Below, one piece after another: positions 1 through 64,000 of a stretch of 64,000 bases of DNA. Source of the DNA: Parabacteroides hominis. Its GTDB lineage: Bacteria; Bacteroidota; Bacteroidia; Bacteroidales; Tannerellaceae. The notes beneath the pieces are model-generated. The model made no database searches and was not told where the DNA came from. It worked only from the letters and a program-made list of their open reading frames with translations. Positions within the stretch are counted from its first letter, which is position 1. Every line of letters starts with the position of its first letter. The DNA is taken from assembly GCF_014287585.1 (NCBI RefSeq), contig NZ_JACOOJ010000010.1, forward strand, positions 72,056 through 136,055, in the 5' to 3' direction. Position numbers and translations under genes: made by a program.

Positions 1-1
1 G

Positions 2-1630
2 CTGACTGCTTGTGATTCCAAGTTGGATGTCCACAATCCAAATAACTTTTCGGATGAGCAGATTGAAGATTTATTGAAAAACGGTACGGATGAAGAACGT
101 GAATTGATATTAGGCGGTTTGACAGCCAATTTGAAAGGATATGTTGTCGTACGCAACGCTATCATGGGTGGTGGCTTTACGAATATGTCTATTGATAACG
201 AATGGGTGCATAATAATATTTACCGTAATTTGCAATGTGGTGATATCGTGTATGGTGATGGTGCCCGCCATTCTTCCGGTTGGGGCCAATACTATAGAAA
301 CAGTCCGGATCTGAAATATTGGGCTGCCAATCAGACTTCTGAATGCTATGGTTATTGGTGTTCTCCTTCTTTGTCGATTAGTAATGCCAATAAGGTGTTG
401 ATGTTTCTGAGTGACGAGGTGGTTGGAGAAAGTTCCTTGTTGAAAGAATATAAAGCTATGGCATTGACACTGCGTGGCATGGGATATTTGCAGTTGATGG
501 AACGTTTTACGAAAGCATATTTGCATGGTGGAAAAGAAGGTTATGGCATGCCTCTTTATACAAACTATGGTTATCAGGATGTTGTAGCTCCTTCTTCAGC
601 GGAAGAATCATGGAATTTTATTTTGACAGACCTCAAAGATGCTGTTCGCCTGTTTCAGGAGTCCGGTTATGGTTATACAAAAGCTAAAGATCATGATACG
701 GCCGTCGATATTGACCTTGGTTTGGCGCAGTATTTTTTAGCAAAATCCGCTTTATGGACGGGAGATTATCAAACAGTCATTGCGGCATGTAAAGATGTAT
801 TGGATAATTACGGTTGGGAATTTATTCCGGAATCTGCTTATGGAGCATCCAATGACCGTATGGCCGGTTTTTGTAATAAAACGGATGATATCAAAGCTGA
901 TGACAATGCGTTTATGTCTGTAGCTAAGAACCCGGAATGCCTTTTTGGTTGGGCCAATGATGCTAACATTTACACTTGGACCTATTATAATGTGCTTAAA
1001 ACTGGCTCTGATATGGTGAATACGGCCTATTTCCAGATTGATAATGCGTTATGGTCGAAAATGGCTGATAATGACTATCGCAAAGAACGTTTTACAACAG
1101 AAACTGCAACTTTCCCCTATTTTGCCATAGAAAATGGAGATACTGCCTGGTATCCTACTGCCATTCCTGCTTATACCTGTTTGAAATGGGCAGCATCCAT
1201 TGCTTCTGATGAGTCATCCCGTCGTCACGATCGTTCTAACTCTGATGTGATTATCTATCGTACATCAGAAGTATTGTTGATGATGGCAGAAGCCCAAGCA
1301 CAGAGCGGTGATGAATCTGGTGCGAAAGCGACTTTGAATAAGTTGCTGGCTGCTCGTACAAAAGCAGGAACTCCTACGTTGACTTGTGATAACTATCCGG
1401 CTATGCAGGGAATGTCTGCACTTGACATGTGCAAGTTGCAATGGCGAATTGAATGTTGGGGAGAAAATGGTTGGAATTTCTGGAATAGTAAACGTTGGAA
1501 TCAAGCCCCCGTTTATGAGGGATCTAATCATTGGAGCACAACCGCAGTCACTATTGACCACATGACATGGGAGATCCCGGAACAGGAAACTCAGACGAAT
1601 CAGTATTGGGCAAATGTGAATAGAAAATAA
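2..1630 (+). CDS. SusD/RagB family outer-membrane lipoprotein (5' end outside window)
   Basis: The frame is open from base 2 to the left edge, so the start codon and most of the signal peptide lie upstream. The first residues read LTAC then DSK, a lipobox whose cysteine is encoded at 11-13; nearly all of the mature protein is therefore present. SusD-like lipoproteins sit on the cell surface over a SusC TonB-dependent porin and capture glycans. The C-terminal third has the family's TPR-like helix (RTSEVLLMMAEAQAQ) and the Trp/Arg-rich end (ECWGENGWNFWNSKRW). Its susC should be immediately left of the window. The gene is AT-rich compared with the carbohydrate genes from 5 kb on. A terminator follows, so it is the last gene of its operon. 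Substrate cannot be read from the sequence. Confidence 0.9.
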   Translation: MTACDSKLDVHNPNNFSDEQIEDLLKNGTDEERELILGGLTANLKGYVVVRNAIMGGGFTNMSIDNEWVHNNIYRNLQCGDIVYGDGARHSSGWGQYYRNSPDLKYWAANQTSECYGYWCSPSLSISNANKVLMFLSDEVVGESSLLKEYKAMALTLRGMGYLQLMERFTKAYLHGGKEGYGMPLYTNYGYQDVVAPSSAEESWNFILTDLKDAVRLFQESGYGYTKAKDHDTAVDIDLGLAQYFLAKSALWTGDYQTVIAACKDVLDNYGWEFIPESAYGASNDRMAGFCNKTDDIKADDNAFMSVAKNPECLFGWANDANIYTWTYYNVLKTGSDMVNTAYFQIDNALWSKMADNDYRKERFTTETATFPYFAIENGDTAWYPTAIPAYTCLKWAASIASDESSRRHDRSNSDVIIYRTSEVLLMMAEAQAQSGDESGAKATLNKLLAARTKAGTPTLTCDNYPAMQGMSALDMCKLQWRIECWGENGWNFWNSKRWNQAPVYEGSNHWSTTAVTIDHMTWEIPEQETQTNQYWANVNRK

Positions 1631-1656
1631 CAGATATTTAATCTCAGTTGTGAAAG

Positions 1657-1684
1657 GGCTGTCCGTGATGGGCAGCCTTTTTTT
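1657..1684 (+). terminator. Rho-independent terminator after susD
   Basis: GGCTGTCC and GGGCAGCC form an 8-bp stem (one G-T pair) with a short loop, followed by a run of seven T. It lies 27 bases past the susD stop. Confidence 0.8.
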
Positions 1685-1755
1685 GTAAGCATCCGAAGAA
1701 GCCCTTTTTCCCAGTGGATACCCTATGGCAATGGCATTAACATTGTTGCGGATGT

Positions 1756-3195
1756 CTATTTATGCTCTTTCGCTTTTTGGGCTATTTTGGCCGCTTGATG
1801 AACAGGAATCCGATCTTTTACGAATTCGGGAATATTGTAAGACTTCATACTTAGTTTGTAAAAATCTTTTTTCTTTTGAGGCAATAAGAATGGTTTCGAT
1901 GCTTTCCCTTTTTTATCGATATGGGTAATATAAAGGCGGGTATGAAGCCCATCGATGCGTCTACTGGAGAAAACAACCCAATGGCTATTCGAAGACCACG
2001 AATGGTAACTTTCGGATTTCTCACTATTAATTTCAGATAATGATATCTGTTGGTTATTCCGAAGGTCTATTTGGTGTAAATCTGCATCGTTGTGCCAAAT
2101 AGGGAAAGTTGCGTATTGAGATTGTGTATACATTAAAAAGTTTCCATCAGGCGATATGCGGGGAAAAGAAATACTGCCACCTTGTATATCGGCATTGTAT
2201 AACGTGTCGGTTTGCCCCAAAGAACCGTTGTCAAGGTCGAACGATATACTGCATAGGCTATACCGGAGTTTGGATATGGAATCAGGTACTGTTTGAGTTG
2301 AAGCTGAACAGTAATAAAGGGTTGTCCCGTCAGGTGAAAATGAAGGGAAAGTTTCCAAATAGTTGGGAGATGAAAGTATGGAGGGTGATAATATTTTCCG
2401 GGTTTTGAGATCGCAAATGACGATGTCTGAACTACGGTCATATACTTCTATACGCTGGCTTGGATGCAGCCCTTGATAGGTGTCGTTGGTTGAGAATGCA
2501 ATAAATCTTCCGGAAGGATGCCAGGATGGATAAACCATATTTTGGCCGCTTTGCGCTTTAAAATCTATAAATTCGATATTGTTACCATCGATTAAAACCG
2601 TCCCGTTGTATTCTCCTCTCATGTGAAATAACATCTTTCCTGCTGAATGGGAACAGAAAGAGTGACAATTTACACAATTATGTGCAGTCAATTTGTTTTC
2701 GTAAATAGGAGTCTCTTTAAATGATTCCAAGTCACGCTGATAAAGCCCCATCTCATTCCATAATGCATATAAAGGCTCGATGAGCCGATAGGCAATGTAT
2801 CGGTCTACTGGATGTTGGGAAACGTAGATATAAAAAGGATGATAGGAATAGCTTTGCCCTTGTTTGCTGCTCGTGATTTGTACAGCTATTGAATCCCCTT
2901 TTGATTTTTCCAGAAGAGTTTTCCATTTCTTTATCGGAATATCAATAAAACCTTTGTTCGCTTTTACTTCAAATCTTAAACCTTCGGTTTCAAACGATGC
3001 GACCTTTATGTCTTCTTCAGGCGCAACTGTTGAAAAGTTTAGCGGAGCTATATTGTACGGAATTGTTACTCCGACATAATCAGGAAAAATATTCGGACAG
3101 GAGCCAACTAAGATACTTGTCTCTTTATCTGGTTGCGAACAGGATGCCCATATAAGCAAAATACTCCATATATAGTTTTTGGATTTCATCTTCAT
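1756..3195 (-). CDS. TolB-like beta-propeller (PD40) lipoprotein with a CxxCH motif
   Basis: 479 residues. The signal peptide ends in a lipobox (WASC, Cys19), so a lipoprotein is predicted. From about residue 215 there are repeated WD40/PD40-type blades (YPSWHPSGRFIAFS, FPSFSPDGTTLYY, FPRISPDGNFLMY, SYHSWSSNSHWVVFSSRR), as in TolB propellers. Upstream of the propeller, residues 174-178 are CVNCH, a c-type haem attachment signature in a cysteine- and histidine-rich patch. Its start overlaps the stop of the upstream DUF6057 gene by 4 bases (ATGA), so the two are translationally coupled and probably one functional unit at the envelope. Related Bacteroidales proteins are often labelled TolB-like or cytochrome c biogenesis proteins; I know of no demonstrated function. 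Confidence 0.75.
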   Translation of the reverse strand: MKMKSKNYIWSILLIWASCSQPDKETSILVGSCPNIFPDYVGVTIPYNIAPLNFSTVAPEEDIKVASFETEGLRFEVKANKGFIDIPIKKWKTLLEKSKGDSIAVQITSSKQGQSYSYHPFYIYVSQHPVDRYIAYRLIEPLYALWNEMGLYQRDLESFKETPIYENKLTAHNCVNCHSFCSHSAGKMLFHMRGEYNGTVLIDGNNIEFIDFKAQSGQNMVYPSWHPSGRFIAFSTNDTYQGLHPSQRIEVYDRSSDIVICDLKTRKILSPSILSSPNYLETFPSFSPDGTTLYYCSASTQTVPDSISKLRYSLCSISFDLDNGSLGQTDTLYNADIQGGSISFPRISPDGNFLMYTQSQYATFPIWHNDADLHQIDLRNNQQISLSEINSEKSESYHSWSSNSHWVVFSSRRIDGLHTRLYITHIDKKGKASKPFLLPQKKKDFYKLSMKSYNIPEFVKDRIPVHQAAKIAQKAKEHK

Positions 3196-4952
3196 TCTTT
3201 TTTAAACAGTAAATAATACCAGTAAGTGTCTTCAAATGAGGCTATAGCCTTGTTCCCTAAATTGTGATTTTGTAATGCGTCCTTTAGTGCTAAATAGCGT
3301 TGTCCTGTTTCAGGGCTGATCCCTTTTTCTGGCCAGTTTGGGCGTTGGTCCTCATACCAGGCTATGACGGCTTCCTGTTGACGGATAGTCAGTGTCGGCC
3401 ATATCTTTGTTTGATAGTATTTTTTATAAAGATGATCGAAAGAGGTCAAATCTTTATTCAACAGATGGAAAGTAGTCAAGTAGAGCAGAGGAATTGGATT
3501 GTCGGGGTTGTTTGCTGCCAAGCGTTCGAGTACACGGGTGAAATCCAAACAGACCGTTTCGTCTGGATTTTCTTTAAGGGCTTTTCGTTTGTGGCCGTAT
3601 TCACTATCTGATTCGACCATTTTGTCGTTGTTCAGATATTTTCGATGTTCCTGAGCCCATTTCTTGTAAAAACATGTCTGTTCCAGAATCGTAATGTATT
3701 TCTCTGCTACCGGATAGAAACCGAAGATCAGATTCGTGTCGATCAATCGTTTTAGAAGCCGGGGATTACCGTTTGGGGAAAGTATATATCCTTCATAGGC
3801 ATATTTTTGAGCTGCTCCAATATTTCCTATCATATAATGTAAGTCAGCTTGTGCGATTGCCCCTGAAAGTCGTTCATCCCAATTCGACAACAATGTTTCA
3901 CCGCCTCGTTGGGGATATTTGAAAAGGTCTTGATCCAGTTTGCCTTCATTGGACAATGCAAGATTCAAAATATTAATGGTTTGCAAGTTGCTTTTCTGCG
4001 CAGGGAAAGTAGAGATGATATCTTTCCAACGTTTGTTTCTTAAATAGTAATCTTGTTCCATATTGGCAAGTAGGGTTGTGTCTTGGTTTTTTTCAGATAT
4101 GAACCAAAAACCGGCAAAAATGATTCCGAGTTCAAAAAGGCGGAAGAAAATGATCCGTTTGTGTGCTATATGGATCTTTCTTCCGATAGATACGGTTATG
4201 AACAATGACACAGGAAAAGATATCCAAGCGCAGTATAAAAAAGATAAATTAGAAACTTGTGAAAGATCTGTATAATAGATATTGGGAATGAAACTTTCCC
4301 ATATATTACTTTGCCACGCCTGATAGCATGATAACCAGCTAAGCATGAGCCATGTTGGAATAGAAAGCAAACTCCAGTATTCACGGAGTGGTCGCTTTTG
4401 TAGAGTCCAAATCACGACACCCGTTATAAATAATGTGGTAGTTGGCCCCGCCAACCAAAAAAGGATAACAGGTATAATGACGGATGCTGTCAATCGTAAA
4501 TAGAAATGAGGCAAGCAGATAAATAAATAAAAGAAAACGAGGACAAGAATGAATGCTACGGTTCCTTCTTGGCGGTAGTTCATATCTAACTGTAAAAGAC
4601 AGAAACAGACCATTGGAACAGTAGCTACTATCAAACTATCGAAAGCAGGCGCTAATTTGTTTGTTATTTTTTGCATGCAAAAGCATCCGAAAAGGAAAAG
4701 TATGGTTGTCATAGATGCTCCGACATAAGGCAAGCTGTAAAATTGCGTTATAAATTCAGCTAAATAGGAGACAAGTCCCCCAGGAGTGGAGAGTTTTTGT
4801 ATAAAGTAATCATTTGTTAGCGGGAATAACTGTAATTGTTCTATGTAAAGAAAATAGAATGCATATTTATATTGTAGGAATAAGAACAAGATAAGGCCTG
4901 TCGATCCCCAAAAAAAGCATCTGATGATATAGTTATATTTCTCTTTCTCCAT
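3192..4952 (-). CDS. DUF6057 family integral membrane protein
   Basis: 586 residues. The N-terminal half is a multi-span membrane domain: hydrophobic segments near residues 14-34, 58-88, 105-122, 130-178, 190-205 and 240-275. The C-terminal half (from about 290) is soluble with TPR-like helical pairs. I recognise it as a DUF6057-type Bacteroidetes protein by its aromatic N-terminus and by its partnership with a PD40 lipoprotein; function unknown. It is the first gene of a leftward two-gene operon and shares a 4-base overlap with the propeller gene. A -7 box (TATATTTG on the minus strand, 4975-4982) lies 22 bases upstream of the start. Confidence 0.7.
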   Translation of the reverse strand: MEKEKYNYIIRCFFWGSTGLILFLFLQYKYAFYFLYIEQLQLFPLTNDYFIQKLSTPGGLVSYLAEFITQFYSLPYVGASMTTILFLFGCFCMQKITNKLAPAFDSLIVATVPMVCFCLLQLDMNYRQEGTVAFILVLVFFYLFICLPHFYLRLTASVIIPVILFWLAGPTTTLFITGVVIWTLQKRPLREYWSLLSIPTWLMLSWLSCYQAWQSNIWESFIPNIYYTDLSQVSNLSFLYCAWISFPVSLFITVSIGRKIHIAHKRIIFFRLFELGIIFAGFWFISEKNQDTTLLANMEQDYYLRNKRWKDIISTFPAQKSNLQTINILNLALSNEGKLDQDLFKYPQRGGETLLSNWDERLSGAIAQADLHYMIGNIGAAQKYAYEGYILSPNGNPRLLKRLIDTNLIFGFYPVAEKYITILEQTCFYKKWAQEHRKYLNNDKMVESDSEYGHKRKALKENPDETVCLDFTRVLERLAANNPDNPIPLLYLTTFHLLNKDLTSFDHLYKKYYQTKIWPTLTIRQQEAVIAWYEDQRPNWPEKGISPETGQRYLALKDALQNHNLGNKAIASFEDTYWYYLLFKKE

Positions 4953-4974
4953 TTCTTAAAGAATATTTACTCTA

Positions 4975-4982
4975 CAAATATA
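4975..4982 (-). promoter_or_regulatory. Candidate -7 box for the DUF6057 operon
   Basis: Minus strand reads TATATTTG, a perfect match to the Bacteroidales TAnnTTTG element. No TTTG/TTG stands at the usual 19-21 base spacing, so this is a half match. Confidence 0.4.
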
Positions 4983-5045
4983 GCTTATTGATTAGTTCTA
5001 TAAATCCTCTTTTGCCAAAATTTTAATTATTAATATCAAAAGCAT

Positions 5046-5077
5046 AGGGTTAACCCTGTGAATCATAAATAAATTTG
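5046..5077 (+). promoter_or_regulatory. Candidate regulated promoter of the GH28-GH106 cluster
   Basis: TAAATTTG at 5070-5077 fits the -7 consensus. The position where -33 TTTG should stand is filled by a perfect 12-base palindrome, AGGGTTAACCCT (5046-5057). That layout is expected of an activator-dependent promoter; no regulator is identified. Predicted transcription start is near 5083, before the GH28 start at 5128. Confidence 0.45.
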
Positions 5078-5127
5078 TAACTTGAATGATTCTAATGCCA
5101 TTATCAATTAAATGTAAATACTGTATT

Positions 5128-6609
5128 ATGATGAACAGATACAAATTATTCTCTCTTTGCCTTGGTATGATGTGTGGACTGCACTTGTCGGCCAAGGATT
5201 ATTATGCCACGGATTTCGGTGTGAAAGCGGATGGCAAGACGTTGAATACGAACTCCATCCAGAAAGGAATCGACTTTGTGAACGGGCAGGGTGGGGGGCG
5301 TTTGGTCTTTACTGCGGGCAATTACCAGACTGGGACGATTTACCTGAAATCGAATGTGACGCTTCATCTTGAGGAAGGGGCGGCCCTGCTCGGTTCGACC
5401 AATCCCTGGGATTACGAAAAAGATCCGTATATTCGCTGGATGTCTATGATCTTTGCTGTCAAACAGCAGAATATCGGTATAACGGGAAAGGGGACGATCG
5501 ATGGGCGTGGTTTCCAAACCGCCAACAATATGGTGGACTATATCCAACGGGGTATCTACGAAGATCCTCTGAAACTGGGCCGTCCGAACGAGACGAACCG
5601 CCCGCAGAATATCTATTTCCGTGAATGCGAGAATGTGACGATCAAGGATATCACCCTGCGGGACCCGGCAAGCTGGAACCAGACCTACGATCAATGCAAG
5701 AATCTGTATGTCGACGGCATACAGGTCGATAGTAAATCTTACTGGAATAATGACGGTATAGATATTGTGGACTGCGACGGCGTCGTGCTGAAAAACTCTT
5801 TTATCGATGCGGCGGATGATGCTCTTTGCTTCAAATCGCACGATGCGAACAGCATGTGCCAGAACGTGGTGGTCGAGAACTGTGTAGGCCGTTCGAGCGC
5901 CAGCGGATTGAAATTCGGAACAGTCTCCCGTGGCGGTTTTCGTAATTTCAAGGTGAAAAATATCAAGATATACGATACGTATCGTTCGGCCATAACGTTT
6001 GCCGCGGTCGACGGTGCTCTGATTGAAAATATTGAGGTGGACGGCGTGCGCTCCATCCATACCGGAAATGTGATCTACCTCCGTATCGGTGACCGTTGGA
6101 GTGCAGGGAAGAAACCGGTCATGAAGAATATTACGATCAAGAATGTCTATGCCGAGATCCCGATGGATAAACCGGATGCCGGATATAATTATGAGGGGCC
6201 TATCGAAGACCTTCCCCGTAATATTTCACCCGCCAGCATTGTCGGATTGCCTGAATATAAGATTCAGAACGTGACGCTTCAGAATATCGAGATCGTTTCT
6301 CCCGGAGGCGGTAATCCCTACTATGCTTACCGGGGACTGACACCGGCAGAATTGGACAGCATCCCTGAAATGGCAACTTCCTATCCGGAGTTTTCGCAGT
6401 TTAAGGAATTGCCGGCCTGGGGCTTCTACATCCGTCATGCCGAGGGGATCACTTTTGATAATGTGACTTTTAAGGCTTTGAAAAAAGATTACCGTCCGGC
6501 AATCGTAACAGATGATGCGGAGGGGGTTACATTCAAGAATGTCCGGTTCATAGAGCCGGAAAGCGAGGGTAAAGAACAAATATTCCTCTATAAAAAGTCG
6601 GAAGATTAA
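5128..6609 (+). CDS. GH28-like pectinase (secreted right-handed beta-helix)
   Basis: 493 residues from the chosen start; an in-frame ATG at 5086 lies close to the predicted transcription start and precedes the signal peptide, so 5128 (or 5131) is preferred. The signal peptide ends near LSAKDYY. Next come the N-terminal GH28 opening (FGVKADGKTLNT) and repeated beta-helix coils with the TGKGTIDGRG strand. Polygalacturonase motifs are partly kept: NND (Asp209) for NTD and DD at 230-231, but the catalytic His motif GHG is replaced by SASGLKFGT (258-265) and the RIK motif is not evident. Family members hydrolyse galacturonic-acid linkages in pectin; this divergent site may mean another linkage. 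First gene of a four-gene rightward cluster. Confidence 0.8.
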   Translation: MMNRYKLFSLCLGMMCGLHLSAKDYYATDFGVKADGKTLNTNSIQKGIDFVNGQGGGRLVFTAGNYQTGTIYLKSNVTLHLEEGAALLGSTNPWDYEKDPYIRWMSMIFAVKQQNIGITGKGTIDGRGFQTANNMVDYIQRGIYEDPLKLGRPNETNRPQNIYFRECENVTIKDITLRDPASWNQTYDQCKNLYVDGIQVDSKSYWNNDGIDIVDCDGVVLKNSFIDAADDALCFKSHDANSMCQNVVVENCVGRSSASGLKFGTVSRGGFRNFKVKNIKIYDTYRSAITFAAVDGALIENIEVDGVRSIHTGNVIYLRIGDRWSAGKKPVMKNITIKNVYAEIPMDKPDAGYNYEGPIEDLPRNISPASIVGLPEYKIQNVTLQNIEIVSPGGGNPYYAYRGLTPAELDSIPEMATSYPEFSQFKELPAWGFYIRHAEGITFDNVTFKALKKDYRPAIVTDDAEGVTFKNVRFIEPESEGKEQIFLYKKSED

Positions 6610-6627
6610 AATATAAAGAATAAGAAT

Positions 6628-7380
6628 ATGTATAGAAATAAATTATTTGCAAGTGTGATAGGGCTGCTGGTTTTTGTGACGGGGCTTTCGGCTAAGGATT
6701 ACCAAGTCGCGATGTTTGGGATCAAATCGGACGGGGTGACACTCAATACCCGTTCCATCCAGCGGGCTGTCGATTATATCAGTGAACAGGGAGGTGGCCG
6801 GCTTATTTTTTATGTGGGCCGTTATTTGACCGGTTCGATCGAACTGAAGTCGAATGTGACGATCCGTATCGAAGAGGGAGCCGTCTTGGTTGCTGTCCCA
6901 TCTGTGTATGATTTTAAAGGGGTGGAGAAATGTAATGCGATTATTTACGCAGACAAGCAAAAGAATATCGGTATCGGTGGAAAAGGCATCATCGATGGCC
7001 GTAGCATCGCCGTGCGGGCAAGTGTGGAAGAGCAATTGCAGAAAGGCCATATTGAAGGGAATATATCCGGTTATGCACCGGCTTTGATCTGTATGGCGGG
7101 CTGCGAGGATGTGAAAATCGAACAGGTTACCCTGCAGGATGCAGCAAACATCGCCGAAATATATAAGGATTGCCGCAATGTGACAGTCGACAAAGTCGTT
7201 GTGAATGCAGGTGCATCGGACCGGAAAGCAATCTCGATTTCCGGCTGTGACGGAGTGAAGATGACGGATTGCTACTTCAATATGACAGGGAATCCGTTGG
7301 AGAGTGCCGGGACATCCCGCAACCTGATATTTACAAATTGTATAACACCAGATGGCAAAGCTGTCTCAAGCGATCAATAA
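6628..7380 (+). CDS. Shortened, probably inactive GH28 paralogue
   Basis: 250 residues with a signal peptide (ending LSAKDYQ). The N-terminal half is closely similar to both flanking GH28 genes: the same FGIKSDGVTLNTRSIQ opening, the GGGRLIF strand and the KGIIDGR strand. It stops at about half the family length. Where the neighbours have NND and DD, it has SDR and TGN, so all three catalytic acids are gone, and the C-terminal coils are missing. The frame is open with normal codons and sits 18 bases after the previous gene and 15 before the next. I infer a duplicated GH28 kept as a non-catalytic, perhaps glycan-binding, beta-helix, or an early decaying copy. Confidence 0.7.
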   Translation: MYRNKLFASVIGLLVFVTGLSAKDYQVAMFGIKSDGVTLNTRSIQRAVDYISEQGGGRLIFYVGRYLTGSIELKSNVTIRIEEGAVLVAVPSVYDFKGVEKCNAIIYADKQKNIGIGGKGIIDGRSIAVRASVEEQLQKGHIEGNISGYAPALICMAGCEDVKIEQVTLQDAANIAEIYKDCRNVTVDKVVVNAGASDRKAISISGCDGVKMTDCYFNMTGNPLESAGTSRNLIFTNCITPDGKAVSSDQ

Positions 7381-7395
7381 AAGGAGGAAAAAACT

Positions 7396-10278
7396 ATGCA
7401 GAGGAGATCTTTTATCAAACAGAGTGTTTTATGGACGGCCGGTTGTGCTGTCGGTAGCCGTATGCCGTTGTGGGGTGCGGTCGATGCGACCGGTGAGGTG
7501 ACGGGAGCAGCCTTGCGTTCCGGTGAACTATATAAATTATTTCGCGATCCGCAATCCATTTACCGTCCGTTTGTCCGTTGGTGGTGGAACGGGGATAAAG
7601 TGGAAGCCGACGAGTTGAAACGCGAACTGCACATATTGAAGGATGCAGGTATCGGAGGAGTAGAGATCAATCCGGTCAAATTCCCCGGTAATGACACGGA
7701 CGATCTGGGAAAGAAGTCGCTGTCCTGGCTGAGTGACGAATGGATCGACATGTTACGGGTGACTTTTGACGAGGCGAAGTCGCTCGATATGACCTGCGAC
7801 CTGATCGTCGGTTCCGGCTGGCCGTTCGGGGCGGAGTTCCTGACGGGAGACGAACGGGCGGATGTCGTAGTGAATTACTCCGAGAAACTGAGCGGGCCGA
7901 TCGATTATGAGGTCTCTCGCGACGGCCTGTACTGTGCGGCCGATCCTGCTATCAGTTCTCCCTTCCTCGGAAAGAAGATGGAGTTAGTATCCTTGCAACT
8001 GGTCCCCGAACCGTTTGGCAGTCTTGATCAGGCTATCGACCTGATGGGGAAGGAGGTGGACGGGACGTTCAAGTTCAAAGTGCCCGATGGGAAATATGTC
8101 TTGTTTGCCTTGGTCAAGATACGCGGTTTCCTCGAAGTGATCAATGGCGCCCCCGGTGCTACGGGACCGGTGTTGAACCACTTCAACAAGCCGGCCGTAC
8201 AGAAATATCTGAATAATATGTCGGACAAGATCCAGAACCGTTTAGGCCCGTTGTCCGGCAATATCCGTTCCCTGTTTACCGACAGCATGGAACTGGAAGG
8301 TTCGAACTGGTCGTATGATATGGCGGAAGAGTTCAAGAGACGTCGGGGATATGATGTGCAGCCGTACCTGCCTTTCATCCTGTTTAAGATGGGGAGTATG
8401 GGGAATGTGTTGACCTATGAGCCGAAGGTGCAGTTCACACCCGAACTGGACGATACGATCCAGCGTGTACGCTATGACTTCGAATATACGAAAGCCGAAC
8501 TGTTGCGCGAGCGTTTTACACGGACTTATCTGGACTGGTGCAAGGGGCTGAACGTCAAATCGCGTGCACAAGCCTACGGACGTGGTTTCTTCCCGCTCGA
8601 AAGCAGCTTGGATTATGATATTCCCGAATGTGAATCCTGGACGATGACCTGGTTGCGGCACCGTTTGGGCGAGGAGATGTCGGAAGAGGATTATCGCCGG
8701 GGCCGTGCCTATACGATGGTCAATAAATATGTATCTTCTGCCGCCCACTTGCGGGGAAAGCGCCTGGTGAGTTGCGAGGAGATGACAAATACCTATACCG
8801 TGTTCAATATGACATTGGAGTTGTTGAAGATCGGAGGCGACCAGACGGCTATCTCCGGTGTGACGCATTCCATCTTCCACGGTTTCAACTATTCTCCGAA
8901 AGAAGCTCCGTTCCCCGGATGGATTCGTTACGGGGCTTATTATAACGAGAATAACAACTGGTGGCCGTATTTCAAATATTATACCGCTTATAAAGGCCGC
9001 ATGGCTTCCGCCCTGCAACATGGAACCATGTATGCGGATATCGCGATCTTGCATCCGATAGCCGATATGTGGAGCACGTTGGGGATGCAGAACGAGCCGT
9101 TCCCCGCCACTACCAATGTGAAATATAAGACATTGGTATGGGAAGCAATCAATAAGAACGGTAGCGGTTGCGACTATGTTTCCGAATCGATCATCCGGGA
9201 TGCCGAGATGAAAGACGGTTACTTGTGTTACGGTCCCCGCAAATATAAAACGCTTTTCCTGATCGAGGTGGAGAGTATGGAACCGGCTACCGCGCGTAAA
9301 TTGTATGATTTTGTGGCCTCAGGCGGGCGTATCTTCTGCATCGAGGCTTATCCGCATAAATCGGTCGGCCTGAAAGATCATGACAAGCACGATAAGGAAG
9401 TGCAGGAATGGGTGGAAAAGATGAAGCAGATGGACGGGCGTTTCATACTGCTCCATAAACCGGAAAAAGACTTTGTCGGTTGGTATCAGGGGGTTCAGAA
9501 AGACTATGGATTGACACCGTATATGACTATCGAAAAACCTGATCCTTACCTGATGCAGAACCGTTATCAGGGCGATAACAGGGAAGAAATGTTCTTCTTC
9601 AGTTATGCGCACCGCTATAATTCGCATCAGACCCGTATCTCCTTCAGCAACGAGATTGTAAAAGGCCGTCAGGGTTGGGTGTGGGATCTGGAAACGGGCG
9701 AACGTTACCGGCTGCCGCTGGATGCCGCCAACAGTTTCCTGTTCGACTTCGGCCCGGCTGATTCTCTCCTGATTGTGTTCGATAAGCAAAAGAGAGGGAA
9801 TGATTATAAGCCGCTGCCTACTTCCGGTACGGACTTGAAAGACCTGTCCGCCGACTGGGATGTCGAATTTCGTCACAGCCGTGAGAATACGGTGCAAAAG
9901 ACACATTTCGACAAATTGCAGGATTTGAAAGATACGGACTATGTGAACTTCTGCGGAACGGTTGTCTATAGGAAGAAAATCAATGTCTCTTCGCCTGCCG
10001 GAACGGTGCTTAACCTCGGATTGGTGCACGGTGTGTCCGAAGTATTCGTGAACGGGCAGAGCTGCGGTGTCAAATGGTATGGCCGTCGTATTCATCCGGT
10101 TGCAGCCCAATTGAAACAGGGTGAGAATACGGTTGAGGTACATGTCGTAACCGTTATGGGAAACTATATGAAGACGCTGAAGGATAATAAGATTGCCCAG
10201 GCATGGACCAGGAGACAGGATGTTGTACAGCCGGCGGGATTGGTCGGACCGGTAACCGTTTTTAGAATTAAAAATTAA
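7396..10278 (+). CDS. GH106-type alpha-L-rhamnosidase, probably Tat-exported
   Basis: 960 residues. The N-terminus carries a twin-arginine motif (RRSFIKQ) and a possible lipobox (TAGC, Cys17). The GH106 opening (RPFVRWWWNGDKV) is followed by the large TIM-barrel region with an aromatic, Trp-rich core. The C-terminal 130 residues form a beta-sandwich (FCGTVVYRKKINV to LVGPVTVFRI), as in full-length GH106 enzymes. GH106 removes alpha-L-rhamnose from rhamnogalacturonans and related glycans. A strong Shine-Dalgarno (AAGGAGG, 7381-7387) sets the start, which is unusual in this window. It lies between GH28 genes, which supports a joint role in rhamnose- and galacturonate-rich pectin. Confidence 0.85.
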   Translation: MQRRSFIKQSVLWTAGCAVGSRMPLWGAVDATGEVTGAALRSGELYKLFRDPQSIYRPFVRWWWNGDKVEADELKRELHILKDAGIGGVEINPVKFPGNDTDDLGKKSLSWLSDEWIDMLRVTFDEAKSLDMTCDLIVGSGWPFGAEFLTGDERADVVVNYSEKLSGPIDYEVSRDGLYCAADPAISSPFLGKKMELVSLQLVPEPFGSLDQAIDLMGKEVDGTFKFKVPDGKYVLFALVKIRGFLEVINGAPGATGPVLNHFNKPAVQKYLNNMSDKIQNRLGPLSGNIRSLFTDSMELEGSNWSYDMAEEFKRRRGYDVQPYLPFILFKMGSMGNVLTYEPKVQFTPELDDTIQRVRYDFEYTKAELLRERFTRTYLDWCKGLNVKSRAQAYGRGFFPLESSLDYDIPECESWTMTWLRHRLGEEMSEEDYRRGRAYTMVNKYVSSAAHLRGKRLVSCEEMTNTYTVFNMTLELLKIGGDQTAISGVTHSIFHGFNYSPKEAPFPGWIRYGAYYNENNNWWPYFKYYTAYKGRMASALQHGTMYADIAILHPIADMWSTLGMQNEPFPATTNVKYKTLVWEAINKNGSGCDYVSESIIRDAEMKDGYLCYGPRKYKTLFLIEVESMEPATARKLYDFVASGGRIFCIEAYPHKSVGLKDHDKHDKEVQEWVEKMKQMDGRFILLHKPEKDFVGWYQGVQKDYGLTPYMTIEKPDPYLMQNRYQGDNREEMFFFSYAHRYNSHQTRISFSNEIVKGRQGWVWDLETGERYRLPLDAANSFLFDFGPADSLLIVFDKQKRGNDYKPLPTSGTDLKDLSADWDVEFRHSRENTVQKTHFDKLQDLKDTDYVNFCGTVVYRKKINVSSPAGTVLNLGLVHGVSEVFVNGQSCGVKWYGRRIHPVAAQLKQGENTVEVHVVTVMGNYMKTLKDNKIAQAWTRRQDVVQPAGLVGPVTVFRIKN

Positions 10279-10306
10279 GAATTAAAAATTAAGACTTAGA
10301 AGAGCT

Positions 10307-11776
10307 ATGAATGTGATTAGAAAAATAATGATCCTGTGCTTGCTGGCGGGAATGGTGATTCCGGTGTGGGCGAAAGATTACCAGATGACTATGTTCGGGA
10401 TCAGGTCGGATGGGACGACCATGAATACCCGTTCCATACAAAAGGCGATCGACTTTATTTCCGAGAATGGGGGCGGACGTCTGGTGTTTACCGTCGGACG
10501 TTATCTGACCGGCAGTATTCATTTGAAGTCGAATGTGACGATCCATTTAGGAGAGGGGGCTGTGTTGGTCGGTTCCACCAATCCTTATGATTATGATATG
10601 GAACTGAATGCCTGGTACGGCTTGATCCTGGCGAACAAGCAGGATAATATCGGCATTACCGGTAAAGGGGTGATCGACGGTCGCGGGCGTGAACTTGCCA
10701 ATAACTTCATCAACCAGGTTTATTCAGGGGTGATCAAGGATAAGTTGCAGTTGGGGCGTGTTGCCAACCGTCCGAAGCTGGTCTATCTTCGCGAATGCAA
10801 GAATGTGGAGATAAAAGATGTGACGATGATGAATCCGGCTTTCTGGACGCAGACCTACGACCAGTGCGAGAACCTGTTGATCGACGGTATCACGGTGCAT
10901 AGCCGTGCTTACTGGAATAACGACGGGATGGATATTGTCGACTGTAACGGCGCGTTGATCCAAAACTGTTATGTGGATGCGACAGACGATGCGATCTGCC
11001 TGAAATCCCATAGCGCCGATGCCGTTTGCCAGAATATCGAGGTACGCAACAACACGGCCTGTTCAAGTGCAAGCGGTATCAAGTTCGGAACGGCTTCGAC
11101 GGGTGGCTTCAAGAATATAAAGATTATCAATAACACTGTATTCGACACGTTCCGTTCGGCCATAACGATCCAGGCGGTTGATGGCGGGCAGGTTGAAAAT
11201 GTGGTAGTGGATAGCCTTCGTTCCATCAATACCGGAAATCCCATCTATTTGGTCGTGGGAGAACGCCGTGAAGGGCGTCGCAGCCGGATGGACAACGTGC
11301 ATATCTCGAATGTTTATGCCGAGGTCCCGGCAACGAAACCGGATGCAGGTTATGACTACGAAGGGCCGACGGAAGATAATCCGCGCAATGTCTCGCCTTC
11401 CGGCATTGTCGGCTTGCAGGATAACAAGATTACGAATGTCTCTATCGAGAATGTCGAGATCGTCTATCCGGGCGGTGGTAATCCGTTGTATGCTAAAGTG
11501 GGCCTGGACGAACTGGACAAAGTACCGGAAATGCCGAAGGCTTACCCTGAGTTCTCTCAGCATAAGGAGTTGCCGGCCTGGGGGTTTTATGTCCGTCATG
11601 CCGATGGGGTCACTTTCAAGAATGTGAAGTTGACTGCTTTGAAGAAAGACTATCGTCCGGCTATTGTTTTGGACGATGTGCACAACGGTGCATTTACGAA
11701 GATCAAAGTGGTTGAACCGTCTGCCGGAAAGAAGGAAAAGATACACGCTTACAAGTCTACGAAGATTAAAAAATAG
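10307..11776 (+). CDS. GH28-like pectinase, second full-length copy
   Basis: 489 residues with a signal peptide ending VWAKDYQ. It is a clear paralogue of the gene at 5128: the same order of beta-helix coils, YWNNDGMDIVD (Asp206), DD at 227-228, and SSASGIKFGT in place of the canonical GHG. The C-terminal block ends with the shared KKDYRPAIV strand. The same non-standard active-site pattern therefore recurs in both intact copies and is a lineage feature, not a mutation. It is the last gene of the cluster; the stop is 5 bases before a long inverted repeat. Likely acts in the periplasm or at the surface on oligogalacturonides or rhamnogalacturonan fragments. Confidence 0.8.
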   Translation: MNVIRKIMILCLLAGMVIPVWAKDYQMTMFGIRSDGTTMNTRSIQKAIDFISENGGGRLVFTVGRYLTGSIHLKSNVTIHLGEGAVLVGSTNPYDYDMELNAWYGLILANKQDNIGITGKGVIDGRGRELANNFINQVYSGVIKDKLQLGRVANRPKLVYLRECKNVEIKDVTMMNPAFWTQTYDQCENLLIDGITVHSRAYWNNDGMDIVDCNGALIQNCYVDATDDAICLKSHSADAVCQNIEVRNNTACSSASGIKFGTASTGGFKNIKIINNTVFDTFRSAITIQAVDGGQVENVVVDSLRSINTGNPIYLVVGERREGRRSRMDNVHISNVYAEVPATKPDAGYDYEGPTEDNPRNVSPSGIVGLQDNKITNVSIENVEIVYPGGGNPLYAKVGLDELDKVPEMPKAYPEFSQHKELPAWGFYVRHADGVTFKNVKLTALKKDYRPAIVLDDVHNGAFTKIKVVEPSAGKKEKIHAYKSTKIKK

Positions 11777-11781
11777 AAAGC

Positions 11782-12107
11782 GTTTCCGCACGTTCCGCAT
11801 GTTCCGTCTTATACACTTTTTTGCTGGTGAAATTTATAATTATATAATTGTATAATAATGTTTTACAGCTAAAGATATGTAGTGCGGAACTTTTTTTACA
11901 TGCGGTTTCCGTAACTATTCCGGTCTATCAGGGAAACATCGCAAAAGTCATTCTTGATCCCTCCCCATAGGGATCATGGATATCTATTTTCATATTTTCT
12001 GTTTTCCGCAGGCTGAAAATAGATAAATTAGCCTTAATGGTCTGTTATATAATGCTTTCCTCCATGAGAAAAGTGTATAAGGCGGAACATGCGGAACGTG
12101 CGGAAAC
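11782..12107. repeat. 326-base inverted-repeat element with 39-base arms
   Basis: The arms 11782-11820 and 12069-12107 are reverse complements over 39 bases with one mismatch (11807/12082), which would be a G-U pair in RNA. Each arm contains 9-base repeats of the form GTTCCGCAY. The interior has two more perfect hairpins: 8-base arms at 11955-11962/11969-11976 and 11-base arms at 11982-11992/12014-12024. No open frame of note lies inside. It could be a miniature inverted-repeat transposable element or a large structured RNA. No target-site duplication is obvious. Confidence 0.75.
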
Positions 12108-12111
12108 TCAT

Positions 12112-12149
12112 AAAAAACGTACATCTTTTCAGAAGAAGATGTACGTTTT
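12112..12149 (-). terminator. Terminator of the 36-residue gene (possibly bidirectional)
   Basis: A perfect 14-bp stem (12114-12127 with 12136-12149) and 8-base loop. On the minus strand it is followed by a run of T (complement of the A run at 12112-12117). Confidence 0.8.
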
Positions 12150-12168
12150 CCAAATGAAAAACTTACGT

Positions 12169-12279
12169 TTATTTATCCAAAGATCTTAACCAGCGCTTTC
12201 CGGCGGGAGTCAGAATAAAGATCAAGTAGACTAAAGCTAATCCACCGATAATACTATATAAAGTAACTGCTGCACTCAT
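12169..12279 (-). CDS. Small single-span membrane protein, 36 residues
   Basis: The minus strand from ATG at 12277-12279 encodes MSAAVTLYSIIGGLALVYLI, continues with FILTPAGKRWLRSLDK, and stops at 12169. Residues 4-24 form one strongly hydrophobic helix. The basic tail (GKRWLRS) predicts a cytoplasmic C-terminus by the positive-inside rule. A strong terminator stands 20 bases past the stop and a second hairpin lies upstream at 12403-12436. I do not recognise a family; size and shape recall small transporter-associated peptides such as KdpF, but no kdp genes are in view. No Shine-Dalgarno is seen, which is usual in this phylum. Confidence 0.6.
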   Translation of the reverse strand: MSAAVTLYSIIGGLALVYLIFILTPAGKRWLRSLDK

Positions 12280-12402
12280 TGTCTGTCTTTTTTATTAGTT
12301 ATTAATGTAATAAATGCACCTTTCTTCCTTCACAATCGGAAGCAAATGAAAATTCACATTCTGTTTTCTTTTCATAGCTAATATGTTTAGTTATACGAAA
12401 GT

Positions 12403-12436
12403 AAAGGTAGAAAAGATTTCAAACCTTTCCTACCTT
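12403..12436 (-). terminator. Hairpin after the glycosidase-like gene
   Basis: 13-base arms (12403-12415 and 12424-12436) pair with one mismatch across an 8-base loop. T-rich sequence flanks both sides. It probably ends the leftward GH92 operon, partially or fully. Confidence 0.55.
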
Positions 12437-12466
12437 TTATGAATTATTTTCGTGATAAAGACGGCT

Positions 12467-14119
12467 TTAGAAATACCCGTGCGTTTTCACATCTCCATAT
12501 TTGAGGGCTATCTCCACCCGTTTGACGATAAATGTATTATCATCTTCGGACTGGAAAGCGATGCGGTTATATCCTTGCTTGAGGACTTTGCCGGGCAGGA
12601 TAAAGGCATATTCCTTTTCTTCTCCTTCCAGTCCGCGTTCCCTGTCGTACAGGCGGGTGTAGGCAGGCATTTCTTTTTCAACCGTTTCCCCGTTTACCGT
12701 CAACCGGCAGGCTATCGGCCGACTGGTGCGGATGAATAGGATTGCTTCTTCCGGATATCCTTCTTCTACCGAATCCCCGATATAGAGATCCGCCTCTTTC
12801 CGTTCGCCTTTGCCTATTTTTAACGGGAGTGGGGAATCTGGCTTTATATTGTACTGGACAACTCCGTCAGACAGTGCATAGATCTTATTCCGGCCTTTTA
12901 AAGTTTCCAACGAACCCAATTCCCGGAGCAGCTCCGGCATCATGATCCGGCAAACCTGGCCGCCGTCTTCCAGATATAGTTTCCCGTCATGTTCGGAATT
13001 GAACGCGCCGAAATAGTAGTTGAACAGGTAGATCCCGTCTGCCCCCTGCGAGAGGATATGGGAACACATGCCCCTGTGCATGCCGTGTGACCAGAATTCC
13101 CGCGGGCGGTAGCCTCCGTCGTCGATCGAGCTGTAGAACGGGATGTTGAGGTCTTTCCCCATTTCTTCCCTGAACTTGGCCACCGGCATGGCGGGATCGC
13201 CTCTCCAATGGACACCTGTACTGATAAAGTCCAGCAGTCCGAGGCGCAGCCATTCGCGTATATCCAGCCCTTTCATCATGTTTTGCTCGGCCGTCGGCGC
13301 TACACGTGCGGAGAGCAGGATCTTTCTGCCTTGTTTAGCTGAAATTTCATCCACCTTCTGACGGATATCTTTCATTAATTGTGTCATAAGCGGTGCGTTC
13401 TGCGGCCCTGTGCCAGACTTGAAGTAAACGATAAAGCGCATAAAGTCGAGATCGTATCCGTCGATTATGTCGGCATAATTCTCCAATTGCTCGGAAATAA
13501 TCGCCAGCTTGCGATCGCGGACTTCCTTTATGGCGAAGTCAAAAGCTCCGCCGCTGTTATAACCTTGTGTCGTGTCGTTCAGCCAGTATTCCGGATGCTG
13601 AATCCAGAAATCGGTGTACCAGATCGGACAATGGGTAGTCGTATCATTGAAATGCAAGTCGTTCATCCGGTAGGTGATGAAGGCTTCCATCCCCTTCTCC
13701 TTTGCCCTTTTTAGGGTATAGGCGACCAAGTCCGTCCCTTCTTTTTCCAGGTTCAGATGGTTCCGGTAGTATTTTCGGAAAGAGTTATATTGAGCCGTGT
13801 CGCAGCCGCAATCCAACGTTCCGTTCAGGTCGTCTCCCATCACATGGCCATATTTGGAGCGGACATAGAAGAAATCGCTGCCGGAGCACATCATATAGGT
13901 CGTGACCTGTGAGTTCGCCACCATATCGACACTGGAATCCAGGTCGGCAAGCGTAAGCGGACGATACTTGAACCAGCGGTTTCCTAACAGGTCGGAACCG
14001 TCGTTATTATGAATGATCCGGAATGTCCGTTCGGGAGCCTTTTTTACATCGGGTGCACAGGCAAAGAAAGCCTGTGCACATAAAAGAATCGAGAAATAGT
14101 TAATTATAAGTGATTTCAT
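12467..14119 (-). CDS. Putative glycoside-hydrolase-like lipoprotein (unassigned TIM barrel)
   Basis: 550 residues. The signal peptide ends in a lipobox (FFAC, Cys20). The central 300 residues read like a glycosidase TIM barrel: GMEAFITYRMNDLHF, then DGYDLDFMRF with a candidate catalytic Asp, then strands ending LLSARV and STGVHW. The last 100 residues look like a beta-sandwich (VNGETVEKEM, GYNRIAFQSEDDN). I cannot name a CAZy family; it resembles the broad GHL10-like group. It lies 14 bases after the GH92 gene on the same strand, so a joint role on a mannose-containing glycan is an inference from context. Confidence in the reading frame is high; in function, low. Confidence 0.65.
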   Translation of the reverse strand: MKSLIINYFSILLCAQAFFACAPDVKKAPERTFRIIHNNDGSDLLGNRWFKYRPLTLADLDSSVDMVANSQVTTYMMCSGSDFFYVRSKYGHVMGDDLNGTLDCGCDTAQYNSFRKYYRNHLNLEKEGTDLVAYTLKRAKEKGMEAFITYRMNDLHFNDTTTHCPIWYTDFWIQHPEYWLNDTTQGYNSGGAFDFAIKEVRDRKLAIISEQLENYADIIDGYDLDFMRFIVYFKSGTGPQNAPLMTQLMKDIRQKVDEISAKQGRKILLSARVAPTAEQNMMKGLDIREWLRLGLLDFISTGVHWRGDPAMPVAKFREEMGKDLNIPFYSSIDDGGYRPREFWSHGMHRGMCSHILSQGADGIYLFNYYFGAFNSEHDGKLYLEDGGQVCRIMMPELLRELGSLETLKGRNKIYALSDGVVQYNIKPDSPLPLKIGKGERKEADLYIGDSVEEGYPEEAILFIRTSRPIACRLTVNGETVEKEMPAYTRLYDRERGLEGEEKEYAFILPGKVLKQGYNRIAFQSEDDNTFIVKRVEIALKYGDVKTHGYF

Positions 14120-14133
14120 GGTGTGTTGTGTGT

Positions 14134-16455
14134 TTATTCGGCTAATGAATAAGGCTTTTCCTCTGCTGTGAACTGCCTTTTCTTATTGGGACTCGAAGTC
14201 ATTTGGAAGACGAGTTCGCCTCCGTCCATGATATCCTGATGGGTGATGTACGCCTTTTCGTAAGGTTTGCCGTTCAGGGTGACGGATTTGATGTAACGGT
14301 TCTTGTCGCTGACCTTATCCGCTCTGACCGTAAATGTTTTTCCGTTTTCCAGGTTTACCCGCATGTAAGGAAGGTAAGGAGTTCCGATGACATACTGGTC
14401 GGTTCCGGGGCATACCGGATAGAAGCCCAAGGCCGAGAAGATGTACCAGGCGGACATCTGGCCGCAATCGTCGTTGCCGCACAGGCCGTCGATATTGTTG
14501 CGGTACATGCGGTTCATGATCTCGCGAATCCAGTATTGCGTCTTCCACGGTTCGGTAGTCCAACTGTATAAATAAGGAATGTGGTGGCTCGGTTCGTTAC
14601 CGTGGACATAAGTGCCGAGCAAGCCTTCCCGTGTCACATCTTCGGTCTGGGCGAAGAACTCGTCCGGCAGATGCATGGTAAACAAGGAGTCCAGCTTGTT
14701 GATAAAGCTGCGGTTGCCACCCATCAGGCGGATCAGGTCGGACGGAGCCTGCGGAACATAGAAAGAATAGTTCCAGGCGTTTCCTTCGATAAAACCTTGT
14801 CCGTGTGTGCTGAGCAGGTCGATATCCTCTTTCCAGCTACCGTCTTTGTAACGCGGACAGGCGAAGCCCAGGCCGGGTTTGAACACGTTCTTGTAAGAGA
14901 GTGCGCGCTTCTTGTAAGTATCGGCAATCTGTTTGTCTCCCATCAAAAGAGCAGTGTGATAGACTGTCCAATCCTCATAGGCATTTTCCAATGTGATGGA
15001 TGCCGATGTTTGTGAATCGTCGAAAGGAACATATCCTAATCGTTTATACTCGTCCGTATGATCATAATAAGGCACGTTCGAACTGCTGACCATCGCTTTG
15101 ATCGCTTCCTGTTTGTCGATCGGCAAGCCTTTGGTGATGGCATCGGCCAGGACAGAAACCGAGTGATAGCCGATCATGCACCAGTTCTCGTTACCCATAT
15201 GCGACCAGACCGGCAGCAGGTGATGCACACTTTGGCTGTAATGGGCGAGCATCGATTTCACAAGGTCCGTGCTGACATCCCGTTTGATGATGTTGAACAA
15301 CGGATGCAAAGCCCGGTATGTGTCCCAGACAGAAAATACGGTATAGTTCGTAAAGCCCTCGGCCTGGTGGATATTGTGGTCGATCCCCCGGTATTTCCCG
15401 TCTACATCCATATAAACGGACGGATTGATCATCGTATGGTACAAAGAAGTATAAAGCATGGATAGCTGGTCGTTGCTGCCCTCCGCATCGATGACGGACA
15501 GCGCGTTCTCCCATTTCCCGTTCGTTTCCTGGCGGATCGTGTCAAACGACTTGCCGGTAGCCTCCGCTTGCAGGTTCTTTACGGCCCCGTCTGTTCCGAC
15601 AGCCGAAAGAGCCACTTTGATTTCGAGCGGGGCGCTTCCTTCCTTGAACTCGAAGTAAGAAACGACTTTACGTCCGCCGATCTCCGGGAAGTTCTCTGCT
15701 GTATTGAAACGCCGGAAACCACCCGGATAGTTGACTTTCTCCCGGTCCGTATATCCGTAACGGGTGACCGGCTGGGAGAACGAGATGGCAAAATAGGTGT
15801 AGTTTACACGGCTCCATCCGTTGGTAATGCGGTAGCCGGTAACCAGGGTGTCGTTTTCGACCCGGAGGTTTGCCCACAACACCTTGCCGTCGTAATTGTA
15901 GATGCCGTGGTTGAGGTCGAGTATCAGTTGTTTCTTCTGATCGGCCGGATAGGTGTATTTATGAATACCGGTCCGTTCGGTTGCCGTCAGTTGCACTTTG
16001 ATCTGGTCGTCGGCCAGCAACACTTCGTAGTAGCCCGGACGGGATATTTCGGTGTCATGGCTGAACCGGGAACGATAGCCGCTGTCCGGATTATCAGCCG
16101 TACCGGGGTTGACCTGTAATTTCCCGGTGAAAGGCATCAGCAGGATATCGCCGAGGTCGGAATGCCCCGTTCCGCTGAAGTGCGTATGGCTGAAACCGAC
16201 GATGGAACTGTCCTTATGCTGGTAGCCGGCACAGTATTCATACGCGCGGGGTTGATAGACTCCGTCGATGTTATGGGGAATGGTATCGGTGTCAGGACTT
16301 ACCTGTACGATGCCGAACGGGGCGCAGGCGCCGGGAAATGTATGTCCCATCCCGTTTGTTCCGATGATCGGGTTTACCAGATCGGTCTTTTGCGCCATAA
16401 CCGGCATGGTTATGCAGGCAAGAGCGACAATCAGTGATTTCATTTGTTTTTGCAT
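14134..16455 (-). CDS. GH92 family alpha-mannosidase
   Basis: About 773 residues. Signature blocks of GH92 are all present: the N-terminal VNPIIGTNGMGHTFPGA and GFSHTHFSGTGHSD, the HGNEPSHHIPYLY block carrying the predicted acid Glu, and GNDDCGQMSAWY with the predicted base Asp residues. GH92 enzymes are calcium-dependent exo-alpha-mannosidases acting on N-glycans, yeast mannan or glycoproteins. A signal peptide (ending VMAQ) predicts export to the periplasm. An in-frame ATG at 16506 is ruled out because a promoter (16486-16515) lies over it; 16455 or 16443 are the plausible starts. It leads an operon with the glycosidase-like lipoprotein downstream. Confidence 0.92.
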   Translation of the reverse strand: MQKQMKSLIVALACITMPVMAQKTDLVNPIIGTNGMGHTFPGACAPFGIVQVSPDTDTIPHNIDGVYQPRAYEYCAGYQHKDSSIVGFSHTHFSGTGHSDLGDILLMPFTGKLQVNPGTADNPDSGYRSRFSHDTEISRPGYYEVLLADDQIKVQLTATERTGIHKYTYPADQKKQLILDLNHGIYNYDGKVLWANLRVENDTLVTGYRITNGWSRVNYTYFAISFSQPVTRYGYTDREKVNYPGGFRRFNTAENFPEIGGRKVVSYFEFKEGSAPLEIKVALSAVGTDGAVKNLQAEATGKSFDTIRQETNGKWENALSVIDAEGSNDQLSMLYTSLYHTMINPSVYMDVDGKYRGIDHNIHQAEGFTNYTVFSVWDTYRALHPLFNIIKRDVSTDLVKSMLAHYSQSVHHLLPVWSHMGNENWCMIGYHSVSVLADAITKGLPIDKQEAIKAMVSSSNVPYYDHTDEYKRLGYVPFDDSQTSASITLENAYEDWTVYHTALLMGDKQIADTYKKRALSYKNVFKPGLGFACPRYKDGSWKEDIDLLSTHGQGFIEGNAWNYSFYVPQAPSDLIRLMGGNRSFINKLDSLFTMHLPDEFFAQTEDVTREGLLGTYVHGNEPSHHIPYLYSWTTEPWKTQYWIREIMNRMYRNNIDGLCGNDDCGQMSAWYIFSALGFYPVCPGTDQYVIGTPYLPYMRVNLENGKTFTVRADKVSDKNRYIKSVTLNGKPYEKAYITHQDIMDGGELVFQMTSSPNKKRQFTAEEKPYSLAE

Positions 16456-16485
16456 ATGCGTGTTTTTCTTATTTTCTGGGATGTC

Positions 16486-16515
16486 CAAAGGTAAGCAAAG
16501 CCGCAAATATGCAAA
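16486..16515 (-). promoter_or_regulatory. Promoter of the GH92 operon
   Basis: Minus strand: TTTG (16512-16515), 18 bases, TACCTTTG (16486-16493). Both boxes match the Bacteroidales consensus. Predicted start near 16480, about 25 bases before the ATG. Confidence 0.65.
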
Positions 16516-16563
16516 TGTATTTTTTGTCGGATTTATTTAGATATTTGGCTAAATGGCGGAAAG

Positions 16564-17220
16564 CTACAACGCTTCTGCGTATTTGACCAGTTGGAGAACC
16601 TGCTGGGGCTCGTCAAAGTTGATCTTATTACTTTTTATATACGCCTTTATCGTTTCTTCCTGTTCTTTCGGATATAGTTTCAGAAACTGTTTGGAAGACT
16701 GGAACTGCTTTTGTTTCTTGTTCTTCTTGATCGTATATCTTTTTTCCACGTCGGCAAGAATGATTTTCTCTGTTTCCAGATTGTAGGAATGCCCTCCCGA
16801 CTGGATGCTCGAATAAGAATCGACAGAGGCTGTTTCTGAACGCCCTCCATAACCCACCTGTTTCCCTTCCGGACGCGATTTGCCTCTGTAGGTGACAGCC
16901 AGATACGGCTCCTGGTTCAGATGCTCTTGCGCCAGTCCTTTGGAATTCAACTGGAAGATACGATTGTCTATCTTCAATGTCCGCACCATGTCCGGCTCGG
17001 CAAACAGCTTGATATTGTTGTTGTCGTTTTCGTCTATGAACATAAAAGCGTTTCTTGCCAGATTGTAGTTTACCTTTACGCTGAACACCCTCCCGTCCTT
17101 GTAATAGATAAGGCTTTTCTGGAAGTCGTTGAAGAGGTATTCGGACTTGCCTTCCTGGGCTGACGATTTGCCTGTTACGGCCATCAGGCAGATGATTAGG
17201 GAATAGATAAGTTTTCTCAT
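16564..17220 (-). CDS. Secreted protein of unknown function
   Basis: 218 residues from the start chosen to give a clean signal peptide (MRKLIYSLIICLMAVTGKSS); an ATG 9 bases earlier is possible. The mature part is basic and charged, with a beta-rich first half (YYKDGRVFSVKVNYN, FMFIDENDNN) and a helical, Lys-rich C-terminus (KKNKKQKQF onwards). I do not recognise a family; the middle resembles secreted Bacteroidales proteins that report on internalised substrates, but that is weak. It stands alone between the GH92 promoter and the TPR-gene terminator and is transcribed leftward. Confidence 0.6.
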   Translation of the reverse strand: MRKLIYSLIICLMAVTGKSSAQEGKSEYLFNDFQKSLIYYKDGRVFSVKVNYNLARNAFMFIDENDNNNIKLFAEPDMVRTLKIDNRIFQLNSKGLAQEHLNQEPYLAVTYRGKSRPEGKQVGYGGRSETASVDSYSSIQSGGHSYNLETEKIILADVEKRYTIKKNKKQKQFQSSKQFLKLYPKEQEETIKAYIKSNKINFDEPQQVLQLVKYAEAL

Positions 17221-17273
17221 GGCAATCACTGTTTAAATTCTTACGAAAGATACGTATTGTTTCGGATAAGAAC

Positions 17274-17304
17274 AAAAAAAGCCGTCTCTTTTTACAGAGA
17301 CGGC
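17274..17304 (-). terminator. Terminator of the TPR lipoprotein gene
   Basis: GCCGTCTCT and AGAGACGGC form a perfect stem (17281-17304). On the minus strand it is followed by seven T. Confidence 0.9.
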
Positions 17305-17332
17305 CTTTCGGATATATGGAATAAGTTTGTTA

Positions 17333-19024
17333 TTACTTAACCAAAGCAGCAAATTCGCTGTTAGTTGCATATTTAGCAAATTCCAGGTCGATAGCAGCTT
17401 CTTTAGCCATAGCCTTGTCAGCAGCGATAGCAGCTTTCAGGTTGCTGATAACTGCGTTAGCGTCGTTTGTGCGAGCAGCTACGACAGCTTTCAGGTAAGA
17501 AGTTGTAGCGTCGGGTTTAGCAACTGCGTTCAAAGTCTGAGAAGCCTTGCTGTAATCCTTAGTCAGGATCTGAGCCAGAGCAGCGTTGTTAGACTTAACT
17601 GAACCGAAAGAGTTGGCAGCCTTAGCCCATTCGCCCTGTTCCAGGTACAGAACACCCAGAGCTTCGCCTAATTCAGCAACGCCTGCTGCGCTACCGAACA
17701 ACTGCTGAGCCTTAGCCTGGTCGCCCTTTGTCAAAGCGATCAAACCTAAGTTCATGTTAGCTTCCGGATTTGCTTTTACAGAGTTTGATTTGTTGAACAT
17801 CTGTTCTGCCTTAGCCAGGTCGCCGGCGCGGAATGCCATCATACCGATGTTGTTCCAAGTGCGGTAGCAGTTAGGATACAGTTCAGAAGCCTTTGTATAG
17901 ATAGCCATCTTTTCTGCGTCGTTGTTAGTCAGAGTTGCAGCGTACAGAATTTCTTCGATGTTCAGTTCAGAAGGATTGCTCTTAGCCAGTGCGCTGATTT
18001 CGTCGTCAGACTTACCGATGATTTCGATATTGGCAGTCAAACGGGAACGACGAAGTTGCGGCAGGATTGTTTCAGCCAAGTCAGAGTAAACAGCAGAGAT
18101 GTTCTTGATTTCTTTTTCTCTTGTTTCAGGATCCTGGTACATAGAGATAACTCTCAGCACGAGGTCTTTATCCTGCAGGTTGGAAGCGGCTACCAATTCT
18201 TTGAAGCCTTCCCAGTCCTGAGCTGTGTAACGAGCGTCAACCGGAGCGTCAACTTTCATTTTCTTCAACTCTTTAGCCAGATATTTGCTTGTGTTGCCTT
18301 CACGATTTTCAGCCAGGCCGGTGTTCAACTTAACACCACCGTCAGGAGAAGCGTAAGCAGAGATTTCGATTGCTACGTTCTGGTTAGGAGCTTCGTCTGC
18401 ATTCTTAACAAGTTCTTTCCATTCTTTGATTGCGTCGGAGTTCAACTCTTTTGCACGCAGGTTAGCCTGCTGGATAAGGAACATGATGTTAGCATCGTGA
18501 GCTTCTTTGATGATACGCTGGAATTTGTCTGCTGCGATAGCTGCGTTGGCAGTAGCTGCGTCAGCCAGTTCAGATGTAGCGATCACACCTTCGCCGATTT
18601 TTACGTCCGGCAATTTAACTGTCTTGTTCTTGATCTTTGCGTCGAAAGTCAGATACAATTCAGATTTTTTCATTTCCGGTTTGTAAGTGAAAGCAGATTT
18701 CATGGTTACGTTAGCACCATCTTTCTGCGGGATAACCTGGTTGTTACCCTTTACTTTTTCACCTTGGTAAGTGTAAGATGTTCCCCATGCTTCACCACCG
18801 GCATAACGAAGAACCGGAGTTACGGTTACAACAGCTTTCTTGTTGAACCATTTTGCAGGGAATGTGGCATTAATAGTCACAGGAACTTTGCCTCCGATGG
18901 CCTCAAGCGGCTGCGGTTCAGCTTTGATGTACTCTTCAGCTAACGGTTTCAACTTGTTTGAACAAGAAGAAAAAGTCAGAATTGCTGCCAATACGAGGAA
19001 AGGCATTAAATACTTTTTGTTCAT
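17333..19024 (-). CDS. Abundant TPR-repeat lipoprotein with an OmpA-like segment
   Basis: 563 residues. Lipobox FSSC (Cys21) follows a typical signal peptide. Residues about 50-150 are beta-rich. A middle segment (ISAYASPDG with KLNTGLAENR) resembles the OmpA C-terminal peptidoglycan-binding fold. From about residue 360 TPR units follow (MAIYTKASELYPNCYRTWNN, GDLAKAEQMFNKS, GDQAKAQQLFGSA). The coding sequence uses a narrow set of codons, as in highly expressed genes, so an abundant envelope scaffold is likely. Monocistronic, with its own promoter and terminator. Function in the cell envelope is an inference. Confidence 0.75.
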   Translation of the reverse strand: MNKKYLMPFLVLAAILTFSSCSNKLKPLAEEYIKAEPQPLEAIGGKVPVTINATFPAKWFNKKAVVTVTPVLRYAGGEAWGTSYTYQGEKVKGNNQVIPQKDGANVTMKSAFTYKPEMKKSELYLTFDAKIKNKTVKLPDVKIGEGVIATSELADAATANAAIAADKFQRIIKEAHDANIMFLIQQANLRAKELNSDAIKEWKELVKNADEAPNQNVAIEISAYASPDGGVKLNTGLAENREGNTSKYLAKELKKMKVDAPVDARYTAQDWEGFKELVAASNLQDKDLVLRVISMYQDPETREKEIKNISAVYSDLAETILPQLRRSRLTANIEIIGKSDDEISALAKSNPSELNIEEILYAATLTNNDAEKMAIYTKASELYPNCYRTWNNIGMMAFRAGDLAKAEQMFNKSNSVKANPEANMNLGLIALTKGDQAKAQQLFGSAAGVAELGEALGVLYLEQGEWAKAANSFGSVKSNNAALAQILTKDYSKASQTLNAVAKPDATTSYLKAVVAARTNDANAVISNLKAAIAADKAMAKEAAIDLEFAKYATNSEFAALVK

Positions 19025-19095
19025 AATTTGATGTAAGTTTAAAATGTTACTATGTTTATATATTCACTTTCAAATATCCCTTAGCCATCAAAGTG

Positions 19096-19130
19096 CAAAA
19101 CTAAAGCATTTTTTTGTTATGAAGAGCAAA
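19096..19130 (-). promoter_or_regulatory. Candidate promoter of the TPR lipoprotein gene
   Basis: Minus strand TTTG (19127-19130), 23 bases, TAGTTTTG (19096-19103). The -7 box is perfect; the spacer is longer than usual. It would leave a leader of about 65 bases. Confidence 0.45.
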
Positions 19131-19183
19131 CAAGAGATAAAATCTTTCTAATTAATACTTATTAATGAATCTTGTCTCCATTT

Positions 19184-19214
19184 TTTCCTGTCTGATTTCA
19201 AAACAGATAGGAAA
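19184..19214. repeat. Hairpin in the 304-base gap between protease and TPR gene
   Basis: TTTCCTGTCTG (19184-19194) pairs with CAGATAGGAAA (19204-19214) with one G-T pair. It has no T run on the minus strand, so it may only weakly end protease transcription. Apart from this and the TPR promoter, nothing else is visible in 19025-19328. Confidence 0.45.
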
Positions 19215-19328
19215 TGAAGTGGATTTAGACTTTTTGCTCTGCGTGTCTTATGCAAATATCCCTTTCATTTCTCCCTTTGTCCGGTGAATCCTTCCGGATT
19301 TCGTCTGACCCTTATTGTCAAATTTTAA

Positions 19329-20981
19329 TCAAAACAGGGCTTTTTGAGTATAAAGTTTGTTATTATAAACAATCTTCACGATGTACACGCCAGCCGGAAG
19401 CGAACCAATCGGCAAGGTTGCCTGTTGCCCGGCGATGGAATAACTGCGCACAGGCTTTCCGGTGAGCGATACCAGGGTGAGCGAAGCCCGGCTGACGGGG
19501 ACTGCAAAGTCGATGCGGATCGTATTCCGGTATCTGTCGACGGACAGGCTGACGTCTGTTGCCGCTTCTATGCGTTCGTTGGCCGTTCCTCCTTCTTCGT
19601 TCGGGTCCATTCCGGCGCAGACGGGAGCAGTCACTCCGACAGGATCGAGCCAGTATTTAAGCTGCCTGCTACTATCGGTCGGTTCGGACCAGCTTTTTTG
19701 TATGGAGAAAAAGAAGTCTTCGACCGGATTGGCACAGTTGGAAGCACCGCCTGTCAGACCTCCGATGATCCGGTTGTCGCCATCTAAAAGGGGAGAACCG
19801 GACGAACCTCCGGCTGTGCAGCCTGTCGTCCAGCGGGCTACCTTCCAGTGGGCGTTTTCGTCAAACTCTGTAGCTGTGATTTTGTATGTCTGAAGCTCTA
19901 CATTTCCTTCGGCGACACTGATCCGTTTCAGCGATCCGCTTGGATGGTGGATGCAGGTATAAGGAGCTGTCCCCGCGTCCTGCGCGTTCCAGCCGGCATA
20001 ATAGGCCCGGTAGTCGGTGGGCGGAGTATCGAGCAGTTCCAGCAAGGCCATGTCTGTCTTTTCGTTCACGGCCCGGAAATGGGCGGATGCTACCGTCTGG
20101 TCCGTGCGTCCGGGTTCTACCGGACTGCATTGGGGGCTGTTGTAATTGAAGTAACAGACGATCTTGCCCGCCACCTCTTCATAATCCGGGTTTTGGATCC
20201 GGAACTGGTTGTTCAGGCAGTGCGAGGCTGTAAGGAGATAAGGTTTCCCGTCGTTTGCCGTGTTGTTGACAAGCGTACCTGTACAGCCGATTTGTCCGTC
20301 GATAATCAAAAGGACAACGCTTCGTTCGATCTCGTCGTAACGTGTTGTCGTATCTTGGAAACAGGCTACGGTCGGCATACACTCGAAAGCCGTAAAGTCG
20401 GGCTGCGGTTCCGAGACTCTGAGGTCCCTGTAGCCGTGGTTCACTTCGCCGACCGCGAGTTTGCCGGGAAAAGCGGCTGCCGCTGGTTCCTGGTATTCGA
20501 CGATCAGCTCGTCTCCCTGGATCGGGGCGACGGGCAGAATGCCGCGTTCCGAATTGTTCAGGTGGTTGAATGAGCCCAATACTTCCGATTGGTCGCTATT
20601 ATAAAGGAACACGCGTGCGCCTTCGGGCAGATGGTATTCGCTGAACATTATATTGAGGGAGAGCGCACCTTCGGAACGTATTCCGAGCCGCCAGACCTTT
20701 GTCCCGTCGGGCAGGGTGAAACGGCTACCGGAGTTCTCCGGCGTATAGTCCGTCATGAACTTGTAGGCAAAGCGGAACCCGCTCCGCAGGCCGGTCGCTT
20801 CGAGCGAGTCGAGCCGGAGCTGCTCCGCCAGGTCGAACGGGGGCATAGTGATAAACAGGTCCTCTGTCAGGCTTTTGGTAGCCGTGAGAGGCAACGGTCG
20901 TCCTCCGTGACTGATTTGTGCCTTGACGGAAACACTAAGAAACAGGCATAATCCGAAGTATATGATAAGATGTTTTGCCAT
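19329..20981 (-). CDS. Secreted lysyl-endopeptidase-like serine protease with T9SS sorting domain
   Basis: 550 residues. Signal peptide (ending VKAQ), a propeptide-like N-terminal beta domain to about residue 200, then a trypsin-fold (S1) protease. The catalytic triad is visible: His in LLTASHC, Asp in EKTDMALLEL, Ser in GGSSGSPLL. Paired cysteines and layout match the Achromobacter/lysyl endopeptidase type. The last 75 residues are a type-A T9SS C-terminal domain, ending PAGVYIVKIVYNNKLYTQKA, which would direct outer-membrane passage and surface attachment or release. This places a type IX secretion system in the organism. A -7-like box (CAAATATA on plus, 20990-20997) lies so close that the mRNA would be nearly leaderless. 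Monocistronic. Confidence 0.85.
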   Translation of the reverse strand: MAKHLIIYFGLCLFLSVSVKAQISHGGRPLPLTATKSLTEDLFITMPPFDLAEQLRLDSLEATGLRSGFRFAYKFMTDYTPENSGSRFTLPDGTKVWRLGIRSEGALSLNIMFSEYHLPEGARVFLYNSDQSEVLGSFNHLNNSERGILPVAPIQGDELIVEYQEPAAAAFPGKLAVGEVNHGYRDLRVSEPQPDFTAFECMPTVACFQDTTTRYDEIERSVVLLIIDGQIGCTGTLVNNTANDGKPYLLTASHCLNNQFRIQNPDYEEVAGKIVCYFNYNSPQCSPVEPGRTDQTVASAHFRAVNEKTDMALLELLDTPPTDYRAYYAGWNAQDAGTAPYTCIHHPSGSLKRISVAEGNVELQTYKITATEFDENAHWKVARWTTGCTAGGSSGSPLLDGDNRIIGGLTGGASNCANPVEDFFFSIQKSWSEPTDSSRQLKYWLDPVGVTAPVCAGMDPNEEGGTANERIEAATDVSLSVDRYRNTIRIDFAVPVSRASLTLVSLTGKPVRSYSIAGQQATLPIGSLPAGVYIVKIVYNNKLYTQKALF

Positions 20982-21108
20982 AGTGGCGGCAAATATACGA
21001 TTTTAAGGAAATAATCTGCTATTTCAGATTCATTTTAAAATCATTCCTGATATTTGTCCTGTCGAAAGATTAGACAGATAAGAAGTAGAACTATAAAAGA
21101 AGAATAAA

Positions 21109-21546
21109 ATGAAGAAGATTTTAGCCCTGTTAGTTTGCCTGCTTACCGTAAGTATGGCAGTCCGTGCGGACGATGACCGTCCAGTTCGTTTCGACCAGTT
21201 GCCCGCTAAGGCACAGGCGTATGTAAAGAAATATTTCCCGCAGGAAAAGGTGGCGTTGGCAAAGATGGAAAAGGATTTCTTCGACAAGAAATATGAAGTG
21301 ATTTTTGCCAGCAGCAGCAAGGTGGAGTTCTTTAAGGACGGGACCTGGAAAGAGGTGGATTGCAAATATTCAGCCGTCCCCGAAGCCGTCATCCCCGAAG
21401 CCATCCTGCGCTATGTAAAGACAAATTATCCCGGCCACAAGGTCGTTAAGATCGAAAAGGAAGACCGGGGATATGAAGCGAAACTTGCCAACGGCATGAA
21501 ATTGGAGTTCGACAAGAAGTTTAACTTGGTAGATATAGACAATTAA
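21109..21546 (+). CDS. PepSY-like (DUF2874) exported protein
   Basis: 145 residues with a signal peptide (MKKILALLVCLLTVSMAVRA). The mature part contains two copies of the PepSY-like fold: the first around VKKYFPQEKVALAKMEKD, the second around VKTNYPGHKVVKIEKEDRG, each followed by a K(V/L)EF strand. Such small periplasmic proteins are common in Bacteroidetes next to two-component systems; the fold is thought to bind or inhibit other envelope proteins, but the role is not established. It is followed 27 bases later by a second PepSY-like gene, forming an operon that converges on the histidine kinase genes. Confidence 0.8.
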   Translation: MKKILALLVCLLTVSMAVRADDDRPVRFDQLPAKAQAYVKKYFPQEKVALAKMEKDFFDKKYEVIFASSSKVEFFKDGTWKEVDCKYSAVPEAVIPEAILRYVKTNYPGHKVVKIEKEDRGYEAKLANGMKLEFDKKFNLVDIDN

Positions 21547-21573
21547 TTAAGAACCGATTTAAATAGAAACAGT

Positions 21574-22416
21574 ATGATGAAGAATGTATTTTTGCTTGCG
21601 GCACTGTCTCTGTGCCTGTTCCAGAGTTGTGACAATGATGACAACGAACCGGTTCCCGGCTATGTGAGCGCCGAGACCAAAGCGGCCTTTGACGAAAAAT
21701 ATCCTTCGGCGAAGGATGTGGAGTGGGAGACTCGTAACGATTATTTGATAGTGGATTTCAAACAGGATAAAGTAGAGAAGGAAGCCTGGTTCGACAACAG
21801 CGGAGTTTGGTATATGACGGAAACGGATATCCCTTTTGCACAGCTTCCCGATGCGGTGAAGACGGCTTTCCGGCAAAGCGATTATTCGACCTGGAAAGTG
21901 GACGATGTGGATATGATCGAACGCCGGGGTGTCGAGACTGTCTATGTGATCGAAGTGGAGCAAGGCAATAGCGAGGTGGATCTTTACTATTCCCCGGATG
22001 GCATCCTGGTGAGAACCGTTCTCGATGCGGATGGCAACGATGGCTATGAAGATTTCATCCCGTCCCAACCTTCCTCTTCCGTAGAGGCTTATATCAAAGA
22101 AGATTATCCCTCTGCCCGCATCCTGGATATCGATCGGGAGAAAGGCATGACGGAGGTCGAAATACTGGACGGAACGGTTTGCCGCGAACTCTTGTTCAAT
22201 GATGGAGGCGCTTGGATGCAGACCAAAACGGAACTTCGTATTTCCGCACTGCCGGATGCGGTAATGGCTGCTATCAAGGCTTCGCAATACGCAACCTATA
22301 AGATCGACGATGCCGATTTCATCGAGACGCCCGATGGCGAATGGTATCTTGTCGAATTGGAATCGGGCGACAGGGAGGTCAACCTCCGTATCGATGCTCT
22401 GGGGAATATATTGTAG
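21574..22416 (+). CDS. PepSY-like (DUF2874) lipoprotein with tandem repeats
   Basis: 280 residues. Lipobox FQSC precedes an acidic linker (DNDDNEP). At least three PepSY-like units can be aligned by eye: AAFDEKYPSAKDVEWETRND, then IPFAQLPDAVKTAFRQSDYS, and a second cycle VEAYIKEDYPSARILDIDRE and ISALPDAVMAAIKASQYATY. It is very acidic, suggesting cation or basic-partner binding, as an inference. It shares an operon with the 145-residue PepSY protein upstream. A terminator follows. Start could be the second Met codon (21577). Confidence 0.8.
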   Translation: MMKNVFLLAALSLCLFQSCDNDDNEPVPGYVSAETKAAFDEKYPSAKDVEWETRNDYLIVDFKQDKVEKEAWFDNSGVWYMTETDIPFAQLPDAVKTAFRQSDYSTWKVDDVDMIERRGVETVYVIEVEQGNSEVDLYYSPDGILVRTVLDADGNDGYEDFIPSQPSSSVEAYIKEDYPSARILDIDREKGMTEVEILDGTVCRELLFNDGGAWMQTKTELRISALPDAVMAAIKASQYATYKIDDADFIETPDGEWYLVELESGDREVNLRIDALGNIL

Positions 22417-22463
22417 AGAAAACCGTTTAAAGATCGATTAAACAGCGTTTAAGCGCGATTGAA

Positions 22464-22508
22464 AGGCTATCCTTTCGGGATGTATTCTCGATTAGGACAG
22501 CCTTTTTT
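22464..22508 (+). terminator. Terminator of the PepSY operon
   Basis: AGGCTATCCT and AGGACAGCCT pair (one A-C mismatch) around a 20-base loop, followed by six T. Confidence 0.8.
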
Positions 22509-22568
22509 CTTTCTTTTTATCAAGTATATAAAGTGTTTATATATAGCCGTTTAAAATTTCCTCGCCTT

Positions 22569-22663
22569 GGAAACTGTAGTTCCCTCGGCAGGAAACGAAA
22601 GTTCCCTCGGCAGGAAACTGTAGTTTCCAAGGCAAGAAACGAAAGTTTCCTCGGTAGGAAACC
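22569..22663. repeat. Tandem array of 22-base hairpin units
   Basis: Four consecutive 22-base units (22569-22590, 22591-22612, 22613-22634, 22635-22656) and a partial fifth. Each contains GGAAAC, a tetraloop (TGTA or GAAA alternating) and GTTTCC or GTTCCC, so every unit can fold as a small stem with, in two of four, a GNRA-type loop. Linkers read TCGGCA or AAGGCA. It lies between convergent genes. There are no unique spacers, so it is not a CRISPR. Confidence 0.8.
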
Positions 22664-22707
22664 CTATTGGAGCACCTGGGTTTAGGGTGACACTGTGACG
22701 CCTCTTT

Positions 22708-23976
22708 TTATTGGACCTGGAAGATATGTTCACCCTCTTGGTATTGGTAGGAGATGTGCAACCCGTACTGGCGGCAGATCGCTTCGGCTATGGCGAGGCC
22801 GAGTCCGGTCGATTCCTTTTTCTTGCTTCCCTGGTAGAAACGTTCGAAGATATGCTCGCCGTCGAGAGGCCCGGCCTGTCCCGTGTTGGCGATAGTCAGC
22901 GAGTTTGCCTGGATCGTGACGCGGACGTGTCCTTTCTCCCTGTTATGGATAAAAGCGTTTTTCAGCAGGTTGGAGACGAGCGCCTCCGCCAGTGTCTCGT
23001 TCATCGTGATTGTCAGGTTGCCTTGCTCTTCAAGCGAAACTACCGTGTCGTAGTGGCTGAATATCTCTTTGTAGTCATCCAGCAGCCGTTTGGCGATGCT
23101 GTTGATTTCGACCGGACGGCTGTCGGTGAATTGCCCGTTGTCGATCCGGGAGAGGAACAGCAGGGATTTGTTCAGCCGGACGATGTAGTTCAGCGTGTGC
23201 TTGGTCTTGAACAGTTCTTCCATTTGTTCCTCCGTCAGTTCCGTGTTGTCGAGCAGCCATTCGATACGGTTGCTGCAAACGGCGAGCGGCGTCTGGAGTT
23301 CGTGCGAAGCGTTGCCGATGAATTGTTTCTGCTGTTTGAATAGCTGTTCCGAACGTTCGACGGCTTGGGCGGCAGCCTCGTTCAGCCTGCGGAATTCCGG
23401 GATAGTGGTGTCATTGGGAACCGGTTCGTGCTGCTTGCCCGGCAAATAACTGTCCAGCCAGTGCAATAGCGCGTACAACGGGCGCAGGCTCCGGTAGAAC
23501 ACCCAGATGCAGACCGTAAGCAGGGTGACCAGCAAGACGATGTAGAGAAAGAGGATCCAGTTGGCGACGGCCTCCCGTAGATCTTCTTTTTCAAAAGAGG
23601 GAGTCGAGACTTCCAACAGGAAATAATTGTCGTCCTTGTCGGTGAAGATGGTCCGCAGCACGCGTGCCGGTTCGGTCTCTTCCTTTTCCTTTATATATAT
23701 GTCGGCGTCGTAGTATTCGATCGCCGGGTATTGTCCGGCTTCTTCCTGGCTGATGGGACGGATGGAATAGCTGTTGTTGGTCCCGTCGTTTTTCGAAGGG
23801 AGCTCTTTGCCGGCAAGCGAGCGGATGATGATCGTCTCGGAGTAATCTTCTAAGGCGTCGTCTACCTCGTCGTTGATCTCGTCGATCATGGTGAAGTAGA
23901 AGAAAACCGTCCATACCGTCAGGACAGCCAGCAACGCCAGGGACAGGCGGATCAATATGCGGTAAATCAGTTTCAT
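22708..23976 (-). CDS. Two-component sensor histidine kinase
   Basis: 422 residues. Two membrane helices (about 8-29 and 138-161) bracket a periplasmic sensor domain of about 110 residues. The dimerisation/phosphoacceptor helix has ASHELQTPL with His225. The ATPase core follows, with the N box LVSNLLKNAFIHN and the G box STGLGLAIAEAI. No HAMP domain is clear; the linker after the second helix is a short proline-bearing helix. It sits 12 bases downstream of its response regulator. The convergent PepSY operon next door is a plausible target, as such pairs recur in Bacteroidetes, but no binding site supports this. Confidence 0.92.
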   Translation of the reverse strand: MKLIYRILIRLSLALLAVLTVWTVFFYFTMIDEINDEVDDALEDYSETIIIRSLAGKELPSKNDGTNNSYSIRPISQEEAGQYPAIEYYDADIYIKEKEETEPARVLRTIFTDKDDNYFLLEVSTPSFEKEDLREAVANWILFLYIVLLVTLLTVCIWVFYRSLRPLYALLHWLDSYLPGKQHEPVPNDTTIPEFRRLNEAAAQAVERSEQLFKQQKQFIGNASHELQTPLAVCSNRIEWLLDNTELTEEQMEELFKTKHTLNYIVRLNKSLLFLSRIDNGQFTDSRPVEINSIAKRLLDDYKEIFSHYDTVVSLEEQGNLTITMNETLAEALVSNLLKNAFIHNREKGHVRVTIQANSLTIANTGQAGPLDGEHIFERFYQGSKKKESTGLGLAIAEAICRQYGLHISYQYQEGEHIFQVQ

Positions 23977-23988
23977 CTCTGCCGTGCC

Positions 23989-24675
23989 TTATTCTTCTTC
24001 GTTGATGACTAATTTATATCCGAAGCCGTAGATGGAGCGGATTTCGACTGTCGCGCCCGCCTTCTTTAGCTGCTGGCGCAGGTTCTTGACCTGTGCATAG
24101 ACGAAATGGAAACTGTCAGCCTGGTCGATATGGTCGCCCCAGACCGCCTCGGCCAGTACGGCTTTGTCGATGATATGGTTCGGGCGGTTGGCGAAATAGA
24201 ACAGGATGTCGTATTCTTTCTTGAGAAGTTCCATCTCCTTGTCGTCGACGAATACCCGGAAACTGTCCGGCTCGATCCGCAGGTTTCCCAGCCGGAGGGA
24301 GCGCGAGCCGTCGCCACGCTGTCGTCTCAGTACGCTTTTGATCCGGGCGTTCAGTTCGGCCAGGTGGAAGGGCTTCGGGAGGTAGTCGTCCGCTCCCTGT
24401 TCCAGCCCTAAGACCTTGTCCTCGATGGAGTCGCGGGCGGAGATGATGATGACGCTCTCCCGCTTCTGCTGCTCCTTGAGCATCTCCAACAGCTTCAAGC
24501 CGTTCCCGTCCGGCAGCATGATGTCGAGCAGGATGCAGTCGTAGCTGTAGTCTGCTATTTTCAGGCTCGCTTCGCGGAAGGTGGCCGCCGTCTCCACTAC
24601 ATATCGCTCTTTAACCAGTGTTTTCTGCATCAGTTCCCTGAGCGAAGGTTCGTCTTCTACTATTAAAATCTTCAT
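23989..24675 (-). CDS. OmpR/PhoB-type response regulator
   Basis: 228 residues from MKILIVEDE. The receiver domain has the acidic pair at its start, phosphoacceptor Asp51 in LLDIMLPDG, and the Lys in DDYLPKPF. A winged-helix DNA-binding domain follows (LLKKEYDILFYFANRPNHII, then VYAQVKNLRQQLKKAG). A longer in-frame start at 24699 falls inside the -7 promoter box and before the canonical first strand, so 24675 is chosen. It is transcribed first, with the kinase 12 bases downstream. Divergent from the fumarase gene. Confidence 0.93.
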   Translation of the reverse strand: MKILIVEDEPSLRELMQKTLVKERYVVETAATFREASLKIADYSYDCILLDIMLPDGNGLKLLEMLKEQQKRESVIIISARDSIEDKVLGLEQGADDYLPKPFHLAELNARIKSVLRRQRGDGSRSLRLGNLRIEPDSFRVFVDDKEMELLKKEYDILFYFANRPNHIIDKAVLAEAVWGDHIDQADSFHFVYAQVKNLRQQLKKAGATVEIRSIYGFGYKLVINEEE

Positions 24676-24696
24676 AAATATCGCCTTATCTGTATC

Positions 24697-24704
24697 CAAA
24701 GATA
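24697..24704 (-). promoter_or_regulatory. Candidate -7 box of the two-component operon
   Basis: Minus strand TATCTTTG, a full TAnnTTTG match. No clear -33 element, so it may need an activator. Predicted start near 24691. Confidence 0.4.
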
Positions 24705-24845
24705 CGAAGCGAATTTAAAATAAACTTGAAATGATCATTTTAAAAAGGCAAACAACTGTCGAATCTCATGATTTTTAATTAAGTTTGCCAGTCCGTTCAA
24801 GGATACGATTCTAAAACCAATATTATAAATTAAAATACAAACGCT

Positions 24846-26486
24846 ATGGCAACAACTCCTTTCAAGTATCAGGCTCCGTTCCCATTGGGCCCGGATACGA
24901 CAGAGTATTATCTGCTTACAAAAGATTATGTTTCGGTTTCCGAGTTCGAAGGAACCCCGGTTCTGAAAGTAGCGAAAGAAGGTCTTACGGCAATGGCTAA
25001 TGCCGCTTTCCGTGATGTTTCCTTTATGCTTCGCCGTTCGCACAACGAACAGGTGGCTAAGATCCTGAGCGATCCGGAAGCAAGTGATAACGATAAATAT
25101 GTAGCCTTGACTTTCCTGCGTAACGCAGAAGTTGCTGCTAAGGGTGTACTTCCTTTCTGCCAGGATACCGGTACGGCTATCATCCACGGCGAAAAGGGAC
25201 AGCAGGTGTGGACAGGCTACTGCGACGAAGAAGCGCTTTCGTTGGGTGTTTATAAAACCTATACGGAAGAAAACCTGCGCTATTCGCAGAACGCTCCCCT
25301 GAACATGTACGACGAAGTGAACACCAAGTGCAACCTGCCGGCCCAGATCGACATCGAAGCTACGGAAGGCATGGAATATAAATTCCTGTGCGTGACAAAG
25401 GGCGGCGGTTCCGCTAACAAGACTTACCTGTACCAGGAAACAAAGGCGATCCTGAATCCGGGCACTTTGGTCCCCTTCATCATCGAAAAGATCAAGACAT
25501 TGGGTACGGCTGCTTGCCCTCCTTATCATATCGCAGTGGTTATCGGCGGTACTTCTGCCGAGAAGAACCTGCTGACGGTGAAGCTGGCTTCTACTCATTA
25601 TTATGACGAATTGCCTACGACCGGTAACGAGTATGGCCGTGCTTTCCGGGATATCGAACTGGAAAAAGAAGTGCTGGCTGAAGTTCACAATATCGGTTTG
25701 GGCGCACAGTTCGGCGGCAAGTATCTGGCACATGATATCCGGATCATCCGCCTGCCGCGCCACGGCGCTTCCTGTCCGGTCGGTTTGGGCGTTAGCTGCT
25801 CGGCTGACCGTAACGTGAAATGCAAGATCAACAAAGACGGTATCTGGATCGAGAAATTGGACAGCCATCCGGGCGAACTGATCCCGGCTGAACTGCGCCA
25901 AGCTGGCGAAGGCGATGCTGTCAAGATCAACCTGAACCAGCCGATGGCCGATATCCTGAAAGAATTGGATAAATATCCGGTGGCAACACGCCTGTCTCTG
26001 AACGGTACGATCATCGTAGGCCGCGACATCGCTCACGCCAAGCTGAAAGAACGCCTGGACCGCGGTGAAGACCTGCCTCAGTATATCAAGGATCATCCTA
26101 TCTATTATGCCGGCCCGGCCAAGACTCCGGCTGGTATGGCTTGCGGTTCTATGGGCCCGACGACTGCCGGTCGTATGGACTCGTATGTCGGCCTGTTCCA
26201 GAGCCACGGCGGCAGCATGGTTATGTTGGCGAAAGGTAACCGTAGCCAGCAGGTGACGGATGCTTGCCAGAAATATGGCGGTTTCTATTTAGGAAGTATC
26301 GGTGGCCCGGCTGCTATCTTAGCGCAGAACAACATCAAGAGCATCGAATGTGTCGAATATCCCGAATTGGGCATGGAAGCTATCTGGAAGATCGAAGTGG
26401 AAGACTTCCCCGCATTCATCCTGGTAGACAACAAGGGTAACGATTTCTTCAAACAGATCAAACCGCGTTGCACTTGCAGCAAGTAA
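24846..26486 (+). CDS. Class I (iron-sulfur) fumarate hydratase
   Basis: 546 residues. Class I fumarases interconvert fumarate and malate with a [4Fe-4S] cluster. The N-terminal domain has the cluster cysteine region [11 protein letters not shown] and the substrate block [12 protein letters not shown]. The joined C-terminal domain has [15 protein letters not shown] and ends with a CTC motif. Both alpha- and beta-type domains are in one chain, as in FumA/FumB. In a fumarate-respiring Bacteroidales it would feed the reductive branch from malate to succinate. Monocistronic: the response regulator diverges upstream and a terminator follows. Confidence 0.95.
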
Positions 26487-26514
26487 GACCTACTTTACGT
26501 TCATATAATTAAAG

Positions 26515-26547
26515 AGAGGGAGTGGAAAAATTCATTCCCTCTTTTTT
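26515..26547 (+). terminator. Terminator of the fumarase gene
   Basis: AGAGGGA (26515-26521) pairs with TCCCTCT (26536-26542), followed by a T run. Confidence 0.85.
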
Positions 26548-26701
26548 GTTGAAGGACGATGTCTCTTATTTGATTTTTCCAATTGAACACGGATCTTTGT
26601 AGTAAATCCTTTTTATCCCCAAAACCTAAGGGGAATGTTGTATAAACGACCTTGTTTTGTCCTGTAACCCACATGTTTTGGAAAATTATGCGTGTTTTTT
26701 C

Positions 26702-26731
26702 TTGTTGATTCGGAAAACCTATTTACCTTTG
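26702..26731 (+). promoter_or_regulatory. Strong promoter of the 280-base structured RNA
   Basis: TTG (26702-26704), 19 bases, TACCTTTG (26724-26731). Predicted start near 26738, just before the first hairpin. Confidence 0.7.
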
Positions 26732-26737
26732 CAACGA

Positions 26738-27017
26738 TTCCGTAGTGGGCAGCGGCCCACGGAGCGCGGGATCAATTACATATTGTAAGCATTTTACGAA
26801 GATTATTCCTGTTCGAAAAAATCTGGAAAATTTTTTAGCTTAGTGGAATAATGGACAGTAAATGCTTGCGCTGGTTACGTATATAACGTGTCTCCCCATC
26901 TTAGATGGAGGGATTGTATTATGTCGTATAAGGCGCGGGCTATTGTTCTATTATTACTAAGCGGGCTTTTCCAGATGCCTTCGAATAAATAATAGACAAT
27001 TGACCCGCGTTTTTTTT
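26738..27017 (+). ncRNA. Candidate structured non-coding RNA or long leader
   Basis: From the predicted start there is a hairpin (26740-26762). Then the two ends pair: CGCGGG at 26765-26770 with CCCGCG at 27004-27009, and TCAATT at 26772-26777 with AATTGA at 26998-27003, followed directly by eight T. Inside are a long stem (GCATTTTAC with GTAAATGC; ATTATTCC with GGAATAAT) and a hairpin TCCCCATC/GATGGAGGGA. Having its own promoter, a closing stem joining the ends and a U run is what a free-standing RNA such as 6S (Bacteroidales-1 type) looks like. It could instead be the regulated leader of the gene at 27119, which has no promoter of its own that I can see. Motifs of RNase P and tmRNA are absent. 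Confidence 0.55.
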
Positions 27018-27118
27018 ATGCCCGTTCATAATCCTCGCGGGGAGTTGTTTTTCTCCTTCGTAAAATTAGTTGTTGGATTTTTATACACTATTTTATTAAC
27101 AATTAATTTTTAATGATT

Positions 27119-30100
27119 ATGAACAAGAGATTTTCTACTCTTTTGGCTGCCGCTCTGGTAGCCGGTGGTTTGTCTTCGACGGTGATGGCAGCTGATACAA
27201 CACCGGACAAGGACAAATATTATCGTTTGGAAGATGGGTCGTCTAACGTTTTAGGTGTTGATGCTCTGAAAACCGATAGTTTAGTTTTAGCTGCAAAAGG
27301 AACTTCATTAGACGATCGTTTCTTTTGGACAATTACAAAAGAAAATACAGCTACAGCGACTGATGTTTACAAATTGGTAAATAAGGAAACAAAAGCTGTC
27401 TTATCTTTGGCTATCCCAGGTAGAACAACTGAAACAGGCAAAACCGGAAATGTTGCTGCAGCCCTTATCAAAGCGAATGGTGTTTTGAATCAATGGGTAA
27501 ACAGTTCTGCTGCTGCTTGGGGAAGCGCGGGAAAATTTACGGCTTATAAAGATGGTAAAGAGTACGGTTTGGTTACGGTTAAAAACCTTTGGGGTGGTGC
27601 GGTAACAAGTGCAGTCGTTGCTGTTGCACAATTAAACGGAAGTGGTGCAACTGTCGCTGCTGAAACAGGTGCTACAGTATTACAATTGAAACTTGTTGAC
27701 GACAACGATCCTGTTGATCTGACTGCAAAAGACCTGAATGCAAAGAAAAACGCAAAAGGTTTCGATTTGACATTCACTCCGAATTCAGACGATAATATTT
27801 TCTCTGGAAAGACTTTGCAGGCGTTGTCTGTTACGGGAACAAGTGTGTCTTATGCAAGAGACAATGATAATAATGAAAAAACAGCCAATTTGACTATTGC
27901 AGCCACATCCGCTGATATCGCTTTTGATGGAACAGATGCAACAAACAAGATTGTCTTTTTAGCTACAGGCAAGACTGTAACAAACGGGGCTAAACAAACT
28001 GTTAAGTATTTTGCAGTTGTCGATACTGCTTATATCGCAGGTACAACTCAATTCGCATTTACAGAAGATACAATCGGTATTTCTACAGATGGAAAGAGTT
28101 TGGTTCCGGCTGAAGGACGTGACTTGGCTTCTTATATGTTCTCGGTTTCTTACAACTATTCTAAAGGCAATGTAGATATCTATCCTCTTGTTGTACCTAC
28201 AGCTCCTGGAGATAATGAATATTGGGGCGATGTTGAAAAGAAAGGTACTTATGCCGCTACTATTAGTGCAGAAAACACTGCTTTGGATGTAACGGCTGCC
28301 ACAGATGGTTACCTGGCATTCATCAACGTATTGAAAGATGCTAAAGCACTGACTTTGGATGCAAAAGCTACAGTTGAAGCATTGGAAGCCTACAAGAACA
28401 TGTCCATCACTTTCGGTTCTTCTACCGCAGTTAAGAACCTTGATACGAAGGTTGCTTATTTCGTAAAAGAAATGGATGAAGATAACAAGGCTACAGGTAA
28501 CTATTGGGTTGCCGGTGACGCTAAATCTGCTGCTGCTTCTGCTTATGTTCCTTCAACACAGTGGAATTTGGTTTCTAATGGTGGCACTTCTTACAAGTTG
28601 GTTAACCGCGAAAGTGGAAAAGAACTGTCTGGTGCTAATGGGACAGCTTATGATGTTGATGCTGCCAATGGAGTGTATATGATCGGTTCTAAGACTGTTA
28701 CTTTGGTTAAATGCCCGGAAGCTACAGGCAACTATGTCGGTTATAAGAAATTCTCTGCTTCCCAGGTTGACAATCTGACATTTGCTATTCAGGTTCAGGC
28801 TTTGAGCAATGATCCTGTCTATCTGACGACAAAAGACTCTGCTATCGTTGCAACTGTTGATGCAGACAAGAAAGTAATGTTCCGCCTGAAACCGAATAAA
28901 GAAATGAAGTTTGGTGATGCTGAAAATGATTCTTTGAAACGTACTTCTTATATGTTGTTGAGTGCCGACAAGAAATCTTATCTGGCTTATGACAAGGCAT
29001 TGAAATCTTATAAGATGACTTCTGTAGCATGGGAAAATGCGAATGCAACAGATGCAACAGCAGTGCTGGCTACTTCTAAAACGGATACTGCTTTTGTTTA
29101 CTTCCAGGCTGTAGGCAAAGACAAATATTCTTTGGTTATGGAAAAGATCTATACGCCGACTGCAAAAGTGACTGCAGGTTCTGGTATTACTATCGATGGT
29201 GCTTATGGCACAAAGTTTACTATTGCTCAAAATACAGAAGCCGGTGTTCGTACGCAGAGCGGTTTGTATGACCAGAAAGTATCTGTAAACATCACCGACG
29301 GCGCTGTTAGTCAGACTGAATACGACAACGTAGCATCCAACACTGTATTTATGATCGAAGACGGTACTCCTGATTACGACAAGACAATCCAGAAACCGGC
29401 TCACCAGACTATCACGCTGTCAACAGACAATGCAATGGCTCTGACAATCACATCAGACAACTTTGCCGCCCTGAAACGCGTAGGCCAGGAACTGAAAGCT
29501 GATTACACGATCGATAACCTGAAGATGTATATCGACACAGCAACGATGGCTGATGTAAACAAACCGTTGTACTACATTGCTACAGGCCAGAATATCTCTG
29601 ACGACTGCAAGGCTAAGGGTGAAATGAACTATCTGGTATCTTTCGAAGATTCTGTAAAGATTGACGGTTACACAAGTGAGACTCTTCCTCGCGTCGGATT
29701 CCTGGAAGGTGTTGTTGAAGCCGATACAATCACATTGTTCAACGGACATGCTATTGCTGATAAAGACACTGTAGTTATCAAGAAGAATCATGTAAACATT
29801 GCCAACTGGGCATTCACTGCTAACGAAAACGGTTCCATCTCTCTGGAAAACCAGAAATCAAACAAATTCGTTGCCGTTCGTAATGATGTATTGGTAATGG
29901 TTCCGAGCATCAATGAAGCTGCTCAGTTCAATATGGCTGCAACAGAAGCTCCTACCGCAAACGAAGGCGTAGAAGTATCTGAAGTAGCGGTTATCGCAGG
30001 CGAAGGCCAGGTAACCATCGCTAACGCTGCCGGCAAGAAGGTTGTTGTAAGCAACATCTTAGGCCAGGTAGTAGCTAACACGGTTCTTACTTCCGACAAC

Positions 30101-30178
30101 GCTGTAATCGCTGCTCCCCAGGGTGTAGTCGTAGTAGCTGTCGAAGGCGAAGAAGCTGTCAAAGCAATTGTAAAATAA
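27119..30178 (+). CDS. Large surface protein with DUF6383-like C-terminal domain (possible S-layer protein)
   Basis: 1019 residues from the second Met, which begins a clean signal peptide (MNKRFSTLLAAALVAGG, cleaved near VMAADT); an ATG at 27113 is possible. The body is Ala/Thr/Lys/Asp-rich, nearly cysteine-free, and beta-rich with repeated short strands such as YKLVNRESGKEL and KYYRLEDGSSNVLG. The last 70 residues (GEGQVTIANAAGKKVVVSNI, LGQVVANTVL, GVVVVAVEGEEAVKAIVK) have the strand pattern of T9SS sorting domains and match what is called DUF6383 in Parabacteroides. Size and composition fit surface-layer proteins of Tannerella and Parabacteroides; that is an inference. Strong codon bias and a two-step leader suggest high expression. 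Confidence 0.75.
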   Translation: MNKRFSTLLAAALVAGGLSSTVMAADTTPDKDKYYRLEDGSSNVLGVDALKTDSLVLAAKGTSLDDRFFWTITKENTATATDVYKLVNKETKAVLSLAIPGRTTETGKTGNVAAALIKANGVLNQWVNSSAAAWGSAGKFTAYKDGKEYGLVTVKNLWGGAVTSAVVAVAQLNGSGATVAAETGATVLQLKLVDDNDPVDLTAKDLNAKKNAKGFDLTFTPNSDDNIFSGKTLQALSVTGTSVSYARDNDNNEKTANLTIAATSADIAFDGTDATNKIVFLATGKTVTNGAKQTVKYFAVVDTAYIAGTTQFAFTEDTIGISTDGKSLVPAEGRDLASYMFSVSYNYSKGNVDIYPLVVPTAPGDNEYWGDVEKKGTYAATISAENTALDVTAATDGYLAFINVLKDAKALTLDAKATVEALEAYKNMSITFGSSTAVKNLDTKVAYFVKEMDEDNKATGNYWVAGDAKSAAASAYVPSTQWNLVSNGGTSYKLVNRESGKELSGANGTAYDVDAANGVYMIGSKTVTLVKCPEATGNYVGYKKFSASQVDNLTFAIQVQALSNDPVYLTTKDSAIVATVDADKKVMFRLKPNKEMKFGDAENDSLKRTSYMLLSADKKSYLAYDKALKSYKMTSVAWENANATDATAVLATSKTDTAFVYFQAVGKDKYSLVMEKIYTPTAKVTAGSGITIDGAYGTKFTIAQNTEAGVRTQSGLYDQKVSVNITDGAVSQTEYDNVASNTVFMIEDGTPDYDKTIQKPAHQTITLSTDNAMALTITSDNFAALKRVGQELKADYTIDNLKMYIDTATMADVNKPLYYIATGQNISDDCKAKGEMNYLVSFEDSVKIDGYTSETLPRVGFLEGVVEADTITLFNGHAIADKDTVVIKKNHVNIANWAFTANENGSISLENQKSNKFVAVRNDVLVMVPSINEAAQFNMAATEAPTANEGVEVSEVAVIAGEGQVTIANAAGKKVVVSNILGQVVANTVLTSDNAVIAAPQGVVVVAVEGEEAVKAIVK

Positions 30179-30193
30179 AAGAAACACACAAAT

Positions 30194-30238
30194 TTCCCTT
30201 GCCGGGGGATTGATCCCCTGGCAAAAGGAAGATATTTT
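30194..30238 (+). terminator. Terminator of the surface protein gene
   Basis: TTGCCGGGGGAT and ATCCCCTGGCAA pair with one G-T, extended by TTCC/GGAA, followed by a T-rich tract. Confidence 0.75.
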
Positions 30239-30404
30239 ATAATCAAATAATTCTAAAGTGTTTGGCCGCGTACCGTGAAAACGGCAATTACCCTGCGACA
30301 GGCGAACAAGCGGTCAGATTTAATATTAATAATACTAAAGTATATTGAAATTAAAAGTTCAATGTAGCCTGTAGCCCTGTGAAGGACGAAAGCATACAGA
30401 AAAC

Positions 30405-30444
30405 AAGCCCCGGAGGTGATCGACATCTTCGGGGCTTCGTTTTT
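30405..30444 (+). terminator. Second terminator-like hairpin downstream
   Basis: AAGCCCCG (30405-30412) pairs with CGGGGCTT (30430-30437), then CG and five T. The interval 30239-30404 has no convincing gene, so this may be a back-up terminator or the end of a short untranslated RNA. Confidence 0.6.
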
Positions 30445-30711
30445 CCATCTCATTCATTCATATAAGCGCATAGAAATTCTGTCAAGTAGCGAAATAATGG
30501 CCGAAATTTGTCTCAACGATGGTCATTGGTGGTCGAAATGGACGTGAATGATGTCGGAAATAGCAGAAAAAAGGAGGGATTTGAACTGAAGAAACGATGG
30601 AAAAAGCCTCTTTTTTGCGTAGTTGAGCAAACTTTTGGACAGCAGGAGGGAGCATGGATAGAAATATCGGCGGAGGTTAATGACTTTGTTATCATTGTGC
30701 TACGAGTTATG

Positions 30712-30847
30712 GGGGTGGACGTGGTGGACGTTAAAATGCACTTTTGTAACTTTATATGTAATGGTCATTGGTATTAGGTAGAATAAAACCATTACCATTG
30801 TGTATAAAGTATTGAAAACGCAAAATAACGTCCACCACGTCCACCCC
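30712..30847. repeat. 136-base inverted-repeat element with 22-base arms
   Basis: Arms 30712-30733 and 30826-30847 are perfect reverse complements made of two 9-base repeats (GGTGGACGT). Pairing continues imperfectly inward for about 25 bases (ACTTTATA, AATGGT and ATTGGT blocks). The layout, arms built of 9-base tandem repeats, is the same as in the element at 11782. The rest of the 30445-30711 gap shows nothing I can support. Confidence 0.7.
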
Positions 30848-30860
30848 TTTTTGCCTCCCG

Positions 30861-30909
30861 TCCGAAAAAAACGGCTCCCGTCCCAAAAAATAGGGGGCGG
30901 GAGCCGTTT
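30861..30909 (-). terminator. Terminator of pnp
   Basis: AAACGGCTCCCG and CGGGAGCCGTTT pair around a 17-base loop; on the minus strand seven T follow. Confidence 0.9.
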
Positions 30910-30942
30910 GGAAATTATACACGTATGTGTTTTTACTGATTC

Positions 30943-33174
30943 TTAATCCTGGCGTTCGCGGCGAGGACCACGGTCTCCGCGATCCTGACGGGGGCCACGA
31001 TCTCCACGTTCCGGTCTCGGACCGCGTTCGGGTCTCGGCGGACGTTCTTCGTAACCTTCCGGTTTCGGCAGCAGGACTTTGTGGGATAATTTGAATTTGC
31101 CTGTCTTGGCGTCGATGTCTACCAACTTGACGCTGATAGTATCACCTTCTTTCAAACCGGCCTGTTCAACTGTTTCCAGACGTTTCCAGTCGATTTCGGA
31201 AATATGCAGCAGACCGTCTTTGCCCGGCATAAATTCAACGAACGCACCGTAAGGCATGACAGATGAAATCTTTCCTTCGTAAACTTCGCCGATTTCAGGA
31301 ACCGCAACAATGCCTTTGATGGCGCGGATAGCAGCATCGATTGTTGCTTTATTTGTTCCGGAGATTTCGATTTTACCAACTCCGTCTTCTTCCTCGATAG
31401 CAATAACGGCGCCTGTTTTTTCCTGGATGCCCTGGATGATCTTACCGCCCGGACCGATTACGGCGCCGATAAATTCTTTACCGATCGTCATTGTTTCGAT
31501 TCTCGGAGCGTGAGGTTTCAGATCCGAACGAACTTCCGGCTGGGCTTCTGTGATCTTGCCCAAGATGTGCATGCGGCCTTCTTTTGCCTGTGCCAATGCG
31601 TTTTCAAGAATTTCGTATGACAGACCGTCTACCTTGATGTCCATCTGGGTGGCAGTGATACCGTCTTTTGTGCCTGTTACCTTGAAGTCCATATCGCCCA
31701 AGTGGTCTTCATCGCCTAAGATATCGGACAGGATAGCGTAGTTCTGGCCTTTGTTTTCAGAGATCAGACCCATTGCGATACCGGATACCGGCTTCTTCAT
31801 CGGGACGCCTGCATCTCTCAACGCCAGCGTGCCGGCACATACGGTTGCCATTGAAGAGGAACCGTTAGACTCTAAGATATCGGAGATCACGCGTACCACG
31901 TAAGGATAGTCTGTCGGGATCATCCGTTTCAATGCACGGTGAGCCAGGTTTCCGTGACCGACTTCGCGACGTCCTACACCGCGGGAAGCTTTTGCTTCGC
32001 CTGTAGAGAACGGAGGGAAGTTGTAATGTAACAGGAAACGTTCTTTTCCGTGGTTCAGTACATCGTCGATCATCTTTTCATCGGATTTTGTACCTAAAGT
32101 GACAGTCGAGAGTGACTGTGTTTCTCCACGTGTAAAGATTGCAGAACCGTGAGGACCGGGCAGACAGTCTGTTTCGATCCAGATCGGACGGATTTCAGTA
32201 GTCTTACGGCCATCCAGACGCTTTCCTTCATCCAGGATAGCACGGCGCATCGCTTCTTTTTCTACATCGTGGTAATAGCGGCCGATCATTTCGGCTTTTT
32301 CGTCCGTCAGCTCTTCTTCGGAGAACTGGGCTTTATATTCTTCAACGATTGCTTCGAATGCTTCGGCACGCTGATGTTTGTCTGTGCCGGATGTTGCAAC
32401 GGCATAGGCCTTGGCATAACATTTTTCGTGTACGTCCTTGCGCAATTCGTCGTCGTTTACTTCGTGGCAGTATTCGCGTTTAACCAGTTTGCCGCAAGCT
32501 TCAGACAGTTCGAGCTGGGCCTTGCACTGTACTTTGATTGCTTCGTGTGCAACTTTGATAGCTTCCAGCATTTCCGATTCCTGGACTTCGTCCATTTCGC
32601 CTTCCACCATCATGATGTTGTCAAGCGTAGCACCCACCATAATATCAATATCTGCTTTTTCCAATTCAGAGAACGTGGGGTTAACTACATACTTGCCATC
32701 GATACGTGCGACACGGCATTCGGAGATCGGTCCGTTGAAAGGAATATCCGATACGGCCAATGCAGCGGAAGCCGCTAATCCGGCCAGCGCATCCGGCATA
32801 TCTTCACCGTCAGCGGAGAATAATATAACATTCACATATACTTCGGCGTGATAATTATCCGGGAAAAGAGGACGGAGGGCGCGGTCAACCAAACGGGAAG
32901 TCAGGATTTCGTAGTCTGAAGCTTTACCTTCTCTTTTTGTAAAACCACCCGGAAAACGGCCAAATGCCGAGAATTTTTCTTTGTACTCTACTTGTAACGG
33001 CATGAAGTCAACACCCGGGTTTGCATCTTTAGCGGCGCAAACAGTTGCCAGCAACACGGTGTTGCCCATACGCACGGTAACTGAACCGTCCGCCTGTTTT
33101 GCCAATTTCCCGGTTTCGATGGTGATGGTTCTTCCATCAGCCAATTCGATCGTCTTGTTAATTGGATTAAGCAT
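30943..33174 (-). CDS. pnp: Polyribonucleotide nucleotidyltransferase (PNPase)
   Basis: 743 residues. Two RNase PH-like domains joined by a helical linker: the first begins [20 protein letters not shown] and carries [13 protein letters not shown], the second has [13 protein letters not shown] and [15 protein letters not shown] with the phosphate-binding residues around [17 protein letters not shown] domain ([20 protein letters not shown]) and an S1 domain ([20 protein letters not shown]) follow. The enzyme degrades RNA 3' to 5' with phosphate. The last 35 residues are Arg/Gly/Pro-rich ([15 protein letters not shown]), an RGG-like tail that may add RNA binding. Monocistronic; a -7 box, TACATTTG on the minus strand, lies at 33212-33219. 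Confidence 0.97.
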
Positions 33175-33211
33175 AATCTTTTTCTTATTTTTCTATCTGT
33201 AAAAATTGGTG

Positions 33212-33219
33212 CAAATGTA
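33212..33219 (-). promoter_or_regulatory. Candidate -7 box of pnp
   Basis: Minus strand TACATTTG, a full match. The -33 box is not clear. It would give a leader of about 30 bases. Confidence 0.4.
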
Positions 33220-33335
33220 ATGAAAGTTTATCTGTAAACGTGTGAAAATGAAAATAAAAAACATGAGAAATGCTCTTTTTTATAAAAATAGCGGGAAGAT
33301 TTAGCGAATAATAGTGCCACAATTGTAAATTAATG

Positions 33336-33343
33336 TATATTTG
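33336..33343 (+). promoter_or_regulatory. Candidate -7 box of the thioredoxin-fold lipoprotein gene
   Basis: TATATTTG, full match, with predicted start near 33350 and ATG at 33371. No good -33 box. Confidence 0.4.
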
Positions 33344-33370
33344 CAGCGGATTAAAACAAGAAGTAAAGAT

Positions 33371-34531
33371 ATGATGAAACAAATATCCACACGACTGTTG
33401 ACTGCTTTAGGACTGTGTATGTTCTTATTCTCAGCTTGTAACAACTCCTCCGAATTTACAGTGAAGGGAGTCGTGACAGGGGCTGACGGTCAGCTTATGT
33501 ATTTAGAAAATGTCGGAATCTCGAATGTGGTGACACTCGATTCCATCAAGTTGGCTCCCGGCGGGAAGTTCAAGTTTACGGAAAAACGTCCTGAGTATCC
33601 GGACTTTTACCGGTTGCGTCTGAATAACCAGTTGATAAACTTCGCTGTCGATTCGACCGAAACTATTTCCTTCGTCGCTGACGCCGGTACTTTCGCAACT
33701 TCCTATTCTGTGGAAGGGTCTGAAAACTCAAAAGCGATAAAGACGATCACCTTGGCGCAATTGGATGCGAATCAGGCTATCAGCCGCCTGCGAAAGGAGT
33801 ATGAAGATAAGATGATTTCAGATACGACCTATCGTACGAAGGTTTTGGCTGCTGCCGACGCTTATAAAGAAGTCGCGCGGAAATATATTTATTCGGCGCC
33901 GATGTCCACGGCAGCCTATTTTGCTTTGTTCCAGCAGATCGACGGTTTGTTGTTCTTTGATTTGTACGATAGGAATGATGTCAAAGCATACGGGGCGGTT
34001 GCAACCAGCTACGATCATACTTATCCGGAAAGCCCGCGTTCGAAACATTTGTACAACCTGACACTGCAATCCATGAAGGTCTTGCGCGCTCAACGTCCTG
34101 TCGATTACAGCAATGTGGAGACAAAGGAGATTTCATTCCTTGATATCGAATTGCCGGATGTTCGGGGCGAAGTGGTAAAACTGTCTACGGTTGCTCCCGG
34201 CAAGGCTGTTTTGATAAACTTTACGGCTTATCAGACAGAATGGTCGCCGGCTTTGAATATGGCATTGGGTGAATTGTACACGAAGTACCATGACCAGGGA
34301 CTTGAGATTTATCAGGTATCGCTGGATAGTGATTTTCATTTCTGGAGAAACGGGGCGTCCCATTTGCCGTGGATTACTGTCCGCGACCCGCAGTCTGTTT
34401 ATTCGCAGGTGGCAGGTTTGTATAATGTGAAACAACTGCCTGCTATTTTCATCCTTGACCGTAAGGGAAACCTGGTTAAGCGTGTCGAAGACGTGAAGAA
34501 ACTGGAATCGGATGTGAAAAAGGTACTTTAA
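33371..34531 (+). CDS. Thioredoxin-fold (TlpA-like) lipoprotein lacking the CxxC site
   Basis: 386 residues. A TTG-initiated longer frame (33341) overlaps the promoter and is rejected. Lipobox FSAC gives Cys23. Residues 25-120 are a DUF4369-like beta domain (VKGVVTGADGQLMYLENVG). A helical middle follows, then a C-terminal thioredoxin/AhpC-TSA domain from about 253 (FLDIELPDVRGEVVKLSTVA). Where TlpA proteins have a WCxxC site after the first strand, this reads LINFTAYQTEWSP (281-293) with no cysteine; the cis-Pro strand (KQLPAIFILDRKGN) is intact. It therefore cannot do thiol-disulfide exchange and may act as a binding or chaperone module. Monocistronic. Confidence 0.8.
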   Translation: MMKQISTRLLTALGLCMFLFSACNNSSEFTVKGVVTGADGQLMYLENVGISNVVTLDSIKLAPGGKFKFTEKRPEYPDFYRLRLNNQLINFAVDSTETISFVADAGTFATSYSVEGSENSKAIKTITLAQLDANQAISRLRKEYEDKMISDTTYRTKVLAAADAYKEVARKYIYSAPMSTAAYFALFQQIDGLLFFDLYDRNDVKAYGAVATSYDHTYPESPRSKHLYNLTLQSMKVLRAQRPVDYSNVETKEISFLDIELPDVRGEVVKLSTVAPGKAVLINFTAYQTEWSPALNMALGELYTKYHDQGLEIYQVSLDSDFHFWRNGASHLPWITVRDPQSVYSQVAGLYNVKQLPAIFILDRKGNLVKRVEDVKKLESDVKKVL

Positions 34532-34582
34532 TGTCCTGTTGCTAACATTCAGATTTATATGTTGTAAAGCACTTTGAAAAGG

Positions 34583-34613
34583 TTGCTGGTTTTAAAAAGA
34601 TCGTTTATCTTTG
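34583..34613 (+). promoter_or_regulatory. Promoter of greA
   Basis: TTG (34583-34585), 20 bases, TATCTTTG (34606-34613). Both elements and spacing match. Predicted start near 34620, about 105 bases before greA. Confidence 0.7.
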
Positions 34614-34631
34614 CAAAGTCTGAAAATACAG

Positions 34632-34675
34632 AAAAAAGGAGTTCCGGCCAAGCAGTTGGTCGGGATTCTTTTTTT
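34632..34675 (+). terminator. Intrinsic terminator inside the greA leader
   Basis: A stem of about 20 pairs, core CCGGCCAA (34644-34651) with TTGGTCGG (34656-34663), a 4-base loop and a run of T to 34675. It lies after the promoter and 50 bases before the greA start, so it should truncate part of the transcripts. Confidence 0.75.
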
Positions 34676-34724
34676 ATTATGCAATAATCAATAATAACAT
34701 TTTAAATAAATAGGAGGATTTAGT

Positions 34725-35195
34725 ATGGCAGTGAGCTATATGACGAAAGATGGTTATGATAAGATTTTAGCTGAAATCAATTATCTGGAAACCGTGAAAC
34801 GTCCGGAAATATCTGCCCAGATTGCAGAGGCCCGTGACAAAGGAGATTTGTCTGAAAATGCTGAGTATGACGCAGCAAAGGAAGCACAAGGTATTATGGA
34901 AGCAAAGCTTGCCCAGTTGAAGGGCTTGATCTCTAATGCCCGCCTGATAGACGAAACTCGTGTTCAAACAGACGAAGTTCAGATCCTTAACAAGGTGAAG
35001 ATCAAGAACACCAAGAATAATGCAGTCATGACGTACACTTTGGTCTCAGATTCGGAAGCAAACCTGAAAGAAGGCAAGATTGCGGTCAGCACTCCGATTG
35101 CGCAGGGGCTGATGGGGAAAAAGGTAGGCGATATTGTGGAAATCAAAGTCCCATCCGGTATGATGAGCTTTGAAATTATGGATATATCGATTTAA
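34725..35195 (+). CDS. greA: Transcription elongation factor GreA
   Basis: 156 residues, the family's usual length. The N-terminal coiled coil has the conserved acidic tip GDLSENAEYDAAKE that enters the RNA polymerase secondary channel to stimulate cleavage of backtracked RNA. The C-terminal FKBP-like domain ends with GDIVEIKVPSGMMSFEI. A strong Shine-Dalgarno (AGGAGG, 34712-34717) fixes the start. It is transcribed with the HIT gene 12 bases downstream. Its leader holds a full intrinsic terminator, so expression is probably set by read-through. Confidence 0.97.
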   Translation: MAVSYMTKDGYDKILAEINYLETVKRPEISAQIAEARDKGDLSENAEYDAAKEAQGIMEAKLAQLKGLISNARLIDETRVQTDEVQILNKVKIKNTKNNAVMTYTLVSDSEANLKEGKIAVSTPIAQGLMGKKVGDIVEIKVPSGMMSFEIMDISI

Positions 35196-35207
35196 TAATA
35201 TAACGTT

Positions 35208-35603
35208 ATGGCATCTATATTCAGTAGGATTGTGGCGGGTGAGATCCCTTGCCATAAAGTTGCGGAAGACGAAGAGTTCTTCGCTTTTCTGGACATCAAC
35301 CCGGTAGCTGCCGGCCATACGCTGGTGATACCGAAAAAAGAGGTCGACTATATTTTCGACATAGATGATCCTATGCTCGGACGTATGATGGCATTTGCCA
35401 AACGGGTGGCTCGTGCACAGGAAGCTGCTATTCCCTGCAAACGGGTCGGTTTGGCTGTAATGGGTCTGGAAGTCCCTCATGCGCATATTCATTTAATTCC
35501 GATCCGGAAGGAGTCGGATATGTATTTTGGCGGAAAAAAAATGGAGGTTACCCAGGACGTGCTCGCAGACACCGCTGCACGGATAAGAAATGCCTTTAAA
35601 TAA
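35208..35603 (+). CDS. HIT family hydrolase (Hint-like)
   Basis: 131 residues. The histidine triad is visible as PHAHIHLIP, with the N-terminal FSRIVAGEIPCHKV and FLDINPVAAGHTLVIPK blocks of the Hint branch. Such proteins hydrolyse adenosine phosphoramidates and other AMP conjugates in the cytoplasm. It lies 12 bases after greA and ends before a strong terminator, so the two form an operon. The physiological substrate is not known for bacterial members. Confidence 0.93.
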   Translation: MASIFSRIVAGEIPCHKVAEDEEFFAFLDINPVAAGHTLVIPKKEVDYIFDIDDPMLGRMMAFAKRVARAQEAAIPCKRVGLAVMGLEVPHAHIHLIPIRKESDMYFGGKKMEVTQDVLADTAARIRNAFK

Positions 35604-35647
35604 ATGATGTAAAGTCTTTTTGATATAAAAACTTTATGTATATTTGT

Positions 35648-35698
35648 AACCGCTTCTTCCTCTGTATGACAATATTGAGAGGGAAGAAGCGGTTTTTT
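35648..35698 (+). terminator. Terminator of the greA-HIT operon
   Basis: A near-perfect 16-bp stem (35648-35663 with 35678-35694) followed by six T. Confidence 0.9.
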
Positions 35699-35744
35699 GG
35701 TAAAGATTCATTAGTGGTTTTTACTCATAAATTTGTTAACCTTA

Positions 35745-35784
35745 GAAGAAAGGCCCTCCTTGTGAAAGGACGGCCTTCTTTTTT
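35745..35784. terminator. Bidirectional terminator between convergent operons
   Basis: AGAAAGGCC and GGCCTTCT with an inner CTCC/GGAC stem, then six T on the plus strand. It lies 31 bases past the stop of the leftward GIN gene and may serve both directions. Confidence 0.7.
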
Positions 35785-35814
35785 AAACACACAATCATCG
35801 TTATACGCAATTTC

Positions 35815-36546
35815 TTAATCTACTTTGGTTATGGAACCGCTCCCGACAATGCTCTTTTCCTTTATCTCCGGATTCCCTTTGTACCGGATAGTTCCGCTTC
35901 CGGCCATTTTGGTGGATATTGCTTTATTTACGGTAATCTCGATATGGGTACTGCCGGCGGCCTTGCAATTAAGTTTTTCGGTTTCCAGGTCGAACGCTTT
36001 GATTTTGCAGCTACCGGCATTTTTCATGTTCATATTTTCTGTTTTACCGCTTAGATAGACCGTTCCGCTACCAGCAATTTCGCAATCTAAGCGAGTGATA
36101 GTGATAGAATCGGCTCTTATGGTTCCTCCTCCTGCAAATTTAATTTCCAGTTTGTCGCCGGTGATACCTTTGCCTAAGTCGCAATTGCCTCCGCCTGCCA
36201 TTTTAAACTTTTTCAGGGCGGTCGAGTTGGTTGTCACAATAAGGCGGGTAGGGTTGATGCCGGTATGCCTGTTTTTGGGGCGAACGACCAATTCTTTGCT
36301 ATTGGAATTGATTTCCAGGATATCCATGATATTCTGGTCTGTTTCAACTTTCAAATAGGGGGCGTCGTCCGATTGCATATACTTGAGGTCGATGTTTTCT
36401 CCCTCGATTTGTATCTCATCGTAATCCCCTATCGGGATTTCCTTGCTTACGACATTGCCGTCTCCGGAAACTTTGTTTATATGGCAGGAGCATAAAAGCC
36501 CTGCCATGAGCGTGAATGCCAGTATAAATGAATATGACTGTTTCAT
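35815..36546 (-). CDS. GIN-domain (DUF2807) lipoprotein
   Basis: 243 residues. Lipobox CSC after a signal peptide (MKQSYSFILAFTLMAGLL). The mature part is a DUF2807/head-GIN beta-helix: it begins GDGNVVSKEIPIGDYDEI and shows the repeated glycine turns AGGGNCD, AGGGTIR, AGSGTVY, AGSCKI, AGSTHIE, AGSGTIRY and VGSGSI. Such proteins are frequent in Bacteroidetes with PspC- and PadR-type partners; a role in envelope stress or adhesion is suggested but not proven. Third gene of the leftward PadR-PspC-GIN operon, 19 bases after PspC. Confidence 0.85.
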   Translation of the reverse strand: MKQSYSFILAFTLMAGLLCSCHINKVSGDGNVVSKEIPIGDYDEIQIEGENIDLKYMQSDDAPYLKVETDQNIMDILEINSNSKELVVRPKNRHTGINPTRLIVTTNSTALKKFKMAGGGNCDLGKGITGDKLEIKFAGGGTIRADSITITRLDCEIAGSGTVYLSGKTENMNMKNAGSCKIKAFDLETEKLNCKAAGSTHIEITVNKAISTKMAGSGTIRYKGNPEIKEKSIVGSGSITKVD

Positions 36547-36565
36547 AATCGTACTGTTTAATGGA

Positions 36566-37657
36566 TTATATATTGAAAAAATTATACCAGGGCAATGTGC
36601 TCCATCCGTTTATTCCGGTCTGATAGAAGTAGATGATGCATAGTACCACGGATACTAACCATAAGATCAGCAGCGTCCATTTTGCCGTGTTGGGCAATGG
36701 CTTTGCTTTGAACAACTGCATGCAGATTGCATATACCAGGGCAAAGATAGGGATGCCGATCAGCAGGATGAAACCGATACATCCCATGATGGCCAATGGA
36801 ATAGGCGCTCCCGCTATCAGATCGGCTCCGAATGGCGACAATTGATATAGGAAGCCTGTACCTCCGGCAATAAGGGCAAAGGTGACGACAACCAATATAA
36901 AGGCAACAAGCAATAATGGCGGCAGCAGAATGATCCCGATCAGTATGGCCAGGAATTTGAGGATGAAACCTACCACGCCGACAAACAAGTCTGCTAATTT
37001 TTGCAGAAAGCTTCTCGGCTTGTCGGAACTCATATAATCATTTACATTATTGCTAACCTTCTCGAAACCGTCCGTAACCGTTTTGCCTATGTTTTCGAGG
37101 GTGACACTTTGTCCGCGCATCATCAGCTTGTCGGCTGCGGTCCGTGCCAATGGCATTACCAGCCATAATATAAGGTACAGGATGATGATCGGTGCATAAG
37201 GAATGAAAAGCAGGATAATCATGGCAAGGCGTACGGCCGTCACATCCCATCCCATATAAGCGGCGATACCGCCGGCTACACCTCCCAATACCCGGTTATC
37301 CGGATCGCGCATCAGCTTTTTCGGACCTCTGGGGATTTCTTCTTCCTGGAAGGCGTGCGTTTTGGCTTCTTCCTTATATTCTTTTTCTTCTTCACCTTCG
37401 AACAATTCTTCCGGCTTGCCCATGCGCTTGATCACTTCTTCGACATGCTCGATCGTGATCACTTCATGGCCCAGCCGAACCCGTTCGTTGAACAGTTCGG
37501 AGATACGCATTTCAAAATCGTTCATAATTTCTTCCGAACCCTCTTCTTTGCGGAAGTGGATGCGGAGGTTTGCCAGATATTTATCGAGCAGTTGATATGC
37601 ATCTTCGTCAATGTGGAAAACCGTTCCTCCCAAATTAACTGTCAGTGTCTTCTTCAT
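36566..37657 (-). CDS. PspC-domain membrane protein
   Basis: 363 residues. The first 115 residues are cytoplasmic and charged (including EEGSEEIMNDFEMRISELFN), resembling the N-terminal region common to Bacteroidetes PspC fusions. The PspC domain follows (LMRDPDNRVLGGVAGGIAAY, MGWDVTAVRLAMIILLF). The C-terminal part has four or five further membrane helices (about 220-245, 250-275, 285-315 and 328-347). PspC proteins sense or respond to inner-membrane stress. It is 12 bases downstream of the padR-like gene, so the operon is probably controlled by that regulator. Confidence 0.88.
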   Translation of the reverse strand: MKKTLTVNLGGTVFHIDEDAYQLLDKYLANLRIHFRKEEGSEEIMNDFEMRISELFNERVRLGHEVITIEHVEEVIKRMGKPEELFEGEEEKEYKEEAKTHAFQEEEIPRGPKKLMRDPDNRVLGGVAGGIAAYMGWDVTAVRLAMIILLFIPYAPIIILYLILWLVMPLARTAADKLMMRGQSVTLENIGKTVTDGFEKVSNNVNDYMSSDKPRSFLQKLADLFVGVVGFILKFLAILIGIILLPPLLLVAFILVVVTFALIAGGTGFLYQLSPFGADLIAGAPIPLAIMGCIGFILLIGIPIFALVYAICMQLFKAKPLPNTAKWTLLILWLVSVVLCIIYFYQTGINGWSTLPWYNFFNI

Positions 37658-37669
37658 TGTTTTCTGATT

Positions 37670-37996
37670 TTAATTGTTTCTGATGTGGTTTATTGTATCG
37701 TTCAGTTCCTGCCAGGATGTTTCCAGTTCCCCAAGGAATTCTTCTCCCTTCGGGGTGAGCTGGTAATACTTGCGAGGCGGTCCTTGAGTAGATTCTATCC
37801 ACTGGTAACTTAACAGTTCGCTGTTCTTTAATCTTGTCAACAGAGGATATAGGGTCCCTTCCACTACGATCAATTTAGCTTCCTGTAACTTCTGGATAAT
37901 GTCAGAGGTATACGCCGGCTCTTTTTTGAGGAGCAATAGGATACAATATTCCAATGTCCCCTTTCTCATTTGTGATTTTACGTTCTCTGCATTCAT
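37670..37996 (-). CDS. PadR-family transcriptional regulator
   Basis: 108 residues, typical of the short PadR-s2 type. The winged-helix domain is recognisable from YCILLLLKKEPAYTSDIIQK to VVEGTLYPLLTRLKNSELL, with the family's wing (PPRKYYQLTPKGEEFL), followed by a C-terminal dimerisation helix. It leads the operon with PspC and GIN genes. The promoter just upstream overlaps an inverted repeat with ATGTA/TACAT ends, the type of operator PadR proteins bind, so auto-repression is likely. The inducing signal is unknown. Confidence 0.92.
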   Translation of the reverse strand: MNAENVKSQMRKGTLEYCILLLLKKEPAYTSDIIQKLQEAKLIVVEGTLYPLLTRLKNSELLSYQWIESTQGPPRKYYQLTPKGEEFLGELETSWQELNDTINHIRNN

Positions 37997-38015
37997 TTTA
38001 TTTTGTTTTACGCTA

Positions 38016-38051
38016 CAAATATATGTATTGCCTATGTACTATGCAATACAT
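38016..38051 (-). promoter_or_regulatory. Promoter and PadR-type operator of the padR-pspC-gin operon
   Basis: Minus strand: TTG (38044-38046), 20 bases, TATATTTG (38016-38023). The spacer is enclosed by an inverted repeat with perfect 8-base arms, ATGTATTG (38023-38030) and CAATACAT (38044-38051). A bound dimer would cover both promoter boxes. Confidence 0.7.
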
Positions 38052-38149
38052 ACTACTATGTTTATCCTAAATTAACATTAATATTGCACAAATCGGACGT
38101 TTTTGTGTAAAAAATAGGCTAATCTCATGACAAATAGAATAGAAAACTG

Positions 38150-38157
38150 TACTTTTG
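38150..38157 (+). promoter_or_regulatory. Candidate -7 box of the acyl-CoA ligase gene
   Basis: TACTTTTG, full consensus match, 25 bases before the ATG. The -33 box is not clear. Confidence 0.4.
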
Positions 38158-38182
38158 CACCATCAATTCAAAACAAAGAATT

Positions 38183-40003
38183 ATGATTTACTACCATTAT
38201 GCCGAATTGGTTCATCGACAGGCAGAAAAATATGGTTCCCGTACTGCATTGAAACATCGTGATAATGCAACCGGGAAATGGTTAAAAATATCTTGGAAGG
38301 AATTCTCTGAAAAAGTGATGCTTACGGCTAAGGCAATGGCCGAATTCGGGATAGGAGTACAGGAGAATATCGGGGTTTATTCGCAGAATATGCCACAATG
38401 CTTTTATACGGATTTCGGAGCATACGCGAACCGTGTGGTTTCTATTCCGATGTACGCGACAAATTCTCCGGGACAGATCGAGTATATAATCAATGATGCC
38501 CATATACATACTTTGTTTGTCGGCGAACAGTTGCAGTATAATAATGCATTCAAGGTGCAGAAAGATTCTCAATACCTGAAGCGCCTGGTTGTGTTTGATC
38601 CGGCTGTCAAGTTGAACCCGGAAGACAAGGCTTCGATTTATTTTGACGATTTCCTGCGGCTGGGCGATAATGCGCATGCCGAGACAACGGTAAAGATCCG
38701 CATGAACGAAGCGGTCCCGGAAGACCTGGCTACCATTATATATACTTCCGGGACGACCGGCGAGTCGAAAGGGGTGATGCTCCCTCATTCCAGTTATCTG
38801 GAAGCCATGCGTATCCATGACATCCGTCTCCCGATGGTAACGGATAAGGACCTTTCCATGTGCTTCCTGCCGCTGACTCATATTTTTGAAAAGGCGTGGT
38901 CTTACTATTGCCTGCATAAGGGAGTGGTGATTGCGATCAATCAAGATCCTAAAATGATCCAGAAGACATTGCCGGAGGTACATCCTACATTGATGTGCAA
39001 CGTCCCTCGTTTCTGGGAGAAGGTATATTCCGGTGTGCACGAAAAGATCAACTCGTCGTCTCCCGCCATGAAGAAAATATTTTTGGATGCTATCGAAACC
39101 GGACGCAAGTATAACCTGGAATATAAGAATAAAGGCATCCCGGCTCCTTGCGGGTTGAAGCTGAAGTTCGGAATGTATAATAAGACCGTTTTCAATTTGC
39201 TGAAACGGGTGTTAGGGATCGAACGCGGCCGTTTTTTCCCGGTGGCCGGTGCGCCGCTTTCGGATACGGTCAATGAGTTTTTGCAGTCTGTCAATATCCC
39301 TATTGTGTATGGTTACGGTTTGAGCGAGACGACGGCGACCGTCTGTTTCTATCCTGAAATCGGATTTCAGTTCGGTTCGATCGGGGAAGTCATGCCGGAT
39401 GTACAGGTACGGATCGATCCGGAGAATAGCGAGATCCTGGTAAAAGGCAAGACTGTGATGTCCGGTTACTATAATAAACCGGCTGAGAATGAGAAGGCGT
39501 TTACAGAAGACGGCTACTTCCGCACGGGAGATGCCGGGCGTATGGAAGGGAACACGTTGTTCTTTACCGAACGTATCAAAGACTTGTATAAAACGTCGAA
39601 TGGCAAATACATCGCTCCGCAAGCGATTGAAATGGTTATGAGCGGTGACCAATATATCGAACAGATTGCTGTTATCGGTGACCAGCGTAAGTTTGTCAGT
39701 GCGTTGATCGTTCCCGCTTATCCGTTACTGGAAAAATATGCCGAAGAAAAGGGACTATCTGCCGGTAGCCGGGAAGAGCTTGTCCGGAATAAGGAAATCC
39801 TTCGCCTGATCGAGACACATATAGAGGAAAACCAGAAGAACCTGGCTTCTTATGAGAAGATCAAGCGTTTCACCTTGTTGCCTGAACCTTTTGCGATGGG
39901 GTGCGAACTGACGGATACGCTCAAGCTCCGCCGTTCTGTTATTTTGAAGAAATACGCGGATTCAATCGAAAAGATGTATGAAGAAGTTTCGACTCCTTCC
40001 TGA
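38183..40003 (+). CDS. Long-chain fatty acid-CoA ligase (AMP-forming)
   Basis: 606 residues. ANL-superfamily adenylating enzyme: the P-loop motif is IIYTSGTTGESKGVMLPHSS, the acyl-adenylate motif is YGYGLSETTATV, and the hinge/ribose region is GYFRTGDAGRMEGN followed by a catalytic Lys region near KLRRSVILKKYA. Length and the N-terminal block fit the long-chain (FAA1/FadD15-like) branch common in Bacteroidetes, which activates fatty acids for phospholipid synthesis. It is monocistronic, with a terminator 27 bases after the stop. Confidence 0.92.
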   Translation: MIYYHYAELVHRQAEKYGSRTALKHRDNATGKWLKISWKEFSEKVMLTAKAMAEFGIGVQENIGVYSQNMPQCFYTDFGAYANRVVSIPMYATNSPGQIEYIINDAHIHTLFVGEQLQYNNAFKVQKDSQYLKRLVVFDPAVKLNPEDKASIYFDDFLRLGDNAHAETTVKIRMNEAVPEDLATIIYTSGTTGESKGVMLPHSSYLEAMRIHDIRLPMVTDKDLSMCFLPLTHIFEKAWSYYCLHKGVVIAINQDPKMIQKTLPEVHPTLMCNVPRFWEKVYSGVHEKINSSSPAMKKIFLDAIETGRKYNLEYKNKGIPAPCGLKLKFGMYNKTVFNLLKRVLGIERGRFFPVAGAPLSDTVNEFLQSVNIPIVYGYGLSETTATVCFYPEIGFQFGSIGEVMPDVQVRIDPENSEILVKGKTVMSGYYNKPAENEKAFTEDGYFRTGDAGRMEGNTLFFTERIKDLYKTSNGKYIAPQAIEMVMSGDQYIEQIAVIGDQRKFVSALIVPAYPLLEKYAEEKGLSAGSREELVRNKEILRLIETHIEENQKNLASYEKIKRFTLLPEPFAMGCELTDTLKLRRSVILKKYADSIEKMYEEVSTPS

Positions 40004-40029
40004 TCATCCTTGGGAAGCGTGGCGATAAC

Positions 40030-40066
40030 AAAAGCCCGACGGGAAATAAACTCCCCGTCGGGCTTT
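40030..40066 (+). terminator. Terminator of the acyl-CoA ligase gene
   Basis: AAAAGCCCGACGGG pairs with CCCGTCGGGCTTTT around an 8- to 10-base loop. Confidence 0.9.
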
Positions 40067-40190
40067 TGTCATTTCGGTAGAAAAAAGAGGAGTCTTGTGA
40101 GCAAATAGAAACGTTAAAAAATATTACTATTGCGGCTGATTCCGAATACATGCGGTAGAAATCCGATTTAGATGGGGTAGTAGTGACATT

Positions 40191-40219
40191 TTGATAGTCA
40201 GGAAAATTGAGTATCTTTG
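40191..40219 (+). promoter_or_regulatory. Promoter of prfB
   Basis: TTG (40191-40193), 18 bases, TATCTTTG (40212-40219). Predicted start near 40226, 22 bases before the ATG. Confidence 0.6.
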
Positions 40220-40247
40220 CCGGACAAATTTAAAAACAAGAATTTTT

Positions 40248-41373
40248 ATGATCACATCAGACCAACTACACAATGTGTTGGAGCGCGAGCAAGCGCTGAG
40301 GGGGTATCTTTGACATAGATGGTAAGACCATCCAGTTAGAAGAAGAAGAGTTGCGCACTCATGATCCCGGTTTCTGGGAAGATGCCAAACGGGCAGAAGT
40401 CCAGATGAAGAAAGTAAAAGAACTGAAAAAGTGGATCGAACTTTACAACGAGGTTCATGCTGCAGCGGAAGAATTGCAGTTGGCTTATGATTATGTAAAA
40501 GAAGGGATCGTCAGCGAAGAAGAAGTTGATGAGGCTTATGGCAAAGCCATCCAGTTGGTGGAAAGCCTGGAATTCCGCAATATGTTGCGCCAGGAAGCCG
40601 ACCAGATGAGTTGTGTGCTGAAGATCAACTCCGGTGCCGGCGGTACGGAAAGCCAGGACTGGGCTTCCATGTTGCTCCGTATGTATACGCGTTGGGCGGA
40701 GTCGAACGGATATAAGATTTCCGTCGCCAACTACCAGGAAGGAGATGAGGCCGGTATTAAGACGGCGACTCTCAACATCGAGGGCGACTATGCTTACGGG
40801 TATTTGAAGGGCGAAAACGGCGTGCATCGTCTGGTTCGTGTCTCTCCTTATAATGCACAAGGCAAGCGAATGACTTCATTTGCTTCTGTCTTTGTAACCC
40901 CGCTGGTCGACGATACGATCGAGGTGAAGATCGATCAGGCTGCCATCTCCTGGGATACGTTCCGTTCGGGAGGGGCCGGTGGGCAGAATGTGAACAAGGT
41001 GGAATCCGGCGTACGTCTGCGCTATCAGTTTAAAGATCCTTACACGGGCGAGGAAGAAGAAATCCTGATCGAGAATACGGAAACCCGCGACCAACCCAAG
41101 AACCGCGAGAACGCGATGCGACAGTTGCGCTCGATCTTGTACGATAAGGAATTGCAACATCGTATGGAAGAACAGGCGAAGGTGGAAGCCGGGAAGAAGA
41201 AGATCGAATGGGGTTCCCAGATCCGTAGCTACGTGTTCGACGACCGCCGTGTGAAAGATCATCGGACGAACTATCAGACATCCGACGTCAACGGTGTGAT
41301 GGATGGTAAAATCGATGATTTCATCAAGGCTTACCTGATGGAGTTCGGTGCAGAGGAATCTGCTGAAAAGTAA
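40248..41373 (+). CDS. prfB: Peptide chain release factor 2, with programmed +1 frameshift
   Basis: 374 residues after frameshifting. A 21-codon first frame begins at ATG 40248 and ends in an in-frame TGA at 40311-40313. Reading CTT then shifting one base gives GAC and continues in the second frame to 41373. The second part has the GGQ motif (244-246) that triggers peptide release. The stop-codon recognition tripeptide, SPF in E. coli, reads SPY (199-201). RF2 reads UGA and UAA; low RF2 lets ribosomes pause at its own UGA and frameshift, which autoregulates the gene. Automatic annotation may miss the first 21 codons or call a pseudogene. Confidence 0.95.
40298..40314 (+). promoter_or_regulatory. 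prfB programmed frameshift site
   Basis: AGGGGGTATCTTTGAC (40298-40313): an internal Shine-Dalgarno-like AGGGGG, 3 bases, then the slippery CTT TGA. It is identical to the E. coli element. Confidence 0.93.
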
Positions 41374-41389
41374 GTTTTCTACATTAACA

Positions 41390-41421
41390 TTTGCATATCT
41401 CGATTATAAATCGTAATATTG
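41390..41421 (+). promoter_or_regulatory. Promoter of the tRNA gene
   Basis: TTTG (41390-41393), 20 bases, TAATATTG (41414-41421; one mismatch to TAnnTTTG). The tRNA starts 29 bases on. Confidence 0.6.
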
Positions 41422-41450
41422 CACCCGATTTCAGAGCCACGCTCTGAACA

Positions 41451-41524
41451 GGTCCTATAGCTCAGTTGGTTAGAGCACCTGACTCATAATCAGGGAGTCC
41501 TTGGTTCAAGCCCAAGTGGGACCA
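41451..41524 (+). tRNA. tRNA with CAU anticodon (Met, or Ile2 read through lysidine)
   Basis: A full cloverleaf: acceptor GGTCCTA/TGGGACC, D arm AGCTCAGTTGGTTAGAGC, anticodon stem CCTGA/TCAGG with loop CTCATAA, and T arm with GGTTCAAGCC. The 3' CCA is not encoded. The anticodon CAT alone cannot separate elongator Met from Ile2. C4-G69 and C5-G68, favoured by the lysidine synthetase TilS in E. coli, lean toward Ile2, but weakly. Confidence 0.9.
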
Positions 41525-41542
41525 CTTTTAATAATGGTTTAC

Positions 41543-41580
41543 AAAAGGAGATTGCCTATAGCAGGCGGTCTCCTTTTTTT
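41543..41580 (+). terminator. Terminator of the tRNA gene
   Basis: AAAAGGAGA pairs with TCTCCTTTT, with an inner CCT/AGG stem, followed by a T run. Confidence 0.85.
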
Positions 41581-41736
41581 ATTTTGCAGATGTTCAGTTG
41601 TTTATGTTGTTCTCCGGAATAAGTGTTTTAACGAATTATTGGTTGTGGATGTAGGTAATTAGCATAAATGTAGGTAAGAAGATGGCGACTTATCGGATTT
41701 ATCAAAAGGGGGAAAACGCCAAGGCTCTTATGTAGG

Positions 41737-41840
41737 AACATTATAATAAAATAATAATATTATAATGTTATTATTATGTTCTTCCCGGAGTTAGTCGTAT
41801 ATTTGCGGTGTAATACCATATCCCTGTAAAAAGTGATATG
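41737..41840 (+). promoter_or_regulatory. mazEF promoter with two inverted repeats (candidate operators)
   Basis: A perfect inverted repeat with 12-base arms (41737-41748 and 41758-41769) lies upstream of a -7 box TATATTTG (41798-41805). A second with 6-base arms CATATC/GATATG (41817-41840) lies just past it, at the expected start. MazE-MazF complexes repress their own promoters through such palindromes. Confidence 0.55.
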
Positions 41841-41879
41841 ATAAATGTAATAATAAACTAACACACGGAGGTTTGAAAG

Positions 41880-42128
41880 ATGGAAAGTAAAATCATTAAA
41901 GTGGGTACATCATTAGGACTAATCATTCCTGGACTTATGGTAAAGGAGTGTGATTTGAAATATGGCTCCAAAATAGAAATTGAACTAAAAAAAGGTGAAC
42001 TGATAATTAAGAAGAAGGACTCAGTTCGAGAAGGTTGGGATGAAGCGTTTGCGCAATATGCAAAGGAAGGCGAAGACAAACAATTTCTGCCTGATGTTCT
42101 CGACTCTGAAGCTGATATGCTTTTGTAA
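41880..42128 (+). CDS. mazE: MazE-type antitoxin (AbrB/SpoVT fold)
   Basis: 82 residues. The N-terminal 45 residues are a swapped-hairpin AbrB domain (KIIKVGTSLGLIIPGLMVKE, KYGSKIEIELKKGELIIKKK) for DNA binding. The acidic, Asp/Glu-rich tail would wrap the toxin. A Shine-Dalgarno (GGAGG near 41867) precedes the start. The mazF gene follows after 46 bases. Together they form a type II toxin-antitoxin module, next to a tRNA gene, and AT-richer than the neighbouring housekeeping genes. Confidence 0.85.
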   Translation: MESKIIKVGTSLGLIIPGLMVKECDLKYGSKIEIELKKGELIIKKKDSVREGWDEAFAQYAKEGEDKQFLPDVLDSEADMLL

Positions 42129-42174
42129 TCTTTTGCGGGTATGTTACTACAATAAATTATATCTAATTAAAAAA

Positions 42175-42513
42175 ATGTCTATGAACAGGTCTGAAATTTA
42201 TACTGTGAATCTTGATCCGACGATTGGGACCGAAATAAAGAAAACAAGACCGTGCGTAATTGTTTCTCCTGATGAGATGAATGCGCACCTTTTGACCGTT
42301 CAAGTAGTCCCCTTGACCTCGAAGGAAAGGAATATACCTTCAAGGGTGAAGATAGCATCTGCTTTGGCATCAGGATTAAAAGCTGATAGCTTTGCTGCTT
42401 TAGATCAACTTAAAACGATTGATAAACAAAGATGTGTGTCTTTCATTGGTAAAATATCCGAAGCTGAAGCTATGGAGATAGCTGATGTTTTATGTAAAAT
42501 GTATCAGTATTAG
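42175..42513 (+). CDS. mazF: MazF/PemK-type toxin endoribonuclease
   Basis: 112 residues from the start after the AbrB gene (a second Met is at 42181). The PemK/MazF barrel is clear: EIYTVNLDPTIGTEIKKTRP with the catalytic-loop Arg, CVIVSPDEMN, then VQVVPLTSKER and the C-terminal helix EAEAMEIADVLCKMY. MazF cuts single-stranded RNA at short motifs, slowing growth when the antitoxin decays. Its stop overlaps the convergent efflux gene by 4 bases, so no terminator separates them. Confidence 0.9.
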   Translation: MSMNRSEIYTVNLDPTIGTEIKKTRPCVIVSPDEMNAHLLTVQVVPLTSKERNIPSRVKIASALASGLKADSFAALDQLKTIDKQRCVSFIGKISEAEAMEIADVLCKMYQY

Positions 42514-43685
42514 ATTCTTCTCACCCAAAGTGTACAACCCAAAGAGCAAGCTGCGCATGCCATAAAGACAATCCCCGTCGTAACCATCGTATTGCCCAGC
42601 CCGACTAAAGGAGACACCAATCCACCGAACCCGAAGCCGATCGTACCTAATAAAGCCGAAGCCGTGCCGGCATGCTCGCGTTCGCATTCCATTGCCAGGG
42701 CGGTAGTCGAGGTGAAAGAAAAGCCCATCATGAAAAGCAAGGCGATCAGCAATCCCTCGTATATCCAGAAATTGCAATTCTGATTCATGGTTATACATAC
42801 GATAACGGAAAGGACAAGCATGCCTATACTGCTGACGAGCGTACTGTTTTCCGGCTGGCGGAATTTAACGGATAAGCCGGCGGCTAACCCGATCGCAACC
42901 GCATTGGCCGCGAAACAGATACTGAATCCGAAAGCGGAAAACCCGTAATGCTCCTGCACAATGAAAGGAGAAGAGGCAATATAGGTGAACAACACGCCCT
43001 GTGCAAATCCGAATTGAAGGACGTATGCCATATAACGCCGGTTTCGTAATACCCGACCGAAACTGGCAAACACGTTGCGCCACTTGGTTGCCCTGCGTTG
43101 TTCTTTTGGTAGCGATTCCCGGAATAGCCGGCTTCCCAGTAACAGGATGATTCCTAATGCCAGCAGCACCCAGAAGATACCTTTCCAGCCGATCCCTTCC
43201 GTCAAGCCCCCTCCGATGATCGGGGCGGCTACGGGAGCGACTCCGTTGATAGCCCCGATTATCGCAAGCGTCTTTGCTAATTCCTTTCCTGTGAACATAT
43301 CTGTCGCGACAGAACGGGAGATTACGATACCGCCGGCGCCTGCAACCCCTTGTAGCAAGCGCAGCATTACAAACATCTCGATAGTGGGGGCAAAGATGCA
43401 ACCTATCGTAGAAATGATAAAAAGATACATGGCTGCCAGCAATGGCGGGCGGCGTCCGTACTTATCACTTAGCGGGCCGAAAAAGATCTGTCCAGCCGCC
43501 AGCCCGATCATACTGGCTGTTAAGCCCAATTGTACCAACGAGGGTGTAGTCCTGAAATATTCCCCCATCAAAGGCAGACTGGGGAGGTACATGTCCGTGA
43601 CAAACGGCCCGAATGCCGTCAACATCCCTAACAGGGTAAGGAGAAAAAGCTTGGAATTCCCATTTTTACTTTGTATGTCAATCAT
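42510..43685 (-). CDS. Bcr/CflA-type multidrug efflux MFS transporter
   Basis: 391 residues, twelve predicted membrane helices. The N-terminal signature AFGPFVTDMYLPSLPLMGEY and the cytoplasmic loop GPLSDKYGRRPPLL are typical of the Bcr/CflA drug:H+ antiporter group; the LLQGVAGAGGIVISR helix carries the antiporter motif C region. A longer in-frame start at 43856 would overlap the upstream lipoprotein gene and a -7 box, so MIDIQSKNG at 43685 is chosen. Substrate unknown; related pumps export bicyclomycin and other drugs. Confidence 0.9.
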   Translation of the reverse strand: MIDIQSKNGNSKLFLLTLLGMLTAFGPFVTDMYLPSLPLMGEYFRTTPSLVQLGLTASMIGLAAGQIFFGPLSDKYGRRPPLLAAMYLFIISTIGCIFAPTIEMFVMLRLLQGVAGAGGIVISRSVATDMFTGKELAKTLAIIGAINGVAPVAAPIIGGGLTEGIGWKGIFWVLLALGIILLLGSRLFRESLPKEQRRATKWRNVFASFGRVLRNRRYMAYVLQFGFAQGVLFTYIASSPFIVQEHYGFSAFGFSICFAANAVAIGLAAGLSVKFRQPENSTLVSSIGMLVLSVIVCITMNQNCNFWIYEGLLIALLFMMGFSFTSTTALAMECEREHAGTASALLGTIGFGFGGLVSPLVGLGNTMVTTGIVFMACAACSLGCTLWVRRI

Positions 43686-43714
43686 CTTTTTTCTTTTTTG
43701 TCTGATAAAACATG

Positions 43715-43722
43715 CAAAGGTA
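43715..43722 (-). promoter_or_regulatory. Candidate -7 box of the efflux gene
   Basis: Minus strand TACCTTTG, full match, about 30 bases before the ATG. It lies between the DUF4595 stop and the efflux start, so the pump has its own promoter. Confidence 0.4.
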
Positions 43723-43785
43723 CGTTCAAACGGGCAAGTACGATTGTCTAAAATATCCGTTTCTTTGGTTATTATCGGTCGCTTT

Positions 43786-44613
43786 TCAATACCGGATTCC
43801 CACTTCTTCACCTTCCCATTTGTCACAGAATACGGAAACAGGGAAATTGTTTTCATTATACTTATAGGTATAGGTTACGGTGGAGATATTTCCTTCTCTG
43901 TTTTCGGATGTTATCTTGGTTATATTATTCCGGCGGTTCAGGAACTGGATATTCTCAAAGTCATTCGAGTTGACATATTGATAGTACCACCAGCCTAAAA
44001 AGCACATGGGGAATTCCAGATGGCTGATACTGCCGGAAGCGTTATCATATTCGTAGGTATATTTTACCAGCAAGTTTGATTCGTTGTCGAACACTTCCTG
44101 CTTGAGCAGTTGCCGGGTGGCAGGATCGAAGGTCAGGAGAGCATACCGGTCGCCTTCCTTTATCTGCTTTTCTCCGTCTGCCGTTTGTTGGTAAATACCG
44201 GCGAAGGTTACTTTGAACGGCAATCCGTTCGTGTCGAGTTCGATCTCTTCCCTGTAACCGAAGTCTCCTGCCGGTTCGCCGCCTCTGCTGACTTCGTAGG
44301 TCTTGTCTCCGGTCTTGTCAAAATGCACCCAGGCATGTCCGTCGGCGACATCTTTGGGAGGCGTGTAGGATATGCCGGAAAATTCTCCGTCCTCATAATT
44401 GAAATGAGCTGCATGTCCGTCCGGATATTGAATCCGGTCGAACCGATTGCCGGAGTAAACGAAAGAAGCGGTAACCTGCCCGTTTGAAAGAAGGGCACTG
44501 GGCCGCCCGTCTATGCCTGTCAGCTCGATGCCGTCATTATCACTGCAGGAAGATAGACACAATCCGGCCATCAACAGGATGGCGGATGAAATAGTCGAAA
44601 GTAACTTGTTCAT
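43786..44613 (-). CDS. DUF4595-type lipoprotein
   Basis: 275 residues. Lipobox LSSC gives a lipoprotein after a signal peptide (MNKLLSTISSAILLMAG). The mature part is a run of beta hairpins of the kind NYEDGEFSGISYT, YTYEYDNASGSISHLEF and YTYKYNENNFPVSVFCDKWE, which recall RHS/YD-like repeats and the DUF4595 family of Bacteroidetes. Function is unknown. It diverges from the DUF4272 gene and is followed by the efflux gene on the same strand. Confidence 0.7.
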   Translation of the reverse strand: MNKLLSTISSAILLMAGLCLSSCSDNDGIELTGIDGRPSALLSNGQVTASFVYSGNRFDRIQYPDGHAAHFNYEDGEFSGISYTPPKDVADGHAWVHFDKTGDKTYEVSRGGEPAGDFGYREEIELDTNGLPFKVTFAGIYQQTADGEKQIKEGDRYALLTFDPATRQLLKQEVFDNESNLLVKYTYEYDNASGSISHLEFPMCFLGWWYYQYVNSNDFENIQFLNRRNNITKITSENREGNISTVTYTYKYNENNFPVSVFCDKWEGEEVGIRY

Positions 44614-44689
44614 ACTGATATCTGGTGTTTGTTTCTAATAATATGATGAATGGGAAGGAAAAAGGGTTGCATCATCTTGTATATTTTTC

Positions 44690-44719
44690 TTTGAGGATGT
44701 TTATATTTTGCTATTTTTG
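44690..44719 (+). promoter_or_regulatory. Promoter of the DUF4272-GH106-like operon
   Basis: TTTG (44690-44693), 18 bases, TATTTTTG (44712-44719). Confidence 0.55.
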
Positions 44720-44766
44720 TGGAATGCTATAACCATCCGGTGGCTCGGATATAAAAAAGTAAGAAA

Positions 44767-45963
44767 ATGGCAAAAGCGAATGTTACTTTGTATACGCTCA
44801 TCGGAGATCCTGGCCGTGTCGTGAAAGCAATTCAGGAACGTTTTAAGGAGATGACTGAAGAACTTGTTTGTGAGGATGAAACGGTCGACCTGACTTTGCC
44901 GGATGGAACGCATGTCATCTTCTCGATCAAGCATCGGCAGAGCAAGCCGGATTTTATTGCTTCGCATACGTCCGGTATGGCCAATTATTTTTCTCAGGTG
45001 GAGACACCGCTGGCTGAACTGAAAGAAAATGTCTTGCGCCAGATACGCGTGTTCAACTGTGTGACGGGCATCACTTTCGATCTGGACGACAATGAAGACC
45101 GGACGAACTATATCCTGAACCGTTTGTTCGAGATTGCCGGAGACGTGACAGGCTTTCTGCTCTATCCGAGCATGCAGATCTTTACCGGTGAAGGAAAACT
45201 CCTTTTCTCTGTCAAAGGTGAAAGCCAGTTGACCGAGTTTATCCCGGTAGGGAATGCCGATTTACTGGATGGAAACCGGCCGGAAGAAGCTCAGGCCGAT
45301 GTGGAAAGGCGTTTGCGCTCGATCGCGCTGCTCGAAGAGAAGCATATCCCTTATATGGAATATTTGCGTAGTGAAGCATTGGAAAGCGAAGCTCGTCTAA
45401 GAAGCCGGAAGGATATGGTACAACGGGCTGCTGCATTGTTTGCCGTAGCTCTCTATTCGGAAGTCATGCTCTCGGAAGGTTCAGGACGGGAAGAAGCTCT
45501 GTTCTATTTTAATAAGATGGAACAGTTATACGAGGTAGAATCCTTTATGACGCCCGGCGAAAAGGCGTATATCGATAATCCGAACCCGGAAGAACAGGAA
45601 TGTATCCAGTTCGGATGGCGTTACGAATGTGTTGGTGTCCTGCTTTGGGCGGCAGGTGTTGTGGATGATTTGCCTTATCCGTCCGAGATTGTCGATGTTC
45701 CTGTCATCGCCGCCATTTTCTGGCAACATAAAGGCATCGGTGAACTGCTTTCGAAAGGTTTTCCCCGTCCGCAGTCCGAAATATTGGATGCTGCCGATAT
45801 TACACTTCGGTATGATTGGGCTTGTGTGGAAGCGCGAATTCATGGAAAAGAAGCTCCGGCTTCACTAAATGGGGGCGTTGTTATGGAACGGCATTATGCC
45901 TTTAACTGGATTATCGGGGCGAATGGCGGTGCAGATTGGGATGATATCCAACCGAATACATGA
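44767..45963 (+). CDS. DUF4272 family cytoplasmic protein
   Basis: 398 residues, no signal peptide. The first 170 residues are an alpha/beta domain (VTLYTLIGDPGRVVKAIQER). The second half matches my recollection of DUF4272: RRLRSIALLEEKHIPYMEYL, then RAAALFAVALYSEVMLSEG, the FGWRYECVGVLLWAAGVVDD helix and the C-terminal HYAFNWIIGANGGADWDD. Function of the family is not known; members often occur near nucleic-acid or toxin-immunity genes. It is 18 bases upstream of a secreted GH106-like gene, an odd pairing of a cytoplasmic and an exported protein. Confidence 0.75.
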   Translation: MAKANVTLYTLIGDPGRVVKAIQERFKEMTEELVCEDETVDLTLPDGTHVIFSIKHRQSKPDFIASHTSGMANYFSQVETPLAELKENVLRQIRVFNCVTGITFDLDDNEDRTNYILNRLFEIAGDVTGFLLYPSMQIFTGEGKLLFSVKGESQLTEFIPVGNADLLDGNRPEEAQADVERRLRSIALLEEKHIPYMEYLRSEALESEARLRSRKDMVQRAAALFAVALYSEVMLSEGSGREEALFYFNKMEQLYEVESFMTPGEKAYIDNPNPEEQECIQFGWRYECVGVLLWAAGVVDDLPYPSEIVDVPVIAAIFWQHKGIGELLSKGFPRPQSEILDAADITLRYDWACVEARIHGKEAPASLNGGVVMERHYAFNWIIGANGGADWDDIQPNT

Positions 45964-45981
45964 TATTAAATCTATCACGAT

Positions 45982-48267
45982 ATGAATAAACTATGGACTG
46001 CTGTAATACTTGTTCTTGGATTTGCATCCTGTTCCTCCAAGCAGGATGAATTGAGGACAGACTTTGAGAATCCACCGGAAGAATATCGCCCGATGCCGTT
46101 CTGGCATATCAACGGGCACATGACCCGTGCGGGCATCGAGAAAGAAGTGGGAGAAGCGAAAAGCCTTTCCGGCTTCGGAGGGGTGACGGTTTTGCCTGTC
46201 AGCCCCGGTACGCAATGGGGGACAGGTAAACCTTGTCCGGGAACCGAACCCGCTTATTTGAGTGACGAATATTTCGAACGCTATGCCGATATTCTTGATA
46301 TTTCCGAAAAACAGGGCACGCAGGTTATCCTCTACGACGATATTGATTTCCCAAGCGGTTCGGCTGGCGGACGGTTACGCAAGGAATACCCGCAGTACGT
46401 CCGTAAATACCTGTCGAAAGAAGAATTTACGGTGAAAGGAAACCAACCGGTCAGCCGTCAACGTAAAGATACGGCATCTGTCCTGGCTGCCGTTTCCGCT
46501 TTGAATGAGCAGACGCGCGAGGTGCTGGACCTGGGGCCTTATATGAATGGTAACACCTTGACGTGGAAAGCTCCTGCCGGAGAATGGCGCGTGATGTTTT
46601 TCAACTGTGGCGTCAGCATGGATTCTTATCACGGGAACCTGGTGGATTATATGCAGCCCGAAGCAGTCTCCCAATTATTGGAAATGACCTATGGCGAATA
46701 TGATAAGCGTTTCAATCGCTATTTCGGCAATGTGATTACGAAGACTTTCTTTGACGATGTGGGCTTTGTCCATCAGGAGAATGCATGGACGCCTGCCATT
46801 ACCGGCATTTTTAAGGAGAAATACGGAAAGAACCCGGCGTTGTATTATCCGGCTTTGTTCTACGACATCGGACCGGAGACGGGTGCGGCGCGTGTCGCTT
46901 TCTTCGATATCCGCTCCGAACTGATGGCTGAAGGGTATGTGAAACAAGTATCGGAATGGTCGGGCAAACGGCGCTTGAGCAGCATGGGGCATCCGCCTGA
47001 AAACTACAGCCCTAACTCGGTGGTGGCGAACGGGGATATCTTGAAGTATTACCGGCATGTGCAGATACCGTTGTTGGATGCTATCTTTTTCTATGGCCGT
47101 GGCCTGAATGGCTTTAAACAAATCAGTTCGGCTGCCGACCGGGGAGATAAGCCGGTTGTGGGAGCCGAGTTGTGCGGCGCTTTTCCTGCGGATATGGATT
47201 CGCTGACTTTATACCGTGTGGCTCTTGAAGCGATGGTGCGGGGTGTCAGTTTTGTCGTGCCTCATGGAATGTGGTATACGACGGATGCGGACAAGATTCG
47301 CATCCCGCCGTTGATTGCTCCTGAAAATCCGTTGCTGCGGGATGCGTTGCCGAATTATAGTGCCTGTGTGGGCCGTTCCTGCCTCATCCTCCAAGGGGGC
47401 CGCCGGGTTTCGGACATCGCTTTGCTATGGCCGATCACTGCAATTCAGGCTGAAACGTATATAAACCGGGATGCCAATTCCGGCCTTCCGGTGGCAAACT
47501 GGTTGCCGGAGCACGTCAATCATCATGTACTGAGCGACCTGTTGACCAATAAACTTCGTCGTGATTTCACCTTTGTCCATCCGGAAGATTTGTGCAACGG
47601 CAAGATTACGGCTACCGGCAGTGAACTGGTCTTGAATAATGAAACGAATATCCAGCATTACAAAGTTCTTTTAATGCCGGGCGGCGATGTGATTTCGGCC
47701 GAAACGATGAAAGCGATCAAGCAATACTATGATAATGGGGGAAAAGTGGTTGCCACCTCTTCCCTTCCGAAGCGTGCCGCTGAATTTGGGAGAGATGAGG
47801 AAGTTGTTCGTCTGGTTACCGAAATGTTCGGTATCGACCCGTCTCAGGAAAGCTATTCGGACAAGTTCAATTCCAATGCAAACAAAGGTCGCTTGGCATT
47901 TCTGCATAATCCGACTCCCGAAACCCTTGCAGATTTGTTTACGCGCTGGGAGCTTCGTGCAGATATTGCTTTCGATGAATCGACTATACCGCCTGCTCAG
48001 ATCGGTTTCCTGAATTATATTCATAAACAGAAGAAAGGCCGCGATTTTTATTACATCACCAATACGACCGGAAATACGGTTCACACGACCGTCTCTCTGC
48101 GTGGCAAATTCGACAATCTTGAATCCTGGAACCCGCACACCGGCAAAATCGAGCCCATTCGAAATTTCGAATTCGCCAAACAACCGGATGGCGGTTATGT
48201 GACAAACATCAAACTCTCGATGCCGCAAGTGTCGGGGGTGTTTATTGTGGGAAAGATGAAGGAATAA
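45982..48267 (+). CDS. GH106-like lipoprotein (alpha-L-rhamnosidase-related, short form)
   Basis: 761 residues. Lipobox FASC makes it a lipoprotein. The opening YRPMPFWHINGHMTRAGIEK corresponds to the first strand of GH106 proteins, and the barrel continues with VILYDDIDFPSGSAGG and later FVVPHGMWYTTDADK. It is about 200 residues shorter than the GH106 protein at 7396; the region after the barrel ends in a single small beta domain (DFYYITNTTGNTVHTTVSLR). Rhamnosidase activity is probable but not certain. It follows DUF4272 by 18 bases. Higher GC than the PUL immediately downstream. Confidence 0.75.
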   Translation: MNKLWTAVILVLGFASCSSKQDELRTDFENPPEEYRPMPFWHINGHMTRAGIEKEVGEAKSLSGFGGVTVLPVSPGTQWGTGKPCPGTEPAYLSDEYFERYADILDISEKQGTQVILYDDIDFPSGSAGGRLRKEYPQYVRKYLSKEEFTVKGNQPVSRQRKDTASVLAAVSALNEQTREVLDLGPYMNGNTLTWKAPAGEWRVMFFNCGVSMDSYHGNLVDYMQPEAVSQLLEMTYGEYDKRFNRYFGNVITKTFFDDVGFVHQENAWTPAITGIFKEKYGKNPALYYPALFYDIGPETGAARVAFFDIRSELMAEGYVKQVSEWSGKRRLSSMGHPPENYSPNSVVANGDILKYYRHVQIPLLDAIFFYGRGLNGFKQISSAADRGDKPVVGAELCGAFPADMDSLTLYRVALEAMVRGVSFVVPHGMWYTTDADKIRIPPLIAPENPLLRDALPNYSACVGRSCLILQGGRRVSDIALLWPITAIQAETYINRDANSGLPVANWLPEHVNHHVLSDLLTNKLRRDFTFVHPEDLCNGKITATGSELVLNNETNIQHYKVLLMPGGDVISAETMKAIKQYYDNGGKVVATSSLPKRAAEFGRDEEVVRLVTEMFGIDPSQESYSDKFNSNANKGRLAFLHNPTPETLADLFTRWELRADIAFDESTIPPAQIGFLNYIHKQKKGRDFYYITNTTGNTVHTTVSLRGKFDNLESWNPHTGKIEPIRNFEFAKQPDGGYVTNIKLSMPQVSGVFIVGKMKE

Positions 48268-48289
48268 ATAGAAAAGTAGAATAAATCCT

Positions 48290-48297
48290 TATATTTG
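48290..48297 (+). promoter_or_regulatory. Candidate -7 box of the sigma factor gene
   Basis: TATATTTG, full match, 36 bases before the start codon; no -33 element. Confidence 0.4.
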
Positions 48298-48333
48298 TGT
48301 TTGATTAGATTATAATAAACAGAAATGTAAAGG

Positions 48334-48906
48334 ATGTCGAGAGCTTCTGTAGATAAAAAAGACTTAAAAGATTTCGAGCAGTTATTCCATCAACTACAAC
48401 CCCGGCTTTATGCCTATTGTTGTAAATATGTTGAAGATAACGAGCTCGCAAGGGATATTGTGCAGGAGTGTTTCATCAATTTGTGGGAAAATTATGAGAG
48501 TGTACAAATTTCTTATGAGTTTTATTTATTTAAGGCTGTACATAATCGTTGTTTGTCTTATTTTCGTTCAGAACGCATTCATACGGAATATGCAAGTTCT
48601 GTAAAGATGAGGATTAAAGAACTTGAAATACACCCTGAATTGCCTTATCCCCTGACTGAACTTTATGTGAAAGAGGTCAATACTTTACTCAAGGAGAGCG
48701 TTTCCAAGCTCCCTGAAAAATGTCGCTTGATTTTCATGATGAGCCGCTATCAGAATATGAAAAACCAGGAAATAGCCGATACTCTGGGTATTAGTGTCCG
48801 TACTGTAGATGCTCAGATATATAATGCTTTGAAAATATTAAAGATAAAATTGAAAGATTATTTGCCGATACTGATGCTGCTGTTCCCCCATTTTTTTGCA
48901 AAATAA
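48334..48906 (+). CDS. ECF sigma-70 family sigma factor
   Basis: 190 residues. Region 2 (FHQLQPRLYAYCCKYVEDNE, LARDIVQECFINLWENYESV) binds core polymerase and the -10 element. Region 4 (LPEKCRLIFMMSRYQNMKNQ, EIADTLGISVRTVDAQIYNA) is a helix-turn-helix for the -35 element. In Bacteroidetes PULs such sigma factors pair with a FecR-like anti-sigma and an STN-containing SusC: substrate binding at the outer membrane frees the sigma factor. The anti-sigma gene follows after 68 bases. Confidence 0.93.
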   Translation: MSRASVDKKDLKDFEQLFHQLQPRLYAYCCKYVEDNELARDIVQECFINLWENYESVQISYEFYLFKAVHNRCLSYFRSERIHTEYASSVKMRIKELEIHPELPYPLTELYVKEVNTLLKESVSKLPEKCRLIFMMSRYQNMKNQEIADTLGISVRTVDAQIYNALKILKIKLKDYLPILMLLFPHFFAK

Positions 48907-48974
48907 AAAAAAAGTATACTTTTTTCTAAGTAGTAATCCTGACTTGTGCGTCATTCTTACAAAGAGCATGAGTT

Positions 48975-49955
48975 ATGGAAGAATCAACCGATATATTAAT
49001 TGTTTCTTATCTGAAAGGAGAGGCTACCAATGACCAGCAAAAAGAGTTATTGGCTTGGCTTGAGTTGAGTGAAGAAAACCGATTCTATTTCCGTTCAATC
49101 AAGGATGTTTATGATCTGGGACGGATAGAGTCTGATATACGTGACAGCCAAGTTGATCGGCAATGGCATAAATTTCTCGATAAAGTTTTTCCTGTGTATA
49201 ATACAAATAGTTGGTTGAGAATAGGTCATATATTACTTCGTTATGCCGCTGTTTTTGCTTTCGGTCTTATTTGTATGCAATTGATTTCTTATTTTATTGG
49301 TGACAAGGAAACTTATTCGAAAGTGACCAAAGTAGAAACCGGGGTCGGTGAACGTTCAAAGGTGAGTTTGCCGGATGGTTCGATTGTTTGGGTGAATGCC
49401 TGTAGCTCGATTAGTTATGATGAATCTTTCGGGAAAGAGAATCGTACAATTCGAATGAGGGGAGAAGCTTTTTTTGACGTAGAGAAGGATCAGTCCAAAC
49501 CATTCCTCGTTCATGCAGAACCTTTTACTTTCCGCGTTACTGGAACTTCTTTTAATGTATATGCTTTTGATGAAGAAGATGAAATAAGTCTTGCATTGAT
49601 AGAAGGATCTGTAACTGCCGAAAAAGGTTCTTATATGGAGAAACTTCGTCCAGGGGAAGTTTTGGTTTATGATAAAACACAAGCGAAAATTAGTCATAGA
49701 AAGCTTATTTCCAGTTCATATACAGCCTGGCGCTATGGAGAGATGTTTTTTGATAAAATGACTTTCGAAGATTTGACTCGTCGGTTGGAACGTAATTTCA
49801 ATGTAAAATTTAAATTTGAGAATCAGAAGATCAAGAAAGAATCTTTCGGAGGTTCATTTCGTAAATATGAATCGCTGGAAACCATTATGAGAGTGATCAG
49901 TACAAGTACTCCTGTGAAATACCGGATAGAAAAGGATACTGTGTACATTAAATAA
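48975..49955 (+). CDS. FecR-type anti-sigma factor
   Basis: 326 residues. The N-terminal 80 residues are the cytoplasmic sigma-binding part (LLAWLELSEENRFYFRSIKD). One membrane helix (about 86-108) is followed by the periplasmic FecR domain (VETGVGERSKVSLPDGSIVW, VNACSSISYDESFG, GEAFFDVEKDQSKPFLVHAE). The C-terminal DUF4974-type domain (FFDKMTFEDLTRRLERNFNV) would contact the STN domain of SusC. It completes a surface-signalling cascade with the sigma factor and SusC genes on either side. Confidence 0.93.
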   Translation: MEESTDILIVSYLKGEATNDQQKELLAWLELSEENRFYFRSIKDVYDLGRIESDIRDSQVDRQWHKFLDKVFPVYNTNSWLRIGHILLRYAAVFAFGLICMQLISYFIGDKETYSKVTKVETGVGERSKVSLPDGSIVWVNACSSISYDESFGKENRTIRMRGEAFFDVEKDQSKPFLVHAEPFTFRVTGTSFNVYAFDEEDEISLALIEGSVTAEKGSYMEKLRPGEVLVYDKTQAKISHRKLISSSYTAWRYGEMFFDKMTFEDLTRRLERNFNVKFKFENQKIKKESFGGSFRKYESLETIMRVISTSTPVKYRIEKDTVYIK

Positions 49956-50021
49956 TGAGTCGTTAACATTAAATCTGATATGGAGGAATTGCCTATGGTA
50001 TAGAAGAAAGAGAGAAACAGA

Positions 50022-50096
50022 TAAAAAACCGGGATAAGTGCCACCTTATCCCGGCTCTAATATCAAACAACAAAATTATTGTCTAATATCTAATCG
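50022..50096 (-). ncRNA. Candidate antisense small RNA opposite the susC leader
   Basis: A minus-strand promoter (50102-50132) points leftward and is followed about 40 bases later by a perfect 10-bp hairpin, CTTATCCCGG with CCGGGATAAG (50029-50054), and six T on that strand. The predicted transcript is about 75 bases and complementary to the region just upstream of the susC start. The arrangement matches cis-encoded PUL-repressing RNAs of the DonS type described in Bacteroides fragilis, which lie between anti-sigma and susC genes. Expression is not proven by sequence. Confidence 0.65.
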
Positions 50097-50101
50097 TACA
50101 A

Positions 50102-50132
50102 CAAAGATATGAAAAAAGAATATTTAATCAAA
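50102..50132 (-). promoter_or_regulatory. Antisense promoter at the susC start
   Basis: Minus strand: TTTG (50129-50132), 19 bases, TATCTTTG (50102-50109). Both boxes are perfect and the spacing is canonical. The -7 box touches the A of the susC ATG. Confidence 0.7.
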
Positions 50133-53100
50133 GGTGTCAAACTTTTGATACCACAAAAAATATGGCTAAAAATGAAGCTGATAACAATCTTTTTATTCCT
50201 TGTTACATTCTGCTTGCAGGCCAATAACACGTATTCTCAAAATGCAACTGTTAACCTGAATTTAGAGAATGTGTCCTTGACGGACGTTTTCAGAGAAATA
50301 GAGAAACAGTCGGATTACCGCTTTTTCTTTAATAACACGGTTTTGAATGCAGTGAAGAAACAAAATGTGAAAACAGGAGAGAAGAGTATTACTGCAGTCC
50401 TGGACCAGCTTTTTGAGGGAACAGATATCGGTTATAAATTGATCGATCGCTATATTGTCATAACTTCAAAGAAAGAAGATGTAAGTAACTTATTGGCAAG
50501 ATCTGATGCTTCTATACAGATCGTGGGATTGGTTACAGATGAGAATGGTGAACCGATATCAGGTGCGAGTGTAAGTTTGAAAGGTTCGACTGTCGGGGCA
50601 ATTACCGATATAGATGGAAAATATACAATCAGTGTGCCGACAACAAAGTCGGTATTGGTCTTTTCTTTTATCGGCTATGTATCTCAGAATATTATAGTGG
50701 GTAGTCGCTCTGTTATCAATGTGAAATTAAAAGAAGATAACCAATTGATCGATGAAGTAGTGGTTATTGGCTATGGTTCTGTTAGAAAGAGCGATTTGAC
50801 AGGTTCCGTTTCTCAAGTTCGTTCTACTGTCCTTGAGAACCAAGCTGTTCTTCGTGATCCGGTACAAGGATTGCAGGGGAAGGTCGCAGGTCTGGATATC
50901 ACAGTCGGTAATAAACCGGGTGATACATCTACGCCCATTATCCGTGGTTATAATTCCTTGAATGCAGGTAACGATCCGTTGATCGTTCTGGATGGGGCTC
51001 CCTTTGGAGGGAAGATATCTGATATAAATCCGGCGGAAATCGAAGCGATAGACGTGTTGAAGGATGCTTCTTCAACAGCTATTTATGGTTCAAGAGGCTC
51101 TAACGGGGTTATCATCATTACGACAAAAAGGGGAAAAATGGACGGAAAGGTGTCTGTATCCTATGATGGATTTGTCGGTATATCCAAATCGTTTAAAGAT
51201 TACAATATGATGTCCGGTGATAAATGGGCAAATTATTTGAGAGCTGCCAATCCGGGAAAAACCGATGCAGAATTGTTTGTGGGTGTTACGGATATTCTTG
51301 AAAGTCGGAACTTTGTAGATTGGCAAGAAGAAATGTTTTCCGGAACCGGTTTTCAAACAGATAATAATGTTACGGTGAATGTTGGTAAAGACAATATGTC
51401 GAATTTGATCGTATTAGGATATAATAAAAACCAGAGTATAATCGACAACATGTCAAGCGAACGTTTCAGTATGCGCTTGAATGGGGATGTCAGGCTTTTT
51501 GATCGGTTGAAATTAGGATATTCAGCTATGTATTCCCACCGTAAGACCGATAATGGGAATAATAGCGTATTCTTAAATGGTACGACCTTGAACCCTGTCA
51601 CTCGGATATACGATGATGAAGGTGCACTACAATACTATCCGAGCCCTTATTGTGAAAGTTTCATGCAGATAAATCCGAAGTATTACGTGAGTGATGAATA
51701 TTTGGAAAATCAATCATTTAGGGATCGCGCTTTCTTTAATTTCTCTGCAGAGTTGGATATCATCGACGGATTGAGTTTCCGTACAAGCTTGACTCCGGAC
51801 TTCCAGTTTATAGAAGATGGTAATTACAACAGTCCGTATATGAACTTGATGTCATATAATTCATTATCATACAAAAAGACAACAGAAAAATCTTTGACTT
51901 TTACGAATATATTGAAGTATGACAAACAGATCGGTATTCATAATCTGAGTGTATCGGCGGTACACGATATGCAAACATATACTACGGATTATCTGCAATT
52001 GACAGGTTCTGATGTCCCTTATTATGGTAAGTGGTACAATGTGAATGAAGCACCGGATATTTTCGAACGTAAATCATCTTACAACAAGTGGTCATTGCTT
52101 TCATTTATGGGACGTATCAACTATACGTTGAAGGATAAGTATTTGCTTACTTTGACTGGACGCTATGATGGGTCATCCCGTTTGGCTAAGGGCAATAAAT
52201 GGGATTTTTTCCCTTCAGTAGCTTTGGCATGGCGTATTAATTCCGAACCTTTTATGCAGAATGTTGATGTAATTTCTAATCTGAAAATGAGATTGAGTTG
52301 GGGTAATACAGGCAATACAGCAATAAATAGTTATTCTACTTTAGGTGCATTTTCTAAATATCCGTATGTCATGGGAGTCGGAGAAGAATCTGCAATGGGT
52401 TATTTGCCTAAAGAACTGTCTAATCCAAGTTTAGGCTGGGAACGTACAGAAGAGTATAATATAGGTTTTGATTTTGGTTTCTTCCGGAACCGTATCGAGG
52501 GTACTGTGGATTTATATCGTCGTGATACTCATGATCTGTTGATGAAACGCTTGTTACCGATTACTACCGGATATAATGAAACTTGGCAAAATATTGGAAA
52601 AACAAGAAATACCGGTGTGGAAGTTGCCTTGAATACGGTTCCTTTTGTGAATAAAAATTGGGAATGGACAGTCGGCTTGACTTTTGCTTATAATAAAAAT
52701 GAGATTGTGGAATTATATGATGGTTTGACACAAGATAGAGGTAATAAATGGTTTGTAGGTGAACCTCTTCAAGTCGAACTTCTGTACAAATATGACGGAG
52801 TTTGGCAAACGGAAGAGGCTGAAGAAGCTAAAAAATATGGATATGTGCCCGGTAATCCAAAAGTAAAAGATGTCAACCAAAATGGGAAGTACGATCAGGA
52901 AGATCAGTTTATTTATAATAAAATTCCGAAGTTTACCGGAGGTCTGAATACGACACTTAAGTATAAGAATTTAGATTTGAACTTGTATTTATATAGTCGT
53001 ATCGGTTATGGACAAAAAATAGGATTGTTGACCTATGAGGCAGGTTCTTCACGTATGAACCACCTTGATGTTGATTTCTGGACACCGGATAATCCGTCGA

Positions 53101-53393
53101 ATACATTCCCTAAGCCGGTAGGATCCAATACTCAACCGCTTCTGGAACAGAGCGATTATGCTTATCGTAATTTGTCCTTCCTGCGTTTGAAGAATATCAA
53201 TCTGGGATATACTTTCCCTGCACAAATGATTGAAAAAATTAAAGCAAATCGTTTGAGAGTTTATTTAGCTGTTGATAATCCATTTGTTTGGACTTTTAAC
53301 AATTTTGAAGGGCTTGATCCTGAGAACTGTTATGCTTATGATAGCCATAGGCCTTTGACTTCTTTTGTTTTTGGGCTGAATGTTTCATTTTAA
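50109..53393 (+). CDS. SusC/RagA TonB-dependent outer-membrane transporter with STN domain
   Basis: 1094 residues. The signal sequence is preceded by about 20 basic residues, as in many STN-type SusC proteins; MKLITIFLFL (residue 22 on) is an alternative start. Domains in order: STN signalling domain (about 50-120), carboxypeptidase-D-like repeat (138-210, VTDENGEPISGASVSLKGS), TonB-box/plug entry DEVVVIGYG (215-223), plug (NAGNDPLIVLDGAPFGGKIS; STAIYGSRGSNGVIIITTK), then a beta barrel ending in Phe (LNVSF). It imports the PUL's glycan across the outer membrane with TonB energy. The STN domain links it to the FecR/ECF pair upstream. SusD is 14 bases downstream. Confidence 0.96.
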   Translation: MKKEYLIKGVKLLIPQKIWLKMKLITIFLFLVTFCLQANNTYSQNATVNLNLENVSLTDVFREIEKQSDYRFFFNNTVLNAVKKQNVKTGEKSITAVLDQLFEGTDIGYKLIDRYIVITSKKEDVSNLLARSDASIQIVGLVTDENGEPISGASVSLKGSTVGAITDIDGKYTISVPTTKSVLVFSFIGYVSQNIIVGSRSVINVKLKEDNQLIDEVVVIGYGSVRKSDLTGSVSQVRSTVLENQAVLRDPVQGLQGKVAGLDITVGNKPGDTSTPIIRGYNSLNAGNDPLIVLDGAPFGGKISDINPAEIEAIDVLKDASSTAIYGSRGSNGVIIITTKRGKMDGKVSVSYDGFVGISKSFKDYNMMSGDKWANYLRAANPGKTDAELFVGVTDILESRNFVDWQEEMFSGTGFQTDNNVTVNVGKDNMSNLIVLGYNKNQSIIDNMSSERFSMRLNGDVRLFDRLKLGYSAMYSHRKTDNGNNSVFLNGTTLNPVTRIYDDEGALQYYPSPYCESFMQINPKYYVSDEYLENQSFRDRAFFNFSAELDIIDGLSFRTSLTPDFQFIEDGNYNSPYMNLMSYNSLSYKKTTEKSLTFTNILKYDKQIGIHNLSVSAVHDMQTYTTDYLQLTGSDVPYYGKWYNVNEAPDIFERKSSYNKWSLLSFMGRINYTLKDKYLLTLTGRYDGSSRLAKGNKWDFFPSVALAWRINSEPFMQNVDVISNLKMRLSWGNTGNTAINSYSTLGAFSKYPYVMGVGEESAMGYLPKELSNPSLGWERTEEYNIGFDFGFFRNRIEGTVDLYRRDTHDLLMKRLLPITTGYNETWQNIGKTRNTGVEVALNTVPFVNKNWEWTVGLTFAYNKNEIVELYDGLTQDRGNKWFVGEPLQVELLYKYDGVWQTEEAEEAKKYGYVPGNPKVKDVNQNGKYDQEDQFIYNKIPKFTGGLNTTLKYKNLDLNLYLYSRIGYGQKIGLLTYEAGSSRMNHLDVDFWTPDNPSNTFPKPVGSNTQPLLEQSDYAYRNLSFLRLKNINLGYTFPAQMIEKIKANRLRVYLAVDNPFVWTFNNFEGLDPENCYAYDSHRPLTSFVFGLNVSF

Positions 53394-53407
53394 AATAGAA
53401 CGATAGT

Positions 53408-55129
53408 ATGAAAACATTATATATTTATAGTCTTTTATTTGTTGCATGTTTGCTACAGTCTTGTTCCTCTTTTCTGGATGAGACGCCTTATAACAAAATT
53501 ACGGCTGGTAATTTTTATACGACTGCCAAAGAGGCGGAACAGGGAGTAAATGGTTTGTATTCCCGTATGCGGGATTTGTATGGGTCCGGATATATTTTAT
53601 ATATGTGCGAGGCTCCGACTGATATATGGAAAAGTGCCAAATCAATGGATATAGAATTTCAGAATTGGACTATTGATGCTACATCCAGTAATGTAACAAA
53701 ACTTTGGACTAATTGCTATGTAACGATTAATCAAGCAAATGCTGTTCTTAAAGCATTGACAAATAACGATATTCCGGATTTAAGTGAAGAAAAGAAGTTA
53801 CAATATATCAGTGAAGCTAAATTTATCCGTGCACATCATTATTACCATTTAGTACAGCAATATGGAGATGTCGAATTGAAAACAGAACCTACCGAGACAT
53901 TAGTTACGGAAGCTTATAAGACACCCGAAGCTGAAATCTGGAATTTTATTATAGACGAAATGAAATATTGCCTGGAAAATCTTCCGGATGATCAGAATGT
54001 CTATGGCCGTATTACCAAAGAAGCGGTAAAACATAATTTAGCACGTGTCTATCTGACCGTTAAACGTAATGATGAGGATATTAAAGAAGCGAAACGGTTA
54101 GCTGAGGAGGTTATTGCTTCTTCTCATTCTTTGATGAGTTCTCATGAAGAGTTGTGGAATACTGACAATATGCGTAATCCGGAAGTCCTACTTCCTGTTC
54201 TTTTTACTACAAATACGGAGTTAAACGGGGAAGGACAGCAACTTCATGTTATGTTTACAGCTTCCTATTCGGATCACTATCCGAAAGTATTGGAGCGTGA
54301 TTTGACTTATGGACGTCCTTGGAGCCGTATTCGTCCTACTTATTATTTGCAGGAATTATATGATGAGACAAAAGATGCCCGTTGGGAAGATTGTTACCGT
54401 ACTTTCTGGCGTGTAAATAAAGAAGAGGCAACCGATATGGTTTTCAGTCCTTATTCGAAGAAATCGGAAGAGATTGTATGGAGAAAAGGAGATTCTGTCA
54501 TGATTATTCCGAAACATCCTTGGACGAAAGAACAAGTGAAGGCTGTATGGCCGGTTTGGGTGTGGATGCCGGATGAGATGAGAGAGGAACTGCAGGATAA
54601 GGTTCAGTCGGAGACAAATCCGAATGGCGAGTGGCCTTCCAATACGAAATTCCAGAGTGGAACGATGTATACGACTTTGATAAAGCTGCAAGATCCATTA
54701 CGTCCGAGTGCAAATGAGATGAAAGGAGTCCGCGATATTGTGGTCTTCCGTTTAGGAGAAACCTATTTGCTGGCTGCAGAGGCGTGCCATTTGTTGGGAG
54801 ATAATGAAAAAGCAGCTGAATATATTAATGTAATTCGTAAGCGTGCGGCTATACCGGGTAAGGAAAAAGAGATGGAGATAACAGCAGACCAGATCAATAT
54901 TGATTTCATTTTGGATGAAAGAGCGCGTGAGATGGCAGGTGAATTTTGCCGTTGGTATGACTTGAAACGGACAGGTAAATTGTATGAGCGTATGAATAAT
55001 CCGAACATGAATGAGATCGTAGCCGGTAAATTTCTGGAATATCATGTTCTTCGCCCGATTCCGAGAGATCAGTTGGCCCGTATTTCAAATCCGGAAGATT
55101 TTCCACAGAATGAAGGTTATGGTAATTGA
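53408..55129 (+). CDS. SusD/RagB glycan-binding lipoprotein
   Basis: 573 residues. Lipobox LQSC in the signal peptide. The family pattern is complete: FLDETPYNKITAGNFYTTAK at the start, EAKFIRAHHYYHLVQQYGDV in the first TPR, RLGETYLLAAEACHLLGDNE in the later TPR, and the end DERAREMAGEFCRWYDLKRT, LRPIPRDQLARISNPE. It forms the surface lid of the SusC just upstream. It should be co-transcribed with the two enzyme genes that follow within 10 bases, so all serve one substrate. Confidence 0.96.
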   Translation: MKTLYIYSLLFVACLLQSCSSFLDETPYNKITAGNFYTTAKEAEQGVNGLYSRMRDLYGSGYILYMCEAPTDIWKSAKSMDIEFQNWTIDATSSNVTKLWTNCYVTINQANAVLKALTNNDIPDLSEEKKLQYISEAKFIRAHHYYHLVQQYGDVELKTEPTETLVTEAYKTPEAEIWNFIIDEMKYCLENLPDDQNVYGRITKEAVKHNLARVYLTVKRNDEDIKEAKRLAEEVIASSHSLMSSHEELWNTDNMRNPEVLLPVLFTTNTELNGEGQQLHVMFTASYSDHYPKVLERDLTYGRPWSRIRPTYYLQELYDETKDARWEDCYRTFWRVNKEEATDMVFSPYSKKSEEIVWRKGDSVMIIPKHPWTKEQVKAVWPVWVWMPDEMREELQDKVQSETNPNGEWPSNTKFQSGTMYTTLIKLQDPLRPSANEMKGVRDIVVFRLGETYLLAAEACHLLGDNEKAAEYINVIRKRAAIPGKEKEMEITADQINIDFILDERAREMAGEFCRWYDLKRTGKLYERMNNPNMNEIVAGKFLEYHVLRPIPRDQLARISNPEDFPQNEGYGN

Positions 55130-55139
55130 TAATAGAAAA

Positions 55140-56150
55140 ATGAAGTACCCAGGCGTTTATGCCTGGATACTTCTCTTTTTAGTGTTGAATATGTATTCTG
55201 TTTTCGCATTGGAAAGAAAGAATGCTTGTGTAAAAATCATTTTTGATACAGATATGTTGACCGACTGTGATGATGCGGCTGCTTTGGGAATCCTGCATAA
55301 ATTGGCCGACGCCGGAGAGGCTGAAATATTGGCTACGATGGTAACTTCTTCTTACCCTATGTCTGCACCGGTGGTAGATGTTATAAATACATATTATAAT
55401 AGGCCGGATATTCCGATCGGGGTCCCGAAAAAAGGTTACGGGGTTTATCGGGATAATTCATCCTTTTTGGATTCGGTTGCGGCTGAATTTCCACATCGGT
55501 TGGATTCTAATTCAGAAGCTCTTGATGCCGTGGCTTTATACCGGAGGATTTTAAGTGAACAGGAAGATTCATCAGTGGTTATTTTGACAGTCGGTTACAT
55601 GTCTAATCTGGCGTCTCTTTTAAAAAGTGCTCCTGATTGTTATTCTGCGCTAAACGGGATGGAACTGATACGGAAGAAAGTGAAAGTTTGGATTTGTATG
55701 GGAGGTAATTTTCCCGTTGATGATGCGTCTGATAATGTGAACTTTACACGTGATCCTGAATCCGCAGTGTATGCAATTGCTCATTGGCCTGGAAAAATAG
55801 TTTTTGCAGGTAGAGAAATAGGACATACGATATTTGTGGGAGATCGTTTAAAAAATACGTCTATTGATAATCCGGTTCGGCGTGCTTATCAACTGCACAG
55901 GGAAAGAGCGAAGGCCGAACATTGGAATCATCATACGGCTGACCCGACTGCAGTTTTACTGGCGGTAAGGGGCATATTAAATTATTGGAATTTAAGCGAA
56001 TGTGGATATATAGATATTAAAAATAATTGTAGTTTTGTGTGGAAGGATCATTCGGAAGGAAATCAACGATATATCAAACAAAAGATGGATCGTGGACGAT
56101 TGGGACGGATTCTGGAAGATTTAATGGTAATACCACCTGATAAACATTGA
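55140..56150 (+). CDS. Nucleoside hydrolase family enzyme, exported
   Basis: 336 residues from the ATG 10 bases after susD; longer frames run inside susD and are rejected. A signal peptide (MKYPGVYAWILLFLVLNMYS) is followed by the calcium-binding aspartate cluster DTDMLTDCDDAAAL (36-49) of inosine-uridine nucleoside hydrolases. The C-terminal ADPTAVLLA block provides another expected metal-site Asp. The family cleaves N-ribosidic bonds of nucleosides; exported PUL members may act on other pentofuranosides. In the Bacteroides ribose-scavenging (Rus) loci a nucleoside hydrolase accompanies SusC/D, a useful parallel, but no ribokinase is present here. Confidence 0.88.
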   Translation: MKYPGVYAWILLFLVLNMYSVFALERKNACVKIIFDTDMLTDCDDAAALGILHKLADAGEAEILATMVTSSYPMSAPVVDVINTYYNRPDIPIGVPKKGYGVYRDNSSFLDSVAAEFPHRLDSNSEALDAVALYRRILSEQEDSSVVILTVGYMSNLASLLKSAPDCYSALNGMELIRKKVKVWICMGGNFPVDDASDNVNFTRDPESAVYAIAHWPGKIVFAGREIGHTIFVGDRLKNTSIDNPVRRAYQLHRERAKAEHWNHHTADPTAVLLAVRGILNYWNLSECGYIDIKNNCSFVWKDHSEGNQRYIKQKMDRGRLGRILEDLMVIPPDKH

Positions 56151-56157
56151 ATAAAAT

Positions 56158-58449
56158 ATGAAAAAACGATTGATTTCTGTATTTGTGATGTTATTGTTGC
56201 CATTGTTAGTTGTGGCTCGGCAAAGGGTTATTGTGGATACCGATATCGATTCGGATGTGGATGATGCCGGGACATTGGCAATGCTTTATACCTTGCATAA
56301 GCAACACAAGATAAATCTGCTGGGGACTATAGTGACAAGCGATGATCCTTTTGCTGTAACTTGTGTGAGTGCTTTCAATGCGTATTATGGAATGGGTGAC
56401 TTATCGTTGGGCTTTCTGGAAGGACAATCTTTTTTGAAAAACCATTCTCGTTACACCCGGCAGATTTCGGAAGAGTTTCCGCACGACCTTCCTTCTTGGA
56501 AAGATGCGGAAACAGCTACTAATACCTATCGAAAATTATTGGCCGGAAGCCCTGATCATTCTGTTGTAATTTTGACAATTGGTCATTTGAGCAGTTTGCA
56601 GAGGCTACTTCAATCACCGGCAGACCAGTATTCTCATCTTAACGGGAAACAATTAGTCGAGGCGAAGGTTAAGAGATGGTATTGTATGGGGGGATTGTTT
56701 CCGGAAGGAAAAGAAGCTAACTTTTCACGACCTGATCCGGGGTCAACAGTATTTTGTTTGGCTAACTGGACAAAAGAAGTCGTATTTTGTGGATGGGAGA
56801 TTGGTGAACGGATTATTACGGGCGATCTGGCATTGAAAGCAGAGCTAAACCCTGAAAATCCCATGTACAGGGCTTATGAATTATATAACGACTTTAAAGG
56901 GCGCGCCAGTTGGGACCAGGTTACTGCTTTTTTGTTGGCTGATGAGGCTTCCCATTATTTAGAATTGGATAATGCCGGCTCTTGTTTGCTTGAAGCGGAC
57001 GGTAGTAATCGGTGGATACCCGGTAAGAAAGGAAATCAATTTATCGTACGGTTTAGGCCGGAGGTGAATGTTAAGGAGTTAGCCGGGAAGATAACGGATT
57101 TGATGTTAGGGAAAAACATTACTGATTATTCGTATCTCCCTTGGGTTGGCAAATCTGTAGACTTTTCACATGGGCCTCTTGTTGTTTCTGAGAATAAACG
57201 GTTTTTGGTTCATGCGGATGGAACTCCGTTTTTTTATATGGGCGACACTGCCTGGGAATTATTTCATCGTTTGACAGAAGAAGAGATAGACCGGTATCTG
57301 GAAAACCGGCGGGAAAAGGGGTTCAATGTCATACAAGCGGTGATTTTAGCAGAATTGGATGGCTTGAATACACCGGATCGGAATGGTAACCGGCCATTGG
57401 TGAATAATGATCCGGCTCAGCCTGATGAAGCCTATTTTAACTGGGTGGATCGGATCATAAATAAGGCTGCGGCGAAAGGGTTATATATGGGATTGTTGCC
57501 GACCTGGGGTGATAAAGTTGATAAACAATGGGGAATCGGCCCCGTTATCTTTAATGAACGGAATATTGCCGGTTATGGCCGTTTTTTGGCAAACCGCTAT
57601 AAAGATTATCCCAATATCATTTGGATAATCGGGGGTGACCGGAATGGAGGCGATGCCAATATGCCTGTCTGGAATGCGCTGGCAAATGCGATCAAGTCGA
57701 TAGACAAGAATCATCTGATGACATTTCATCCTTATGGACGCCACACTTCCAGCCAATGGTTTCACAATGCTGACTGGCTTGATTTTAACAGCAGCCAAAC
57801 CGGACATGCCAATTGCAGTTTCGATATATTTGAAAATCTGATTGTCGGAGATTATAACAAACTTCCAGTAAAACCGTGTATCAATATGGAGCCTTGTTAT
57901 GAAGACCATCCTGTCAGGGGTGACATCTGCACCTCTACCACTTGGTTCGACGATACAAATACCCGGCAAGCCTTATATTGGAGCCTTTTTTCAGGAGCAG
58001 CGGGACATACGTATGGTTGTCATCCGATTTGGCAATGTATGTCACCTGTTTATGAGCCGACGGGCAATGTGCTCAATAACTGGTATGATGACTTGGATTT
58101 GCCGGGTGCTGGAAATATGATACATGCTCGTAGACTATTTGAAAAGTATGACTACTTCAGCCGTCGTCCTGCTCCTGAGATAATTTTGACAGAACAGCAA
58201 GTGATCGGAGATATGGCAGTTGCTGTACAAGGTAAGGGATATGCATTCGTTTATTTGCCGAACGGTAATCCTGTGGATATTTTTTTAGAAACATTGCCGG
58301 AGGCTACAACCTTGACATTACAATGGTATAATCCCCGTACCGGACAATATACTTTGATAGGAGAGGTTTCGGCAAAAGGAAATTATAGGGCTAAACCAAT
58401 AAGTTCGGGTATTGGGAACGACTGGATATTGGTGATGAATTCTAAATGA
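56158..58449 (+). CDS. Fusion of nucleoside hydrolase domain and GH140-like apiosidase domain
   Basis: 763 residues with a signal peptide (cleaved near VVARQ). Residues about 22-320 are a complete nucleoside-hydrolase domain: DTDIDSDVDDAGTL (27-40), ILTIGHLSSLQ, and the late metal Asp in WDQVTAFLL. Residues about 340-763 are a DUF4038-type barrel of the GH140 apiosidase kind: HADGTPFFYMGDTAWELFHR at its start, the IIGGDRNGGD loop with a likely acid/base Asp, NMEPCYE with a likely nucleophile Glu, and a C-terminal DUF5060/collagen-binding-like beta domain (FVYLPNGNPVDIF to GNDWILVMN). Both parts act on pentofuranosides in known relatives. Both active sites look intact, so a bifunctional enzyme is likely. 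Last gene of the PUL. Confidence 0.88.
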   Translation: MKKRLISVFVMLLLPLLVVARQRVIVDTDIDSDVDDAGTLAMLYTLHKQHKINLLGTIVTSDDPFAVTCVSAFNAYYGMGDLSLGFLEGQSFLKNHSRYTRQISEEFPHDLPSWKDAETATNTYRKLLAGSPDHSVVILTIGHLSSLQRLLQSPADQYSHLNGKQLVEAKVKRWYCMGGLFPEGKEANFSRPDPGSTVFCLANWTKEVVFCGWEIGERIITGDLALKAELNPENPMYRAYELYNDFKGRASWDQVTAFLLADEASHYLELDNAGSCLLEADGSNRWIPGKKGNQFIVRFRPEVNVKELAGKITDLMLGKNITDYSYLPWVGKSVDFSHGPLVVSENKRFLVHADGTPFFYMGDTAWELFHRLTEEEIDRYLENRREKGFNVIQAVILAELDGLNTPDRNGNRPLVNNDPAQPDEAYFNWVDRIINKAAAKGLYMGLLPTWGDKVDKQWGIGPVIFNERNIAGYGRFLANRYKDYPNIIWIIGGDRNGGDANMPVWNALANAIKSIDKNHLMTFHPYGRHTSSQWFHNADWLDFNSSQTGHANCSFDIFENLIVGDYNKLPVKPCINMEPCYEDHPVRGDICTSTTWFDDTNTRQALYWSLFSGAAGHTYGCHPIWQCMSPVYEPTGNVLNNWYDDLDLPGAGNMIHARRLFEKYDYFSRRPAPEIILTEQQVIGDMAVAVQGKGYAFVYLPNGNPVDIFLETLPEATTLTLQWYNPRTGQYTLIGEVSAKGNYRAKPISSGIGNDWILVMNSK

Positions 58450-58498
58450 TTAAAGAAGGAATCCGGTTGTAGCTTTTGTTTTGACCATGAATCCTTGT

Positions 58499-58906
58499 TC
58501 AGAGTTGCAACCGGAGAAACTTGCTTCCCGAAGTCAGTTTGATTTGGGCTTTGTGGAGAATGCGGACGGAGATCGGGGCGATGTCCCATTCGCGGGAGGA
58601 AGAGTCTCTTTCGTTTTCGAGGTAGATGAAGCCGTTCTCCGGTTCGAAAATGTCTTGGACAAAGATCGAAGCCTTTTCTTTTGATGATAAATAAACCTGT
58701 TTTTCCCATTTCCTTTCATAGCAGAAGAAAGCCTCTAACGAGTTTTCCGTTTGATAGGAAATCAACAGTTTGTGCGGGTACGGGTCATGTGTGGATACCT
58801 GATAGGTGATGCAGCATGGTTCCTCCCTTTTTTGCCTGTAAGAGTTTATGGCCGGTATCAGTGCGAAAAACAGAAAGATGCACGTTAGTGTATGGATTTT
58901 TTTCAT
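58499..58906 (-). CDS. Small secreted protein of unknown function
   Basis: 135 residues from MKKIHTLTCIFLFFALIPAI, which supplies a signal peptide; a longer start at 59020 would add a stretch without that feature. The mature part is beta-rich (YQVSTHDPYPHKLLISYQTE, YLSSKEKASIFVQDIFEPEN) with two adjacent cysteines (CC) near its start. No family is recognised. It converges on the PUL, and its stop region shares an 8-base inverted repeat (TCCGGTTG/CAACCGGA) with the gap. Confidence 0.5.
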   Translation of the reverse strand: MKKIHTLTCIFLFFALIPAINSYRQKREEPCCITYQVSTHDPYPHKLLISYQTENSLEAFFCYERKWEKQVYLSSKEKASIFVQDIFEPENGFIYLENERDSSSREWDIAPISVRILHKAQIKLTSGSKFLRLQL

Positions 58907-59072
58907 GGAATGTTTTTTTGCAAAGAAAGGCAGAACTGCTAAAGGGGCGTATATTCCCAATCCTTGTAAAATACAACGAGAAGTGGGTTTTTTACAAGCT
59001 CTTTTTCCTGTCTTGTTCATATTGTCGTTTTGTTATTTCTTTAGAATTGATTCAGAATGAGATAAAAGTTCT

Positions 59073-59080
59073 TATATTTG
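59073..59080 (+). promoter_or_regulatory. Candidate -7 box of the XRE regulator gene
   Basis: TATATTTG, full match; a TTG lies 23 bases upstream, longer than usual. Predicted leader about 22 bases. Confidence 0.45.
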
Positions 59081-59107
59081 TTTCACACATTGTAAACACA
59101 GAAGAAT

Positions 59108-59542
59108 ATGGAAACCGAAAATATCAAAACAAAAAATGTGCACCAGGGTGCTAATGTCAGGAAGTTACGCCAGTTAGTCGGCATGAAGCAGACGACCTTT
59201 GGCGAGATGCTGGGGATGAACCAGCAAAGCGTGTCCCGCTTGGAACAGAAGAGGGTGCTCGAAGAAGATACGTTGTTCAAGGTTGCGAATATCCTGCATG
59301 TCGCTCCTGATATTATCCGGAATCTGGAAGAAAATCCGACCTCGATCGTGATCGAGAATAATACGTTTCAAACGGGAAGCAGCAATGTCGGGGTGGTGGA
59401 AAATCAGAGGGACAATATAGTGAATCATCCTGTCGATCAACTAATGGCCTTAAACAAGGAACAAGCCTCTCTTTACGAACGGATGCTTACCATAGAGAAA
59501 GAGAAAAACGCGCTATTGGAGAAGTTGCTGAAAGAAAAGTAG
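59108..59542 (+). CDS. XRE-family helix-turn-helix regulator
   Basis: 144 residues. The HTH spans about 15-65: NVRKLRQLVGMKQTTFGEML, then GMNQQSVSRLEQKRVLEEDT. The middle is Asn/Val-rich and uncharged. The last 35 residues (LMALNKEQASLYERMLTIEK, ending EKLLKEK) are a likely coiled coil for oligomerisation. It is a single gene with its own promoter. Targets are not evident; the gene is adjacent to no phage genes. Similar small regulators with a C-terminal coiled coil are common in Bacteroidales. Confidence 0.85.
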   Translation: METENIKTKNVHQGANVRKLRQLVGMKQTTFGEMLGMNQQSVSRLEQKRVLEEDTLFKVANILHVAPDIIRNLEENPTSIVIENNTFQTGSSNVGVVENQRDNIVNHPVDQLMALNKEQASLYERMLTIEKEKNALLEKLLKEK

Positions 59543-59565
59543 GTCCGCGTGAGGTGCGCAGAACT

Positions 59566-59613
59566 TTTCCACGACGACCGTCTTCATCGCCGTGAAGACA
59601 GTTGTCGTGGAAA
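59566..59613. terminator. Long hairpin between convergent genes
   Basis: TTTCCACGACGACCGTCTTCA pairs with its near-perfect complement ending at 59613 (two mismatches). No T run follows on either strand, so termination is uncertain; the rest of the gap to 59707 shows nothing else. Confidence 0.5.
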
Positions 59614-59707
59614 CATTTAAGATCCGCCCGATCTGTCATCCGCGAACCTGGTTTTTCATTTATGATTTAAATAACAAAGCATGATAGTATGACAGTTGTT
59701 TTCGTAA

Positions 59708-61612
59708 TCATCTACCGTTCACTACGAAATTTCGTATCTGGCATTCCGTTCCCTGTGAAGCGGGGTTTTTCTTTTTCGATATGCGGAGAACCAGCTTGTG
59801 GTTCGTATCTTTCAGTTCCGTTTCCAGCATGTAGACCCAGGGAATATAAAGATTGTGGCTCCATTCAGTGAAAGTATCCAGTTCTTTGAACGGGGCGCCG
59901 TCGACACTATATTCCAAAATTCCGGCAGAAGGTCCGCTGACGCAGAAAATGCCGATCGCTTTCCCTTGGAAATCCAACGTCAGCCGGTCGCCCGGACGAG
60001 TAGCCTCCAACATCGGGACATCGACAAAGCCGTTCCGCTTGCCGGCCTTGTTGTCTGGATGCCAGTTGTCGACAAACTTCCAGCCTTTGTCTAAACGTGC
60101 TTTTTCGAGAGCGATGAAATCTCCATTATAATAACTGTAGGCATCCAGCGGCTTGGCCGGAATGTCGTGTGCCGCAATTGTCCCTTCCGGCGAAACTCCT
60201 TTCCACATCTCGTCGAAAAGATGGCCGATAGCGGCAGCATAAAACTTATGGCCGAAAGGTTTCGGATGAGTGCCGCCGAACTCGTCCCAGGTAAATTCGC
60301 CGTTTTGCATCCGTTCGCCGATCTCCTGGCAGAGATTGATCGAAGGAATAAGATAGTGATTCGCCACCCGTTCGTGATTCAGGATAACATCCGGCATCTG
60401 GCGGCGGGCGATCATCGGGATAAACGGGTCGTAGATGAAATGCAACATGACGATATCCATTTCCGGGTTGCTTTCCAAAGCATGGCGCACTTCCCCTTCC
60501 ATGCCGCGTACCTGTTCGAGGGCGCTGAATCCGTTCGTGTCGTCGTTTACGGCGGCTTCGACGAAAAGAAGGTCGACTTTCCCTTTCGAAAGGATGTCAT
60601 GTTGCAGGCGGAAGGAACCCGGAGTCGTCCCGGTCGAACCGATGCCTGCTTTTACCCATTCGAATTGTGTATAAGGGAAACGTTGCTGTAGTTGTCGCTC
60701 TACCATATTGCGCCATCCGTCCATTTCCGTGATGGAACCTCCCAGGAAGGCGACCCGCGCCCGGCGTTCTTTCTCGAACTTACGGAACGAGTTTTGCAAG
60801 CTGCCACGTATCGTATAATGTAAGTACTTTTCATATTCCGGCTGCTGGCGAAGGATGAAGTCTACTACCGGTTCCGGATTGTCCAGACTGTGCGGATGAT
60901 GGTCGCATCCTTTCTTTAGGATAACTTCCACCGGACCTCCTGCCGCAAGATAGCGCGAACGTACGACATCCATGTTTTCCTTGTAAGGGACGGTCTGGTC
61001 ACTATCGCCGCATACGCTGATGATCGGTATGCCTGCGGCTGCGATAGGGGAGAGGTTGTCGATCGGGTTCCCTTTGAAATGCTCCATCCCGGCATCTGTC
61101 AGGTTCCATTCTTTCAAGAGGTCATTCCATAAAGCCGCGTTTTTTCTTCCCGGCCAGCTAAACACGTCGCAAACAGGAGCGTCTACATATATACAAGCCA
61201 CTTTCTCCGTATTCTGGGCTGCCCAGTTGAATACAAACAAACCGCCGCGGCTGAATCCTTCCAGCGTTACTTTATCGGATAGTCCGTAGAGGTTTGTTAC
61301 GTTCTCATAGAATTCCGTGCCTAAAGAGACCGCTCTTGGGCTTCCGTACAAATGGGTGACGTCATAGTAAACAACGTGGAATCCCTTTTCCAGTAGCGCT
61401 TTGTCCACGCTTGGAAATGCATCGAAAAAGGCCGGACGCCAGATCCACGGATTTCCTTTGGCCGCTTTTTGGGGTACGACAACGGTTGCCTGGCGGTCCT
61501 TGAAGGTGAAATCGTAACGGTCGCATCCGTTCCATACGCTTTTTTCAGCTTGGGCCTGGGCGGCCAGGCTGATTATCAGGGACAGAAGTACCGGATAAAT
61601 AATCTTTTTCAT
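59708..61612 (-). CDS. Two-domain esterase: alpha/beta hydrolase fused to SGNH/GDSL hydrolase
   Basis: 634 residues. The signal peptide ends AAQAQAE. The first 270 residues are an alpha/beta hydrolase with nucleophile Ser121 in GFSRGG, and Asp/His in the CGDSDQTVP and CDHHPHS regions. Residues about 285-480 are an SGNH hydrolase: GGSITEMDG with Ser293, the AGIGSTGTTPG and VNDDTN blocks, and a GTHPKPFGH catalytic end. A beta domain follows to the end. Such pairs occur in acetyl- and feruloyl-type carbohydrate esterases, so de-acetylation of a plant polysaccharide is likely but not proven. The first Met (61660) is upstream of the predicted transcription start, so 61612 (or 61621) is chosen. Divergent from the hexuronate-type transporter. 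Confidence 0.85.
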   Translation of the reverse strand: MKKIIYPVLLSLIISLAAQAQAEKSVWNGCDRYDFTFKDRQATVVVPQKAAKGNPWIWRPAFFDAFPSVDKALLEKGFHVVYYDVTHLYGSPRAVSLGTEFYENVTNLYGLSDKVTLEGFSRGGLFVFNWAAQNTEKVACIYVDAPVCDVFSWPGRKNAALWNDLLKEWNLTDAGMEHFKGNPIDNLSPIAAAGIPIISVCGDSDQTVPYKENMDVVRSRYLAAGGPVEVILKKGCDHHPHSLDNPEPVVDFILRQQPEYEKYLHYTIRGSLQNSFRKFEKERRARVAFLGGSITEMDGWRNMVERQLQQRFPYTQFEWVKAGIGSTGTTPGSFRLQHDILSKGKVDLLFVEAAVNDDTNGFSALEQVRGMEGEVRHALESNPEMDIVMLHFIYDPFIPMIARRQMPDVILNHERVANHYLIPSINLCQEIGERMQNGEFTWDEFGGTHPKPFGHKFYAAAIGHLFDEMWKGVSPEGTIAAHDIPAKPLDAYSYYNGDFIALEKARLDKGWKFVDNWHPDNKAGKRNGFVDVPMLEATRPGDRLTLDFQGKAIGIFCVSGPSAGILEYSVDGAPFKELDTFTEWSHNLYIPWVYMLETELKDTNHKLVLRISKKKNPASQGTECQIRNFVVNGR

Positions 61613-61649
61613 AATAATCATGGTATTTATAGAGTTTACATTGGAGAGG

Positions 61650-61680
61650 CAAACGTACATAAAATGCTTATTTTATGCAA
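61650..61680 (-). promoter_or_regulatory. Promoter of the esterase gene
   Basis: Minus strand: TTG (61678-61680), 20 bases, TACGTTTG (61650-61657). Confidence 0.65.
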
Positions 61681-61750
61681 GTCAAACCTCTAATAATCCG
61701 GGCTTGGATGTGAAAGAAATAAAATACTTCGTGTATTCGCACACACAAAC

Positions 61751-61782
61751 TTGCGTATAACAAAAAAAATGCCTTATATTTG
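61751..61782 (+). promoter_or_regulatory. Promoter of the MFS transporter gene
   Basis: TTG (61751-61753), 21 bases, TATATTTG (61775-61782). Predicted leader about 27 bases. Confidence 0.65.
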
Positions 61783-61814
61783 CCCCCGTATTATGAAAAA
61801 CGAATATTAATATC

Positions 61815-63257
61815 ATGAACACATTTCAAAAAGCAAGTGAGAAAATGACAAATTACAGATGGACAATCTGCGCGATGTTATTTTTTGCAACAACAGTGAA
61901 TTACCTCGATCGCCAGGTCCTTTCGTTGACCTGGGATGAATTTATCAAACCGGAGTTCCATTGGGACGAATCCCATTACGGTACGATAACATCAGTTTTC
62001 TCAATTGTATATGCAATCTGTATGCTGTTTGCCGGTCGTTTTATCGACTGGATGGGCACGAAGAAAGGATATCTTTGGGCTATCGGTGTTTGGTCGTTCG
62101 GAGCCTGTCTCCATGCCGGTTGCGGTATTGCAACCGAACATTATGTCGGTATGAACAGTGCAGCGGAGCTGATTGCGGCAACAGGAGATGTTGTTGTGGT
62201 ATTGGCAACCGTGAGTATGTATTTCTTCCTGGCCGCCCGTTGTATTCTGGCGTTGGGTGAAGCAGGTAACTTTCCCGCAGCCATCAAGGTTACGGCAGAA
62301 TACTTCCCGAAGAAAGACCGTGCCTATGCAACTTCTATTTTCAATGCCGGCGCTTCTATCGGCGCTTTGGTCGCTCCTATTTCTATTCCTTTGTTGGCAA
62401 AAGCCTGGGGTTGGGAAATGGCCTTTATCGTGATCGGTGCGCTTGGTTTTGTTTGGATGGGCTTGTGGGTATTCATGTACACGACCCCGGACAAGAGCAA
62501 ACATGTGAATAAAGCCGAGTTGGAGTATATCGAACAGGATAAGAATGAAAAAGACGTTGTCATTGTCGAAGAAGAACACGAGAAGAAGATCGGTTTCATG
62601 CAATGTTTCACGTTCAAACAGACTTGGGCTTTCATTGTCGGTAAATTCATGACAGACGGGGTTTGGTGGTTCTTCCTTTTCTGGACTCCTTCTTATCTGA
62701 ATACGCAGTTCGGCATCAAGACTTCCGATCCGCTGGGTATGGGGTTGATCTTTACCCTGTATGCCATTACGATGTTGTCTATTTACGGAGGTAAGCTGCC
62801 GACGATCTTTATTAACCGGAGTGGAATGAACCCCTATGCCGCCCGTATGAAAGCGATGTTGATTTTTGCTTTCTTCCCGTTGTTGGTTCTGTTGGCGCAG
62901 CCGTTGGGTACGATTTCCCCGTGGTTCCCGGTTATCATGATCGGTATCGGTGGCGCAGCCCATCAGTCATGGTCTGCCAATATTTTCTCGACTGTCGGTG
63001 ATATGTTCCCGAAATCGGCTATTGCAACCGTTACGGGTATCGGAGGCATGGCCGGTGGTGTCGGTTCGATGATCTTGCAGAAAGTGGCCGGGAATCTGTT
63101 TGTTTATGCAGATGCTACTCAAATGACGTTTATGGGCTTCACGGGTAAGCCAGCCGGCTATTTCGTTATCTTCTGCGTATGTGCTGTCGCTTATTTGATC
63201 GGCTGGGTGATCATGAAGATTTTGGTTCCGAAATATAAAGTGATCGTTCTTGAATAA
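61815..63257 (+). CDS. MFS transporter of the hexuronate (ExuT/ACS) type
   Basis: 480 residues with 12 predicted membrane helices. The first helix region TVNYLDRQVLSLTWDEFIKP and the loop GRFIDWMGTKKGYLW are characteristic of the anion:cation symporter group that takes up galacturonate and glucuronate. A charged cytoplasmic loop (KNEKDVVIVEEEHEKKIGFM) separates the two halves, and the GMAGGVGSMILQK helix is well kept. It would bring pectin-derived uronic acids across the inner membrane, fitting the GH28 and esterase genes in this window. Monocistronic, with its own promoter and terminator. Confidence 0.9.
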   Translation: MNTFQKASEKMTNYRWTICAMLFFATTVNYLDRQVLSLTWDEFIKPEFHWDESHYGTITSVFSIVYAICMLFAGRFIDWMGTKKGYLWAIGVWSFGACLHAGCGIATEHYVGMNSAAELIAATGDVVVVLATVSMYFFLAARCILALGEAGNFPAAIKVTAEYFPKKDRAYATSIFNAGASIGALVAPISIPLLAKAWGWEMAFIVIGALGFVWMGLWVFMYTTPDKSKHVNKAELEYIEQDKNEKDVVIVEEEHEKKIGFMQCFTFKQTWAFIVGKFMTDGVWWFFLFWTPSYLNTQFGIKTSDPLGMGLIFTLYAITMLSIYGGKLPTIFINRSGMNPYAARMKAMLIFAFFPLLVLLAQPLGTISPWFPVIMIGIGGAAHQSWSANIFSTVGDMFPKSAIATVTGIGGMAGGVGSMILQKVAGNLFVYADATQMTFMGFTGKPAGYFVIFCVCAVAYLIGWVIMKILVPKYKVIVLE

Positions 63258-63289
63258 TTGAAATAGAGAGTATATAGTTTATAAGAAAG

Positions 63290-63328
63290 AAGGAGGATGC
63301 GCCCTTGTGGATGCATTCTCCTTTTTTC
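63290..63328 (+). terminator. Terminator of the transporter gene
   Basis: AAGGAGGATGC pairs with GCATTCTCCTT (one bulge), followed by T-rich sequence. It lies 33 bases past the stop. Confidence 0.8.
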
Positions 63329-63536
63329 TTATAAGGAGAAGGAGTGGCAACTGCTCTTGTCGAAGGAAAGCATGGAAGAGGTTGCCGGACGGCAGAATGT
63401 ATCTATATGGTCAATTTCGACCAGGTAAAAGTCATCTGCCGCGAGAAAGACGGAGTTTATCTAACTCTCTTTCATGCGTACCTTATAATAACAATTATAT
63501 CTCTCTGGAAAAAATGAAAAAAAACTTCTCGAAATA

Positions 63537-63568
63537 TTTGGATGTAATAAATAAAACCTCTAATTTTG
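63537..63568 (+). promoter_or_regulatory. Upstream rRNA operon promoter (P1)
   Basis: TTTG (63537-63540), 20 bases, TAATTTTG (63561-63568). Preceded by the element AAAAAACTTCTCGA (63519-63532). The gap 63329-63518 shows nothing else I can support. Confidence 0.65.
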
Positions 63569-63716
63569 CACCCGCATTCGAGAGAGAACGGCATTAGCGT
63601 CAACATGATGAAAAGGGGGTAACCCGGTGATAGTAGGATGAGGTTAGCGGAGCTAAGCGAATATCCAACCGCCCGGCGGCTTTCGAAAAAACTTCTCGAT
63701 TTTTTTCTCTAAAAAA

Positions 63717-63747
63717 TTTGGCAGTTTAAAAAAAGTCCTTACCTTTG
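63717..63747 (+). promoter_or_regulatory. Downstream rRNA operon promoter (P2)
   Basis: TTTG (63717-63720), 19 bases, TACCTTTG (63740-63747). The same AAAAAACTTCTCGA element precedes it (63686-63699). The 16S gene begins about 145 bases on, after a typical rrn leader. Confidence 0.75.
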
Positions 63748-63894
63748 CAGCCGCAATCGAAAGAAAGCGAAAAAGTTCTTTGAAAGATTTACATATCAAC
63801 AAGTAGTACAAGAGACGTAGTAGGAATACTAAAACATACCGTCAATAACTACAATAAACAACGAGATTCTGGGCAAAAGGCAAAAAACAATTTA

Positions 63895-64000
63895 ACAACG
63901 AAGAGTTTGATCCTGGCTCAGGATGAACGCTAGCGACAGGCTTAACACATGCAAGTCGAGGGGCAGCGGGGGTAGCAATACCTGCCGGCGACCGGCGCAC
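63895..64000 (+). rRNA. 16S ribosomal RNA, 5' end (cut by the window)
   Basis: AGAGTTTGATCCTGGCTCAG (the universal 8-27 site) begins at 63902, so position 1 falls near 63895. The following GATGAACGCTAGCGACAGGC and ACACATGCAAGTCGAGGGGC are typical of Bacteroidales. The rest of the rRNA operon lies to the right. Confidence 0.97.

Follow-up and report, generated by a model that had tools for sequence, protein, structure and literature searches.

An operon of Parabacteroides hominis, found in a window of 64,000 nucleotides (the whole stretch of DNA that was analysed), is most readily explained as a furanoside polysaccharide utilization locus (PUL), which probably acts on the apiosyl groups of a pectic glycan. 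Apiose is a branched sugar that cross-links the pectic polysaccharide rhamnogalacturonan II (RG-II) via borate. The operon combines two proteins of the nucleoside-hydrolase (NH) fold, NH-B and NH-A, with an apiosidase-like GH140 module that is fused to NH-A.

The preliminary description had listed an ECF sigma factor, FecR, STN-SusC, SusD, an NH and an NH-GH140 fusion, and these six genes were all found in this order on the + strand (Table 1). A SusC/SusD pair, glycan enzymes and a regulator thus occur in one operon, which makes the locus a PUL. The close spacing described from susC onward was also confirmed, with gaps of 14 (susC-susD), 10 (susD-NH), and 7 bases (NH-fusion). The 10-base gap assumes an ATG at 55140; the mechanical ORF begins at 55044, within susD. 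Position 48290, where the description began, is intergenic and lies 5' of the sigma gene. Two same-strand genes (block 44767-48267) point toward the operon, and stop 66 bases before the sigma gene. This block is missing at the equivalent place in Parabacteroides acidifaciens (L001), which carries the same operon at 81.5% DNA identity, there including a GH88/105.

Table 1. Features of the operon and of the two genes before it (positions in the window).
Feature	Position	Strand	Evidence and remarks
DUF4272 protein	44767..45963	+	PF14094 E=7e-65; first of two same-strand pre-operon genes; membership uncertain
GH106-like (alpha-L-rhamnosidase family) protein, likely accessory	45982..48267	+	PF17132 E=3e-29
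ECF sigma factor	48334..48906	+	PF04542, PF08281
FecR anti-sigma factor	48975..49955	+	PF04773, PF16344
SusC-type TonB-dependent transporter with STN domain	50109..53393	+	PF07660, PF07715; TIGR04056 845 bits
SusD-type lipoprotein	53408..55129	+	PF07980, PF14322; Cys after LQS lipobox (by eye)
NH-B, nucleoside-hydrolase-fold enzyme with signal-like N-terminus	55140..56150	+	PF01156 E=5e-13; AF2 pLDDT 94.2, NH fold; clade support 100/100
NH-A, N-terminal nucleoside-hydrolase domain of the fusion	56158..57150	+	PF01156 25.9 bits, under cut-off 34.2; clade support 100/98; NH entries among fold matches
GH140 (apiosidase-like) module and C-terminal beta domain of the fusion	57187..58449	+	PF13204 E=7e-118, PF12904; TM 0.92 to 8t9w

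The NH-GH140 fusion (56158-58449) is encoded by one uninterrupted frame of 763 aa. Seven relatives of 762-765 aa align with it end to end, which makes a mistake in assembly or reading frame an unlikely source, and this possibility was rejected. The second module belongs to GH140 by both sequence and fold. It shares the fold, the catalytic acids, and the C-terminal beta domain with the GH140 apiosidases BT1012 (5msy) and 8t9w, the latter from a mangrove metagenome. The sequence identity is 44-45% to 8t9w (45% at TM 0.92 for the structure model) and 35% to BT1012. Both catalytic acids, which we assign to the IGGD and EPxYE motifs, are retained in the alignment with 8t9w, BT1012, 4qfu and the other 58 rows of the tree. 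Unlike BT1012 and 8t9w, the module is joined to an N-terminal NH domain and located in a short PUL. The GH140 tree does not place the fused modules in a single group.

Relatives of NH-A (query P0006, residues 1-335) were searched among 5.77 billion proteins, limited to 420-1335 aa. Fifteen matches were identified: 14 clear ones and a weak outlier (P0253). All 14 clear matches are coupled either to a GH140-type module, in two architectures (NH-A+GH140 in seven; NH-A+DUF5060+PF13204 in one), or to NH-B (six tandems, one truncated). Further NH-type fusions with GH140 are P0016 and L051; for L051, Pfam gave GH140 only and the NH part came from a local profile. In L138, an NH (PF01156) gene is located 148 bp ahead of GH140. 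Among the best 120 of 1066 NH-B relatives, 19 carry an RpiB-type isomerase domain (PF02502) and one carries PF13204 (GH140). NH-A, NH-B, GH140 and RpiB-type modules have been joined repeatedly. The pentofuranoside target proposed earlier is supported, because NH-type and GH140 modules fuse repeatedly; within that class, the GH140 module favours apiose.

The NH-B-RpiB fusion was found in three of 200 Clostridia genomes and GH140 in seven, and all three fusion genomes also have GH140 (hypergeometric 2.7e-5, kinship ignored). Among 275 Clostridia genomes sampled across the order, the fusion occurred only in the genome already known to have it, so this sample provides no second test of the overlap and counts among the observations against apiose. 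The overlap of NH-B with GH140 is clear in the 200 Clostridia only. Over 57 genomes, with GH140 counted at E 1e-60 or better, GH140 accompanied NH-B in 7/10 genomes (L001-L010; NH above 450 bits with the local NH-B profile) and distant NHs in 19/47 (Fisher p 0.16, not significant), a co-occurrence result that speaks against apiose. Alignment showed Ser at the phosphate-binding Arg position of RpiB in 18/19 fused isomerases; the 19th (P0203) does not span it. The Arg is present in four unlinked RpiBs from NH-A/NH-B genomes and in at least five aligned RpiBs of solved structure. The isomerase domain of P0179 passes the NCBI RpiB cut-off (168.7 bits vs 138.65), and it scores 31 bits against PRK09273 (cut-off 137), which is presumably the type of the D-apiose isomerase ApsI. 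The fused domain as an apiose isomerase is thus unsupported by family scores, and its RpiB-like score also counts against apiose. The D-apiose catabolic pathway with ApsI (see PMC13001218) would consume the freed sugar. The present system differs from this pathway: the fused isomerase is RpiB-like, and no PRK09273-type isomerase scored above cut-off in 15 genomes, another observation against apiose.

NH-A and NH-B form separate, supported clades (tree support in Table 1) and share 35% identity; a recent duplication of one NH gene was rejected on these grounds. Both are predicted by modelling to have the NH fold (PF01156). Nucleoside hydrolases are known for their action on nucleosides. Compared with IU-NH and RihA/B/C, to which identity is 14-21% among the entries listed, the window proteins differ in a signal-like N-terminus, their location in a PUL, and the existence of relatives that are joined to a glycosidase or an isomerase module. 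The first active-site loop is two residues longer than in RihC. The PDB sequence search gave no match for the NH-A alignment, nor for P0005 alone. The aspartates for calcium binding and catalysis are visible in the NH-A alignment, and in NH-B (122 rows, non-gap positions) they are nearly invariant: D10 114/114, D14 118/119, D15 118/119, and D242 117/118. NH-B is altered at three expected active-site positions (E166, N39, and H241). The E166 position, which we take to be the ribose O5' contact, is N in 117/119 non-gap rows of NH-B, and E in 15/15 of NH-A. N39 is lost in both NH-A and NH-B, and is present in 7/10 rows of NH-C, a different NH clade.

These residues bear on the possibility that the NH modules are true ribosidases, which free ribose from nucleosides, ADP-ribose-like compounds or ribosyl glycans, while GH140 cuts a different linkage. 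The preliminary description had drawn a parallel with the Bacteroides Rus ribose-scavenging locus, which reportedly holds a ribokinase, a ribose permease and an ADP-ribosyl-glycohydrolase together with an NH. The parallel stands for SusC/D with an NH, and for NH-C as a related clade; the kinase, permease and ADP-ribosyl-glycohydrolase genes adjoin NH-C, of which P. acidifaciens carries a separate copy. The window has different NH clades, and GH140 instead. No ribokinase is present in the operon, as described earlier, and the 30 window ORFs scanned include two MFS transporters but no PfkB kinase, ureide-type permease or ADP-ribosyl-glycohydrolase (PF03747). One member of the NH-A clade (L123a) has a PfkB kinase and a permease ahead of it and another NH behind it; this locus points to ribose rather than apiose. 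The gene neighbours of NH-C, the E.N motif that NH-A shares with RihC and NH-C, and the RpiB-like score of the fused isomerase also agree with ribosidase activity. However, the composition of the scanned ORFs, the changes at E166 and N39, and GH140 as a recurrent fusion partner argue against it, and we consider ribosidase activity rather unlikely.

The neighbourhoods of these NH genes repeatedly contain GH106, GH88/105, and uronate-lyase-type genes, and in L009 GH106 genes are found on both sides of NH-B. These neighbours suggest a rhamnose- and uronate-rich glycan, and the earlier inference that the target is not a standard polysaccharide is unsupported. Neighbour clustering of the 57 loci found no widely shared partner except NH itself. 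NH-A occurs alone in PULs with uronate-lyase-type genes (L117, L118, and L119). GH140 is absent from the 7-9 kb read on either side of NH-A in L118 and L119, which does not favour apiose; L117 ends soon after NH-A. NH-A without GH140 is thus seen in PULs of Prolixibacteraceae, and in L119 it is followed by PL8, alginate-lyase-type and heparinase-type genes. Such PULs, and the fusion of distant NHs to sulfatase, ThuA or 3-keto-disaccharide hydrolase, are consistent with a different furanoside as the target, carried by an acidic glycan of plants or microbes (e.g. aceric acid, arabinofuranose or exopolysaccharide ribofuranose), and a widened GH140 specificity. This explanation is improbable; it leaves the recurrence of GH140 with NH modules in several architectures unexplained. 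It is very unlikely that GH140 is the sole catalyst with the NH modules as binding or scaffold parts, as the three altered NH-B positions might suggest, given the aspartates of both modules and the NH-B-isomerase fusion, which suits an enzyme.

For the apiose reading, the sigma/FecR pair would sense the glycan, and SusC/D would take up its oligosaccharides. GH140 enzymes cut the beta-apiofuranosyl bond with two acids, and the GH140 module might do so here in the periplasm. NH-A and NH-B may then hydrolyse leftover furanosyl bonds through a Ca-bound cis-2,3-diol, a feature that apiofuranose would have in common with ribofuranose. The Glu-to-Asn change in NH-B might suit a sugar that, unlike ribose, does not have a 5'-CH2OH. 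The isomerase that is fused in Clostridia, without the phosphate Arg of RpiB, could convert the freed aldose to a ketose. There is nearly an even chance that NH-B and NH-A, with its fused GH140, cooperate in releasing apiofuranosyl groups, probably from a plant glycan rich in rhamnose and uronate, such as RG-II or apiogalacturonan. It is possible, but doubtful, that NH-A and NH-B are matched apiofuranose-specific O-glycosidases, a new GH family in an old fold, and that with GH140 and, in Clostridia, the isomerase for the free sugar they make up a module for apiose salvage not described before. Searches of the open-licence literature identified no paper in which a nucleoside hydrolase appears together with both GH140 and polysaccharide utilization, with both SusD and polysaccharide utilization loci, or with an apiosidase.

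If the apiose reading is true, the nucleoside-hydrolase fold would have a new job. If the clade cleaves sugar-sugar furanosyl bonds, a function would be given to a set of so far unassigned PF01156 proteins of gut and environmental bacteria, and the fate of apiose would be directly testable in gut bacteria.

The operon is a real, unusual PUL. It has the six-gene order given in the preliminary description: an ECF sigma factor, FecR, STN-SusC, SusD, a separate nucleoside-hydrolase (NH; PF01156) protein termed NH-B, and a 763-aa fusion of the NH domain NH-A to a GH140 module (PF13204). The intergenic gaps from susC onward are 14, 10, and 7 bases. The mechanical ORF of NH-B opens within susD; the start codon at 55140, with a signal-like segment after it, is most likely. 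Both enzymes have hydrophobic N-termini, read by eye as predicted export signals. The operon is shared with Parabacteroides acidifaciens (81.5% nucleotide identity across 10.2 kb), where it is followed by a GH88/105 gene (PF07470) that is missing from the window. The whole fusion was found in P. acidifaciens only (1/123 genomes of its family), and is thus rare among the species searched. The MFS protein encoded downstream might import the freed sugar.

Coordinates of the operon, its surroundings, and related loci
Feature	Location	Remark
DUF4272 and GH106-like block	window 44767-48267	precedes sigma gene; absent from same place in P. acidifaciens
Six-gene operon	window 48334-58449	+ strand
GDSL/abhydrolase gene and MFS transporter	window 59708-63257	downstream of operon; kept in P. 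acidifaciens
Second pectin-type cluster (GH28 and GH106 genes)	window 5086-10278	other end of window; near SusD gene 23-1630
NH-A in Prolixibacteraceae PULs	L118:7824-8843; L119:9031-10050	
Cyclobacteriaceae locus	L138:2376-9033	consecutive: ADP-ribosyl-glycohydrolase, Sde182-type NH, ThuA, NH, GH140
Kinase-permease locus	L123:7443-14609	consecutive: PfkB kinase, permease, three NH-type genes (one of NH-A clade, L123a), sulfatase
Distant NH-domain fusions	L047:9989-12343; L057:9983-11758; L018:3001-4773	

The GH140 module matched the known apiosidases 8t9w (E=7e-115) and BT1012 (3e-78). In the AF2 model (mean pLDDT 88.5), it superposed on 8t9w with a TM of 0.92, an rmsd of 1.9, and 45% identity. 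In sequence alignments, both catalytic acids are retained. The nearest fusion, P0007, belongs to a cluster of 467 sequences. An NH-A-alone search, covering proteins of 420-1335 aa and reaching only relatives that share short exact words, gave 15 matches: 7 with GH140, 6 NH-A-NH-B tandems, 1 DUF5060-PF13204 protein, and 1 weak outlier. Two further, more distant NH-GH140 fusions are P0016 and L051. The GH140 tree (bootstrap not settled) placed the modules of P0252, P0016, and L051 apart from the window's group; that of P0197 was partial and on a long branch. From these sequences, we read NH and GH140 as having probably been joined separately at least three or four times. Within the same larger clade, the P0013 module clustered with unfused ones; some of these may therefore derive from fusions that split, or vice versa. 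Distant NH domains were also fused to sulfatase, ThuA, and 3-keto-disaccharide hydrolase.

The NH active sites, given in Crithidia IU-NH numbering, were mapped through profile alignment to the structure 1mas and a MAFFT alignment that included E. coli RihC. Among the non-gap rows of 122 NH-B sequences, the aspartates are conserved (D10 114/114, D14 118/119, D15 118/119, D242 117/118). The E166 position is Asn in 117/119, H241 is replaced by Ala in 115/116, and N39 is retained in 1/121. The E.N motif is present in 15/15 NH-A. The N39 position of NH-A is Ser in the aligned rows; the exception is P0016, a divergent fusion that branches outside the NH-A clade. The related NH-C clade has E166 in 10/10 rows and N39 in 7/10. 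Presumably E166 reads the 5'-hydroxyl of ribose, as in IU-NH complexes; on this basis, its loss in NH-B would fit apiose.

Among the 120 NH-B relatives listed, the partner was PF02502 (RpiB-type isomerase) in 19 and PF13204 in 1. The position of the phosphate-binding Arg of RpiB was covered in 18 of the 19 RpiB fusions and was Ser in 18/18; a standalone RpiB directly adjoining NH-B (L006) also has Ser. Arg was found in the five listed alignments with solved RpiBs and in all 4 aligned of the 7 unlinked RpiB matches fetched from NH-A/NH-B genomes. Another of the 7 (L145), unaligned at this position, has Arg by eye, and 2 had no readable row. The fused domain still exceeds the NCBI RpiB cut-off; as far as tested, it thus appears to be an altered RpiB rather than the apiose isomerase ApsI.

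Within one Clostridia family (200 genomes), 3 genomes carried the NH-B-RpiB fusion and 7 carried strong GH140; all 3 of the former were among the latter (hypergeometric 2.7e-5, kinship uncorrected; the 3 fusion loci were known beforehand, and 2/3 genomes were already known to carry GH140). GH140 was not adjacent to the fusion in these genomes. Across 57 genomes, the contrast was weak (GH140 in 7/10 with NH-B vs 19/47 with distant NHs; Fisher p 0.16).

The pentofuranoside target proposed earlier stands, with apiose as the best-supported candidate. Ribose ranks below apiose but is still plausible: L123a lies in a kinase-permease locus, and the only apiose-isomerase type sought, PRK09273, passed its cut-off in none of 15 genomes.

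In L009, a MAG labelled Tangfeifania, NH-B is flanked by two GH106 genes, with SusC/D-like and heparinase-type genes. In L117-L119, NH-A comes after SusC/D and a DUF4466-type gene, and is followed in L119 by alginate-lyase-type, PL8, and heparinase-type genes. Together with the Cyclobacteriaceae locus, these contexts suggest that the targets are uronate-rich glycans with furanosyl groups.
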